A stretch of DNA of 64,000 bases from Phlebopus portentosus (lineage: Eukaryota; Basidiomycota; Agaricomycetes; Boletales; Boletinellaceae), in contig JAYXKI010000008.1 in assembly GCA_037892935.1 (NCBI GenBank), positions 1,488,001 to 1,552,000 of the forward strand, given 5' to 3'. Positions within the stretch are counted from its first letter, which is position 1; the number at the start of each line of letters is the position of its first letter. Of this stretch, positions 1-64,000 are shown piece after piece. The notes beneath the pieces were generated by a model. It saw nothing but the letters and a program-made list of their open reading frames with translations, did no database searches and was not told the DNA's origin. The translations under genes and the position numbers were made by a program.

Positions 1-1890
1 GCAGTAGACTCGTCTATCATTGGAGTTGGTTGATATTTAGGACAAGAGCACTCGGATGAAAGGTGAAGGATCAATCATTTTGGTTCTATTAACTGGAATC
101 AGACCCAGGCATCGTATTTGCAGCCAAAAATCGAGTTATATAGTTTATTTCGAGCATTGCACGCAATGCAACTGTATCTCATCAGAGTCCAGAATCTAGT
201 AGTCAAAATGGACACAGAATACATCAAGGGGATGATCAACAATCCCAACCTGCAGCCCAATGCGACCATTAACAGATGAATCACAGGTATCCTTCTCTTC
301 AGTTTTAAGCTTAGACACATCCCAGCAGCCGATTTTTGATGTACCGATGGATTATCCAGATGAAGAGCAGCTGAAGAAGACCCCCCTCCAGATGAAACAT
401 ACGAAGACTGGGTAGATGAAACGTACGGTTTTGCGATAGAAGAGCCAGTTTCGACATACCAAGTAGTGCAACAGAGCAGAACACCTAGTGAAACAGCGAC
501 TGAGAACCTATTTTCTTCTACGGAATCCACAAGAAGGAAGGATAGCTGCTTAGATGATGTCACAAAGCTAATCACGCATCTCACACACCCAGACAATCTT
601 AGCGATAGTGGCTATGCGAAGCTAATCAGGTATGCAGCTGACTTCTTTGTGAAGGGAGGCCGTCTGTGGAGAAAGGTGCGGAATGGCTGGCACCAAGTCG
701 TAATAGAAGCAAAATGCAGATGGGACCTAGTTAAGCAAGCTCACAATGATCTAGAACACAAAGGAATTTTCTGCACTCAAATGCGACTGCTGGAGAGATT
801 TTGGTGGCCGTTGTTAGGACAGGACATGAAGTATTTTGTGCGCACCTGCCATGAGTGCCAGATACACCAGATGAAGAATATTCTTATCCCGCCAAATGTA
901 CCAGAGGTAGCCCCTCTGTTTCAATGCATCCATATTGACTCGAAGGTCATGCCGAAATCGAGTGGATTCTGGTATATCGTGCATGCGCGTTGTTCGCTAA
1001 CCGTGTATCTCAAATTTAGACTTCTTCGTGAAGAAACTGGTAAGACCGTAGGCCAGTCCATCTTCCAGAACCTCTTGTGTCGGTATGGAGCATGCCCCGA
1101 ACTTGTTACAGATAATGGCACACCATTCGTTGCCACGCTAGACTACTTGAAGATGCGGTATCACATCAACCACATTCAGATTTCATCATACAACTCACAC
1201 GCAAATAGATTAGTCGAACACAGACATTTTGACGTATAAGAAGCCTTGATTAAAGCTGCAGACGGTAATGACAAGCATTGGAGTGATCACGCTGACTCGG
1301 TATTTTGGGCTGAAAGAATCACGATCAACAGAGCAACTGGAATGTCCCCGTATTACATGGCCCATGGAGTTGAAGCGGTTTTGCCCTTCGACCTCGCAGA
1401 AGCAACATACCTAGCACTGCCACTCAATTTGCCAGTTACGACATCGGAACTCATCGTAATACATGCGAAACAACTCCAGAAATGTCCAGAAGAGTTGGAT
1501 CACGTTGCGAAACTTGTCATGAATGCAAGGCATGCATACGCAAAGCAGTTCACCAAGGTGGAGAAGCATAGAATCAAGGACTATGACTTTCAGCCAGGAA
1601 GCCTCATACTCCTGCGAAACACACATATCAAGATGGAACTCAATCATAAAATGACACCCTGCTATTTAGGCCCCTACATGGTAGTTCGACACACCCAAGG
1701 CGGATCGTATATTGTCACTGAACTTGATGAAGCAGTTTTGAAACTCCGAGTAGCAGCATTTCGCCTGGTTCTATACTTCCCGCATTTGCATTTGACCATC
1801 CTGGTGACCAAGCTCATTGGATTGGACAAAGATGATGACATACCCAAAATAGAAGATTCGCCAGAGAAATTCCCTGACGATGAGTCCTAA
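1..1890 (+). pseudogene. pol of E1: RNase H end, integrase, GPY/F module (broken)
   Basis: The translation matches the intact pol at 57528-59948: the end of RNase H and its tether, an H2C2 zinc-binding module around 730-880 (HNDLEHKG ... CHECQIHQ), an integrase core with Asp near 935 (HIDSKVM), Asp near 1112 (TDNGTPF) and the expected Glu region near 1210, and a GPY/F-like module near 1665 (YLGPYMVV). No chromodomain follows. Many in-frame stops replace Trp, Arg or Gln codons of the related copies (for example before 420 and at 1237-1239), so it is dead. The longest open pieces are 466-1239 and 1246-1890. The reading frame ends at 1890, facing the end of the antisense gene. Confidence 0.9.
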
Positions 1891-2347
1891 AATTCTGATT
1901 AAATCATTTATTTCCCTTCATATATGCTCCTTATTTATTTCCGATTCTCTCTCTCTGCCTCTGATCAATTCTAATCTTCCAATTCTCCTTCTATAGTTTC
2001 GTCTCTGCTAGCATGATCCACTATAGGATCTAACGCGTGTACTTTACTTAATACGCAGTTCCGCACGGTTTCGCCATTCAAAACAGTGGAACAATGGCGA
2101 AACACCTCAATTCACTTCGTATCAGTTTCCTTTCATCCTATTCCTTGAATTCTTTGATCTATTCTTCTAGTCTTCACTCAGTCTCGCTCGATCGCACAAA
2201 AATTCACAAAAACTGAAACAAAATCGTATAAATTAACTATAAAAACAACTATGTACAGTACAAGTTCTTTTTCTTTTTCTTTTGTCCTTTTCTTTTCTAT
2301 TTTACAAAAGTCCGACCAGGACATAGAGCATACACGATGATTATACT
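1891..2347. other. convergent 3' region between pol and antisense gene (E1)
   Basis: No coding potential. This 457-bp stretch separates two genes that point at each other. It is pyrimidine-rich on the + strand (CTTTTTCTTTTTC tracts near 2260-2300) and is homologous to 61080-61501 in E6. Transcripts from both sides probably terminate here and may overlap; no clear AATAAA was seen. Confidence 0.6.
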
Positions 2348-4638
2348 CTATTCCCGAGCCCTACCTTTCCCCTTCAACTGATGAACCCTCTCCACTTCCC
2401 CTCTATCTTCCTCTTCCTCATCTTCACCTTCCCCCGTCTTCACCCCAGCCAACTCGAGCAGCAGATGATGATCCGCGTGCACCTGCACAATGAGGATGCT
2501 GAATTCGTTCAGCATCCGGGATAGGACCTTGTCCCAGTGATCCATCCACACCAGTGCGAATTGCAGCTCAGATTCTCCGACCTCCCGCTGCAGAACTTCA
2601 TACTCGATGTGACCACCTACCGATCTGGCCGCCAGAGTCGTGACTTTTTGGCATTTTGCTTCCCAATTGCATGCCTCCCGAGCTGCCTTACACTTTGCGG
2701 CTACAGCCCTGCCCTTCATGGCTAGACTACAGCCCTTCACCTGCTACAAGCATGGAGTGCAGGTCCTCTGCAGAAGACCCACGCAATCACAGCCACACTT
2801 CTGGCACTGGTCACACGGGACCTGATGACGAACGCGCCCATCACTCAATCATTTGTCACCATCATCATTGTTGTTGTTGTTGTCATCATTATCATTGTCG
2901 TCACCACCAGAACCACCACCATTAGCTGGAATCCTAGAAGGACCAGCCTCAGGTTGAGAAGATGCTTGTCGTACCAGAGAAATGTGTTTCGACAGTTTCG
3001 TGCGGAACAGCAGCAGTACCACTATTGTTGTTGTTGTTGCTCATGGTATTGAGAGCCTGAATCTCTTCAAGGCTTGCGTCCGCCTCAAAAGGCTCATTCG
3101 CCTCTATTTCCACATCACTGATATCCATTCCGCTATCACCTGGACTCATGATAATGGAGTCTTCTCCCTGATGACCAGGAGGAGGACTCTCAGGACTTTC
3201 CTGAATCGCAGGAGTCTCCTCATCCATGTCCACCACTCCTCATCCGAGTCCACCACTTGCCGAACACTATGAATGCAGTGAGTCCCTGCATCCAGTTGTT
3301 GTTGCATGTTGGCCTCGATTTTGGCAGCCATCCGGGAGATTTCAGCACATTGAGCAGCGCGTTCCTCTTCTTCATGTCTTTCACTCTCGCAAAGCTCAAT
3401 CTCAAGCATTGTGGGTTCAAGTGAGGTTAAGGGCATAGAACGGCTAGCCCCTTCCAAACGTTCCACTCCAGTTTTGAGCGTTTTGACCAGTTCCGCAACT
3501 TCTCCATCCTCAATTGTTTCACCAGTTTTGACATGAAGAGGAGTGGAATCAACCTCCATTGGACTATCGACATCCTGAGGCAGCATTTGATGTTGCTGCT
3601 GTTGTTGTTATTGCAGAGGAAATTGTTCAGGCAGCATTGGTTGTTGCTGCTGTTGTTGTTGCAGTTGAGGGAGAGGTTGAGAAGGTTCAGACAGCACTTG
3701 TTGGGATCGCTGTTGTTGCTGTTGTTGTTGTTGCATTTCGGATTCCTGAGCACGAATGAGTTGATAGAGCTGATGACGAAGGATGGAATAGCTGTAGTAT
3801 TCCCAGAGGAGCTGGACCGTTCTCAATTTCACCTTGTTGATGTGAAGGATGTGCCCTGCATGAAGGTGTCGTTGCTCAATATCCTCCCAATACTCGAATG
3901 CTTGCTGTAGGAAGGATTAGATGGAGTTGATAGACAAGAAGAAGTACCTACATGACTCCGGACAGCTTCATCTCACGTGTAATCCATGTTGCCAGTAAAC
4001 CTCACCATGCGTTGGAACTTGGAGCTCTCCATTCTCACATTCTTGAGAGCCTTTTCGATGTCAGGGTGCAGTTTTGGGAACATTGGAGGGAATGATTGAC
4101 CCAAGAAGAACCCATGAGTCAAATCAAATGAGGCAGGTTGGAATGGAGCCCTGCATCTGTGGAAGAAAGCTCGTCGTTTGGTCTCCATCTTAGTGTAAAA
4201 TTCCCATCAATCATAGTACAGTGTCCATAGGAGAGCGTCCATGTCGCAGTAGTTGGAGTACGCCATCTCCGACCAGACTTCTTTTGTTCTTTTGGGATGG
4301 ACTTGCTCCAATGCTTCCTTCCGTGCCTGTTGAATTTCATTAACAAAATTCTTGATTAGAGTGCACAGTCTATGCACCGTGGTTGCCTTCCACCCATCCA
4401 TCAAAGACTCCATCACTGGATTTGTTAACCACCATACCATCATCGAACCTGTAGGCACAATCCATTCGACCAGTTTCATCTTTTCCAGCAGGATTACCGT
4501 TGTGATGCCATGGTCTAGTTCATCCATTGCTGACCTGGCCAAGGCAACATCTGTCTCGAATTTCATGACCGCTGCCTTCCAGTCGTCATCAGAGTTGATG
4601 GGTCCCACAAGCACGATAATTTCTTCGAAAGTGAACAT
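2348..4638 (-). pseudogene. antisense Q-rich Zn2Cys6 gene of family B (E1 copy)
   Basis: Read from 4638 (ATG, MFTFEEIIVLVGP) to a stop at 2348 on the strand opposite to pol. Parts in order: an N-terminal region of about 215 residues (4638-3980), a GT-AG intron region near 3910-3970, an EYW-rich segment, polyglutamine blocks (3735-3580), an acidic and Asn-rich middle, a cluster with the spacing CX2CX6CX7CX2CX6C (near 2830-2740; family Zn2Cys6), a basic helix and a Glu/Asp-rich tail ending KGKGRARE. The copy has a few stops, for example in the cluster and near 4207, but keeps frame over most of its length. The junction at about 2832 (gatgggcgcgttcgtc) is the uninterrupted form of the site where E9 entered E6. 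DNA binding is inferred from the cluster only. Confidence 0.75.
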
Positions 4639-4758
4639 GTTGGAGAATGAAGAAGAGATAACGGTGGAAGAAAATTTGGACACAACGCGTTATGCTTCAA
4701 AACTCCCATGCATCGAATTTGAGATGGGAGTGACCACGGACGGTCACTATTTCATGAA

Positions 4759-4767
4759 CCCAGGAGA
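4759..4767 (+). promoter_or_regulatory. polypurine tract of E1
   Basis: The purine-rich run CCAGGAGA abuts the TG that begins the 3' LTR. The same junction (LTR, then TCTCCCAG on the other strand) occurs at 36381/36382 and 50364/50365. By analogy with LTR elements it is the plus-strand primer. Confidence 0.55.
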
Positions 4768-6397
4768 TGAAGAGTAAGCCTGAAGCTTGGGAACGTATGG
4801 AATCGTTACAACCAGTTCCACGGGGTTCTGACTGGTTTCACTCAGTTTCGACTGGTTTCACTCGAATGAGTGGACTTAGCAAGAACGCCATAGTCCAGAT
4901 GGCACATGCACCATTCTTTGATCAGCCATCAAGGTGGGAGAATCACGGCATCGAGTTTGCACACGTCAATCACAAGTCTCCGGATCTCAGATCCGCATTC
5001 CAGACAAAGAGATTTGACCCTGCAACCTCGTCCTCAGTCCCTCTCCTTTGTAAAACCTTGCAGACTTACTTGTCAGGCTAGCCAAAGCCCTTCCAAGTTG
5101 TTTCCCCGAGTTTCGCTTCGTTCCGCTCAAAGAGATCCAGTTCCGAAGGTTTCACTCATATTCTGACCTTTCTATATGTGTCCTCTTTAATCCATTATGC
5201 TCTCGTTCCAGACATGCTCAGTATTGTTTCTTTAGACTTATGTGTCCCTTAAACCATTCATATGCACTCCTCTCCTTTGTAGATAGTGATATGCGTTCCC
5301 TTTTCTTTATGACATATGTTCTCTGACCAATGGGAGGCTCAGTCTTGGACATTTAGTATAAATATAGCACAACTCTCGTAGTAGAGGGACAGCTTAGTTG
5401 CAGCTTAGTTGGAGCTTAGCTAGGCAGTTCTTACATTGTCTCAAAGTCCCTTGTCCTCTAGTCTACTTGTTCGTAGTGGACTCTCTTGCCTCTATAGTCT
5501 AATATATGACATTTCATGTTCTGTACAGTCGATCGGTGATCTCTCTTCACAGTAGAGCTGTTCATACATTCGTATAGTTCGCAGTGATTGCATAAAGGCT
5601 TCTCTTACTTCTCTCACCCAAATCAAAACTTCCTTACGTGTTTCGAACTGTTTCGCCCAGTTTCACTTGTAACCCAGTTACTCTGCGTGCCACTTGCATT
5701 TGGTCTCGCAACACCTTCTCCTCTCCAGTGTCATTGGGAAAGGACACCATATCACCCCTTTCCTCCTGACATTCCTCTCCCCACTTCCTCAAGTTGTTGC
5801 CTGGCATTGTTCTGCATCATTTTGATTGGATATGGTCAGTTCCATCGTCCCACACATATTCTTCAATTCTCTCAGTCCCCCTCCATCATTGTTTTGCACC
5901 TCTATCTCTCGCATCACATTTTGACACACTCAGCAATTGTCCTTTGTCCATTGTATCGCATTTCAAATCATTACGCCATGTTCCGACACTTTAGACTATG
6001 AGTGAGATCAACTGCAGTCACTTACCAGTGTGTTAGCACAGTTGATTAATCACATTTGGGTTGGTGGTTCGACTAGTGTAGCTTAGTTAATTCAGTTCTT
6101 GTGCCTTGGATTAGTTGGCTGTAGTCCAGAGCTCGCAGCTGAGCTGGAGAGTCGATTTAGCCTTTGCACCACCACTGTCAATCTTGGAAGAAGTTCACCC
6201 TCGGAATTCTTCCTCGAGCACTTCCCTCACATCCCCCAGTTCTCACCAAGCCCTTCCATTGTATATCCCTATTTCCCTCCATTCCTTTGTGCCCTTAGCT
6301 CATGTGTAATTCTCTGCTGACTGCTTGAAGGTATTCTAGGGCAGCCCCCCAAACTATACACTCCCTGTCCAGCATCAGAACATCCACAGGAGTTTCA
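4768..6397 (+). repeat. 3' LTR of E1 (LTR B, 1630 bp)
   Basis: Begins TGAAGAGTAAG and ends CAGGAGTTTCA (TG...CA). The same sequence in reverse orientation is at 11434-13065 and 48756-50364. A TATA box, TATAAATA, lies at 5357-5364, so transcription (start of R) should begin around 5388-5395. The small open frames inside are not conserved genes. Confidence 0.9.
5357..5364 (+). promoter_or_regulatory. TATA box of LTR B
   Basis: TATAAATA within the LTR in element sense orientation, conserved in the other LTR B copies (rc near 12470 and 49790). It marks the U3/R boundary about 30 nt downstream. Confidence 0.6.
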
Positions 6398-8943
6398 GCA
6401 GTTAGCGAACAATGCGCATGCATGATATACTGGAATCCACTTGATTTTGGCATGACCTTCGAATCAATATGGATGCATTGAAACAGAGGGGCTACCTCTG
6501 GTACATTTGGTGGAATAAGAATATTCTTTGTCTGGCGTATCTGGCACTCATGGCAGGTGCGCACAAAATACTTCACATCCTGTCCTAAGGATGGCCACCA
6601 AAATCTCTCCAGCAGTCGCATTTGAGTGCAGAAAATTCCTTTGTGTTCTAGATCATTGTGAGCTTGCTTAACTAGGTCCCATCTGCGTTTCGCTTCTATT
6701 ACAACTTGGTGCTGGCCATTTCGCACTTTTCTCCACAGACGACCTCCCTTCACAAAGAAGTCAGCTGCATACCTGATTAGCTTTGCATAGCCACTATCGC
6801 TAAGATTGTCTGGGCATGTGAGATGCATGATTAGCTTTGTGATGTCATCTAAGTGGCTATCCTTCCTTCTCGTGGATTCCATAGAAGGAAACAGGTTTCC
6901 AGTCGCTGTTTTGCTAGGCGTTCCACTCTGTTGTGCTACTTGGTATGTTAAAACTGGCTCTTCTATCGCAAAACTGTACATTTCATCTACCCAGTCTTTG
7001 TACATTTCATCAGGAGGGGGGTCTTCTTTGGCTGCTCTTCATCTGGATAATCCATTGGTGCATCGGAAATCCACTGCTGGGATGTGTCTAAGCTTGAAAC
7101 TAAAGAGAAGGATACCTGTGATCCATCTGTTAATGGTCGCATTGGGCTGCAGGTCAGGATTGTTGATCATCCCCTTAATGTATGCTGCATCCATTTCAAC
7201 TACTAGATTCCGGACTCTGATGAGATACAGTCACATTGTGTGCAATGCTCAAAATAAGCTGTATAACTCAATTTTCAGCTGTGAATATGATGCTTGGGTC
7301 TGATTCCAGTTAATAGAACTGAAACAATTGATCCTTCGCCTTCCATCCGAGTGCTCTTGTCCTAAATACCAACCAACTCCAATAATAGATGAGTCTACTG
7401 CCAATATTACTTCGTTGTCTGATGCATAGTCGATTGCGCACAATGCTGGGCAAAGAATAACAGCTTGCTTTACTTTGTCCATTGCATTCTGTTCTTTGTC
7501 TGTCTACATGAAAATATGGTTCTTCCTTGTCATGTGGTATAACAGGCATGCAAGCTTCAAATAATCCCTGATGAAAATCTGAAGGACTCCTACCATTCCC
7601 AGAAATCCTCTGACTTCTATCAGCATTCTACATGGTGGCCAATCTCGTATCTTCTGCACTTTCGAATCATCTGGTTTGCATCCCTGGTATGTCAACTTGT
7701 GTCCAATGAATACTGCTGACTCCACACACGGAACCAACTTCTTCCCTGAAAACTTTCCTCCCACGGCCTTCATTTGTTGCAAAATTCTGTTCACATTGCA
7801 TATATGCTCATATACGAATCGACAAATCTCGGAGTTTCCCAGTATGGTCTCGTACAAACCATCTGGTAACTCGTATCACAATTTCAGACCTAAACCAGGT
7901 GCATTGTCTGTGAAAGGGTTCATAACATGCAGAATCTTGTCTTGAAGGATAAAGGCTACATTGTTATGCATAATCTGCAAGGAATTGGTGTATCCCATTG
8001 GTAGAACCATCATTCAAAATGTTCCCAAGGGTGTCTGGAATGTAGTAAGATCTCGTGAGTGTTTATCCAGCTTCCTTTGGTCGAATGCCACAAATAAATC
8101 CAACTCTGTGTAACAAGCTCATCCTCCACTGCTCTCCGCAATCATTTTGATGTTTGGTGGTACTGCTGAGTCCTTAACCATAACCGCATTAAGATCCTGT
8201 AAGTTGATAATGGATTGTAATGTTTCCTTCTCTTTGTTTACCAAGCAAAACCATCTGGATCGATACAACGAATTCGACAGTTCAATAACCCTATTGCAAA
8301 TCTTCTCTCGAATTAGTTCAAGGGCCTTATCATGAATTCCTGGGGGAATTGGAATACTCTTGTGCTGCCACAGTATATGCAATATTGTGAGAATGCGTAT
8401 CGGGTCAAAATACATCGGATTGAGTGTTCTGCGTTCAGATTTGGTCCATGCTAACGCTTCTTCCTGCAACATAATCAGATTCTTCACTAATAACCTCTCC
8501 ACCGGCCACAGAAAGGTATTCTCGTCAATCTTCAATGCCTCCATCCTTTTGGTGGTTACACGACCCATGGGTTCAAATGGTTTTGGTACAACTGGCATCT
8601 TGGGCATCCCTCTCAATGGATCTGGATGCTGCCTTCATACGATCCTGTATTCTTCTGGAAGGACTCCTGGGATTGGCCTGACTTTCTGTGCTACTTGTTT
8701 GTAAGCCATTACTGCTGCGTCTTCTTCTTCTGGGGTTTCTAAAACACATGAATGATATGACTGTTCTTCTTTGTCAGTAGTATAGCAACTCTTGTTTAAT
8801 AAATAAGGCAATTGTTGGTTGAAAAGAGATGGGATCATGTGTGAAATAAATTTGAAATCATAAGAAAATACCTGAACCGGCAATTGGTCACTATTATTAT
8901 TGTCTCACCAATGTCTCTCAATCAGTTCCTCGACACTTGCAGA
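6398..8943 (-). pseudogene. pol of E2 (family B), truncated in integrase
   Basis: Coding order on the minus strand: a pol N-terminal linker (8883-8635), an N-terminal RT segment (8616-8119), the RT palm with the YxDD position at 7914-7903, RNase H (7482-7050), the H2C2 module (near 6690-6540) and the start of the integrase core (HIDSKVM near 6465). The RT box reads F-T-D-N where E9 has Y-A-D-D, so the second catalytic Asp is Asn. Several stops and frameshifts are present. After ...RCSLT (about 6400) the frame runs into E1's LTR. Confidence 0.85.
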
Positions 8944-11430
8944 AAACCCTTTGGAAGTGGTCCTCGTGCAATTGTTCGAATTCTGGTGGCCACTTTGCTT
9001 TGCTTTCTGCAATCATTCGGGTCCATTAAGGTAATATGTTGGTCACCTGACATGTAATCCTTCATTTTGCACTCCATAATAGCAAAAAACAGTCTCTCCA
9101 GCCAAGCCTGGAAGGGAGCATTTGGAACTACTTGCACTTGGAGCGAAACGTCAATCCCAGCCATCGTGAACTTCGCGTTAGAAATCATGCCAATGGTAGA
9201 TGACCTAGCTGCGTCTGCTGTCTCAAGGATTATTCCTTTGTCCGGAGATAGGGGTATCTGAAGCTTCTCCCATACATCTTCATGGAGCAGACACACTACG
9301 GCTCCCTGGTCAAGCACACATTTGACTTCCAGAGTGTCTTCAATCAATGCGCTAATGGTCCTGAGGCATGGATGCCTCTGCAGCAATGCCTTGTCTACTG
9401 AACACCAGTATTTCTTCTGTCGAAAGCATTTCACCTGTTTCAACTTGTTCCAATGTGAAACGCCCAACTTACAATGTAAGTGAATCATCTATGACCTCAC
9501 CATATTTGACTTCTGCCGCATTGTATCTTTTTGCCATCGTCAACTCCTTCATCTGCTTCCTAACGTCTGGGGCAATCGAGAGGAGTTCACATTGACTGAT
9601 GGTGATAGGGGTATTGAGGGTATGAGTCAGAACGTTTGAGACTATGCTCAAGTCTTCTATTGGTATGACGTATTTATACTGGGGTTGTGATTTCTTGGTG
9701 ATGTCATCCTGCTGTGGTGACTGGAGTGACCTTGTCAAGGGCCGCGTGCCACTCGGTGGTGTGGGCTGCAGTTTTGCCTGCGCCTTCTTATAAGGCTGAA
9801 CTCTAGGGATCTCTATGCCATCGGGCTTCATTCTTTGTCCACCAGCTGCCTTCTTCTTCGCCTTGTTGATCAAAATCTCCAAATGTTCGATGTCATAGTT
9901 TTCCTGCTCGTCCTGATCTACTTCATCATGACTATATGCGTATGCTGGACCAGCTTGAGAGCTATATGTGGGTGTGACCGACTTGACCATCCCTACTGTG
10001 TGTGTCACTGGGGCTTTAGCATGAAAGCTATCAATTCGTTCTTTGAGATTGTTCCCCGGTAGTGACCTTGTAATGAGACCACCGTTTGGCAATACAATCC
10101 TTCCATCTGGGCTCCTAATGCACTTTCCAGCTTGGATGTACTCGAGAACCTTCATACACAATCGAATATAGTGTCCTGCTTTGCCGCAGAAGTTACAAAC
10201 TGGGTTCTACAGGGTTTTGCTATGTTCTACCCCTGGTCAATGCGGAACGTTCCCTTTGCTCAGGGCATTGAGCGTAACCTGAAAACTCTTCAACATATCC
10301 ATTACCTTGGCCAAATCTACTTCTTCTTTCTTTACGATACTTGTCGAAGCTTCTCTGGTAGCTGGGGGTGGAAAGTTACTGCTGAAACTGCCCACAATCT
10401 TTCCTCCCAGCATGAAAAACAAATGCTCGAGCACATCCTTAATCTTGTAGGGTGTAGATGAATCGTGGTCTGGTAGCTTGATCTCAATACAACAAATAAG
10501 TGCCTCTCTAAGGTCTCCTGTAATTCCCATCAGGAACATCTCGTCAGCTTGGGACTCCAAGATCTTTCCATTCATTATAAGATACTTAGAGCACCTGACG
10601 AATTCTCAATGATATTTGCCTAGGTTTTCTCAGTTCTTGATCCCTTTCTTTGCCCATTCTATGACCAAATGCTCCAGTTCTCCCTTGGAGTAGTGTTTCC
10701 CTGCTGTGAGACTCAGGTATAGAGCTATAATCTCTCTCTTCACCGTCTCCACATCAGGGTTTGGGTCATTAATCTCATTGGTAGTCTTCCAAAGTTCTGC
10801 AACGTTGGTCTTTGCATAGTACAAGAACTTCTGGACATGATCTCTATCATTCCACACGGCCTGTCTTGCAATCTCTGCAACGTCTTCGAAGAACCTAGAG
10901 AGTTCCTTTGGTTCTGAGCCATCAAACATAGGGGCATGTTTGTCTCCACGTGAGGGCGGTTGGTACGCCATTGCGGTTTGTCAATTTGTAAGTTGTTGTA
11001 ATATGTTAACATTTGCAGACAGATGAGCTATTATCGCTGCGTTGCTGGCTAAGATCTGTTGAGTTCCAGTAGGTAGTTGGTAATTGATAGGTGGGCTGGC
11101 TGTTCTGCTTGGTGATCCTGGGGTGGAAACTGGCACAGATGAGAGGTTGGGAAGTTCTGAATCGGCGATAGTAGATGAGGAATGATCTAGGGAATTGGTG
11201 TTGGAAGGAATGGCACTTACAGATTGTCGCAAGGGTGTTTTGCTGTGTTCTGCATTTTTCGTAGTGGAATGTAAGTTGCGATTGACAATCCTCGGCCTTC
11301 AAGTCGGCGGCAAAACCTGATGTTCTACAGGGACTCGAGTGGATTGGCTACGTGTAACTCGTCTGCTAGACGAACTTGGTGGGGGTATTCATAATAGTTG
11401 GACAGTGAAATCCCCCTCACCGTGGGCTCC
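8922..11430 (-). pseudogene. gag-protease of E2 (family B)
   Basis: The minus-strand frame pieces 11302-10981, 10971-10630, 10575-10237, 10161-9469 and 9488-8922 form one decayed gag. The capsid-like part (GDKHAPMFDGSEPKELSRFF near 10930) matches E9 gag. A CCHC-like knuckle region falls near 10200, and a retropepsin-like segment with VLDQGAVVCL lies near 9310. As in E9, the usual D-T/S-G triad is D-Q-G. The frame ends KGFLQVSRN with the stop at 8922. Frameshifts and stops make it non-functional. Confidence 0.8.
8943..8949 (-). promoter_or_regulatory. GGGTTTT slippery site, gag/pol of E2
   Basis: In gag frame the minus strand reads AAG GGT TTT CTG, i.e. the canonical X XXY YYZ heptamer G GGT TTT, 27 nt before the gag stop codon ends. 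The -1 frame runs into pol. The same heptamer is at 56355-56361 (E9) and 16829-16835 (E8). Confidence 0.7.
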
Positions 11431-11431
11431 A
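11421..11431 (-). promoter_or_regulatory. primer-binding site of E2
   Basis: On the minus strand, two bases (AG) after the CA end of the LTR, comes TGGAGCCCACG, starting with the TGG expected opposite a tRNA CCA end. E9 has TGGAGCCCCCGG at the same place. The tRNA species was not identified. Confidence 0.55.
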
Positions 11432-11433
11432 CT

Positions 11434-13065
11434 TGAAACTCCTGTGGACGTTCTGATGCCAGACAGGGAGTGTATAGTTCAAGGGACTGCCCTAGAATAC
11501 CTTCAAGTGGTCAGCAGAGAATTACACCTGAGCTAAGGGCACAAAGGAATGGAGGGAAATAGGGATATACAATGGAAGGGCTTGATGAGAACTGGGGGAT
11601 GTGAGGGAAGCGCTCAAGGAAGAATTCCGAGGGTGAACTTCTTCCAAGATTGATGGTGGCAGTGCAAAGGCTAAATCGACTCTCTGGCTCAGCTGCAAGC
11701 TCTGGACTAAAGCTGACTAACCCAAGGCACAAGAACTAAACTAACTAAGCTATGCTAGTCGAACCACCAACTTGAACGTGACTAATCGACTGTGCTAACA
11801 CACTGGTAAGCGACTGCAGTCGATCTCACTCATAGTCTAAAGTGTCAGAACATGGTGTAATGATTCGAAACACGATACGATGGACGAAGGACAATTGCTG
11901 AGTGTGTCGAAATATGATGCAAGGGATGGAGGTGCAAAATGATGATGGAGGGGGACTGAGAGAATTGAAGGATATGTGTGGGACGATGGAACCGACTATA
12001 TCCGATTGAAACGATGTGGAACAATGCCGGGCAATGACTTGAGGAAGTGGGGAGAGGAATGTCAGGAGAAAAGGGGTGATATGGTGTCCTTTCCTGACAA
12101 CAATAGAGAGGGGAAGGTGTTGCGAGACCAAATGCAAGTGGCATGCAGAGTAACTAGATTACAAGCAAAACCAGGCAAAACAGTTCGGAACACGTATGGA
12201 GGTTTCAATTCGGGTGAGAGAAGTAAGAGGAGCCTTTATACAATGACAGCAAACTATACGAACATATGAACGGCTCTACTGCAAAGAGAGATCACCGATC
12301 GACTGTACAGAACATGAAATGTCATATATTAGACTATAGAGACAAGAGAGTCCACTACGAACAAGTAGACTAGAGGATGAGGGACTTTGAGATGATGTGA
12401 GAACTGCCTAGCTAAGCTCCAACTAAGCTGCAACTAAGCTGTCCCTCTACTATGAGAGTTGTGCTATATTTATACTAAATGTCCAAGACTGAGCCTCCCA
12501 TTGGTCAGAGAACATACGTCATAAAGAAAAAGGGAATGCATATTGCTATCTACAAAGGAGAGGAGCACATATGAATGGTTTAAGGGACACATAAGTCAAA
12601 AGAAACAATGCTGAGCATGTCTGGAACGAGAGCATAATGGATTAAAGGGGACGCATATAGAAAGGTCAGAATATGAGCGAAACCTTCAGAACTGGATCTC
12701 TTTGAGTGGAATGAAGCGGAACTCGGGGAGATAACTTGGAAAGGCTTTGGCTAGCCTGACAAAGTAAGTCCATGAGGTTTTACAAAGGAGAAGGACTGAG
12801 GACGAGGTTGCAGGGTCAAATCTCTTTGTCTGGAATGCAGATCTGAGATCTGGAGACTTGTGATCAACATGTGCAAACTCGATGCCGTGATTCTCCCACC
12901 TTGATGGCTGAGCAAAGAATGGTGCACATGCCATCTGGACTATATCATTCTTGCTAAGTCCACTTGTTTGAGTGAAACCAGTCAAAACCGAGCAAAACCA
13001 GTCGGAACACTGCAGAACTGGTCGTAACGACTCCGTATGTTCCCAAGCTTCAGACTTACTCTTCA
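11434..13065 (-). repeat. 5' LTR of E2 (LTR B, 1632 bp)
   Basis: Reverse complement of the LTR at 4768-6397, with the same termini (TGAAACTCC at 11434, TCTTCA at 13065). Because E1 inserted into E2 in opposite orientation, the two LTRs look like inverted repeats around 6398-11433. They belong to two different elements. Confidence 0.9.
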
Positions 13066-14364
13066 ACAATGTCAGTCATCTTTGAGAAGTCAGAGTCACT
13101 GTTTCTCTCCCAGCATTTCCTGTTCGATCCCTCAAGGTATTCTACTGATCCGAGAGTTGCTTGTGCATCACCAGGGCTCAATGGGAGTCATTTCGCTTGG
13201 TTGTGCACATGTAAGTCTGCACAATATGTCATAACTGTGTTTTTGATGTAGAATCCATACGTGTTGTCTATCCACTCTTCATATCCTTCATCTAGAAGTG
13301 GATCTTTGGGTGCTGGGGGTTGTCAAAAGAGTCTGTTGGTTCATTTGAAGTCTGCCGCCAGGATGTGGTGAATCTTGAAGTTGAATAGAAGTATCTTGGT
13401 GATCCAGCGATTGATCGTAGCGTTAGGTTGTAAGTCTGGATTGTTAATCATACCTTTCTAATATACACTGCATCCATTTCTATGACAAGCTTGCACACTC
13501 CGATGAGATATAGTTGCATGGCATGTAACATACAAAATAGTCTGTAAAGTTTGATTTTTGGTTGGAAGTATGTCACTTGCATGGCATTCCAGTTTATGGA
13601 ACCAAAGTGATTAATCCTTCTTTATCCATCTATGTGTTCTTGACCCAAATACCATTCTACTCCGATAATCAATGAATCCACCACAAGCATGACTTCGAGT
13701 TCTGATTGATAGTCAATTGTGCATAGAGCTGGACACCTAATAACTGCTTCCTTCAACTCATTCATTGATTCCTGTTCTTCATCTGTCCAATCAAAAATGT
13801 TGTTCTTCTGAGTGAGTTGATTGAGGGGGCATGCAATCTTAGCAAAATCCTTAATGAAAATTCATAGGACTCCCACTGTTCCAAGGAATCCTTTGACTTT
13901 GGTTACCAATTGGCATAGTGGCCAGTCTCTGACCTTCTGGACTTTCAATTTGTCTAGTTCTCATCTGTAATATATCAGCTTGTGTCTGAGAAATATGATT
14001 GACTCAATGCTGATCTCCATTTTCTTTCCTGAGTACGTTCCTCCTACTGCCTTGACTCACTGCAAAATTTGATTTACATCATATATATGCTCATAAATAA
14101 ATCACCTGATCTCTGGATTCTCTGGCAGGGTTTTGCAAGAGCCATCTGGGAGTGTTTAATGTGTTTTGGGACCCAACCCAGGTGAATTGTCTGCATACAG
14201 ATTAGTACAATGCAGAATCTCATCCTGTAGAATGAATGCAACATCATTGTGCATAATCTGAAGGGAATTTGTGTATCCCATCAGGAGAACCATCATTCTG
14301 AACATTTCTAAGGGAGTCTGAAAAGTTGTAAGATCTCGAGAGCATTTGTCTAGAACTTGCTGGT

Positions 14365-15966
14365 TGTTAGGACCAGCGTTTTCAGATGAGGTGGTCAGTC
14401 CAAGCATACTGGAACAAGTCCCTGCTTCCTCCTTCTGATAATGTATTATTGGAGAGTAGAGTAGCGAAGGTTAGATGTACTACTAAGAAGCGAGCTATAG
14501 GCTCAAGCTTAACTCAGCAGTAGAGCAGAGGTCCAATCAAAGGGTACAGTTATAATTGAAGGTACAAAATAATTTTGCTGAGGGACAACACCCCACTCAG
14601 CTGGCACTTTAAATAAACTTTCTACTGAATACTACCGACTACCAAATACTACTGACTATGCCTTGCCATTGGTTGGGACAGTATGTTTCAGCTGGTATCA
14701 CCACCACTTTCTTCAGTCGGTGGTACCACCAACAACTCAAGTGGTGCTACTGAAACTCCTGATAGTACCACTATCTACTTCCTTCCCTATTAGGCAGGCC
14801 CTTATTTACCTCCATTCCAAAGAAGCTTTCTCAGGCTTCTATTGATCGCTGTTCCTATCACATGTTAATCCCTAATGCCAATCCTCCCACAAGAGGCTTC
14901 TCCATATGCCACGATCTTGCTTCGCTGGTACTCCGTTACTCCGGCCGAGCTTCTGCCGTTAGTCTTCCATCATGGGCCTGACTGTTATCTCGGGACCTGA
15001 GATCAGCAACCCCTGCCGATCTTTGGAGGATAATCTCGGCAGCTGTGTAAACCTGGCAGATACTCTTCTATGCCATGCTGCTATATCAATGTCGGAGAAT
15101 TATAGTCCGGTACCCGTCATTAACCTGAATCTTCTTCCCAGGTGATTCATCCCGCACCATTCATCGACTGTAATAACCCCTTCTTCCGATCGTTCCCACG
15201 CTTCTAGCATTCGATCCATTGCTTCTTCAATAAGACTTTCAACGTCCGATAGAGCCCTGTAGTAGACTGGCCAATTGACTTCCACTGCAGTGTTTCAACA
15301 CAGAGACTGGTGACAATGCTGATTGATCCAAGCTCTCACGCAGACCTTTAGTGCATAGATATCTCTGTCGCCGAGCCATATGGATACCTTGTGATCATAT
15401 GCACTCATTCCGTGGTTCAGCAATGGTTGGTCCAATGTTCGTTCTGAGGGTCCAGGCTTATGTCGAATCTTGACATCGGCTGCCTCCCTGGTTACTAAGC
15501 GCTCCACAAAGTTCTTGAGGAGCCACTCTGAAAGAACCCAACTCCTTTGGTATGCCAAATAACAGTTTGTACAAACCAGGCTTTCGTGAACAAAGTATCT
15601 GGTTGCACCATGTCGATATCGTCTCTTCTGCAGAAGTTCTATATATCTTGTGATGTTCCGTTCCTCCATCTGCACATAGCTTTGCTCAGGTGGAGGAGTA
15701 TGTCCAATATGCATTCCAGCTAGTCCTTCCTGCAAGTTGTATGGGTCTTCCCTCTCATTGCATTCGTCTTTGTAATATTGTCAATTGGGTTCCTCTTGAA
15801 TATGTTCAGCAGCTACCTCCCCTGGTTCTTGCTGCACTAGTGGGTGAGAATCGCCTCCACTACCCTGCCCCCGAAGCCTTTTGAAATGCTCTTGATTAGG
15901 CTGCATAATTCGGTGTGTAAAGTGTCTGATTCCATGCTGCATTGGGTATCTACAATTTTTGTAACA
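14365..15966 (-). mobile_element. 1602-bp LTR-like insertion with CTGGT duplication
   Basis: Begins TGTTAGGACC and ends TTTTTGTAACA, with TGTTA/TAACA inverted ends, and is flanked by CTGGT at 14360-14364 and 15967-15971. Removing it and one CTGGT restores the RT gene of E8. TG...CA ends and a 5-bp duplication fit a solo LTR. However, it is long for a solo LTR and holds ORFs on the minus strand (15295-15735 and 15100-15285), so a small non-autonomous LTR-derived element is also possible. No terminal direct repeat was noticed. Confidence 0.75.
15295..15735 (-). CDS. 146-aa ORF inside the LTR-like insertion, unknown
   Basis: Open frame of 146 residues within the 1602-bp insertion, followed on the same strand by a second short frame at 15100-15285 (61 aa, Glu-rich helix). 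I do not recognise it. It has one CX2C (CTNC near residue 56), several Trp and aromatic residues and mixed helical character, with balanced composition unlike random LTR sequence. It could be a remnant of a gene carried by the element or chance. No nearby start context or intron evidence decides this. Confidence 0.35.
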   Translation of the reverse strand: MQEGLAGMHIGHTPPPEQSYVQMEERNITRYIELLQKRRYRHGATRYFVHESLVCTNCYLAYQRSWVLSEWLLKNFVERLVTREAADVKIRHKPGPSERTLDQPLLNHGMSAYDHKVSIWLGDRDIYALKVCVRAWINQHCHQSLC

Positions 15967-16828
15967 CTGGTCAAAAGCTACATAAAAATTGAGACTCAAA
16001 TAACAACTCCATCTATCGCAATGGTCTCTATATTTGGCAGAACAGCTGAATCTCGAATGAAAACCCCATTCAGGTCTTGTAGATTGAGAATAAATTGAAG
16101 GGATATGCTGTCTTTCTTGATAAGGCAAAACTATCATGATTGGTATGAGGAATTGGACAGTTTAATGGCTCCATTCTTGATTTTCTCACAAATCAGGTTG
16201 ATGGTACACTCAAGAATACCCAGGGGAATTGGTATGTTCTTGTGTACCCATAGTACATGCAGTACTGTTAGGATGCAAATCAGATTGAAGTATTGCACAT
16301 TGAAACTACCTCGTTCCACTTCTATCTATACTAGTGCTCTATCCTGCAACATAAGTAGGTTTGCAACTAGCAGCCTTTCTTTGGGCTATAAAAACTGATT
16401 CTTGTCAATCCTGAGGGCTTCAAACTGTTCCTTCATAAGTCTGCCTGCGAGTGTAAACAGTTTTGGTTTCTTTGGTATTTTGGGTAGTCCTTCAAGTAGG
16501 TTTGGATGCCTCCTTTGAACAATCCAAAATTCTTCTGGTAGTACCCTGGGGACGGGCCATACTTTCTGAGCAATGCATTTGTATGTGAGTACCACTGGGT
16601 CATCATCATCCAGGGTCTCTAGAGTACATGATCTATAAGGTCGATTTAAATAGTCAGTAGTGAAATGCATCAGGTCTTTCATCAGCTTCTGAAGCCAGTT
16701 ACTAAATAGAGAGGTGAAAGTATTGGGGACATTAATAGAATAGATAGAAAATGCATTATTGAGGCTTGAATATGAATAATCGCCTACGTCTTGCTAATGT
16801 CTCAGTATCAGTTTCTTGACATCTACTG

Positions 16829-16835
16829 AAAACCC
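16829..16835 (-). promoter_or_regulatory. GGGTTTT slippery site, gag/pol of E8
   Basis: The minus strand reads CAA CAG GGT TTT CAG in gag frame, identical in context to E9 although the flanking sequence has decayed. The next codon but one in gag frame is now TAG. Confidence 0.6.
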
Positions 16836-18693
16836 TGTTGTGCAATATTGTACAATATGCTCCAAATCCCTGTTGCAACCTTACTATGTCAATTTCTGCC
16901 ATTTGGGTCAGATAGCATTATATGCTGGTCTCCCAAGATATAATTCTTGGTTTCACATTCTATGACTGCAAAGAAGGGTCGTCTGAGTAGTGCTTGGAAT
17001 GGTGCCTGATGAACAACCTGCACCTGCAGAGAAAGATCAATCCTGGCTATCATAAACTTGGCATTCAGGATTAGTCCAATGGTGGCCGACTTTGCTGTGT
17101 CTGCCAACTCAATAGTCATACTCTGGTCTGGCAATAGGGGCACTTGAAGTTTCTCCCAAATATCTTCTCTAATCAGACACACTGCTGCACCTTGATCAAG
17201 TACACACTCTACTTCCATCACATTCTCCACTATGGCTGTAACTATATGAAGGGGGAGAGTTGCTTCCATGGTCACTCCCGATGTTCTGATAGATAGAATC
17301 AAGTCCTCTGGTCATTGCAATGCAGTTCCACATAGTTGCATAGTGTAACTCAGTGATTTGACAAGATTCACATCAGCAGCATTATATCTCTTTGCAGTAG
17401 TGAGTTTCTTTAGTTGCTTTCATAGTTCAGGGGCAATTGATAATAGTTCCCTTTGGCTAAGTATAATGCTCATGTTAAGTGTCTAAGTAAGCATGTTAGA
17501 GATGGTATTAGAATCTTCAATGGGGACTACATAGCAGTACTGGGGTTGAGGGTTTGAGGGTTTTCTAATATTATCCTGTATCCTGCTACAGTAACGAATG
17601 TGAAATTGCCGAGGGCTTAGGATTAGGGGGTAGCGACTGCTGTGCCTTCAAAGCCCCTCTTCCTGGTAGTCCTATCTTAGTCAGAATGACTACCCCATTG
17701 AACTTCTGCCTCTTACCAGTCACTGCTTTCTTCTTGGCCTTGTTGAGCAAGATTTCCAAATGTTCCACTTTGTAATTGATTTCTTCTGTCTGATCTTCAC
17801 TGACTTCTTGGAGCATGGCTGATGCTATCAGCTCAGCTGGGGTTTCCAGGTGCTTGGTGACTTCAACAATGTTGACTGGATGTGATGGGTTTGGCTTCAA
17901 CAGGTTGTTGATTCATTCCATCAGGTTCCGGCCTAGAACCCTACTCGATACAAAGGCTCCGTTTGTCATGACTACTCATCCATTCGAGTCATACAAATAC
18001 TTCCTAGCTTGAATATACTCAAGTACCTTTAGACATGACCTTATAAAGTGGCTGGAATTGTTGCAGAATGCATATCCAGGTGTGCAAGCCAATGGGGCAG
18101 GCTGTGGACCTGCTGCGATTTGAGGGCCCTGGCCTCTAGTGAGTGATTCCAGCATTACCTGAAAACCTTTCAGCATTTCCCAAACTTTACTCAAGTCTGT
18201 TTCTTCCTTCTTGATAGTTACTCCATGTCCTCCCGATGATGTGCTCATCATTGTGCTTGTTCCACTGCTCATTGGGTCAGATCTGATCTGATCAACTGTG
18301 GATCCTGAAAGAATGTACATAGCTGTGTTTGCTACTTTCTCAATGTCATAGGGGTCACCCCTCTTGTGGTCTGGGTCCTTAATTTTGAGCCTCTGCAGGA
18401 TATTCTTTCTAGTCTGGCCCAATATGCCTCAAAGAAATGCAAATTTCAAGTCATTCTTGATAAGTTTGTTGCTGGCAACAAGATACCTGGCTCTACATAG
18501 AAACTTGCAATGATAAGTGCCAAATTCATCTCTGGTGTGAATATCTTTCTTGGCCCATTCAGTGATGAACTGCTCCAATTTGCCCCTAGAGTATCTCTTG
18601 CTGTCTGCTAAACTTGAATAAAGCTTCTTGACAGCTATTTTAAAATCTCCAATGCTTGCAGGGGTGGCAGAAACTTTGGGGAGGGTTTCCCAT
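16836..18693 (-). pseudogene. gag-protease of E8 (family A), 5' truncated
   Basis: Minus-strand pieces 18422-17976 (capsid end, knuckle region), 17900-17586 and 17302-16889 match E9 gag. The protease segment contains VLDQGAAVCLI near 17200 and LLRRPFF near 16980. The N-terminal third is missing because similarity ends at 18693. Compared codon by codon with 55900-56250, the changes are mostly CG to TG or CA. Confidence 0.8.
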
Positions 18694-18734
18694 TGAAAGG
18701 ATCCACTCTAAAACTCACATCAAGATCAACACAA

Positions 18735-19170
18735 CACAGCAGGCAAAGGTCGGTTTTGGCAGGGCCGCAATAACGAGCGAAAGTAAAAATGAAATTAATA
18801 ATTGTGTCAATGATTGCGGCAGGGTTGTGACTTATTGATGCAATGTGCCTGTTGGCTTTGTTAAGACAATAAATTGTGTAATTGATTGCAAAAGGGGTTT
18901 TGACCTATCTGAGATTACAAATTGCAACATGTTTGCTACGGAAAGGGAAATTTGAAGTTGTGTCATAGTGGCAATTTATTAAGTCACTCACAATTTTCCC
19001 CCTTGTGAGATTTCAAATGTCACACTTGACATGATTTGTAATTTTGCCATTGGGTGAGCGATCAGTGGGCGATCAGCAGGTTGTTCCGCAGGCAATCACC
19101 GCATCCAGTGGGCAATTAGTAGTCCGTTCAGTGGGTGATCAGCAGGCGATCACCACATTCAGTGGGTGAT
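18735..19170 (+). repeat. left terminal inverted repeat with subterminal repeats
   Basis: Pairs with 21800-22108 plus 23196-23344. The inner 150 bp (19050-19180) repeats motifs of the type CAGTGGGTGATCAGCAGGCGATC several times. The same motif family, inverted, fills 21805-21945. Confidence 0.7.
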
Positions 19171-19399
19171 CTGCAGATGATGGGATGCATCAATTTCTTG
19201 TCTTCTTGCCACCATCATCCTCCATCCTATCTTCCTTCACCATCCCTGCTTACTTTAACAACTCATAACATTAGGCAACTGCATGACCTTAACAGATCAA
19301 GGCCATGAAGTAAAGCAGATGAGAATCTAGTGGTCGAGATCACATGCATAGAATTATCCCTGACTCTAGTAAAAGATGACTTGGTATGCTTAATGTTGG

Positions 19400-21540
19400 C
19401 TTCTTTGTTAGGGTACTGAGGGGTGACCTCCAATTCTCCAGGCTGCTTTGACCTCAAGTCTTAAAAGCAAGCAGGATGAGCTGTGACACATCAAGAGCAA
19501 AATGAAAAAGAAGACACTGGAATTGAAGTAGGTTTGCGCCTTGTGACACAATGTCATTTTGAAAGTATTGAAATAGAATTTACAGGCCAAAGCAAATCAT
19601 GCTGCTCTGGTCAAAAGGATAGAAGCTTTGTCCACAGTCATCAATAAAGCAGAGGATGAAATATTTGCACAATTCTGCACACAAATTGGTGTAGAAAACA
19701 TTTGGGAATACAAATTGCGGCAGCTGAAAGCCATGAGTGAGAAGGCTGCAGCTCGTAGGCATTTCGAGACACAAATTTCACATCTTACCCATCAGTAAGT
19801 TTCCTTTTTTTTTATAGCTTGCCGTGAAGATTGGACATACTGAGTAATGCCCTCAGGTCGCAATTTGAGGAACAGCAACTGGCAACACTGCAAGAGCACC
19901 TTGCAATGCTTGACACCATTATAAATGCTGAGCGTGCAGCTATTAAGAAGCATGAAGCTGAAAAGCAAGCAGTCCAGGAAGAAATTGATCAGCTTCAGAA
20001 GTCTATCCTCGAGCTTCAAGAGGAGCTCAAGGAACTCAACGAGGTTTTAGAGACTAAGATGAAGGAACTTGATACCGTCAAGAAGAACACCGCTAGAGCG
20101 TCAAAAGTCCTTGACCATGCTCTAAAGGAAATTGCTTCGAAGGTTGAAATAAGCATGTGTTCTCTATAACATCATCTAATCATATGGATCTAGAATGACG
20201 AGATTGAAAAACTTGCTCTGGAGAGATCATCTATCTCTTGAAAGTGTCAGTTGGAAGAGATTAAACTTTGTCTCGGATCAGGCAGCTTAAAGAACATTCC
20301 AATTGAAGAGGTGAGTTTTGGCTCGATTTCCCATCGTACAATCAGTTCTCATTGTTTTCTGTCACTCACTTCGATGCAGAATCTTCGAGAAGAGGTGACA
20401 ATGGACATTGATGATGAAGACAGTATACAGAGGCCTCAACACATCCTGATTACGGTATTGAGGTGGAGTTTGACTTACTGGACGATGAGGAGCGAGAAGT
20501 AAGTACAGTCAAGTCCTTTTCATGTATGAACAATGTCCAATGAAAGTCATTCAGGATGGATCAGCAGAGATGGGATCAATGTATGATTCATCTATCACCA
20601 AGCTTAATTCAGAGATTGAGTGCATGACACCAAACATGAAGGCAATGGAGAGGTCAGGTAAATCTAGTTCTTAATTAAGGACATTCACAAACGTCTGGAT
20701 GTAGACTGGACAATGTTCAAACCAAGCTGCTGGACATGGAGAAAGTGGCTGAGAAAGTCCGCAAAGAGTTGAAATGCACTCGAGACAAATTTAATGATAT
20801 AAGAAAGTGAAGGTAAATATTGTAACATAGTGAAGCTCAATCTTGTTTATAATGACTTGTCTTCTGCAGATGCAATCTTTTCAACAAAGCTTTCACTCAT
20901 ATTTTGGAGTGCATTGATCAAATCTATAAAGACCTTACAAAAGGGAAGGCTGTGCCAATGGGCGGTGTTGCTTATCTGAGCCTGGAAGACAATGAGGTTA
21001 GTTGATGAATTTTGTATCAGAAGAAGTTATTTGCTAAGCTTTGCATGCAGGAACTGTTTGCTGCTGGCATTAAGTACCATGCAATGCCTCCAATGAAGCA
21101 ATTTAGAGATATGGAGCAGCTCTCAGGAGGAGAGAAGACTGTCGCTGCTCTCGCATTGCTTTTCACTATTTACAGATATCTCTTTCTTCATTGTCCTCAT
21201 GAACTTTTCCTTACACTCTTTTCACCCGTCACTCTAGTTATCAACCAGCCCCTTTCTTCATTCTTGATGAGGTTGACGCAGCACTCAACAATACAAATGT
21301 CACCAAGATCACTAATTACATCTGTTCCTGGGCATCTGGCGAGTTTCAGTTTATAGTCATTAGTTTGAAGAATACCCTGTATGAATGAGGCAACTCATTG
21401 GTAGGTATCTACCGTGATCAGGAAGTGAACAGTTCCAGCTCCTTAACATTAGACGTAAGTGACTTTTTATCATACCACTTGCAAAATTAATGGGGAATTT
21501 CTCTTTCAGCTCACACAATATGATGACTGATTGCCATGAA
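19400..21540 (+). pseudogene. SMC1: SMC1 (cohesin ATPase) C-terminal half, captured fragment
   Basis: Exon-like blocks separated by short GT-AG introns give the SMC1 C-terminal half. They are: a coiled-coil segment ending FETQISHLTHQ (about 19580-19796), the long helix at 19831-20150, an acidic linker (near 20395-20500), LFNKAFTHILECIDQIYKDL (near 20880), the ABC signature LSGGEKTVAALALLF (near 21120), Walker [15 protein letters not shown] (near 21260) and the SMC1-type end [10 protein letters not shown] ... LVGIYRDQ (21355-21420). Stops occur inside exons (for example near 20240 and 20810). The N-terminal ATPase half and hinge are absent. Introns are retained, so it was captured as DNA and not as a retrocopy. 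It is a non-functional passenger of the surrounding TIR element. Confidence 0.85.
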
Positions 21541-21799
21541 CTCTGCTGAATCATTGCACACTCTATTTATTCTATCAACCCTTGCTGTCATAATCATAAA
21601 TATAATAACAATATGTAGCTTGTACGAATTCCACAACATAAAATGGGCATACAGAGTAAATATGATGATCAATGCAATGCGAACGTGAACAGCAAATAGA
21701 AGAGAAGACAGCATAGAACAAAGGAAACAACTAGCACTAAAATTACCAGCAATAAAAGAAGTTGAGATGAGATTATATGTAATAAATTTCTTTTCGCCT

Positions 21800-22108
21800 G
21801 TTCATCGCTCGCTACATTGATCACCCAGTGATCACCTACAGATCACCTGCAGATTGCCCACTGAATGTCCTGCTGATCACCCACTGAATGCAGTGAACGG
21901 CCCGCTGATCACCTGCTGATTGCCCACTGATTGCCCACCCGGTGGTGAAATTACAAATCGCGTCAAGTGTGACATTTGAAATCTCACAAAGGGGGGAATT
22001 GCAAGTGACTTAATAAATTGCCACCATGATGCAACTTCAAATTTCCCTTTTCATGGCAAACATGTTGCAATTTATAATCTCGGATGAGTTGAAATCTCTT
22101 TTGCAATT
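21800..22108 (-). repeat. right terminal inverted repeat, inner part
   Basis: Inverted copy of the inner left arm, including the GATCACC/CTGATC subterminal repeats and the CAAATTTCCC block. Its outer part continues after the foldback insertion at 23196-23344. Confidence 0.7.
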
Positions 22109-23195
22109 ACAGCTAGTTGCAAAATTGTTGGCAATCATGTGATTTCATCACTTTTCATGTTACAATAGCCTCAAAACACAAATAAAATCATATCTCACCC
22201 AAAACTCAACGGTTTCACATCATCTAAGTTGCTAAATTCATCTTTTCGAAAGGAATTTCATTTAGAAACAAAGATTGAGAGAATAGGTAAAAATGTGACC
22301 CCAAAATGGTGAAAATATTGTTTTTTGCCTCTTCCTTGCATGTGCATTTTTTTCTATGCTCCATGCTAGTCCAGCACCTCCCCAAAGCTGTCCAGAATGA
22401 TAATATGATTATGATATGAATTTACAGACTGAGTTTGAGTTGAATTGTGCACCAGAATGTACTGCTTTGAGGCATGTCTGAATTACTTAAAACTCATCAT
22501 TTACCCCTAGCCTCCCAAGCACCAGGAAAAATTCTTACAGGCCAGATTGATGCATAAAAATTCACTTTGAATATAATAGACTAGGTTTGTGTGCTAGCTA
22601 GGGCCTCAGCATCCACTGGTGAGCTGGGCTGAGCATAAGGTTCTAGTTGTATGCACTATTCTAGATAGTATCTTCCCAGCTCACCAGTGGATGCTGAGGC
22701 CCTAGCTAGCACACAAACCTAGTCTATTATATCCAAAGTGAATTTTTATGTATCAATCTGGCCTGTAAGAATTTTTCCTGGTGCTTGGGAGGCTAGGGGT
22801 AAATGATGAGTTTTAAGTAATTCAGACATGCCTCAAAGCAGTACATTCTGGTGCACAATTCAACTCAAACTCAGTCTGTAAATTCATATCATAATCATAT
22901 TATCATTCTGGGCAGCTTTGGGGAGGTGCTGGACCAGCATGGAGCACAGAAAAAAATGCACATGCAAGGAAGAGGCAAAAAAACAATATTTTCGCCATTT
23001 TGGGGTCACATTTTTACCTATTCTCTCAATCTTTGTTTCTTAATGAAAGCCCTTTCGAAAAGATGAATTTAGCAACTTAGATGATGTGAAACCATTGAGT
23101 TTTGGGTGAGATATGATTTTATTTGTATTTTGAGGCTCTTATGACATGAAAAGTGATGAAATCACATGATTGCCAACAATTTTGCAACTAGCTGT
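22109..23195. mobile_element. foldback element, 520-bp arms, AATT duplication
   Basis: Arms 22109-22628 and 22675-23195 are near-perfect inverted copies around a 46-bp centre (GCTGAGCATAAGG...). Ends are ACAGCTAGTTGC and GCAACTAGCTGT, with AATT on both sides (22105-22108, 23196-23199). Joining the flanks restores the right arm of the CACTA-like element as judged from its left arm. There is no ORF. It is a foldback or large MITE-type element mobilised in trans. Confidence 0.85.
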
Positions 23196-23347
23196 AATTA
23201 TGCAATTTATTATCTCAACAAAGCTGACAGGCACATTGCATTAATAAGTCACAACCCTGCCACAATCATTGGTGCAATTATTAATTTCATTTCTACTTTC
23301 GCTCGTTATTACGGCCCTGCCGAAACCGACCTTTGCCTGCTGTGCAA

Positions 23348-26027
23348 TTGGCAGATCAACAGGATCAGCATTCTAAATATGATAAGTAACAGTCCAGCAG
23401 CCACTGGAGCCAAACTACTGTTCATGCAACCAAAGCAATAGTCATGGGCATCAACAGCAATACACAGGCACCTGAGAAGCACACCACAAGTACATAACCC
23501 CATAGACTACTTAACATCACCAATCAGCAGTTGCCACCACTAACTTAACATCGCTAACCAAACTCCCGATCTGACCCAATCAAAAGAAGTCAAGAAGCAA
23601 TCAAAACTACTAGAAGCTTGAGATATCTAGAACATGACTACCAAAGCCTAACACCTAATGACTAAAGTCTAAAGGCTAATCTGAGCCCAATGGAGACATC
23701 ACTGGCATTCCAGCACTGTCAGACTTGTGCTTGAATGTACATAGTCCTTTATGAGATATACTTTATAGTATGTCATGCTGCAAGTAAAATATGTGACTGC
23801 CAAATCGAAGTCTAACATCACACACAAGAAGCATTACATGCCAATCCACCAAATTCTATAATACTCAAGTGACATGAGGAACTCATTGTTACAACTTGAA
23901 CCCCTCGAGCTGCAGACTCAATAACTTGGAGGATACTAGGGTGGTACAAGCCAGAGCTGCACAATTCATGTCCAGCTTCTACAGTATAAGCAAACCTTTA
24001 TTTACCAAGGAACATGAACTTGGACACCAAGCAACTACAACTAGTACTCCAACAAAGGATATGGTAGTACATTTGTGACATTTGACTTCCAGGCAAAGTA
24101 TGGCTAGTAACTCAAACACAACTGCATCCCCCAGTGGAACTTATACAGTTCATGGTATGCATTGGACCATACTTTACACTAACCCAACATCTCAATACTG
24201 ATATGTGAGTTGTACTCATACCCTTTGGACCACAAGACGAACAGTGAAGAGTCACATATCGAGCTGCCTACATTGCACCAAGAGCTACAATTCCACCTAG
24301 TGATGGAATCAACATCATAATAGAGCACTGATAGTGGAGCTTTCTATACTAGAACAGCACCTCTATTGTCTCAGTCAGCAACCCCACAGAATTCTGTCAT
24401 GGTGGAGATACTTCTTTTTAAGATATCTGTTCTTATTAATTGGTTTGTTTTCTATTTTGATACATTCTCCATTTTTCAGCTTTGACAATAATTGGTTCAT
24501 ATTGATTCCTTTTCTTATATGCTCCATTATCTGTTCCTCAGCTTAGATCATTGGGCCAAGTATTTATTCTCATCATGTATTATACAAAACACTTTTTTTA
24601 AATTAATATAGAGCTCAAAATACTCAGAACTTCTACACATTCCATAGGATGGAGCATTTTAGATAGAATAGAAGATATTATCACATTGCACAGCGAGTTT
24701 CACATGGAAAGATCCATTTGCAGACTAAAATTATTGGGTCAACCTTGTTAATGCCACAACCAAAGCATCGCATCCACATTTGGTGCTATGCTTGCATTGT
24801 TTCACACTGAGAATAAATTGTTCAGAGGACCATAGAATTTATCCAGGTGGAAGTATGTTGGAGACAAGCCAGGGAGCACCTGTGTACTTAAAGGTCAGCA
24901 TTCACAAGGCACATCAAAGTTGGCTAAAAGCAAATTGTGTTGTGAGTTGCTGATGGGCTTGTAGATGTCTCATTTTGTTCCATGTGCAAGCTGCCTGGAA
25001 TGACCAATCCAGATTCTTTGAATGGAGATACATGTGTGGATGATTCTGATCACTGAAGGCCTCCAGAGCTGCTTGTGCCAACTGATATCATGGTAGAGTC
25101 CAAAGGTGCCTAAAGGCCATGATGGCTAATAAGAATCTATTTGGAGAGGTACAGCCTCAGGCATCTATTCACAGTATCAACAGGGTCCGAGGCATTTATT
25201 AAAGTCACAATGGACCCTACATGTGGTACAAATGGACTGTCTGCAGGCAAGGATTTTGAAAATCACCAGAAGATATTATGCCATGAATATGGACTATGTG
25301 GAAAATGATAAGTAATAAGATTATTTCATTAATATACCTATCACTTATATAAGTAACCTAGCTTCAGAAAAATAATTATAGATAATGATAATAGTAAAAA
25401 ACTAGATCACCACTAATCTCAGCATGAGCATGCTTTACACAGACAGCTTTCAGCAACTCTACTGTGGCCTGACTCTGTATGAGCATACTCGACAGGGTGC
25501 TAAACTGATGAGAAAGGTCATAGGGCTCAGGCCAAAAGCATCAATTTGATCATCAACATCCAGGACATGATGATGTACAATGACGTTACTATACAGAACA
25601 GTAAAGTCATCAACATTTGTAAGGACTGCTAAGCACAGAACAAAAATGGTGAAAGGAAAGCACAAATGAAAATATGCAGAGTGTGTGGTGCATGAGAAAG
25701 TGTGCAAGGTCATGCAGTACAGCAATAGCAATAGCAGAAGAGCAGGATCAGTGTAGTGGGTAGGATAATGGATGGAGGGATAAAAAGAAAAACACAGGAA
25801 TATACATATGAGAAAACATTATCCGGTGGTGAGTCAATTAAACAAGGATGCATTGCAAAACCAGTACAGTCACAAGAAGAAAAGAAGATTGAAAAAAAAG
25901 GTGTGATGAGGGGATGGGGTGGGGGACCAAACAAACAGACAAGATAAGCGAAACCAGAGTGGTAAAAGAAAATACTTAATAAATTTTACATGGGCACCAT
26001 CCATTGCTGTGGCTGTAGATGTTGCTG
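23348..26027. other. 2.7-kb stretch with no supported gene
   Basis: AT-rich sequence without conserved frames, introns or repeats that I recognise. The longest open frames (for example 24334-24546) are short and of low-complexity composition. It may be old transposon debris between the left nest and the kinase gene. A polyT/AT patch near 24595 and a polyA patch near 25895 are the only visible features. Confidence 0.5.
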
Positions 26028-29000
26028 CTACTGTTGCTGTTGGCGACGAGCAGTGGATCTGCCACTCACAATGGCTTTGAATGCCTTGCGCACGGCACTG
26101 AATGACTTACTCGCATCCTTGGTTAACGAAGCACTTTGCGAGAACGATATTGACGAGAGGAGTCCAAAGTCCTCGGTTCCGGATCTGGTACCAGCCGGAT
26201 GAGACACAGTCAGATTGTTGCTATAGCTTTGATGGCGTGAAACACGGCCTTGACGAGAACCAAATAGTCTGCTAGTCTTTTTGCTCGCGGATGGAGGGGC
26301 TTGCAATGTCAGAGGAGCCTGTACTGGAGTTGGTGCCGATATTTGTGATTTAGAGACGCGTCGGGTTTTGATCCCAGTCTTGACCAAGGGAACACGATCG
26401 GGCAGATTCTCTTGCTTGCTCTGAGGCCTAGAGTATAAGATTGGAGAGGAGTTGCTCTCACGCAGGACGGTCGAAACCGCAGGTGATTTTGCCGGGTTGA
26501 GAGAAGACGAAAAGCGAATCTGTGCTTGCAGGAGTGGAGATCCAGGAGACACCAGGTCATTATCACCTGGAGGGGTCGAGCCTGAAGGTCGAGCGATAAA
26601 AATACTCTGGTCAAGTAGCTCAGACAAGTTGCGCTTCGACTCCTCCTCTACATGACCAGCCATTAGTCATACTTACTATTTGATTTACTAGGAATCTTAC
26701 CTTTCTCCAATGCCTTCTGAAGCTGGCTCAACGGGCTAATGGGTCTGACAAGACTAGACAGGTTCCCAGCTGATTTTGACTTCTCTTTTCGCCTTGAAGG
26801 GGTGCCATCAATTGAAGCAGTCTCAATTTTCGCCGCTCGACCTGGACCCGATGAGATCGTAGCCCTTCGGCGACTCCTAGGGCTGCTGAGGTCTTTCGGA
26901 GGAAGTGGCGGCTCCGCGGTCGTGCCAAGGCCCCGATTAGGCGGAGGAGTCTGGCGTCCCGAAGGCTCAGCCAGTGATGTTGATATCGCTTCCGGTTCTT
27001 GGAAGATCTGGTCGGCAGCAAGGATCTTTCTCTGAGTGCGGGGAGCACGTGCCACACCTGCGCGGGATGCTGGAGGGGCCGTAAGTGGAGGTGGTACAGT
27101 GATACTTGACGAAGCGAAGTTCTCTTTTGCTTCCTTCACAACTTCTGGTGAAAATAGACCGGCTTTAGAACAATGATTGGTGCCAGAAAATGTCACACTT
27201 ACGTTCGACGCTGCGGATCCAGTGTGATAACCGGTCCGCCTTGTTATCAGCGACGACTTGGTCAGAGTGCAAAGGGTGCCGAGAAATCGGAATTGACGTC
27301 TTGGCTGTCAAAGAGCCATACGATGTTATCGGCGTGAGTTATAGATTGAAAAATTGAACACATACGGTCAGTGATAAACGAATAGTCCTCCCATGATGCT
27401 CTATGGGAATTGCTCGCGTCCAAGTCCTCTGACGTGCGCTTCACAGGCTTTCGAGTGTTCATTCTGCCGATAGACAACTTGTAAAGGCCAAAAGTTTTGT
27501 CTACGTAATCTGTCAGACAAAGACTTCGTTGAAAAATGTCAGAGATGATTACCAATCGAAGCCTTGATGCCGCGCTTGAACAAGCTAGGACTGGCCTGAT
27601 GTCGAGAGACAGGAAGCGAGTTCATTAGAATTGCCTTCGAGTCTTGAGACACTATGTAAGATCCCAAGGTATTTGTTTTACAAAGGAATTGCATACCGTG
27701 TTCCGGAGGTTCTTCAAGAACCCGTCTATCAACAAGCGTGCTCTTGAAATCCGTCATGAGAGTGAATGGTGACGGAGTCGTATCACGACGCGCAAAGTTC
27801 CGCGCCGGAGTGTTGTTATAGTCTACCCGCGTCATCGTGGATATTGCCCCAAGAGACGTGCTTGTCATGCACTGAGACGAAGATTTCGGCGGAACAACGA
27901 CCTCCTGAACGAAATCTTGATCTCGTTCCTTCTCTTTCTCCTGGAGCGCCTTCTCACGCGGTGGCTCGTCCAATCCCGCCTCTTCGTCTTCTTCCTCCTT
28001 GAGGAAGCGATTACGCTCGAGCTGCTTCAGCCGCTCAAACGCCTTGACACGATCGTAACTGCCGCTGCCAAACTGCCTTCCTTTTTCCGGAACCTTGTCC
28101 CTGCCCTTTTCGGCCTTGCCAGCAGGGCTCGTTGCAGGCCTCCTGGGAGTCCCGATGTTATGAACGCGGGACGTCGCATCAGTCAGCACACCACTTCGAC
28201 GTTTATGTGCGTCAGTGCCTTTCGTCGGGGTCTGGGAGGCCACATCTTTGATCTTAATCCGGAAGGGCGTCATATTCTCGTCAAATGCAGGAACAGGCTT
28301 CCGCTTGACGGAAGGGCGTGCTTTAGCAATAGCGACACGAGAGCGATACGGAGATGGTGGGATGTTCTCGCGTCCACCAGCCGTCCGTGCTGAAATCGGA
28401 GAACCTTCAATAGTCGGGAGGCCATGAGAATACACACGCCGCGGGGGGCGAGTTACTGGTTTTGTCTTGTCTGAAGCTAGAGAAGACCTTAACTGCAGTG
28501 AAGACACAAGAACAATTTGCCGACAAACCTTCAGACAAGTTAGATCGCTTCGCCACAAGCGCCCGCATATTTTCCTTAGATGACATGGGCTTCACTCCCA
28601 TCTTCCTCGCCCTATCGGGTGTCATGCCAGAAGCCGGAGAAGACATGGTCATCAAGGAGTTCTTGGGGCTAAGGCTGATCGTGTCGATGTCTTCCATCCA
28701 GTAAGGATCCAGGATAGCTTCTGCAGCGGTACACCTCGTATCGACATTCGGGCAGATCATCCTGCGCAGCAAACGTTCGGCTGCCTTGGACATTGACCAA
28801 GTGCCGACCCACTTCCCTTTTGCCTGCAAGTGAATGCGTATATTTGAGCGTCCTCAACCCGAGTTAGTTGCACAATAAACTCACGGTGCGTGACCAATAA
28901 CGTTCGAGATCGGCTGGTGTGGTTAGCTTCTCCCCTTCGATGTATTCAAATGGCGTTCGCCCGATTAAGATCTCGAAAAATGTTATACCGAGCGACCACA

Positions 29001-30325
29001 TATCAGACTTCCGCGTATCATGAACAGTCCCGCGAGCGCGCTCTGGTGACAAGTACTAAAATAGATATTCGTCGGTCTGAATTGAAATCTTAATGTTTCA
29101 AAAGAAATGAAATTGACCTCAGGTGTGCCGTAAGCCAAGTTGCTCATGAACGCCCGTTTTGATCCGACCTCATACTTCTCTGCAAAGCCGAAATCGACGA
29201 ACATGGGTATCTTCCTCGTCGATAGAAGTATATTCGCAGGTCTATGCGCAGGAGAATCAGTGATAATCATATCAGGGAGATAATTGGAACTTACTTTATA
29301 TCGTTATGTACAACGCCCCTAGTATGCAAGAAATGTACAGCAGAGAGCAAACTATGGAACCATTCGCGCGCTTTAATTTCAGGAACCTCAACCGGAATCA
29401 AGTAAGGCAGATATTCCCTAGAGGAAGAACAGATCAGTAAGGATCAGAGATAACAGAATAAGCATGGTATTTGTTGGAATAATCATAACACGATCAATGA
29501 CGCGATTGAACGCGTCGCTTCTAAGGATATGAGAGAAGGACATCCATGAAATGTGATGACCAGCTGAGACGCGTCAGGAACGCGCTGGCGTATAATGGAA
29601 GGTGTTATGATCGAAAAAGCCAATATAAATTAATCCGGTCTTCCCGTAGTTAGCATCAAAGCATCCCAAAACGTCCGACAGTGGTGTGAGCAGAATCAAC
29701 TAAACCATTTCTGCCCGACGCGCGATTGACGGGTGTTGTGCTTATCACGTCCCCGTCAAGTCAAACGAACAAGGCACCGAGGCGCTCCGAGGTCACGTTT
29801 TGCGGCGTCCAGAACGCCCGAACAACGAGAAGAGATACTCACATCGTGATGATAGCAAAGGAAGGTGTGATGATAAACGAGTGGAAGGGAATAATAGACG
29901 GATGAGGCTCCTGCTTAAGCGCGCGTACAATCTTCATTTCGTTCCATCTATTGCATAATAGTATGAGTGTATATGCTAGATTCATGCGCATACAATGGCG
30001 CTCACAATGATCGTACGCGTTGCGCGGTGTTGGGCTTCTTCTCGCGAAAGACCAGCTTGACAGCGACGCGTCGTGGACGTTCGTCGCCGTGCACCTGCGC
30101 GCGGTGTTCGTCGGTCTTGGGTGAGCAGAGCCAGACACATCCCCAATTGCCTGCGCCAATCTACACCGATCATTAGTTAAATTCAAGAGCTTGAAGACGC
30201 ATCGAGAAGAAGAAACGAACCTCGCGAATAAACTGATAGCGCTGGGCGAGATTCGCGTCCGAGATACTGTACACGTTGGTATCGTGCTCAGATGAGACGG
30301 ACACTGGCGGATGGCGGACGGTCAT
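26028..30325 (-). CDS. Ser/Thr protein kinase with long disordered tail
   Basis: Twelve exons (30325-30221, 30160-30006, 29947-29843, 29417-29295, 29241-29118, 29055-28885, 28823-28529, 28476-27553, 27509-27366, 27304-27203, 27144-26701, 26647-26028) join in frame to 1103 codons plus stop; all but one intron are about 40-65 nt. The kinase domain is at about residues 30-302: glycine loop GAGNWGCV 37-44, Lys70, HND 159-161 with Lys163 (an HRD variant lacking Arg), DFG 179-181, SPE 207-209. The 800-residue tail is Ser/Pro/Arg-rich and ends in polyglutamine. It is cytoplasmic or nuclear with no membrane segment. I do not assign a named kinase family. It is the best-preserved host gene here and is free of insertions. 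Confidence 0.88.
29418..29842 (-). promoter_or_regulatory. 425-nt kinase intron with clustered ACGCG motifs
   Basis: Intron 3 is several times longer than the others and holds five ACGCG cores, two of them full ACGCGT. ACGCGT is the MluI cell-cycle box bound by MBF in yeasts. A further ACGCGT lies just upstream of the gene near 30474. An intronic G1/S enhancer or alternative promoter is only an inference. Confidence 0.25.
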
Positions 30326-31059
30326 TGTCTCGTCGTCGTCGGCTGCGTCGTGGCCTTAATGATGGCTGCGTTGGGGAACTGGACGTCGACGGAAGGGAGA
30401 TGAGGAGAAGGACGCGACGGGGCGCGAAGTTGAACTGGTTCCCCTCAAGAGACAAGAGGGTCCAAGAACTCACACGCGTCTGTAAATGGGGTTTGCCTCG
30501 TGCCTCTGCTTAGGCTTCGCATAGAATTTCCTTCTGCTCTAATTGGTGACGGGCAATCCCCATGTAAATTTGTTTATTCCCATGAGCCCTGGCATCACAT
30601 GCCGATGAGATGCCGCGACTCGCTTATTTTCCATTTTTTGAATTCGACCTGTTGTGCATTCACAAGTCCTTACAACATGCAATTATGGACAGAATAAGTG
30701 AGATTTGTGTATCTATGAACTCCATGAGTGTGTCCCAACATGAATAAGATTTTTTTTGCAAAATTTGAGCAAAATTTGGCATAGTTTAGAGCAATATTGA
30801 GAGAACCAAGTAATTTCTGGTAAATCTACAATTAACAATTTAAAGAGAGGGTATATACAATGCCAATGGACCATTTGCGATGAAGTTTCTTGGTTTGGAT
30901 CAAAAGGAAATGTATTGTGTTGGTAGAGACGAAGAAGCTTATGAAAGACTAGAAAAAGGAAAAAAACACTCACATGATTTGTAGAAGCAAATGTTTGACT
31001 TTGGGTACAAGTCTCTCAGCACAAAAAACAATATTATTTCAGCTGCAACTGACAAGTAA
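30326..31059. other. kinase promoter region and intergenic DNA
   Basis: GC-rich and CpG-rich for about 200 bp upstream of the kinase start, then AT-rich. No gene is supported; open frames in this stretch are short and unconserved in appearance. Confidence 0.4.
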
Positions 31060-31410
31060 GTATATCATACATTTACACACAACAGGCAAATGGGCATATC
31101 ATCGATTAAGATATTTTATAAGATATGCAATTAAATATTTAAAATATCATAAAGCATATCCGCATTTAGGATATAATAAATATCAGAAAGGATATATGAT
31201 CAGCTGATATTCAAAATATCATTTTGCATTTCTTAGATGATGATATTCATTATATCATCGTGATCAATATGCTTTGTGATATGCTTATCGATATTTAGAA
31301 TATCTGAATAGAATATCATTAAGCTAAATATCCTTTTCGATATTTTACATATCTTAATGTACTATATTTTGAATATCATTTTAAATATCATATCTGATGA
31401 TTATATACAC
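31060..31410. repeat. GATAT/ATATC-dense tract
   Basis: About 350 bp in which GATAT or its complement ATATC recurs more than twenty times at irregular spacing (aaaatatc, gatattc, gatatgc). It is not a regular tandem repeat and has no coding potential. Function unknown. Confidence 0.5.
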
Positions 31411-31488
31411 AATGAGCGGGTGATGATTGGGCACAGTGAGGGAGACTAGTGGGCACATTGAGGGTGGAAAGAGGGCGCATAGAGGGTG

Positions 31489-31650
31489 AGCAGAGGGTGG
31501 AGGGAGGGCACGGAGAGGGTGGAGGGAGGGCATGGAGAGGGTGGAGGGAGGGCACGGAGAGGGTGGAGGGAGGGCACGGAGAGGGTGGAGGGAGGGCACG
31601 GAGAGGGTGGAGGGAGGGCACGGAGAGAGTGGAGGGAGGGCACAGAGTGA
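31489..31650. repeat. 22-bp G-rich minisatellite
   Basis: Unit AGAGGGTGGAGGGAGGGCACGG repeated about seven times with single-base variants, preceded by degenerate units from about 31440. The strand is almost purely purine, with G3 runs. Proline-rich open frames across it are artefacts of the repeat. Confidence 0.85.
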
Positions 31651-32103
31651 TGAGCAGATAGATTGGGACATATGCACCCGGCTGGAATTTAGTGGGGATG
31701 GTACAGTATATTACTGAAATGTTCTGCCCCACGTTCGCAGAGCTATAGTAAGTAAATCTCTTTGGACAGTTCTTGAGCTTGATATCTTGATTTACTGAGA
31801 TTGGCCAGGATTTCATTGAGAAATGCAAATTTTCTGTATCAGTCTGAATCGGACGGTACATGTCAAGCAAATCACGAGGGGATGCACCGCCCATATACAA
31901 TGGTCTTGGTACCAGAGTGTTTGCTGGACAATCAAAGAAAGTACATGAAAATCAAAATTGATATCAATATACTACATCATTCAGAAGACAGTTTTTGTTG
32001 GCTTTCAGTCAAGATGACTAGACTTTACACAAGAAGATAGAGAAGATAGTTTTGAAAACTGAACAAGGGACTTGATATTCCCGAGATACCAGAAAATTAG
32101 CAT
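31651..32103. other. 450-bp intergenic stretch
   Basis: Between the minisatellite and the C2H2 gene; no gene, repeat or RNA recognised. Confidence 0.4.
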
Positions 32104-32914
32104 TCAGTTACCGCCATGCACATTCCGTTTGTGCCTACGCCTAGAGCTGTCATGCTGATATATCCTGTTGCAGCCATCATGCACGCAAGCATACAGTTTT
32201 TCTCCCGTACTGAAGAGAGAGTAAACACATATTAAAGTTAATTGAAAGCTGTGACTTACTGGACAAACTGATGATTATTGTGTTCCCTTGCTCTGCCAAA
32301 CAATTGACCACATTCCGGACAAACGTACTTATTCAAACTAAAAAAAAGTCGGTATCTTCTGCTTTTGAAGCAATGGAGACGAACTGCATATTCTTATGGA
32401 TCCGGCACATATAAGCTGAGCTGAAAACTTGAGGACACAGGTTGCAGGGGAGCTGAGCTTGTCCTTGTGCAGGGCCCACAGTTGGACCTTGTTTGCCCTG
32501 CAATGCGTTCGCGGCTAGCAACAGAGCATCTATTCCATTCATCTGAGCAACATTATGATAAGAAGCCAGTGCAAAATATCCAGAGATATAATCAGCCGTT
32601 TGAATACAAGCAATTAGATTAGAATATGCACCGGATTGGCCTGCGACACATCAAGATTATTCATCTGATCAGAGAAATGTGGTAGTAAGTTGTAGAGTTG
32701 GTTAGTGGATAAATGTAGACAAAGTATAACGACTCACTGTGTAAGATCTAGTGAAGACTTGGACTGAGGAAGCCTGAGGAAAGCAGAGAGAAACAGCGAC
32801 GAGCGTGAAGACAAAGACCGATGCACAGTCCATGGACCTTCAGTATTGATAACATGTAAATCAGAAACCTGATCAAGGCATGGAAATATTGCTTCAGAAA
32901 GCTTGTTGGACAAT
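32104..32914 (-). CDS. three-finger C2H2 zinc-finger protein, small exons
   Basis: Exons joined on the minus strand: upstream coding ending at 32838 (5' limit uncertain, perhaps 32914), 32763-32738, 32664-32632, 32542-32385, 32337-32260, 32209-32104. All junctions are GT-AG and keep frame. The product carries three fingers: C-X2-C-X12-H-X3-H completed by a His codon split across the 32385/32337 splice; a second C-X2-C-X12-H-X3-H with its last His split at 32260/32209; a TGEK-type linker; and C-X4-C-X12-H-X4-H. It ends VHGGN. Tandem fingers with a TGEK linker indicate sequence-specific DNA binding in the nucleus; targets unknown. The first methionine is unresolved: candidates are in 32914-32838 or the ATG at 32664. 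Confidence 0.72.
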
Positions 32915-33495
32915 CTGAAATCGCAAGCAAGTCAATGAGCTAAGATAGAGATGGATGGCAGAAGATCAGCAACTTTGGGCCTATCGTATGCCAACACTTG
33001 CGATGCACGGCAAAATAATATCGCTGCGTTCTTGCAAGGTAATTGTGTTCGAGTTCACAATCAATTTTCTGGATCTGAGGTAGACACACGTGAACTATCA
33101 CGTTCTACGGATGCAAGAGGTAAACTTGAGTCAACGATGAGACGAGACTGAGGTGGTGAGAGTCAAGACACAGTGTTGCATGCTGTGCTCTCTAGGTTTG
33201 ATTCCAGCATGAATTCACATATGTGACAATTTGATATGTACACTTTATGATTTTGCCCGACAGACACAGTTTGCGCTGATAACAGACTGCTAAGCACTCG
33301 TTTCTCATTAGATGACTCTCTCGAGGTTGTAGTATATCACGAGCGTCTCATCGGCTGGATATTATTTATTGTTCTTCTACTGGTCATGTTATTTACTGTA
33401 TCATGACTTTGCATAAAATAATAGGATGTAACTATAGGCCGAACTACATTTCAAGAATGCAGAGAACTACAGGAATGAACTCAGACATATAAAAT
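32915..33495. other. 580-bp stretch, no supported gene
   Basis: Probably the promoter of the C2H2 gene and the 3' flank of the next gene. A plus-strand frame at 32951-33151 is open but short and I cannot support it. Confidence 0.35.
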
Positions 33496-34092
33496 TCAGA
33501 AACGAGATGAAATAGCATTGAAGCACTTAGCGAAGCGTTTCTGAAAGTGTTCATTTAACACCAGCAGATGCATGATCAAGCAATAAGACTCACCTTTGCA
33601 CGCCGATACAACCCCTTCACTGGGTTCTCCTTGGGGTGCAGATCCAATCGGCGAACTTCTTCAATCACATTCACACCCACCTCCTCCATTGTGAAGCTGA
33701 TGTTTCGGTGCGAGACGAGGTAGTGGACCTCTGTATTTTGATAGATCTTGCAACTTATGAGTGCTTGAACGATGCAGGTTGGCGTAACTCACCATCTGAA
33801 GGTGAGCGGGATTGATGAAGTAATCATTTGTGTGGTTATTGAATGTTATCTGCTAGGATGATTAGCTTGGGCGTAGAACCGAACAAATCTTGCAACTTAC
33901 CATGGTGGACTTGACCTGCAGTATCTTGGACCCGTCGAACTGTGATTGCGAGTGATCAAGAGTGTTCCACAATGTGGATGAGCTCTGCTTGAGGTTATTG
34001 GAGCAAGGAAGGTAATAAAGTCTGTGAATGGAACTGTGCAGTTTCTCGTGTTGGATCACCGCGACTAGTGAAACTGGAAGTAATCTTGTCAC
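33496..34092 (-). CDS. 142-aa hypothetical protein, four exons
   Basis: Exons 34092-33901, 33849-33793, 33728-33594 and 33540-33496 join in frame through three GT-AG introns (about 50-65 nt) to 142 codons plus stop. I do not recognise the product. It is soluble-looking, with a middle segment NNHTNDYFINPAHLQM, a mixed helix EEVGVNVIEEVRRLDLHP and a basic C-terminus (YRRAKKRF...). Upstream of the ATG there are stops and AT-rich DNA, so it may be the shortened 3' part of a once longer gene. The clean splicing frame argues that it is, or was recently, expressed. Confidence 0.5.
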
Positions 34093-34350
34093 ACCAGGTT
34101 ACTTGATACGTGCGGAGCTACAACTTCATTTTACAGGATAGAAATATAGAAAAAAATTTTTTGTAGCTACGATTCTTGTTTATTGTGAAAGAATTTTTTC
34201 AAAAAAAAGGACTGATAAGTTTGGATGTAGGCTTAGCCAGGATTTACTACCAAGAGACACATACCGATTTGCCCGGCCTGGTGATCAACAAGATATGGCA
34301 TGTCAATCACATATTCTGGCCTAGATAATCCGTGGGACCCATCAGTCTCG

Positions 34351-34505
34351 ATTATATAATACAAAACCAGGCTCATTATATAACGAGAGAGTCAGCTGAT
34401 TATATAATATCAAAACCAGCCTCATTATATAATGGGGGCTTCAGCCGATTATATAACATCAAACCAGCCCAATTATATAACCAAGGAATCAATCGATTAT
34501 ATAAT
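34351..34505. repeat. ATTATATAA array with 24-bp period
   Basis: Seven copies of the near-palindrome ATTATATAA(T/C) start at 34351, 34375, 34399, 34424, 34448, 34472 and 34496. Spacers alternate between an AACCAGCC type and a CAGCTG/CAGCCG type, so the real unit is about 48 bp. No coding role. Confidence 0.85.
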
Positions 34506-34717
34506 GCAGAAATCAGTCGAAAGGTATAACTAGAAATGAACAAATAATTATTCAAATCCAATGGACACTCCAAACTGCACAGGATTAAAAAAAACTATTG
34601 TTCTACTCGAGGCAGATCAGGCTGTGCATTTAGCAAGCTAAGCACCACAATGTTTCTTGCCCCAAGAGGGTAAGAGGCAAAATGACCTTGTACCATATGA
34701 CACTTAATGGTTTCTGA

Positions 34718-35037
34718 TCAAGAATGACATTCCTTCGAGTGTATTGATGCAGGAAAATTGGGGTATTGCTGAAAAGCATTGAAGCTCAGATTGACAGCAG
34801 GTTTGAGGTGGCGAATGACGAAATTGGGCCGGTCCCCCTCTTCAATATCGTAGATGTATGCTGGGACCAGGTCGGGTGAATATGTCGGGCGAAAAAGAAT
34901 CTGGCTATTTCCCTCATGTGCGCCGCGGACAGCATACTGGATGTTATTCCATTTGCACCTCTTTAGCTTCTTATCTTTACACCGCCATAATGTGCAGTCA
35001 ACTCTGATGTTACCCATCGGAAAAACGGCAGACCCGA
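34718..35037 (-). pseudogene. 3' fragment of a gene cut by an LTR
   Basis: An open frame runs from the LTR junction at 35037 to a stop at 34718, about 106 codons. It has well-mixed composition (e.g. CTLWRCKDKKLKRCKWNNIQ, IYDIEEGDRPNFVIRHLKP) and ends SIHSKECHS. The frame runs straight into the LTR of E7, so the 5' part should lie beyond the nested elements right of the window. Family not recognised. Confidence 0.5.
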
Positions 35038-36381
35038 TGAAACTCCTGTGAACTGTCTGATAGCTGAGGAGTGTCACAGTTCTTGGGGGCTGTTTGGTAA
35101 GATTAAAATGAGTGGGAAAGAGAAGGGTGACTTTGGGGGAAAACTAGAGAAGGGCTGATGCGTCAATCTGGGTTCCGGAGTAGTTCTGGAAGGGATGGAG
35201 GAGAAATGGGATTGAAGGCTGCTGGGTATATGCGAGGGGGGGATTGGATTAAAGGAGATAGGTGAAGAAGCAAGGCGGGAGAAGTCGAAGCAAGGGGGAT
35301 TGGCGGTGGTGGTGTGAAGGTAATCGACATCCTCACAGGTAATCCCTCGATAGATTCGAACCCTGGAGGCAGAAGATGATGAGATGAAGCTTAGAGAAGG
35401 ACTTCCCCTAAGTGCTGATGATACAAAGGTGATCCTTTCGAGGATCCGACATGATATAACGGGTTATGACAAGTTACGATGGGTTTTGGTGGGTTGCGAA
35501 ATGAAACGAAGCGATACAACACAGAACAAAGTGGTATGCAAGGGACTCAAGTGAGACCTTGCATAGAGGTGTAAGGAAGAGTGATGAGGGTCTCGGGTTT
35601 CAACACGGGTTGAACTGATCACACTGGGCTCGGGTACGACTACAGAGCAGAAGACTTCAAGGCGTATGAGACAGAACTATCGTGTATTCGTGGGAGATAG
35701 AGTCGAGGAGAGTACAGAAAGAGTCGAATTGGTCTCGACTGTAGCTAGAGTGGGTTTTTAGTCCGAGCTAAACTGTCTTCTGCTAAAACTCCCCGGGCTA
35801 AAACTACTTCCCCCTACTATGAGTTGCTCGCCTATTTATAACTTTGTCCGAACCTGAGCCATCAGAGTGTCAGGGAGCATAACGAAAGAAAATCGGAAGT
35901 GATAATCATAAGGGAACGCATGGGAACAGAAGACGAGGTGAGCATATCTGGAAGGTGGCGAGATAATGACCATAGGGCATAATACGAAATGTGAGCACAC
36001 ACGGAATAATGAGCATAGGGATCATAAGGAACAAAACAAAATATGAACACATATGGGACTCAAAAGGGGGAAAAGCCGGAGTGCGTCACATCGGGTTGAA
36101 ACTTGGGAGGCGTCGGGGGCCGATTGCGGATCCTTCAATTTACCTCTCGTGCCTGGGTTTAGTAAGATGAGCTAGCTAAGTCAGCCTTTGTAAGTTTTCG
36201 ACTGGGTGGCTCGAGCATCCGAAAGTTCTTCCTATGCAGCGGTCAAGTGTGAGAGGCTACAGTAGTCCATTCCACTTTGAATTGAATTGATCCACACTGA
36301 GTTCTGCTGTTACGATGCAAATTACCGCAGAACACATGTCACGTGCGTGATCTCGGACCTAGCGTGTCGATGCTTCTTACA
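35038..36381 (-). repeat. 3' LTR of E7 (LTR A, 1344 bp)
   Basis: On the minus strand it begins TGTAAGAAGCATCG and ends CAGGAGTTTCA. The same sequence makes the solo LTR at 37411-38149 plus 44798-45403 (1345 bp). A TATA box (TATAAATA) reads on the minus strand at 35840-35833. The U5 end shares TGAAACTCCTGTG with LTR B; most of the rest differs. Confidence 0.9.
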
Positions 36382-36515
36382 TCTCCCAGTTTCTTGAAAT
36401 TGTGACTGTCTGCAGTCACACTCCCAATAGGGTTAGACTCGGCATCTCTAGATTCTTGACATGTAAAATGTGGTTTGCGACGCGTTCCGTTCATCTATCC
36501 TCTCTTCTCTCTGTC

Positions 36516-37410
36516 ATGTCCCAACAACAGCAACAACAACAGCAACAACAGCAACAACAGCAACAGCAGCAACAACAGCCGCTGTTCAACAAGATCCCTG
36601 TCTCAGCAGAGGGCTTTGTGTTCAGTGACACGTGGCTTTACGGTGTCAGAAACCAGGTCCAGATCATCGAGTGTTTGCACGAGGATGTGGATCAGAGATG
36701 GTTCATGAGGATGACCATTGTGCAGTCCATTGAGAGGGCGGAGGAAATGTGTGAGATCCAGGTGCACCTTCTTTTCTGTCTTCATCTATTCTCTTCGTTC
36801 CATTCCGACTTCCTGAATTTCATAGACTGCCAGAAAGAGACTCAAGGACCTTCGGCCCGAGTGGGTGCCCATCGATTTGATGTGGCCGCCATATGCTGTG
36901 CGTTTCTGGGCAGAAAGCGTGGTTGCGCTTGCGGATCATTGCACTGCCCTCAACATCAACTGTGACCAGCTCGATGCGCTCAAGGCTTCATACCTCAAGG
37001 ACAAAAAGCATTCGAAGCCGGACACCGAAGTCTACGTTCAGCAATGGCGCACGGGATTGACTGGTCTAGAAGGGGTGATCAGTCGTCACCGCAATCTGCT
37101 ATGGCCACTAGTTGGCCATTTTGATGAAAGGAAGGACGAGCTGGAGAATACAGTCATGAAGATCGATCTGGACCAGGTGAGTGCTCATTCTCGCTTCTTC
37201 TTCAAATCTTGCTAACTGTTGAACCTCTAGCTATGGCGGATGTTTTGGGTCGGTCGTTGTCCTCCCGGCACAGAGATCGACGATGTCTGGACCGAATTCA
37301 GGTGGCTCGCTTGGGTGGAGATCCGGGAATCCTCCTCTCAGCGCCACTGAAGAGTCATGTTCACGAGGCCCTGCAGTGCTGGACTGCATATGAGGAGAAG
37401 TGCTGCCCGT
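36516..37410 (+). pseudogene. antisense gene of family A, 5' block (E7)
   Basis: Plus-strand gene just inside the 3' LTR of E7. Exons 36516-36761, 36826-37176 and 37231-37410 are joined by GT-AG introns in frame. It starts MSQQQQ with 19 glutamines from CAA/CAG repeats, followed by a globular segment (residues 25-80: TWLYGVRNQVQIIECLHEDV) and helices with PYAVRFWAESVVALADHC and EVYVQQWRTGLTGLEGVI. A frameshift near 37345 is needed to continue. At 37410 the frame is cut by a solo LTR and resumes at 45408 after the CCGT duplication (…EEKCCP / CSVKATDT…). Function unknown. Confidence 0.65.
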
Positions 37411-38349
37411 TGAAACTCCTGTGAACCATCTGATTGCGGAGGAGTGTCACAGTTCTTGGGGGCTGTTTGGTAAGATTTAAATGAGTGGGAAGAAGAAGGG
37501 TGACTTTGGGGGAAAACTAGAGAAGGGCTGATGCGTCAATCTGGGTTCCGGAGTAGTTCCGGAAGGGATGGAGGAGAAATGGGATTGAAGGCTGCTAGAT
37601 GTATGCGAGGGGGGGGGGATGGATCAAAGGAGATAGGTGAAGAAGCAAGGTGGGAGAAGTCGAAGCAAGGGGGATCGGCGGTGATGGTGCAAAGGTAATT
37701 GATGTCCTCACAGGTAATCCCTTGATGGATTCGAACCCTGGAGGTGGAAGTCGACGAGACGAAGCTTAGAGAAGGACTTCCCCTAAGCGCTGACGATACA
37801 AAAGTGATCCTTTTGAGGATCCGACACGATATAATGGGTTACAATGAGTTACGACAGGTTTCGGTGGGTTACAAAATGAAACAAGGTGATACAATGTGGA
37901 ACAAAGCGATATGCAAGGGGCTCAAGTGAGACCTAGCATGGAGGCATAAGGAGGAGTGATTGAGGGTCTCAGACTTCAACACGGGTTGAAGTGATCACAC
38001 TGAGCTCGGGTACGACTGCAGTGCAGAAGACTTGAGGCGTATGAGACAGGACTGTCATGTATTTGTGGGAGATAGAGTCAAGGAGAGTACAGAAAGAGTC
38101 GAATTGGTCTCGACTGTAGCTAGAGTGGGTTTCTAGTCCAAGCTAAACTTGTAAGGACTTGAACATTTTCCTTTTCTTTTCTGACGTCATCATTTATTTT
38201 AATATTCTTTTTTCTTTTCTTTTATTTTTCTTATGCACTTACTCATCCTTTTGCCGGAACTTTCCACAATGTTCTATCATGCTCACTAATCATCCCATTC
38301 CTTGTCATGTGACTTCCTATTAGGGTAGACCCTTCCCGCGCTCAAAGTC

Positions 38350-38357
38350 TATATAAG
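38350..38357 (+). promoter_or_regulatory. TATA box of chromovirus LTR
   Basis: TATATAAG, 34 nt before the 11-mer GTCTTTCTATT at 38384 that is complementary to the primer-binding site. The spacing places transcription start at or very near 38384. Confidence 0.75.
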
Positions 38358-38383
38358 TAGATAGTTTGACTCTTTCGTTCCTT

Positions 38384-38394
38384 GTCTTTCTATT
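38384..38394 (+). promoter_or_regulatory. predicted RNA 5' end acting as self-primer
   Basis: GTCTTTCTATT is the exact complement of AATAGAAAGAC at 38610-38620, just after the 5' LTR. In Tf1/sushi-type chromoviruses the first 11 nt of the mRNA prime reverse transcription. Here the match is also 11 nt and stops at both sides. Confidence 0.75.
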
Positions 38395-38609
38395 CTACTT
38401 ACCTTCACTGCGACATAGGTATCTACTCTTGTATTATTAGTTTACTGTATTCTACTTACCTTCACTGCAACATAGCGTTCGACGGTCTGGACTTAAGCCT
38501 CGTCTTAGCTGTCTTGATCTGAGCGACGTGTTTGGGATTATCTCATTCACGCTTGTTTGTTGTTGTGTTGGCCTGCCTCGACTCAGTCCTTGAGCCGTCC
38601 GCCTAACAT

Positions 38610-38620
38610 AATAGAAAGAC
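38610..38620 (+). promoter_or_regulatory. primer-binding site (self-priming type)
   Basis: AATAGAAAGAC, one base after the CA end of the 5' LTR. It does not begin with TGG as tRNA-primed sites do and pairs with the predicted RNA 5' end. Confidence 0.75.
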
Positions 38621-39024
38621 CTACCTCTGGCTCACGCCCGATTCCGTTGTCGTCGAGCGCTCGCCTGTGACGTGTCCCCTGAAGTATATCTTCGAAGGAC
38701 GACATCGAACGAAACCCGGTTCCTACCGTGCAGACAACAAACCCCTATCTTGCCCGTCGAAGTCCGATTGACTCCGACGTGACCCGATAGTACCCGAAGT
38801 ATCAACCAATCACATCACCGTGGCGCTCCGAATCACCCTTCTCTGGAACTCCCATCAAACCTTCTCGTGGGTAACGCATAGAGTCCAGTCGTTGACAAGT
38901 ATCTCCTTCATTATCTACCTCGGAGCCTTTCATTTAGTCATCAATTTCAAAGACGAGCCGGTTATCTAAAGTCGGTCCCGCCCGAACAGCATTCCGATCC
39001 CCGTTCCACCCCCAGCCTATCAAG

Positions 39025-40470
39025 GTGGAGCTAACTGACGAGCAACGAGCGGCCCTCCCTGCGAACTCTAGGTGGAGCGCCTCGCGAGGACATTATATCG
39101 TCAAAGCAGGAAACCAAGTCTTCGGCGCCTGGTGGGACGAGACTGCCAAGAGGTGGTACTCCCAGAGGGAAGGAAGGTCCATCCACTGGAGAGTGAAACA
39201 AGAAGGCGACGTAGACGAGCCCTCACCTCCTACTCCGACGCAAACAACGGCCCCCTTACCAGAACCATTGGGTTCGACCACTCAAGCATTGGCCCCCACT
39301 GTCGAGCCTTCTCCAGCGTTTGGAAAGTTCCGAGAACCAGCGCCGCTCATACCGAGTGAAGAAGACGAAGAAGAAGAAGAAGAACACGAGATGTCGTTGT
39401 CGAAGGAAGCGATGACTGATCTCGCAACGGCGGTCGCACTAGCGCTCCAAGCAGCAGGCGAAGGTGCGAACCAAGGATCAAAGGTGTCGAAGAAGGTCCA
39501 CGTCGCCAAACCAAGAGACTTTGATGGCGAACACAATTATGTGGACTTCAAGCGAGAACTGCGCCTCTACATCTACGCATCTGAGTCAGAGTTCAGGACG
39601 AACAAGAGTAAGATTATGTTCGCCCTGTCGTACATGAAGAGTGGTGCCGCGGCTCGCTGGGCGGAGAGTTACACCAGTGGAGCAGTCGATGCAGATGGCA
39701 ACTTGACGTTCATGGACGCCTGGGACGCCTTCTTAAAGAAGCTGGACACTTCATTCGACGACCCCGCCAGGTCTCAGAAAGCTTTCGAACGACTTGATGC
39801 GATGTACCAAGGAGACCTCAACGCCGATGAGTTCTTCAATAAGTTCAACATCTGTCGAGTGGACGCTGGTCTAGCGACGGAAGCGCATGACGAATGGTTG
39901 ATGAGTCGCCTGAAGAGGGCACTAAACCCCAAGGTTGTTGAAGGCGTCATGAGATTGCCTAATGAACCGACGTCGTACGAAGAGTTCAAGAAGGCTGCCG
40001 TCAAAGTCGACAGGGTTGAATGCCAAATCAGGGATCTGATGGCCGAACGACGGCGAAAGGCGACAAACTCGACTATGATGAAGCCGGCTCCAGTACCACC
40101 ACTGCGACGACCGGTGCCGCCTCAACAAGCGGCTCGTCCCTTTGTGCCCCCCGCCCAAGATTGTCGTGACGCAACGGGAGTGACATATGGAGGCTTAGGA
40201 CAGCCAATGGACGTGATGATGAACCAGGCGCGTCGTACACGTGCTTGTTACAAGTGTGGTCAGGTGGGCCACTACATCAGGGAATGCCCACGAGGCCGGG
40301 AAGCGATACGTGCCATCATCGCAGCCTTTGTTCCAGAAGACAGAGAAGCGCTCCTCGAAGAACTCGGTCAAGCGAAGGAATCCTCCTTCGAAGAGGTCGA
40401 GGTCCGAGTGGTGCCCACTGAGCTGGAAGAGTTAGTGGACGGTGAGGGTTTTCTAGAAGACCAGGCATAG
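39025..40470 (+). CDS. Gag of chromovirus with CCHC knuckle
   Basis: 481 codons ending TAG at 40470. The N-terminus has a WSASRGHYIVK ... FGAWWDETAKRWYS segment, then Pro/Thr-rich and Glu-rich linkers, a capsid-like helical domain (residues about 130-350, KPRDFDGEHNYVDFKRELRL), and the zinc knuckle CYKCGQVGHYIREC near residue 405 (CX2CX4HX4C). The frame opens with GTG, not ATG; no in-frame ATG lies between the upstream stop and 39025, so the original ATG was probably mutated or initiation is non-canonical. It would form the virus-like particle shell and bind RNA. Confidence 0.88.
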   Translation: MELTDEQRAALPANSRWSASRGHYIVKAGNQVFGAWWDETAKRWYSQREGRSIHWRVKQEGDVDEPSPPTPTQTTAPLPEPLGSTTQALAPTVEPSPAFGKFREPAPLIPSEEDEEEEEEHEMSLSKEAMTDLATAVALALQAAGEGANQGSKVSKKVHVAKPRDFDGEHNYVDFKRELRLYIYASESEFRTNKSKIMFALSYMKSGAAARWAESYTSGAVDADGNLTFMDAWDAFLKKLDTSFDDPARSQKAFERLDAMYQGDLNADEFFNKFNICRVDAGLATEAHDEWLMSRLKRALNPKVVEGVMRLPNEPTSYEEFKKAAVKVDRVECQIRDLMAERRRKATNSTMMKPAPVPPLRRPVPPQQAARPFVPPAQDCRDATGVTYGGLGQPMDVMMNQARRTRACYKCGQVGHYIRECPRGREAIRAIIAAFVPEDREALLEELGQAKESSFEEVEVRVVPTELEELVDGEGFLEDQA

Positions 40471-40511
40471 ACGTCGGAACGACTGGTCGGTCTCCTAAAG
40501 GTCTCTTTTCG

Positions 40512-43500
40512 TTGGACTCGTTAAAATATAATCGTCCTGTTGTACAATATCAAGATGCGAATACCAGTGACGGTTTCATCCTTCGAAAGATCCTTACCGA
40601 CGTACTGCCAGATGAATCTGAAGATGACAACGATGACTTCGAAGTCTATGAAGATTTATTTGTCAGAAGAACAGATGCGCAAGCAGGCGAATTAAGAGAG
40701 GAAGAGCGGAATCAAACCGCTATAAAAAATGAGGTTGTGGCGGAAGCACCTTACCGCGAGAACGTTGTTGCTCAGGCGAACGTCACTGAAGCAGTGTGGG
40801 ATGTAGTAGGCAGACGCGCGGCTGAGGTATGGCACGAGGGCCTTGTGGACGCAGATCAGTTCGTGCGATGGGCGGGAGGAAAGGAGTTAGACGCCTTCGT
40901 TAGCATCGTACACCCAAAGGTAGCAGGTGATGACGAAGTAGACTTGTCGAACCCCCTACTCGAAGAGGAAAACTTCATTGATGCTCATGCACTGATCGAC
41001 TCAGGGTGCACGGGCTCATGCATCGACGAAGGTTTTGTCAAACGGTATGGTTTCCCCACCCAAAGGTACATTCGGCCTAGACCAGTCTTCAATGCTGACG
41101 GAACAAGCAACGAGGCTGGATTGATCAAGGAATACGTAGTCGTACGAATGTTCTTTGGGAAACACGAGGAAGAGATTCGACTGGCCGTGACATCCTTAGC
41201 ATCAAGCAACATCTTCCTTGGACATGACTGGTTGACGAAGCATAATCCTGAAATTGATTGGAGGTTAGGAACAGTTAAGTTCACCCGTTGCCCTGATGAA
41301 TGTGAGTCACCACTGTCGAGCGAAGAGATAGATGAAGAGTTTGTGAGGAATGTGCGGATGAAGGAAGCGGCAAAATGGCCACCTTACCTGGAGGAATACG
41401 CCGACGTCTTTAGTGAGGAATCGTTCGAACGCTTACCAAACCACCGAACGTGGGACCACGCTATTGACCTGAAACCGGATTTCAAACCCAGTGACTGCAA
41501 GGTTTACCCGTTATCGCCAAAAGAACAAGAAGCGATGAGAGAGTTCATTGAGGAAAACCTAGCGTCAGGACGTATCCGACAGTCGAAGTCTCCAATGGCG
41601 TCACCATTCTTCTTTATCAAGAAAGAGGATGGGAGCTTACGAGCAATCCAAGACTATCGAAAGCTCAATGAAGGAACGGTCAAGAACAAATACCCGTTGC
41701 CACTGATAAATGAGCTCATCGACAAGGTTAAGGATGCAAGGTACATCACGAAGCTCAACGTTCGTTGGGGATACTACAACATTCGGATTCGCGAGGGAGA
41801 CGAGTGGAAGGCAGCGTTCCAGACAAATCTAGGCTTATTCGAACCCACAGTCATGTTCTTCGGCTTGTGTAATGCGCCAGCGACATTCCAAGGCTTTATG
41901 AATGACATCTTTCGGGAGCTAATTCATGAGGGTATCGTCATCATTTACCTCGATGACATTCTCATCTTCTCGAATAATCTAGAAGAACATTGCAGACGCA
42001 CCAAACGAGTCTTTGAGATCCTTCGCCAAAACGGACTTTTCCTAAAGCCGCAGAAGTGCGAGTTCGAAGTTGATACAGTCAAGTACCTCGGGCACATTAT
42101 TGGCAATGGCAAAGTTCGAATGGATCCCAAGAAGACAGCGGCAGTACAGGACTGGCCAGTTCCAAGGAACGTCCACGAACTGCAACAATTCCTGGGACTA
42201 GGGAATTGGTTGCGACGTTTCATTAAGGATTACAGTTCAGTCGTCAAACCCTTGACTACACTGACGGGTAAGGTGGAATGGAAGTGGGGCGAAGATGAAC
42301 AGGCAGCGTTCGAAGAATTAAAGCGTCGTTTGAGTAGTCCTCCCGTGTTAGCGATACCCAACAACGAGGACCCTTTCCGTGTAGAAGCAGATGCGTCGGA
42401 CTTTGCGACTGGTGGAGTCCTTCTCCAGAAACAAGACGGTAAATGGAAGGTGATCGCTTATCGGTCGTCAACATTCCTAGAGGCAGAGCAAAACTATGAG
42501 ATTTACGACAAGGAAATGCTCGCCATTGTTCAAGCCCTAAAGGAATGGCGACAATATCTCCAGGGAGCTAACCAACCTTTTGAGGTATGGACAGACCATG
42601 CAAATCTAACGTACTTCCGATCGCCGCAGAAGTTAAATCGTCGACAAGCTCGTTGGCGACTCGATTTAGCTGAGTTCGATTTCACACTAGTCCATAAACT
42701 GGGAAAGACGTTGGGAAAAGCTGATCTGTTGTCACGCCGGGCGGATTATGACAAGGGCGAGCGCGATAATGAGAACGTGACTTTCATCAAGAAGGAATGG
42801 CTGGTTAGAGGAATGGTTCAGACGTCAAGAGAAGTACTCATTGAAAAGGTGGAAGCGCAGAGACAAGAGGACGAGGGAGTGAGGCCAAAGGACGTCGAGA
42901 AGAGAGGGGACATGTGGAGAAAGGGCCGCCGACTATATGTACCAGCGAGCATCAGAGAGGACGTCATGAAGGAACATCACGACTCGACCCTGGCAGGACA
43001 TCCAGGAGCAACAAAGACGATCCAGCTGATAGCATGCAGGTACTGGTGGCCGAGGATGAGTGCAGATGTGCGGGTGTATGTGCGGGGGTGTGATCGTTGT
43101 CAGCGGACGAAGGCTCTAAGGACAACGAGAGCAAAGGTTTTGCACCCTAACGAGGTGCCGGAGGCACCATGGCAGATTGTCACGGTTGACCTAATCGGAG
43201 AGTTGCCAGAATCGAATGGGTTCAATGCGATTTGCGTAGTGGTCGATCGCTTTAGCAAACAAATCCATGCAATTCCAACAACGACAAAGTTAACGGCGGA
43301 AGGCATGGCTAGGATCTACAGAGACCACGTCTTCCGATTACATGGACTACCACGGAAGATCATTCATGACCGAGGGGTGCAATTTGATGCGAAAATGATG
43401 AAGGAGTTGTACAAGCTCCTCCACATTGAAGGCAACCCATCGACAGCGTATCACTCACAAACTGACGGACAGACAGAGCGGGTTAATCAGGAACTAGAAC

Positions 43501-44333
43501 AATACCTGCGGCTATACGTCAACCATCGGCAGTCGGACTGGGCAGACTGGCTGGCTCTCGCAGAATTCACATACAACAACCATGAACATTCAGCGATGAA
43601 GCTATCTCCCTTCTTCGTCAATACGGGAATGCACCCCTTAGACTTCACAGGGGTTGGAACGGCATCATCGAACCTGTCAGCAGAAGAATTTGCCAAGCAT
43701 GTCAAGGAGGTGCACGAACTCGCTCAAGGTAACCTAACCCAAGCAAACGAAGACATGAAGCGTTTCTACGACCGCCATGCTGGGAAGTCCGTTACCTATG
43801 AAGCAGGGCAGAAAGTCTTCTTAGATGGACGAAATATCAAGACGATCCGACCAACGAAGAAGATGGATGATAAATGGTTCGGTCCCTTCGAGGTAGTGGA
43901 AAAGGTTGGCGCAAGCGCATACAGACTCAAACTACCGAAGACCTGGAAGAAGGTTCATCCAGTTTTCAATGAGATCTTGCTCAAACCAGCCGTCCAACCG
44001 TCCTTTGAATCGCAGAAGAAACCACCTCCACCACCGCCAGTGATCATTGATGAGCAGGAAGAGTACGAGGTTGAAGAAATACTCGACTCGCGTCTGCATC
44101 GAGGCAAGCTCCAATTCTTGGTCAAGTGGGTTGGATATGAGGAAGCGACTTGGCAGCCAGAATCCGACGTCAAGGATAATGCGCAGGAGTCAATTCAAGA
44201 ATTCTACCGCAAACATCCTGGAGCTCCAAGGAAGTTAATGATACCTCGACAAAGCCTGCGAGTGCTGTACAAGTTCACGTCCTCAGAAGGCTTATGTGGT
44301 TGGTCGGGACGCCCAACCTTGAAGGGGGGGTGA
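40512..44333 (+). CDS. Pol of chromovirus: PR-RT-RNaseH-IN-chromodomain
   Basis: 1273 open codons, in a different frame from gag. Order: protease (LIDSGCTGSC near residue 160), RT (residues about 290-560), RNase H (EADAS, YDKEML, WTDH; about 615-750), integrase with H2C2 (HHDSTLAGH ... CDRCQ; about 820-870) and the D,D-35-E-type core (VDLIGE, HDRGVQF, GQTERVN; about 895-1000), GPF module (WFGPFEVV near 1120), and a chromodomain (YEVEEILDSR ... LVKWVGYEEATWQPE; about 1185-1235) that in the family targets chromatin. RT motif A reads KLNVRWGYYNI: the catalytic Asp is Asn416 (codon 41757-41759), while YLDD at 479-482 is intact. Otherwise there are no stops. Translation probably follows gag by recoding; the start shown is only the open frame. 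Confidence 0.93.
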   Translation: MDSLKYNRPVVQYQDANTSDGFILRKILTDVLPDESEDDNDDFEVYEDLFVRRTDAQAGELREEERNQTAIKNEVVAEAPYRENVVAQANVTEAVWDVVGRRAAEVWHEGLVDADQFVRWAGGKELDAFVSIVHPKVAGDDEVDLSNPLLEEENFIDAHALIDSGCTGSCIDEGFVKRYGFPTQRYIRPRPVFNADGTSNEAGLIKEYVVVRMFFGKHEEEIRLAVTSLASSNIFLGHDWLTKHNPEIDWRLGTVKFTRCPDECESPLSSEEIDEEFVRNVRMKEAAKWPPYLEEYADVFSEESFERLPNHRTWDHAIDLKPDFKPSDCKVYPLSPKEQEAMREFIEENLASGRIRQSKSPMASPFFFIKKEDGSLRAIQDYRKLNEGTVKNKYPLPLINELIDKVKDARYITKLNVRWGYYNIRIREGDEWKAAFQTNLGLFEPTVMFFGLCNAPATFQGFMNDIFRELIHEGIVIIYLDDILIFSNNLEEHCRRTKRVFEILRQNGLFLKPQKCEFEVDTVKYLGHIIGNGKVRMDPKKTAAVQDWPVPRNVHELQQFLGLGNWLRRFIKDYSSVVKPLTTLTGKVEWKWGEDEQAAFEELKRRLSSPPVLAIPNNEDPFRVEADASDFATGGVLLQKQDGKWKVIAYRSSTFLEAEQNYEIYDKEMLAIVQALKEWRQYLQGANQPFEVWTDHANLTYFRSPQKLNRRQARWRLDLAEFDFTLVHKLGKTLGKADLLSRRADYDKGERDNENVTFIKKEWLVRGMVQTSREVLIEKVEAQRQEDEGVRPKDVEKRGDMWRKGRRLYVPASIREDVMKEHHDSTLAGHPGATKTIQLIACRYWWPRMSADVRVYVRGCDRCQRTKALRTTRAKVLHPNEVPEAPWQIVTVDLIGELPESNGFNAICVVVDRFSKQIHAIPTTTKLTAEGMARIYRDHVFRLHGLPRKIIHDRGVQFDAKMMKELYKLLHIEGNPSTAYHSQTDGQTERVNQELEQYLRLYVNHRQSDWADWLALAEFTYNNHEHSAMKLSPFFVNTGMHPLDFTGVGTASSNLSAEEFAKHVKEVHELAQGNLTQANEDMKRFYDRHAGKSVTYEAGQKVFLDGRNIKTIRPTKKMDDKWFGPFEVVEKVGASAYRLKLPKTWKKVHPVFNEILLKPAVQPSFESQKKPPPPPPVIIDEQEEYEVEEILDSRLHRGKLQFLVKWVGYEEATWQPESDVKDNAQESIQEFYRKHPGAPRKLMIPRQSLRVLYKFTSSEGLCGWSGRPTLKGG
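44322..44333 (+). promoter_or_regulatory. polypurine tract of chromovirus
   Basis: AAGGGGGGG TGA directly before the 3' LTR. The pol stop codon forms the end of the tract, as is common in this lineage. Confidence 0.8.
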
Positions 44334-44792
44334 TGTAAGGACTTGAACATTTTCCTTTTCTTTTCTGACATCATCATTTATTTTAATATTCTTTTTTCTT
44401 TTCTTTTATTTTTCTTATGCGCTTACTCATCCTTTTGCCGGAACTTTCCACAATGTTCTATCACGCTCACTAATCATCCCATTCCTTGTCATGTGACTTC
44501 CTATTAGGGTAGACCCTTCCCGCACTCAAAGTCTATATAAGTAGATAGTTTGACTCTTTCGTTCCTTGTCTTTCTATTCTACTTACCTTCACTGCGACAT
44601 AGGTATCTACTCTTGTATTATTAGTTTACTGTATTCTACTTACCTTCACTGCAACATAGCGTTCGACGGTCTGGACTTAAGCCTCGTCTTAGCTGTCTTG
44701 ATCTGAGCGACGTGTTTGGGATTATCTCATTCACGCTTGTTTGTTGTTGTGTTGGCCTGCCTCGACTCAGTCCTTGAGCCGTCCGCCTAAGA
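44334..44792 (+). repeat. 3' LTR of chromovirus
   Basis: Copy of 38150-38608; the differences seen are at CpG sites (gacgtc/gacatc, tgcact/tgcgct, catgct/cacgct, gcgctc/gcactc) plus the terminal base pair. Confidence 0.95.
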
Positions 44793-45403
44793 AAACTGTC
44801 TTCTGCTAAAACTCTCTGGCTAAAAACTACTGGGCCCCTACTACGAGTTGCTCACCTATTTATAACTTTGTCCGAACCTGAGCCATCGGAGCGTCAGGGA
44901 GCATAACGAAAGAAAATCGGAAGTGATAATCATAAGGAAATGCATGGGAACAGAAGATGAGGTGAGCATATCTGGAAGGTGGCGAGATAATGGCCATAGG
45001 GCATAATACAAAATGTGAGCGCACACGGAATAATGAGCATAAGGATCATAAGGAACAAAATAAAATATGAATGCATATGGGACTCAAAAGGGGGAAAAGC
45101 CAGAGTGCGTCACGTCAGGTCAAAACTTGGGAGGTGTCAGGGGCTGATTGCAGATCCTTCAATTTACCTCTCATGCCTGGGTTTAGTAAGACGAGCTAGC
45201 TAAGTCAGCCTTTGTAAGTTTTCGACTGGGTGGCTCGAGCATCCGAAAGTTCTTCCTATGCAGCAGTCGAGTGCGAGAGGCTACAGTAGTCCGTTCCACT
45301 TCAAATTGAATTGATCTGCACTGAGTTCCGCTGTTACGATGTAGATTACTGCAGAATACATGTCACGTGCGCGATCTCGGACCTAGCGTGTCGATGCTTC
45401 TTA

Positions 45404-47225
45404 TACCGTGCTCGGTCAAAGCCACAGACACACTCATTGTGCTGCATTCCGATGCACATCTTGGCGGATTGGCCCCCTTTTTGTCGGGTATATCCGAGTT
45501 GACTGAGTCTGCTCTCAGGACACTGCTGGGTTGTCAAGACTTGAGTCAGGTGGAGCGGGAGTCTGTCATCAGTGAGCTGGAAGATCGTGCAGACCGAGTT
45601 TCATACTTGACCGAGTTGGAGAAGATGGCAAGCGCGGTCAGGGTTCTGTCGCCGTTGTAGAGATACCTGTGGATTTGAGCTTGGATCTACTCTATTTGGA
45701 TGATCTGACATGCCGATCATCAGAACGATCGACCTTGACCATATATGGAAGGATCTGCAGTGTGGATCAGTAGGTTGTGCATTTACGGTTCAGCAGCCTT
45801 CTGTTCCCCTCCATCCAGCCTCACTCTCTATTGTCTACCCCTTTCAGATGACAGGCTGTGATGCAGATGACTTGGTTGGATGTCCATATTTACATTTTAT
45901 TTGGTTTCTTTCCTTATTTATCTCCCTGAATCATGTTTCGAGCCTTTGTTGTATGGGTGGCTCACTGCTGTATATAAGCCTCCTGTGCCGCTCTAATGAA
46001 AAGGGGGAGCCCCAGAACGCCCCAGTTTCGACTCATATCATCTCCAGTCAAGTTCCCTAGTCTCCCAGCTTCGTCTTAGTCCATTCCCTCGAGTTCCAGT
46101 CCAGTTCCGACAGTTGCACCAGTTGTGCATATACTCCAGCCCAGCAGATCGTCGATTTTGCTATATCTCCATCAGTTCTTCACCGATCACCTCGGTCCAG
46201 CATTCGTTCGATTCGTCTCATCATTCTTCATCTTCGAGTATTTTCACCCACGAGTTCCGCAGAGTTCCGCTTCATTTCGCCAAGTTCCAATTTTACGATA
46301 GTTTTCCGATATCTTGTTCAGTCTGTATCTCCCTCATTTCTTATCCGTTCATTGTGATTCTTGATCTGTTAGGATCGTGTCGACAAGTACTTTTGATCTC
46401 TTATTTTACATCATCGACTTAGCTAGCTAGTTTTCGACCTCAGAGTAGGTGGCTCAGTTTACACTTCTGACACGGCACCCTTTTGTATTTTGTTTCCCCC
46501 TTCTCTAAGCCATTCCCCTCGACACCAGCATACACTCCTCACATTTCAGACACTCCCTCTTACATTGTACACATCTGGTTGACCCCCAGAGGTTGAACTC
46601 AGACCTTCAGACTGTCAGTTGGCCTTCAGAGCCAGCAGACACGTTTCACCATCTTTGGATCACGAGGGAGATGAGAGGCCCACAAAGCAGCCTCAGATTG
46701 TCGATTATTCAAGCGACGAGGAGTCGGTAGAGGGGAACTGCAACAACAGCAGCAGCAACATTCCTTCTGCTGCCAACGGTTTCTCTTCTGGGGGTCCGGC
46801 TGGTGATGGCGACTTTGGGGCTTTTGACAAAGCGCCCCTCTTTCTTCCGGACGGTGCTGTCAGCGTGAGCAACAGCAGCAACAGCAATCCTCCGGCTGTG
46901 AGTGAGTCTCCGAGTGCAGAATGAATGGAAGAGGATGAGGGAAGCCAAAGCGATGGCGGGGACGGTAGCAGCAGTAGCAGCAGCAGCAGCAATTCGTCTG
47001 CTGCTGGTGCTGAGGATGCCAGTTGCGCCTGTCCTCGAGGTGAGTGACATCGAGGAGTTGGTCGCCGGGACGGATGAGAGTGCCGTCCATTTCTGGATGG
47101 TGGCCTTGGAGAGGCACGCGCGCGTGTTGTTCCGCACTGCGGATCAACTGTGCAACCTAGCGGAGGAGATGCTGGCCGAGACCAGTGTGCTAGAAAGGGT
47201 GGTAAGGGGTGAGGAGGAAGAGTAA
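45404..47225 (+). pseudogene. antisense gene of family A, 3' block (E7)
   Basis: Continues the gene begun at 36516. Frame 45408-45660 encodes CSVKATDTLIVLHSDAHLGG and an acidic helical segment up to VRVLSPL, where a frameshift (near 45655) leads to VEIPVDLSLDLLYLDDLTC. After a solo LTR (45881-46617) a Ser/Asn/Asp-rich region follows (46618-47040; serine and asparagine repeats from AGC/AAC triplets). A final exon after a GT-AG intron near 47040 carries VSDIEELVAGTDESAVHFWM and ends VVRGEEEE at 47225. The acidic end facing the end of pol mirrors family B, but no Zn2Cys6 cluster was found in this copy. Role unknown. Confidence 0.6.
45881..46617 (+). repeat. probable second solo LTR, about 737 bp
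   Basis: Sequence from TGTCCATATT to CAGACTGTCA, with GTTGG before (45875-45879, one base off) and after (46618-46622). A TATA box (TATATAAG, 45971-45978) and C/T-rich R-U5-like sequence fit an LTR. Removing it joins the flanking reading frame (…MTW / LAFRASRHV). The one-base offset at the left end leaves some doubt. Confidence 0.55.
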
Positions 47226-47800
47226 GGAGTAAGAGGAGTGAGGAGAGGGGGTAGAGCACATCAAAACGACGCTTTTTCATCTAGTGTCCTCTCATGAGAT
47301 GAATAAAACAAAGAAAAAGAAGAAAAAGAAAAAATAATTTGGACTTTTGTATATATATAGCTTTTGTATGTTTTTGAATGTTATGAATTTTTGTTTGCGG
47401 TTTTAACATTTTGGGGTGAAGGTAAAATGAGGCGAGGTCGAAGAATAATGGAAGAATGAGGATTGAGATATGAGAAAATGAGAGATTAGAGAAAATAAGC
47501 GGTGATTATTGAGTCGAAAGGACTGAGAGAAAAATAAGCTAGTTGTGCTGTTTTGCGCAGCGCTATACCGGGTTGTGATTTGCAACTGAGTGTATGAAGG
47601 TGAAAATGCATTTGAACACGTATCTTGGTTTGCGCGAACACTTTTCAAGGGTCTAATGCGGTTGAGCACGAATAATTCGAAGGAAGGAAAAATCAAGAGG
47701 AAAATCAGGAGAGGAAAGAAATGAAATGAATAATCGAAAGGATCTAATAGAAGAGGAATGTCAGTGGGTTTGCATGGAGGGTATCACAACTGAATGGTGT
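47226..47800. other. convergent 3' region between antisense gene and pol (E7)
   Basis: Non-coding, homologous to 59949-60500 of E9. It contains AATAAA at 47302-47307, 77 nt after the antisense gene stop, the likely polyadenylation signal of that gene. Confidence 0.6.
47302..47307 (+). terminator. polyadenylation signal of antisense gene A
   Basis: AATAAA followed by an A-rich tract, at the expected distance after the antisense gene stop at 47225. Confidence 0.45.
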
Positions 47801-48755
47801 TTATAAGTTGAGGTTTTCAGATTCCGACTGGGTGTCAGAAATGTCATCATCTTCTAGTTCGATTGAGGGGTTGGCGTCATCTTTGAGTTCGTCATCTGCT
47901 GCATTTACGAGTTTAGTGACGGGTACAGAGAGATTCGAGTGAGGAAAGTAAGGAATCAGGCGAAACACAGCTACTCGGATCTTCGAGACTGATCCATCGA
48001 GTTCCGTAATAACATATGAGCTGGCCTTTGTTTTGTGTACTACCACATAGGGTCCTAGGTATCAGGGCTTTGTCTTGCGATTAAGTTCCATTTTGATGTG
48101 TATATTTTGCATCAAAACGAGTCATCCTGGCTGGAAGTCGTAGTCTTTGATTTTGGCCTTGTTGATCTCTTTGAATTGTCATGTGTATGCATGTCGGGCA
48201 TCAGAAACTAGTCTGGCGATTTGATCCAGTTCCTCAGGATGCTTCTGGAGCTGCTTTGTGCGGGTTGCGATGAGTTCCGCAGTTGGAACAGGCATATCGA
48301 CCGGGGGGGCTAAGTACGTGGCTTCGGCGAGGTCGAAAGGTAGAATAGGCTCTACTCCATGTACCATGTAATATGGGGACATTCCGGTCGCTTTCTGGAT
48401 GGTGATTCTTTCTGCCCAAAATACTGAGTAAGCTTGGTTGCTCTATTGTTTGTCATTACCATCTACAGCCTTTATTAGGGCTTCCTGCACATCATAATGG
48501 CATCTTTCTACAATTCCATTGGCGCAAGAGTTGTATGCTGAGATGCATATGTGATTGATGTGATATCGATCCTTGAGGTAATCGAGTGCTGTGACGAACA
48601 GTTTCCCATTATCTGTTACGAGCTTGGGACAAGCACCGTATCTGCAAAGGAGGTCTTGGAAAATGAACTGGGCTATCGCTTTGCCGGTTTCTTTGCGCAA
48701 GAGTCAAAATTTGGGGTAACCAGATAAGGCACATTGGGCTTGTATGATATACTGG
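47801..48755 (-). pseudogene. pol C-terminus of E7: integrase core end and GPY/F module
   Basis: Minus-strand frames 48700-48443, 48382-48179 and 48046-47801 match E9 pol 59030-59948: integrase Asp near 48615 (TDNGKLF), the Glu motif region (GIVERCHYD) and the tail with PSIELEDDDISDTQSE. Several stops and base losses. Upstream it is cut by the LTR of E6 at 48755/48756, inside the integrase core. Confidence 0.85.
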
Positions 48756-50364
48756 TGAAACTCCTGTGGACGTTCTGATGCCGGACAGGGAGTGTATAGT
48801 TCGAGAGGCTGCCCTAGAATACCTTCAAACGGTCAGCAGAGAATTACACCCGAGCTAAGGGCATGAAGGAGTGGAGGGAAATAGGGATATACAATGGAAG
48901 GGCTTGGTGAGAACTGGGGATATGAGGGAAGCGCTCGAGGAGGAATTCCAAGGGTAGGCTTCTCCCGAGATCGATGGTGGTGGTGCAAAGGCTAAATCGA
49001 CTCTCCGGCTCAGCTGCGAGCTCTGGACTAAAGCTGACAAACCCAAGGCACAAGAACTAAACTAACTAAGCTATGCTAGTCAAACCACCAACCTGAACGT
49101 GACTAATCGACTGTGCTAACACACTGGTAAGCAACTGCAGTCGATCTCACTTGTAGTCTTAAGTGTCGGAACGCGGCGTAATGGTTCGAAATGCGATACG
49201 ATGGACGAAGGATAATTGCTGAGTATGTTGAAATGTGATGCAAGGGATGGAGGTGCAAAACGATGATGGAAAGGGGATCGAGAGAATCGAAGGATATGTG
49301 TAGGATGATGGAACCGACCGTTTCCAATTGAAACAATGCAGAACAACACCGGGCTGGACTTGAGGAAGCGGAGAGTGGAATGTCAAGAGGAAAGGGGTGA
49401 TATGGTGTCCTTTCCCGATAACAATGGAGAGGAGAAGGTGTTGCGAGACCAAATGCGAGCGGCACGCAGAGTAACTGGGTTACGAGCGAAACTGGGCGAA
49501 ACGGTTTGGAACACGTAAGGAGGTTTCGGTTTGGGTGAGAGAAGTAAGAGGAGCCTTTGTATGATCACAGCGAACTATACAAACGTACGAACGGCTCTGC
49601 TACGAAGAGAGATCACCAATCGACTGTACAGAACACAAAATGTCGTATATTAGACTATAGAGACGAGAGAGTCCACTACAAACAAGTAGACTAGAGGTCA
49701 AGGGACTTTGAGATGATGTGAGAACTGTAAGCTAAGCTCCCACTCAGCTCCGACTAAGCTGTCCTTCTACTATGAGAGTTATGCTATATTTATACTATAC
49801 GTCCAAGACTGAGCCTCCCAGTGGTCAGAGAACCTACATCATAAAGAAAAGGGAACGCATATCGCTATCTACAAAGGAGAGGAGCGCATATGAATGGTTT
49901 AAGGGACACATAGGTCAAAAGAAACAATACTAAGCATGTCTGGAATGAGAGCATAATGGATTAAAGGGGACGCATATAGAAAGGTCAGAATATGTGCGAA
50001 ACCTTCAGAACCGGGTCTCTTTGAGCGGAACAAAGCGGAACTCGGGGAAACAACTCGGAAGGGCTCTGGCTAGCCTGACAAAGTAAGTCTGCGATGTTTA
50101 ACAAAGGAGAGAGACTGAGGACGAGGTTGCAGGGTCAAATCTCTTTGTCTGGAATGCAGATCCGAGGTCCGGAGACTTGTGATCGACGCGTGCAAACTCG
50201 ATGCCATGATTCTCCCGTCTTGATGGCCAATCAAAGAACGGTGCACGTGCCATCAGGACTATGGCATTCTTGCTAAGTCTACTCATTCGAGCGAAACCAG
50301 TCGGAACACCGCGGAACTGGTCGTAACGACTCTGTATGTTCCCAAGCTTCAGACTTACTCTTCA
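48756..50364 (-). repeat. 3' LTR of E6 (LTR B, 1609 bp)
   Basis: Same termini as the other LTR B copies (TGAAACTCC on + at 48756, TCTTCA at 50364), followed on + by the native TCTCCCAGG junction. Confidence 0.9.
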
Positions 50365-50492
50365 TCTCCCAGGTTCATGAAATAGTGACCGTCTGCGGTC
50401 ACTCCCATCTCAATCCGATGCGTGGGAGTTTCGAAGCATAACGCGTCGCATCCAAATTTTCTTCCGCTGTCATCTCTTCTTCATTCTCCAAC

Positions 50493-52288
50493 ATGTTCAC
50501 TTCTGAAAAAATTGTCGCGCTCTTGGGACCCATCAACTCCAATAATGACTGGAAGGCAGCGGTTGCGAAATTCGAGGCAGATGTCGCCTTGGCCAGGTCA
50601 GCAATGGATGAACTAGACCATGGCGTCACGACGGTAATTCTGCCGGATAAGACAAAACTGGTCAAATGGATCGCGCCTACAGGTTCAATGACGGTACGGT
50701 GGTTGACGAATCCGGTGATGGAATCTTTGATGGATGGGTGGAAGGCAACCACGGTGCATAAACCACGCACTCTAATCAAGAATTTTTGTTAATGAAATTC
50801 GACAGGCACGGAAGGAAGCATTGGAGCAAGTCCGTCCCAAAGGAACAAAAGAAGTCTGGTCAGAGATGGCGTACTCCAACTACTGCGACACGGATGCTCT
50901 CCTACGGACGCTGTACTACAATTGATGGGAATTTTATGCCAGGATGGAGACCAAATGACGAGCTTTCTTCTGCAGACACAGGGTTTCATTCCATCCTGCC
51001 TCGTTCGATTCGACTCATGGGTTCTTCTTAGGCAAATCGTTCCCTCCAATGTTCCCGAAACCGCGCCCTGACATCAAAAAGGCTCTCGAGAACGTGAGAA
51101 TGGAGAGCTCCAAGTTCCAACAAATGGCGAGGTTCACCGGCAACATGGACTACACGTGAGACGAAGCTGTCCGGAGTCACGTAGGTACTTCTTCTTGTCT
51201 ATCATCTCCATCTAATCCTTCCTACAGCAAGCATTCGAATATTGGGAGGATATTGAGCAATGACACCTTTGTGCAGGGCACATCCTTCACATCGACAAGG
51301 TGAAATTGAGAACAGTCCGGCTCCTCTTGGAATACTACAGCTATTCCATTCTTCGTCGTCGGCTCTATCAACTCGTTCGTGCTCAGGAATCCGAAATGCA
51401 ACAACAACAACAGCAACAACAACGATCCCAACATGTGCTGTCTGAACCTTTCTCTCAACCACAACAACAACAGCAGCAACAACCAATGCTGCCTGAACCA
51501 TTTCCTCCGCAACAACAACAACAGCAGCAACATCAAATGCTGCCTCAGAACGTCGATAGTCCAATGGAGGTTGATTCCGCTCCTCTTCAGGTCAAAACTG
51601 GCGAAACGATTGAGGATGGAGAAGTTGCGGAACCGGTCGAAACGCTCGAAACCGGAGCAGAACGTTTGGAAGGGGCTAGCCGTTCTACACCCTTAACCTC
51701 ACTCGAACCCACAATGCTCGAGATTGAGCTTTGCGAGAGTGAAAGACGTGAAGAAGAGGAATGCACTGCTCAATGCGCCGAAATCTCCCGGATGGCTGCC
51801 AAAATCGAGGCCAACATGCGACGACGGCTGGATGCAGGGACTCGCTGCGTTCGTGGTGTTTGGCAAGTGGTGGACTCGGACGAGGAGACTCCTGCAATTC
51901 AGGAAAGTCCTGAGAGTCCTCCTCCTGGTCATCGGGGAGAAGACTCCATTGTCATGAGTCCAGGTGACGGAGGAATGGATATCGGTGATGTGGGAATGGA
52001 GGCGAATGAGCCGTTTGAGGCGGACGCAAGCCTTGAAGAGATTCAGGCTCTTAATACCACGAGCAACAACAACAACAGCAACAACAACAACAATAGTGGT
52101 ACTGCTGCTGTTCCACACGAAACTGTCGAAACGCGAGCGAGACGCATTTCTCCGGTGCGACGAGCGTCTTCTCAACCTGAGGCTGGTCCTTCTAGGATTC
52201 CGGCTAATGGTGGTGGTTCTGGTGGTGACGACAACAATAATGACGACGACGACGACGATGGTGATGAACAATTGAGCGATGGGCGCGT
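50493..52288 (+). pseudogene. antisense Q-rich gene of family B, 5' block (E6)
   Basis: Starts ATG at 50493 (MFTSEKIVALLGP). The N-terminal frame runs to 50792, where one extra T in a T-run shifts frame; it resumes (ARKEALEQV…). A GT-AG intron lies near 51090-51227. The next exon reads QAFEYWEDIEQ, then KLRTVRLLLEYYSYSILRRR, three polyglutamine blocks (51400-51535), an acidic region and an Asn/Asp-rich tract (52060-52260). It is cut at 52288 by E9 and continues at 60592. TGA codons replace CGA of the E1 copy (for example at 51268-51270), typical CpG decay. Possible role: Q-rich activation or protein-contact region of a transcription-factor-like protein. Confidence 0.75.
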
Positions 52289-53777
52289 TGAAACTCCTGT
52301 GCACTGTCTGATAGCTGAGGAGTGTCACAGTTCTTGGGGGCTGTTCGGTAAGATTAAAACAAGTGGGAAAGAGAAGGGTGACTTTGGGGGGAAAACTAGA
52401 GAAGCGCTGATGCGTCGATCTGGGTTCCGGAGCAGTTCCGGAAGGGATGGAGGAGAAATGGGATTGAAGGCTGCTGGATGTATGCGAGGGGGGGGGGATT
52501 GGATTAAAGGAGATAGGCGAAGAAGCAAGGCGGGAGAAGTCGAAGCAAGGGGGATCGGCGGTGGCGGTGCGAAGGTAATCGATGTCCTCACAGGTAATCC
52601 CTCGATGGATTCGAACCCTGGAGGCGGAAGACGATGAGACGAAGCTTAGAGAAGGACTTCCCCTAAGCGCTGACGATACGAAGGTGATCCTTTCGAGGAT
52701 CCGACATGATATAACGGGTTACGACGAGTTACGACGGGTTTCGGTGGGTTACAAAATGAAACGGAGCGATATGACGCGGAACGAAGCGATACGCAAGGGA
52801 CTCAAGTGAGACCTTGCGTAGAGGTGTAGGGAGGATGGATGAGGGCCTCTGACTTCAACACGGGTTGAACTGATCACACTGGGCTCGGGTACGACTGCAG
52901 AGCAGGAGACTCGAGGCGTATGAGACAGAACTATCGTGTATTTTTGGGAGATAGAGTCGAGGAGAGTACAGGAAAAGTCGAATTGGTCTCGACCATAGCT
53001 GAAGTGAGTTTTTAGCCCGGAGAGTCTTAGCAGAAAACAGTTTGGCTCGGGCTAGAACCCACTTCAGCTACGGTCGAGACCAATTCGACTTTTCCTGTAC
53101 TCTCCTCGACTCTATCTCCCAAAAATACACGATAGTTCTGTCTCATACGCCTCGAGTCTCCTGCTCTGCAGTCGTACCCGAGCCCAGTGTGATCAGTTCA
53201 ACCCGTGTTGAAGTCAGAGGCCCTCATCCATCCTCCCTACGCCTCTACGCAAGGTCTCACTTGAGTCTCTTGCGTATCACTTCGTTCCGCGTCGTATCGC
53301 TCCGTTTCATTTCGTAACCCACTGAAACCCGTCGTAACTCATCGTAACCTGTTATATCATGTCGGATCCTCGAAAGGATCACCTTCGTATCGTCAGCGCT
53401 TAGGGGAAGTCCTTCTCTAAGCTTTGTCTCATCGTCTTCCGCCTCCAGGGTTCAAATCCATCGAGGGATTACCTGTGAGGACATCGATTACCTTCGCACC
53501 GCCACCGCCAATCCCCCTTGCTTCGACTTCTCCCGCCTTGCTTCTTCGCCTATCTCCTTTAATCCAATCCCCCCCCCCTCGCATACATCCAGCAGCCTTC
53601 AATCCCATTTCTCCTCCATCCCTTCCGGAACTGCTCCGGAACCCAGATCGACGCATCAGCGCTTCTCTAGTTTTCCCCCCAAAGTCACCCTTCTCTTTCC
53701 CACTTGTTTTAATCTTACCGAACAGCCCCCAAGAACTGTGACACTCCTCAGCTATCAGACAGTGCACAGGAGTTTCA
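52289..53777. repeat. 730-bp R-U5 palindrome
   Basis: Arms 52289-53019 and 53048-53777 are almost identical inverted copies of the U5-side half of LTR A. The 28-bp centre is bounded by TAGCCCG and CGGGCTA. The same short frame is seen mirrored in both arms (52591-52325 and 53475-53741) and is not a gene. Confidence 0.93.
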
Positions 53778-53778
53778 A

Positions 53779-56382
53779 GTGGAGCCCCCGGCGAGGGGGG
53801 AAATTCACTGTTCGTCCAAAACGAGTAACCAAACTCCAGGTAGTACTCGGACTACCCGAAGCCAATCAGCCCGTATCCCCGTAGTTCACCAAGCCTTACC
53901 CCAAGTCACACCTCGGACACCTAGGCAGAGGGCAAGCGCTAGAAGCACCACAGCATCGTCGCTAAGTTCTTTAGTAATTCAACCTTCACCTCTAACCGAG
54001 TCCAGTACCCTACCATCGTTCGAGCCGTCGGCCGAATCGTCTCCTTTTAGTTTCCAAGAAACCGATCTACCTACCGAATTCTCCGAGCAAGAATCCTCGT
54101 CGCCTGAGGATATCACTGTTCGACTCGATTACCCAGACCCCGCTAGGCTCAGACAGCCTCAAACCTCCAATCAAGCGATCCAAGTCAATCTGCTTGCACA
54201 ACAGTCGCAACCAAGCGGATTAACTCTCGCTCACCACCTCCAAGGACTGGGAAGTAACCTGCAGATCCTTAACCAACTTCAGACCAATTATCAGCAGTTG
54301 CAGCGTATATCGAACCAGATGGCTGCAGTTAGACCACCTCTTCGAGGTGACAAGAGAGCACCAGTATTCGACGGTTCCAATCTGAAGGAACTGTTCCGCT
54401 TCTTCGACGACGTGGATGCGATCGCAATAGATTCCAACTGGGATGCGTCGACTACCATCAGACGTGGGTACCTGTACTATGCGAAGACTGACGTTGCAGA
54501 AGTATGGGAGACCCTACCCGAAGTTTCTGCCGCCCCTGTGAGCATCGGAGATTTCAAAACGGCCGTCAAGAAGCTTTATCCAAGTTTGGCAGACGGCAAG
54601 AGATACTCTAGGGGCGAATTGGAGCAGTTCATCGCCGAATGGGCCGAGAAAGGTATTCACACCAGAGATGAATTCGGCACTTATCATCGCGAGTTCCTAC
54701 GCAGAGCCAGGTATCTAGTTGCCAGCAACAAACTTACCGAGAACGACTCAAGATTTGCGTTTCTTCGAGGCATTTCGGGCCAGACTAGGAAGGATATCCT
54801 ACAAAGGCTTGAAATCAAGGACCCGGACCACGAGAGGGGCGACCCCTACGACATCGAGAAAGTAGCAAACGCAGCTATGTACATTCTTTTGGGATCCGCA
54901 GTCGATCAGATCGGATCCGACCCGATGAGCGGCGGAACGAGCGCAACGATGAGCGCATCGTCGGGAGGACATGGAATGACCGTCAAGAAGGAAGAAACGG
55001 ACTTGAGTAAAGTTTGGGAAATGCTGAAGGGTTTTCAGGTAACACTGGAATCGCTCACTAGAGGCCAGGGCCCTCGAATCGCAACAGGTCCGCAACCAGC
55101 CCCATTGGCTCGCACGCCCGGATGTGTGTTCTGCAGCGATCCCAGCCACTTTATAAGGTTGTGCCCGAAGGTACTCGAGTATATCCAGGCCGGAAAGTGT
55201 CTACGTGACTCGAACGGACGAGTAGTCATGCCAAACGGAGCCTTCGTATCAAGTAGGGTTTCGGGCCGGAACCTGATGGAGCGAATTGACAACTTGCTAA
55301 AGCCGAACCTGTCACATCCAGTCAACATCATCAAAGTCGCCGAGCACCCGGAAACCCCAGCCAAGCCGATAGCATCAGCTATGCTCCAGGAAATCAGCGA
55401 GGGTCAGACAGAAGAGACCGATTACGAAGTGGAACGTTTAGAAATCTTGCTCAACGAGGCAAAGAAGAAAGCGGCGACTGGTAAAAGGCAGAAGTTCGAC
55501 GGAGTAGTCATTCCAACTAAGGTGGGACCGCCGGGAAGAGGGGCTTCGAAGGCGCAGCAGTCGCCACCCCCTATTCCTAAGTCCCCAGCGGTTTCACGTT
55601 CGTCACCGCAGCGGGATGATATTAGAAAACCCTCGAACCCCCAACCCCAATACCGCTACGTAGTCCCCGTTGAAGATTCTAACGCTGTCTCTAATGTGCT
55701 CACTCGGATGCTCGACACGAGCATTACACTTAGCCAAAGGGAACTGTTATCGATCGCCCCCGAACTACGAAAGCAACTAAAGGAACTCACTACCGCAAAG
55801 AGATATAACGCTGCCGATGTGAATCTCGTCAAATCGCCGAGTTACGCCACGCAACCGTGCGGAACCGCATCGCAACAACCTGAGGACTCGATTCTGTCCA
55901 TCAGAACGTCGGGAGTGACCGCGGAAGCAACTCTCCCCCTTCGTACGATTACAGCCGTAGTGGAGGACGCGATGGAAGTAGAGTGCGTACTCGATCAAGG
56001 CGCAGCAGTGTGTCTGATTAGGGAAGACGTTTGGGAAAAACTTCAAGTGCCCCTATCACCGGACCAGAGCACGACCATCGAGATGGCGGACACAGCGAAG
56101 TCGGCCACCGTAGGATTAATCCCGAACGCCAAGTTTACGATAGCCGGGATTGATCTTTCCCTGCAAGTGCATGTCGTTCGTCAGGCACCATTCCAGGCGC
56201 TACTCGGACGACCCTTCTTCGCAGTAACCGAATGCGAAACTAAGGATTATACCTCGGGAGACCAGCATATAACGCTATCAGACCCCAACGACAGGAATCG
56301 ACATAGTAAGGTCGCGACTGGAATTCGGAACGTGTTGCGCAACGTTGCGCAACAGGGTTTTCAGCAGACGTCGAGGAACTGA
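53779..56382 (+). CDS. Gag-protease of E9 (family A)
   Basis: The frame is open for 867 codons to TGA at 56382. The first in-frame ATG is at 54319 (MAAVRPPLRGDK); the frame before it is open but begins in the primer site, so the start is uncertain. Parts: Ser/Pro/Thr-rich leader, capsid-like domain (residues about 185-330, RAPVFDGSNLKELFRFFDDV), CCHC knuckle CVFCSDPSHFIRLC (about 453-466), linker, and a retropepsin-like domain (about 715-830) with VLDQGAAVCLI and LLGRPFF. The catalytic triad reads Asp-Gln-Gly instead of Asp-Thr/Ser-Gly, also in E2 and E8, so it is a family feature. Packages RNA and processes the polyprotein. Confidence 0.9.
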   Translation: MEPPARGEIHCSSKTSNQTPGSTRTTRSQSARIPVVHQALPQVTPRTPRQRASARSTTASSLSSLVIQPSPLTESSTLPSFEPSAESSPFSFQETDLPTEFSEQESSSPEDITVRLDYPDPARLRQPQTSNQAIQVNLLAQQSQPSGLTLAHHLQGLGSNLQILNQLQTNYQQLQRISNQMAAVRPPLRGDKRAPVFDGSNLKELFRFFDDVDAIAIDSNWDASTTIRRGYLYYAKTDVAEVWETLPEVSAAPVSIGDFKTAVKKLYPSLADGKRYSRGELEQFIAEWAEKGIHTRDEFGTYHREFLRRARYLVASNKLTENDSRFAFLRGISGQTRKDILQRLEIKDPDHERGDPYDIEKVANAAMYILLGSAVDQIGSDPMSGGTSATMSASSGGHGMTVKKEETDLSKVWEMLKGFQVTLESLTRGQGPRIATGPQPAPLARTPGCVFCSDPSHFIRLCPKVLEYIQAGKCLRDSNGRVVMPNGAFVSSRVSGRNLMERIDNLLKPNLSHPVNIIKVAEHPETPAKPIASAMLQEISEGQTEETDYEVERLEILLNEAKKKAATGKRQKFDGVVIPTKVGPPGRGASKAQQSPPPIPKSPAVSRSSPQRDDIRKPSNPQPQYRYVVPVEDSNAVSNVLTRMLDTSITLSQRELLSIAPELRKQLKELTTAKRYNAADVNLVKSPSYATQPCGTASQQPEDSILSIRTSGVTAEATLPLRTITAVVEDAMEVECVLDQGAAVCLIREDVWEKLQVPLSPDQSTTIEMADTAKSATVGLIPNAKFTIAGIDLSLQVHVVRQAPFQALLGRPFFAVTECETKDYTSGDQHITLSDPNDRNRHSKVATGIRNVLRNVAQQGFQQTSRN
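53780..53791 (+). promoter_or_regulatory. primer-binding site of E9
   Basis: TGGAGCCCCCGG, two bases after the LTR end CA, as in E2. Presumed tRNA primer site. Confidence 0.6.
56355..56361 (+). promoter_or_regulatory. GGGTTTT -1 frameshift site, gag to pol of E9
   Basis: Gag codons CAG GGT TTT CAG form the heptamer G GGT TTT, 21 nt before the gag stop. The -1 frame is open from here into pol. Conserved in E2 and E8. Confidence 0.75.
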
Positions 56383-59300
56383 TACTAAGATGTCAGCGAG
56401 ACGTAGGCGATTATTCGTGTTCAAGCCTCAACAATACGTTTTCTATCTATTCTATTGATGTTTCCGACACTTTCACCTCACTATTTAGTAACCAGCTTCG
56501 GAAGCTGATGAAAGACCCAATGCGTTTCGCTACTGACTATTCAAATCGACCTTATAGATCATGTATTCTAGAGACCCCGGACGACGACGACCCGGCGGTA
56601 CTCATGTACAAACGCGTCGCTCAGAAAGTATGGCCCGTCCCCGGGGTACTACCAGAAGAATTTCGGATCGTCCGAAGGAGGCATCCGAACCCGCTCGAAG
56701 GACTGCCCGAAATACCAAAGAAACCGAAACCGTTTACGCCCATAGGCAGACTAACGAAGGAGCGGTTTGAAGCCCTCAGGATTGACGAGAATCAGTTCTT
56801 ATGGCCCGAAGAAAGGCTGCTAGTTGCTAACCTACTTATGCTGCAGGAAGGAGCACTAGCGTGGACGGAAGTGGAACGGGGTAGTTTCGATGCGCAATAC
56901 TTCGATCCGATTCGCATCCTGACGGTACCGCATGTACCGTAGGTACACAAGAACATACCTATTCCTCCGGGTATTCTCGAGCGTACCATCAACCTGATTC
57001 GCAAGAAAATCAAGAATGGAGCCATTGAACCGTCTAACTCCTCGTACCGATCACGATGGTTTTGCCTAGTCAAGAAAGATGGAGTCTCCCTTCGATTTAT
57101 ACTTGACCTGCAAGACATGAATGGCATTTCCGTCCGAGACTCAGACGTTCCACCGAATATAGAAACCATTGCGGAGCGTTGCGGCGGACGAAGTTGTTAT
57201 TTGAGCCTCGATTTCTATGTGGCTTTTGACCAGCAAGTTCTAGACGAACGCTCTCGAGATCTCACGACATTTCAGACTCCCTTGGGAACGTTCAGAATGA
57301 CGGTTCTCCCGATGGGATACACGAATTCCCTTCAGATTATGCACAATGACGTCGCTTTCATCCTACAAGACAAGATTCCGCACTGTACCGATCCGTATGC
57401 AGACGATTCGCCCGGATTAGGTCCCAAAACACGCTACGAACTCCCGGATGGCTCTTACGAAACCCTGCCAGAGAATCCAGGGATTAGGCAATTTATTTAC
57501 GAGCATATATGCGACGTAAATTGAATTTTGCAGCGAGTCAAGGCAGTGGGAGGGACGTACTCAGGAAAGAAAATGGAGATCGGCGTTGAGTCAATCGTAT
57601 TTCTTGGACACAAACTGACATATTATGGACGAGAGCCAGACAAATCGAAAGTCCAGAAGGTCAGTGACTGGCCGCCATGCCGATCGGTAACCGAAGTCAA
57701 AGGATTCCTCGGAACAGTGGGAGTCCTGCGAATTTTCATTAAGGATTTCGCCAAGATAGCACGCCCCCTCAATCGACTCACTCGGAAGAACAACATTTTC
57801 GATTGGACAGACAAAGAACAGGAATCAATGGACGAGTTGAAGGAAGCGGTCATTAGGTGCCCAGCTCTATGCGCAATAGACTATCAATCGGAACTCGAAG
57901 TCATACTTGCGGTGGATTCATCAATTATCGGAGTAGGATGGTATTTGGGTCAAGAACACGTAGATGGACGAAGAAGGATTAATCGCTTCGGTTCCATAAA
58001 CTGGAATGCCACGCAAGCAACATACTCCCAACCGAAAATCGAACTTTACGGACTATTTCGTACGTTACACGCCATGCGACTATATCTCATCGGAGTGCGC
58101 AAGCTTGTCGTAGAAATGGACGCAGCATACATCAAAGGCATGATTAACAACCCGGACTTACAACCAAACACTACGATCAACCGCTGGATCGCCGGGATAC
58201 TTCTATTCGACTTTGAGATTCACCACATCCCGGCGGCAGACTTCAAATGCACCGACGGACTTTCTCGACGACCCCCGGCACCCGAAGATCCACCTCCGGA
58301 CGAAGGATACGAAGAGTGGATAGACGACACGTATGGATTCTACATCGAAAACCCGGTTACGACGTATTGCGCAGACTTACGTGCGCGCAACCAAGCGAAA
58401 CAACTCCCATCGAGCCCTGGAAATGCGCGAGCAACTCTCGGATCAGTAGGATACCTCGAGAGATCTAACAGGAAATGCTGGGAGGGAAACGGCGACTCTG
58501 ACTTCCCGAAGATGACTGACATCGCGTTGACCTTGTTTCCCAGTTCCGAGAATGCTAACCCGAAAGACGCTCGCTTGGATGACGTCAAGAGCTTCTTGAT
58601 CGGCCAGAAGCGACCAGATCAGTTAGACGATCATGGCTATGCAGCACTGATCAGGTACGCGGCAAATTTTTTTGCTAGAGACAGACATTTGTGGAAGAAA
58701 GTGCGGAACGGACGACACCAGGTCGTAATCGAACCGGAACGCAGATGGAACCTCGTAAAGCAAGCGCATGACGATCTAGGCCACAAGGGAGTATACTCTG
58801 TTCGAATTCGACTCCTGGAACGATTTTGGTGGCCTACCCTCGGTCCAGACGTCAAATACTATGTGCGCACCTGTCATGAGTGCCAAGTTCGCCAGACGAA
58901 GAACATTCTAATTCTCCCGGTCGTACCAACAATACCATCGATTTTCCAGCGCATACACATCGACACCAAGGTAATGCCAAAGTCTGGAGGATACCGGTAC
59001 ATCGTACAAGCCCGATGCGCTTTATCTGGTTACCCCGAATTTCGACTCTTGCGTGAAGAAACCGGCAAAGCGATAGCCCAGTTCATTTTCCAAGACCTCC
59101 TTTGCCGATACGGCGCTTGTCCCGAGCTCGTAACAGATAATGGGAAACCGTTCATCACAGCACTCGATTACCTCAAGGATCGATATCACATCAATCACAT
59201 ACGCATCTCAGCATACAACTCTCGCGCTAATGGAATTGTAGAGAGACGCCACTACGATGTGCAGGAAGCCCTGATAAAGGCTGTAGACGGTAATGACAAA

Positions 59301-59948
59301 CGATGGAGCGACCAAGCTTACTCAGTATTTTGGGCAGAAAGAATCACCATCCAGAAGGCGACCGGAATGTCCCCGTATTACATGGTACATGGAGTAGAGC
59401 CTATTCTACCTTTCGACCTCGCTGAAGCCACGTACTTAGCCCCCCCGGTCGATATGCCTGTTCCGACTGCAGAACTCATCGCAACTCGCGCGAAGCAGCT
59501 CCAGAAGCGCCCTGAGGAACTGGATCGGATCGCCAGACTAGTTTCCGATGCCCGGCATGCATACGCGCGACAATTCGAAGAGATCAACAAGGCCAAAATC
59601 AAAGACTACGATTTCCAGCCAGGACGACTCGTATTGTTGCGAAATATGCGCATCAAAATGGAACTTAATCGCAAGACGAAGCCCCGATACCTAGGACCCT
59701 ATGTGGTAGTACACAAAACAAAGGCCGGTTCATATGTCATTGCGGAACTCGACGGATCAGTCTCGAAGATCCGAGTAGCTGCGTTTCACCTGATTCCTTA
59801 CTTTCCTCATTCGAATCTCTCTGTACCCGTTACTAAACTCGTAAATGCAGCAGATGACGAACTCGAGGACGACGCCAACCCCCCAATCGAACCAGAAGAA
59901 GACGACGTTTCCGACGCCCAGTCGGAATCTCAAAACCTCAACTTATAA
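56361..59948 (+). pseudogene. Pol of E9: RT-RNaseH-integrase-GPY/F, two stops
   Basis: 1196 codons in the -1 frame from the slippery site, with two stops: TAG at 56940-56942 (Trp codon elsewhere) and TGA at 57522-57524 (CGA Arg elsewhere). RT has CYLSLDFYVAFDQ and YADD at 57396-57407, followed by an unusual extension (GPKTRYELPDGSYETLPE) before the thumb. RNase H has AVDSSIIGVGW, KIELYGLFR and EMDAAYIKG. Integrase: H2C2 (HDDLGHKG … CHECQ), catalytic HIDTKVM, TDNGKPF, GIVERRH, and GPY/F (YLGPYVVV). Ends with an acidic tail. No chromodomain. Almost intact; it could have been active at insertion. Confidence 0.9.
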
Positions 59949-60504
59949 ACACCATTCAGTTCTGATGCCCTCCATGCAAACCACTGACATTCTTCTTCTA
60001 ATTAGATCCTTTCGATTATTCGTTTCATTTCATTCCTCTCCCGATTTTCCTCTCGATTTTTCCTTCCTTCGAATTATTCGCGCTCAACCGCATTTAGACC
60101 CTCGGAAAGTGTTCGCGCAAACCGAGATACGTGTTCAACCGCGTGTTCACCTTCATATGCTCAGTTGCGAATTGCAACCCAGTATAGCGCTGCGCAAAAC
60201 AGCGCAACTAGCTTATTTTTCTCTCAGTCCTTTCGACTCAATAATCACCGCTTATTTTCTCTAATCTCTCTTTTTCTCATATCTCAATTCTCATTCTTCC
60301 ATTATTCTTCGACCTCGCCTCATTTACCTTCACCCCAAACGTCAAAACCGCAAACAAAAATTCATAACATTCAAAAACGCACAAAAACTATATATATACA
60401 AAAGTTCAAATTATTTTTTTCTTTTTCTTCTTTTTCTTTGTTTTTTTATTCGTCCCATGAGGGGACACTAGACGAAAAAGCGTTGTTTTGACGCACTCTA
60501 CCCC
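59949..60504. other. 3' non-coding region of E9
   Basis: Homologous to 47226-47800. T/C-rich tracts (60415-60450) mark the pol-side 3' end. At about 60500-60509 it fuses to the LTR end through the shared run ACCCC/CCCTTCTC, and everything that should lie between (antisense gene, polypurine tract, U3, R) is missing. Confidence 0.7.
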
Positions 60505-60591
60505 TTCTCTTTCCCACTCGTTTTAATCTTACCGAACAGCCCCCAAGAACTGTGACACTCCTCAGCTATCAGACAGTGCACAGGAGTTTCA
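60505..60591 (+). repeat. U5-end fragment of LTR A (right end of E9)
   Basis: TTCTCTTTCCCACTCG...AGGAGTTTCA, matching the last 87 bp of the LTR that ends at 53777. Confidence 0.9.
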
Positions 60592-61079
60592 GCGTTCGTC
60601 ATCGGGTTCTGTGCGACCAGTGCCAGAAGCGTGGCCATGATTGCGTGGGTCTTCCACAGAGGACTTGCACTCCATGCTTGAAGCAGGCGAAGGGCTGTAG
60701 TCTAGCCACGAAGGGCAGGGCTGTAGCTGCAAAGCATAAGGCAGCTCGGGAGGTGCGCGATCGGGAAGCAAAATGCCAGAAAGTCACGGCTCTGGCAGCC
60801 AGATCTGTGGGTGGTCGCGTCAAGCATGAGGCTCTGCAGCAGGAGGTCGGGGAATCTGAGCTGCAGTTTGTGCTGGTGCGGATGGATCACCGGGACAAGG
60901 TCCTGTCCCAGATGCTGAATGAATTCAGTGTCCTCATAGTGCAGGTGCATGCGGATCGTCGTCTGCTGCTCGAGTTGGCTGGGGTGAAGACGGGGGAAGG
61001 TGAAGATGAGGAAGAGGAAGATAGAGGGGAAGTGGAGAGGGTTCGTCAGTCGAAGGGGAAAGGTAGGGCTCGGGAATAG
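60592..61079 (+). pseudogene. Zn2Cys6 C-terminal part of family B antisense gene (E6)
   Basis: Continuation of the gene interrupted at 52288; the join at GCGT is in frame by comparison with E1. From 60613 it encodes CDQCQKRGHDCVGLPQRTC plus TPCLKQAKGC, exactly CX2CX6CX7CX2CX6C, the spacing of fungal Zn(II)2Cys6 binuclear clusters. Then come a basic Lys/Ala/Arg-rich helix, a helical segment (ESELQFVLVRMDHRDKVLSQM) and a Glu/Asp-rich tail ending KGKGRARE at 61079. All six cysteines are intact here. A cluster at the C-terminal side of a Q-rich protein is unusual, since most fungal Zn2Cys6 factors carry it near the N-terminus. DNA binding is inferred. Confidence 0.82.
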
Positions 61080-61501
61080 AGTATAATCATCGCGTATGCT
61101 CTATGTCCTGGTCGGACTTTTGTAAAATAGAAAAAGAAAAGGACAAAAGAAAAAGAAAAATAACTTGTACTGTACATAGTTGTTTTTATAGTTAATTTAT
61201 ACGATTTTGTTTCGGTTTTTGTGAATTTTTGTGCGATCAAGCGAGACTGAGTGAAGGCTAGAAGAATAGATCAAAGAATTCAAGGAATAGGATGAAAGGA
61301 AACTGATACGAAGTGAAATGAGGCATTTCGCCATCGTTCCGCTGTTTTGAATGGCAAAACCGTGCGGAACTGCATATTAAGTAAAAGTACACACTAGCAG
61401 AGATGAAACTATAGAAGGAGAATTGGAAGATTAGAATTGATCAGAGGAGAGAGAGAGAATCGGAAATAAGTAAGGAGCATATATGAAGGGAAATGAATGA
61501 T
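61080..61501. other. convergent 3' region between antisense gene and pol (E6)
   Basis: Non-coding, homologous to 1891-2347 in E1, with an A-rich run (61125-61165) after the antisense gene. Confidence 0.6.
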
Positions 61502-64000
61502 TTAATCAGAATTTTGGGACTCATCATCAGGGAATTTCTCTGGCGAATCTTCTATTTCAGGTATGTCATCATCTTTGTCCGATCCAATGAGCTTGGTCAC
61601 CGGAACAGTCAAATGCAAACGCGGGAAGTACGGAACCAGGCGAAACACTGCTATTCGGAGTTTTGAAACTGCTCCATTGAGTTTGGCGACAATATACGAA
61701 CCGCCTTGGGTGCGTCGAACTGCCACGTAGGGGCCTAAATAGTGAGGTTTCATTTTACAATTGAGTTCCATCTTGATACGCATGTTTCACAAGAGTACGA
61801 GACTTCCCGGCTGAAAGTCGTAGTCCTTGATTCTATGCTTCTCCACCTCGGCGAACTGCTTTGCGTATGTATGCCTTGCATTTATGACGAGTTTTGCAAT
61901 GCAATCCAACTCTTCTGGACGTTTCTGGAGTTGTTTCGCACGTATTACAATAAGTTCCGATGTCGTAACTGGCGAATTGAGCGGCAGTGCTAGGTATGTT
62001 GCTTCTGCGAGGTCGAAAGGCAAAACTGCTTCGACTCCATGGGCCATGTAATACGGGGACATTTCTGTTGCTCTGTTGATCGTGATTCTTTCTGCCCAAA
62101 ATACCGAGTCAGCGTGATCACTCCAATGCTTGTCATTACCGTCTGCAGCTTTAATCAAGGCTTCCTGTATGTCGAAATGTCTGCGTTCGACTAATCCATT
62201 TGCACGTGAGTTGTATGACGAAATCCAAATGTGGTTAATGTGATACCGTGTCTTCAAGTAATCTAGCATGGCAACGAATGGTGTGCCGTTATCGGTAACG
62301 AGTTTGGGGCACACTCCATATTGACACAAAAGGTTCTGGAAGATAAACTGGCCTACGGTCTTACCAGTTTCTTCACGAAGAAGTCTAAATTTAGGATACG
62401 TGGTTAACGAACAACGTGCATGCACGATATATCGGAATCCACTCGATTTTGGCATGACCTTCGAGTCAATATGGATGCGTTGGAACAGAGGGGCTACCTC
62501 CGGTACATTCGGTGGGATAAGAATATTCTTCGTCTGGCGTATCTGGCACTCATGACAGGTGCGCACAAAATACTTCACGTCCTGTCCTAAGGACGGCCAC
62601 CAAAATCTCTCCAGCAGTCGCATTTGAGTGCAGAAAATTCCTTTGTGTCCTAGATCGTCATGAGCTTGCTTAACTAGGTCCCATCTGCGTTTCGCTTCTA
62701 TTACGACTTGGTGCCAGCCGTTCCATGCTTTTCTCCACAGACGGCCTCCCTTCACGAAGAAGTCAGCTGCGTACCTGATTAGCTTCGCATAGCCACTATT
62801 GCTAAGATTGTCTGGGTGTGTGAGATGCGTGATTAGCTTCGTGATGTCATCTAAGCGGCTATCCTTCCTTCTTGCAGATTCCATAGAAGAAAATAGGTCC
62901 TCGGTCGCTGTTTCACTAGGTGTTCCACCCTGTTGTGCTACTTGGTATGTCGAAACCAGCTCTTCTATCACAAAACTGTACATTTCGTCTACCCAGTCTT
63001 CGTACATTTCATCCGGAGGGGGGTCTTCTTCAGCTGCTCTTTGTCTGGATAATCCATCAGTATATCAGAAATCGGCTGCTGGGATGTGTCTGAGCTTGAA
63101 ACTGAAGAGAAGGATACCTGCGATCCATCTGTTAATGGTTGCATTGGGCTGCAGGTCGGGATTGTTAATCATCCCCTTGATGTATGCTGCATCCATTTCG
63201 ACTACTAGATTCCGGACTCCGATGAGATACAGTTGCATCGCGTGCAATGCTCGAAATAAGCTGTATAACTCGATTTTTGGCTGTGAATACGATGCCTGGG
63301 TCTGATTCCAGTTAATAGAACTGAATTGATTGATCCTTCACCTTCCATCTGAGTGCTCTTGTCCTAAATACCAACCAACTCCAATAATAGACGAGTCTAC
63401 TGCCAAGATTACTTCATTATCTGACATGTAGTCGATTGTGCACAGCGCGGGACAAAGAATAACAGCTTGCTTTAGTTCATCCATTGCGTTCTGTTCTTTG
63501 TCTGTCCACGCAAAAATCTGGTTCTTCCTTGTCATGCGGTACAATGGGCGAGTTTCGAATAATCCTTGACGAAAATCTGAAGGACTCCTACTGTTCCCAG
63601 AAATCCTCTGACTTCCATCAGCATTCTACATGGCGGCCAATCTCGTATCTTCTGTACTTTCGAATCATCTGGCTTGCGTCCCTGGTACGTCAACTTGTGT
63701 CCCACGAATACGGCTGACTCCACACACGGAACCAACTTCTTTCCCGAAAATGTTCCTCCTACAGCCTTCATTCGCTGCAAAATTCTGTTCACATCACATA
63801 TATGCTCATACACAAAATGACGAATATCGGAGTTTCCCGGTATGGTCTCGTACGAACTGTCTGGTAGCTCGTATCGTGATTTCGGACCTAAACCGGGTGC
63901 ATTGTCTGCGAAAGGGTTCGTAACGTGCGGAATCTCGTCCTGAAGGATAAAGGCCACGTCGTTATGTATAATCTGCAAGGAATTGGTGTATCCCATTGGT
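61502..64000 (-). pseudogene. pol of E6 (family B), partial at window edge
   Basis: Minus-strand frames 63996-63532 (RT), 63544-63065 (RNase H), 63007-61787 (H2C2 and integrase core: HDDLGHKG, CHECQIRQ, HIDSKVM, TDNGTPF, GLVERRH) and 61783-61502 (GPY/F region, acidic tail). The RT box at 63912-63901 reads F-A-D-N. A few stops and frameshifts occur, for example between 61783 and 61790 and near 63060. The best preserved family B pol; the 5' part lies beyond 64000. Confidence 0.9.

Follow-up and report, generated by a model that had tools for sequence, protein, structure and literature searches.

What is a gene doing on the strand opposite to gag-pol, in the space between pol and the 3' LTR of a fungal retrotransposon? 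A sequence-only reading of 64,000 nucleotides of Phlebopus portentosus DNA (the window, G000:C8:1488001-1552000) had placed such a gene in three elements, E1, E6 and E7, taking it to be spliced, to come in different versions in two families, A and B, and in B to encode a zinc-cluster protein. We have followed the gene through the window and, by genome-wide searches, through the 38.4-Mb genome with its 23 contigs.

Nested elements and broken genes in the window

Comparison of the window with itself, together with Pfam, reveals nested Ty3 elements whose domains are protease, RT, RNase H and integrase. E1 and E6 are family-B elements, and E7 and an insertion at 52284-60591 are family-A elements (Table 1); in family A these four domains lie between LTRs in that order, which is the Ty3/Gypsy order (53713-59948; LTR pairs). 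Searches with tblastn confirm where the antisense genes lie: the B protein matches E1 at 4638-2351 on the reverse strand and E6 at 50493-52307 and 60594-61076 on the forward strand, and the A protein matches E7 at 36516-37463 and 45406-47222, also on the forward strand. All three genes run opposite to pol in the slot between pol and the 3' LTR.

Table 1. Features of the antisense genes and their surroundings in the window
Feature	Position	Strand	Remarks
E1 (family B) antisense gene, broken	2348..4638	-	tblastn; matches in shifted pieces
E1 inverted repeat	4730..4747	-	one mismatch
E7 3' LTR	35034..36381	-	ends accurate to a few bases
E7 inverted repeat	36402..36419	+	beside polypurine tract
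E7 (family A) antisense gene, exon 1	36516..36761	+	polyQ start
E7 antisense gene, exon 2	36826..37176	+	
E7 antisense gene, exon 3, start	37231..37405	+	
Solo LTR within E7 antisense gene	37406..45403		contains element 38150-44790; self-comparison
Chromovirus-type element	38150..44790	+	6.6 kb, no antisense gene; inside solo LTR
E7 antisense gene, exon 3, remainder	45404..47225	+	in pieces; putative zinc-cluster stretch deleted
E6 3' LTR	48756..50364	-	
E6 inverted repeat	50385..50402	+	beside polypurine tract
E6 (family B) antisense gene, exon 1	50493..50753	+	tblastn, B protein; 0 stops; donor GTGCAT
E6 antisense gene, exon 2	50806..51180	+	acceptor CGACAG, donor GTAGGT; 3 stops
E6 antisense gene, exon 3, first part	51228..52286	+	Q-rich; 1 stop
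Family-A insertion in E6 antisense gene	52284..60591	+	8.3 kb, rearranged, GCGT flanks
E6 antisense gene, exon 3, remainder	60592..61079	+	putative zinc cluster CX2CX6CX7CX2CX6C, helical region, acidic tail, stop
E6 pol, 3' part	61505..63783	-	tblastn

The genes are present as had been read, but they are not intact. All three copies are broken, with four stops in E6 and one in E7 (in the first part of exon 3) besides the insertions that split both genes, and with shifted pieces in E1; intact copies are found elsewhere in the genome. The E6 gene is split by the family-A insertion, whose left end consists of inverted LTR pieces and whose own antisense gene is deleted. In E7 a solo LTR interrupts the gene and has a chromovirus-type element inside it, and this element has no room for an antisense gene because its 3' LTR starts (44334) directly after the end of its pol frame (44333). 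The remainder of E7 exon 3 carries a further insert some 1 kb long (about 45655-46645), probably a solo LTR; similar sequence also occurs outside elements at two other loci (L019, L021). By tblastn the E7 gene lacks residues 469-528, those of the zinc cluster. Genome-wide, the last stretch of the E6 gene (60592-61079) has 40 matches scored among 67 candidates, 93-100% identical in DNA over 486-488 of its 488 bases.

Linkage to pol in three families

How regularly the gene accompanies its element was counted from the pol side. A genome-wide search with a 160-aa pol end gave 133 rows, which we compared with 105 hits of the antisense gene, scored by its end domain; the pol ends were sorted into A, B and C types by identity cuts of our own. 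The gene follows on the opposite strand after 118 of 124 pol ends, the limit being 3 kb for A and B and 5 kb for C; a limit of 3 kb throughout gives 117 of 124. The shares are 28/31 for A-type ends (≤3 kb, median 585 bp) and 58/61 for B-type ends (≤3 kb, median 580 bp), and nine short pol fragments, eight of them with the gene, stand outside these counts. From the side of the gene, 91 of the 105 hits are convergent with a pol no more than 3 kb away. The association is far beyond chance. The sequence-only reading had named as fatal to its proposal that most family members lack the gene, or that a host gene lies in these copies by chance; the first disagrees with the counts, and the second is ruled out by linkage to pol ends in three families.

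Among 20 A loci, which outside the window scored best with a 5' LTR/leader query (seven further long but weaker matches are not among them), 18 carry the whole gene, L021 carries part of it and L028 none. A further 20 B loci were picked via the antisense gene itself and are biased in this respect, and the share of carriers was hence measured separately by pol ends. Seven A LTR pairs show 4, 41, 6, 37, 8, 5 and 4 differences over about 1346 positions, upper bounds in that five bases past the LTR are included; by this measure at least five of these copies with the gene are young.

That A and B hold different versions of the gene in one slot is borne out, and a third, more distant family, C, adds its own version in the matching place, 3' of pol and on the opposite strand. 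C-type pol is 46-53% identical to that of A, and the pol ends of all three families are 46-70% alike. The C locus L054 has an antisense frame with CX2CX6CX8CX2CX6C. With an A query no gene was found after any of 32 C-type pol ends, a false negative, as C's own cluster query gave 33 hits genome-wide and a gene after 32/32 (median 471 bp, two at 2.2 and 3.9 kb, 31/32 within 3 kb). Five exons can be drawn for the C gene; the lengths of exons 2-4 are multiples of three, exon 1 contains a G-run whose length is not constant, and one G is variable at the start of exon 5. The 3' LTR of family C was not located. The antisense gene thus marks a Ty3 clade.

Selection, splicing and the encoded protein

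The dN/dS of the gene is 0.35 in A (bootstrap 0.26-0.49; 18 copies), 0.29 in B (0.22-0.39; 16 of 20 copies, L029, L030, L043 and L048 having been removed by a length filter) and 0.43 in C (0.26-0.66; 8 of 10 copies, exon 5 reframed), with intervals that are too narrow because copy pairs are not independent. A dN/dS of about 1, which would have told against the gene, is found instead in the wrong frames (0.90-1.07): 0.93-0.98 on the same strand in A and B (0.77-1.09 for exon 3 alone), and 0.90 and 1.07 in C. With the decayed copies L057 and L058 kept, C gives 0.86 (0.73-1.00), and the first 60 codons of its exon 1 in ten copies also give 0.86 (0.64-1.18). Across subfamilies the value is 0.43 for B with L052 (wrong frames 0.66, 0.69) and, over part of exon 3, 0.45 for A with L050 (0.68, 0.73). 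In slot and strand the A and B genes correspond to the class aORF-3R, and all three families share with that class that most copies carry the gene and that its conservation is like that of the element's other proteins (dN/dS 0.29-0.43, vs 0.22 for the 3' part of A pol, 0.13-0.38, 18/19 loci).

The gene has three exons in A and B. As the sequence-only reading had proposed, it is spliced to judge by its splice sites, GT-AG dinucleotides being found in 18/18 A, 16/16 B and 8/10 C copies; the diverged B copy L052 has one donor AT instead of GT. The public models P0001 (B) and P0006 (A) contain the same two introns that we draw, each with one more difference, which lies in exon 1; the models P0003 and P0005 begin within the gene. 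Exon 3 of B varies in length by 0-87 bases, in 16/16 copies by a multiple of three, and 12/18 A and 11/16 B copies are free of stops and frameshifts. By these measures the gene is under purifying selection in A, B and C.

What kind of protein is selected? Zn2Cys6 proteins are the commonest fungal DNA-binding type, and their cysteines are spaced CX2CX6CX5-12CX2CX6-8C. The six C-terminal cysteines of the antisense proteins fall within this rule in all three families, with spacings 2-6-7-2-7 in A, 2-6-7-2-6 in B and 2-6-8-2-6 in C. The B version described earlier, Q-rich with CX2CX6CX7CX2CX6C and an acidic tail, is indeed seen in E6 exon 3, but the cluster is not a trait of B, as had been supposed: C has one, all 18 aligned A copies have one (one cysteine is changed in one copy) and E7 has merely lost its stretch. 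Taken alone, the cluster segment has dN/dS 0.28 (0.14-0.65) in B and 0.68 (0.36-1.26) in A, the latter not distinct from neutral. The Pfam Zn_clus profile PF00172 gave no hit with A or B and 11.4 bits with C, below its gathering score of 21. A modelled B domain resembles PPR1, HAP1, LEU3 and GAL4, weakly by E-value and Z, and shares with them the six-cysteine spacing and a helix after the cluster; the element's cluster differs in being C-terminal, below the Pfam cut-off and encoded by a retrotransposon. In all three proteins the C-terminal six-cysteine domain is, by spacing and more tentatively by modelling, a putative Zn2Cys6 cluster. The full-length model of P0002 (pLDDT 40) was set aside, and a PDB sequence search returned nothing relevant.

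Similarity between the A and B proteins falls on the gene strand. Homology of their N-terminal halves has no support, 102 of 300 shuffles reaching its score; agreement there is confined to intron phase and a short ARKxxLExxRP at the start of exon 2. We also read stretches of the protein as NLS-like. Hypothetical proteins of Sanghuangporus match B (S. sanghuang 88-95% identity, S. weigelae 78%, S. baumii 63%) and A (S. sanghuang 93%), identities by which the genome would be taken for that of S. sanghuang. The zinc region of P0002, searched against 1883 candidates, found four Sanghuangporus proteins, the query included. Among the roughly 8000 best word-sharing candidates scored, many of them probably polyQ, no match to A or B came from outside that genus, which is weak evidence of absence there.

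What the antisense protein may do

By position, strand, exon structure and constraint in three families, the antisense gene is a standing accessory gene of this Ty3 clade rather than a passenger, and on balance we favour the reading that it encodes a transcriptional regulator of the element itself. Its antisense promoter, which may be its own or may be supplied by the LTR, would lie next to the 3' LTR, and the transcript would then be spliced. The protein would enter the nucleus, dimerise through the helices after the cluster, bind element DNA and set the level of sense transcription, much in the manner of HBZ in HTLV-1. The roles put forward in the sequence-only reading, control of the LTR, silencing or targeting, are likewise proposals.

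Where might it bind? The LTRs of A and B have short common stretches only, the longest 55 bp at 76%; the 40-45 bp adjoining the polypurine tract are alike in both families. Here 37 of 40 loci (L009-L048) contain an 18-bp inverted repeat, GTGACYG-N4-CRGTCAC, with a T-A to C-G change between A and B; the antisense ATG follows at a distance of 97 bp (A, L016) or 90 bp (B, L035). The window has three such sites at up to two mismatches, vs 0.01 expected, and the repeat was not found in two C loci examined. Read as an RNA hairpin it folds unremarkably (z -0.9 to -2.0), and since the folds are ordinary it is more likely a candidate protein site, the best candidate for the antisense protein in A and B. 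More tentatively, and with less confidence than in regulation as such, we suggest a two-strand control circuit, in which a spliced antisense Zn2Cys6-type factor would read family-specific sites such as this repeat at the edge of the 3' LTR and switch between the sense programme (genome) and the antisense programme (regulator). It would be an independent fungal counterpart of HBZ, diverging between families far faster than pol.

The main rival, which we consider unlikely, is that the protein serves integration, joining the integrase complex or target DNA and steering insertion, for example to CpG sites. Insertions of A and B lie almost exclusively at NCGN, found in the 4 bp after the 3' LTR in 16/18 A and 19/19 B loci with a readable end (of 40 given), vs a CpG share of 7.5% of dinucleotides in the fetched loci; six of the seven A LTR pairs have 4-bp duplications with central CG, the seventh having an altered 3' end; and Zn2Cys6 proteins often read CGG/CCG. 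However, we see by eye no extended motif past NCGN, which integrase alone could set, and the element without an antisense gene provides a comparison at one site only (5-bp AAACT, read by eye).

Less probable still is that the transcript rather than the protein matters, pairing with gag-pol RNA and feeding or tempering silencing. The gene is convergent with pol and ends within about 0.6 kb of it, and passages of a review of plant elements discuss such RNA effects (PMC7264820), but constraint on the coding sequence, the preservation of splice sites and cysteines and length changes that stay in frame show that the protein is selected, possibly with an RNA role in addition. We regard as very improbable a captured host zinc-cluster gene carried without use: a single-copy zinc-cluster locus on contig C3 (L049; 2957500-2961000), which may be a host donor or a domesticated copy, does have no convincing pol match in the 3.5 kb read, yet the gene occupies one slot in three families with diverged pol ends, under purifying selection and with in-frame indels. 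Finally, that the frame is open by chance, with true coding on the gag-pol strand, can be dismissed: the opposite-strand exon 3 frame has a dN/dS that is low in B (0.33 vs 0.26) and middling in A (0.53 vs 0.40), as expected because third positions coincide, but it is interrupted by 16 stops in B and by 7 in A, where the frame of the gene has 512 and 401 codons uninterrupted, and dN/dS, splice sites, these stops and the strand of the A-B similarity rule out an antisense frame without coding role.

A self-encoded regulator would have counterparts in arrangement. HBZ is spliced and is a bZIP protein. As described in part of the Retand paper (PMC11963269), it is also antisense and nuclear and acts in the virus life cycle; HBZ is retroviral, however, Pfam finds no bZIP among the hits of the A or B proteins, and we claim no homology. 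The review's passages on plant antisense aORFs (PMC7264820) name Boty as a fungal case and call function unknown. According to these passages and those on Retand (PMC11963269), Grande gene23, RIRE2 and Retand TRP28 occupy the same slot and strand in most copies with a suggested nuclear or DNA-binding role, TRP28 proteins occurring in 97% of Retand clusters and gene23 having its own promoter. They differ in their plant hosts and other domains (TRP28, SMC), and the main text of the Retand paper contains "zinc", "intron" and "transcription factor" 0 times. Among fungi there is brtn, the antisense gene between pol and 3' LTR of Boty-like elements in Botrytis and Sclerotinia (Zhao et al. 2011, here after PMC7264820, PMC8365987 and PMC4227169); Boty has a chromodomain gag-pol (PMC4227169), the citing passages mention no zinc cluster, and the likeness is by description only. 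Antisense extra genes were thus already known in fungal LTR elements and not only in the plant Ty3 elements that the sequence-only reading had mentioned; what appears new, from its sequence, is one of Zn2Cys6 type. In literature judged by titles and the starts of abstracts, subscription journals lying mostly outside its scope, we recognised no report of an LTR element that encodes a Zn2Cys6 protein.

What the antisense accessory genes of LTR elements do has long been puzzling, most of their products being of unknown kind. Here a protein that resembles the commonest fungal DNA-binding type is under purifying selection in three families, with a candidate site in two, and this brings the role of such genes within reach of standard DNA-binding assays, in yeast or in vitro.

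Target sites of families A and B

Judging from the flanks of the 3' LTRs at 40 loci of these two Ty3-type families (L009-L048), the insertion site of both can be written as NCGN. Among the readable ends at these loci, the 4 bp past the 3' LTR have a central CG in 16/18 cases for family A and in 19/19 for family B, the background frequency of CpG in the fetched loci being 7.5% of dinucleotides. Target duplications of 4 bp are found for six of the seven family A LTR pairs.

A rearranged element and other features

The family A element that interrupts the antisense gene of E6, a family B copy, is still bounded on both sides by a 4-bp duplication, GCGT. Its left end is built of inverted LTR pieces, so that the same LTR end lies at both outer ends, and the element may be an autointegration product that was subsequently integrated.

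Features in the window and at loci L049 and L054
Feature	Location	Strand	Remark
Rearranged A element	window 52284-60591		left end a near-palindrome, 1.5 kb, of inverted LTR pieces
Second near-palindrome, ~1.1 kb	window 22105-23199		inverted self-match 95%
Tandem array	window 31413-31647		period 11/22 bases
Similar zinc cluster, single-copy locus	L049 (G000:C3:2957500-2961000), about 2013-2309	+	
Further frame, 380 codons, family C elements	L054 3570-4709	+	sense strand, beyond antisense gene

Within this genome the zinc cluster of L049 is most closely related to the proteins of the B and A elements, with a best E of about 1e-5, and no convincing match to pol was found near it within the 3.5 kb read; this locus is possibly a host donor or a domesticated copy. 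The additional family C frame has no Pfam match and gives 67 genome-wide matches, fragments included, many of them close to C copies.

CpG transitions between copies

CpG transitions account for many of the differences among the copies compared, at 141 of 201 for family A and 156 of 252 for family B. This pattern suggests cytosine methylation followed by deamination, or a RIP-like process.
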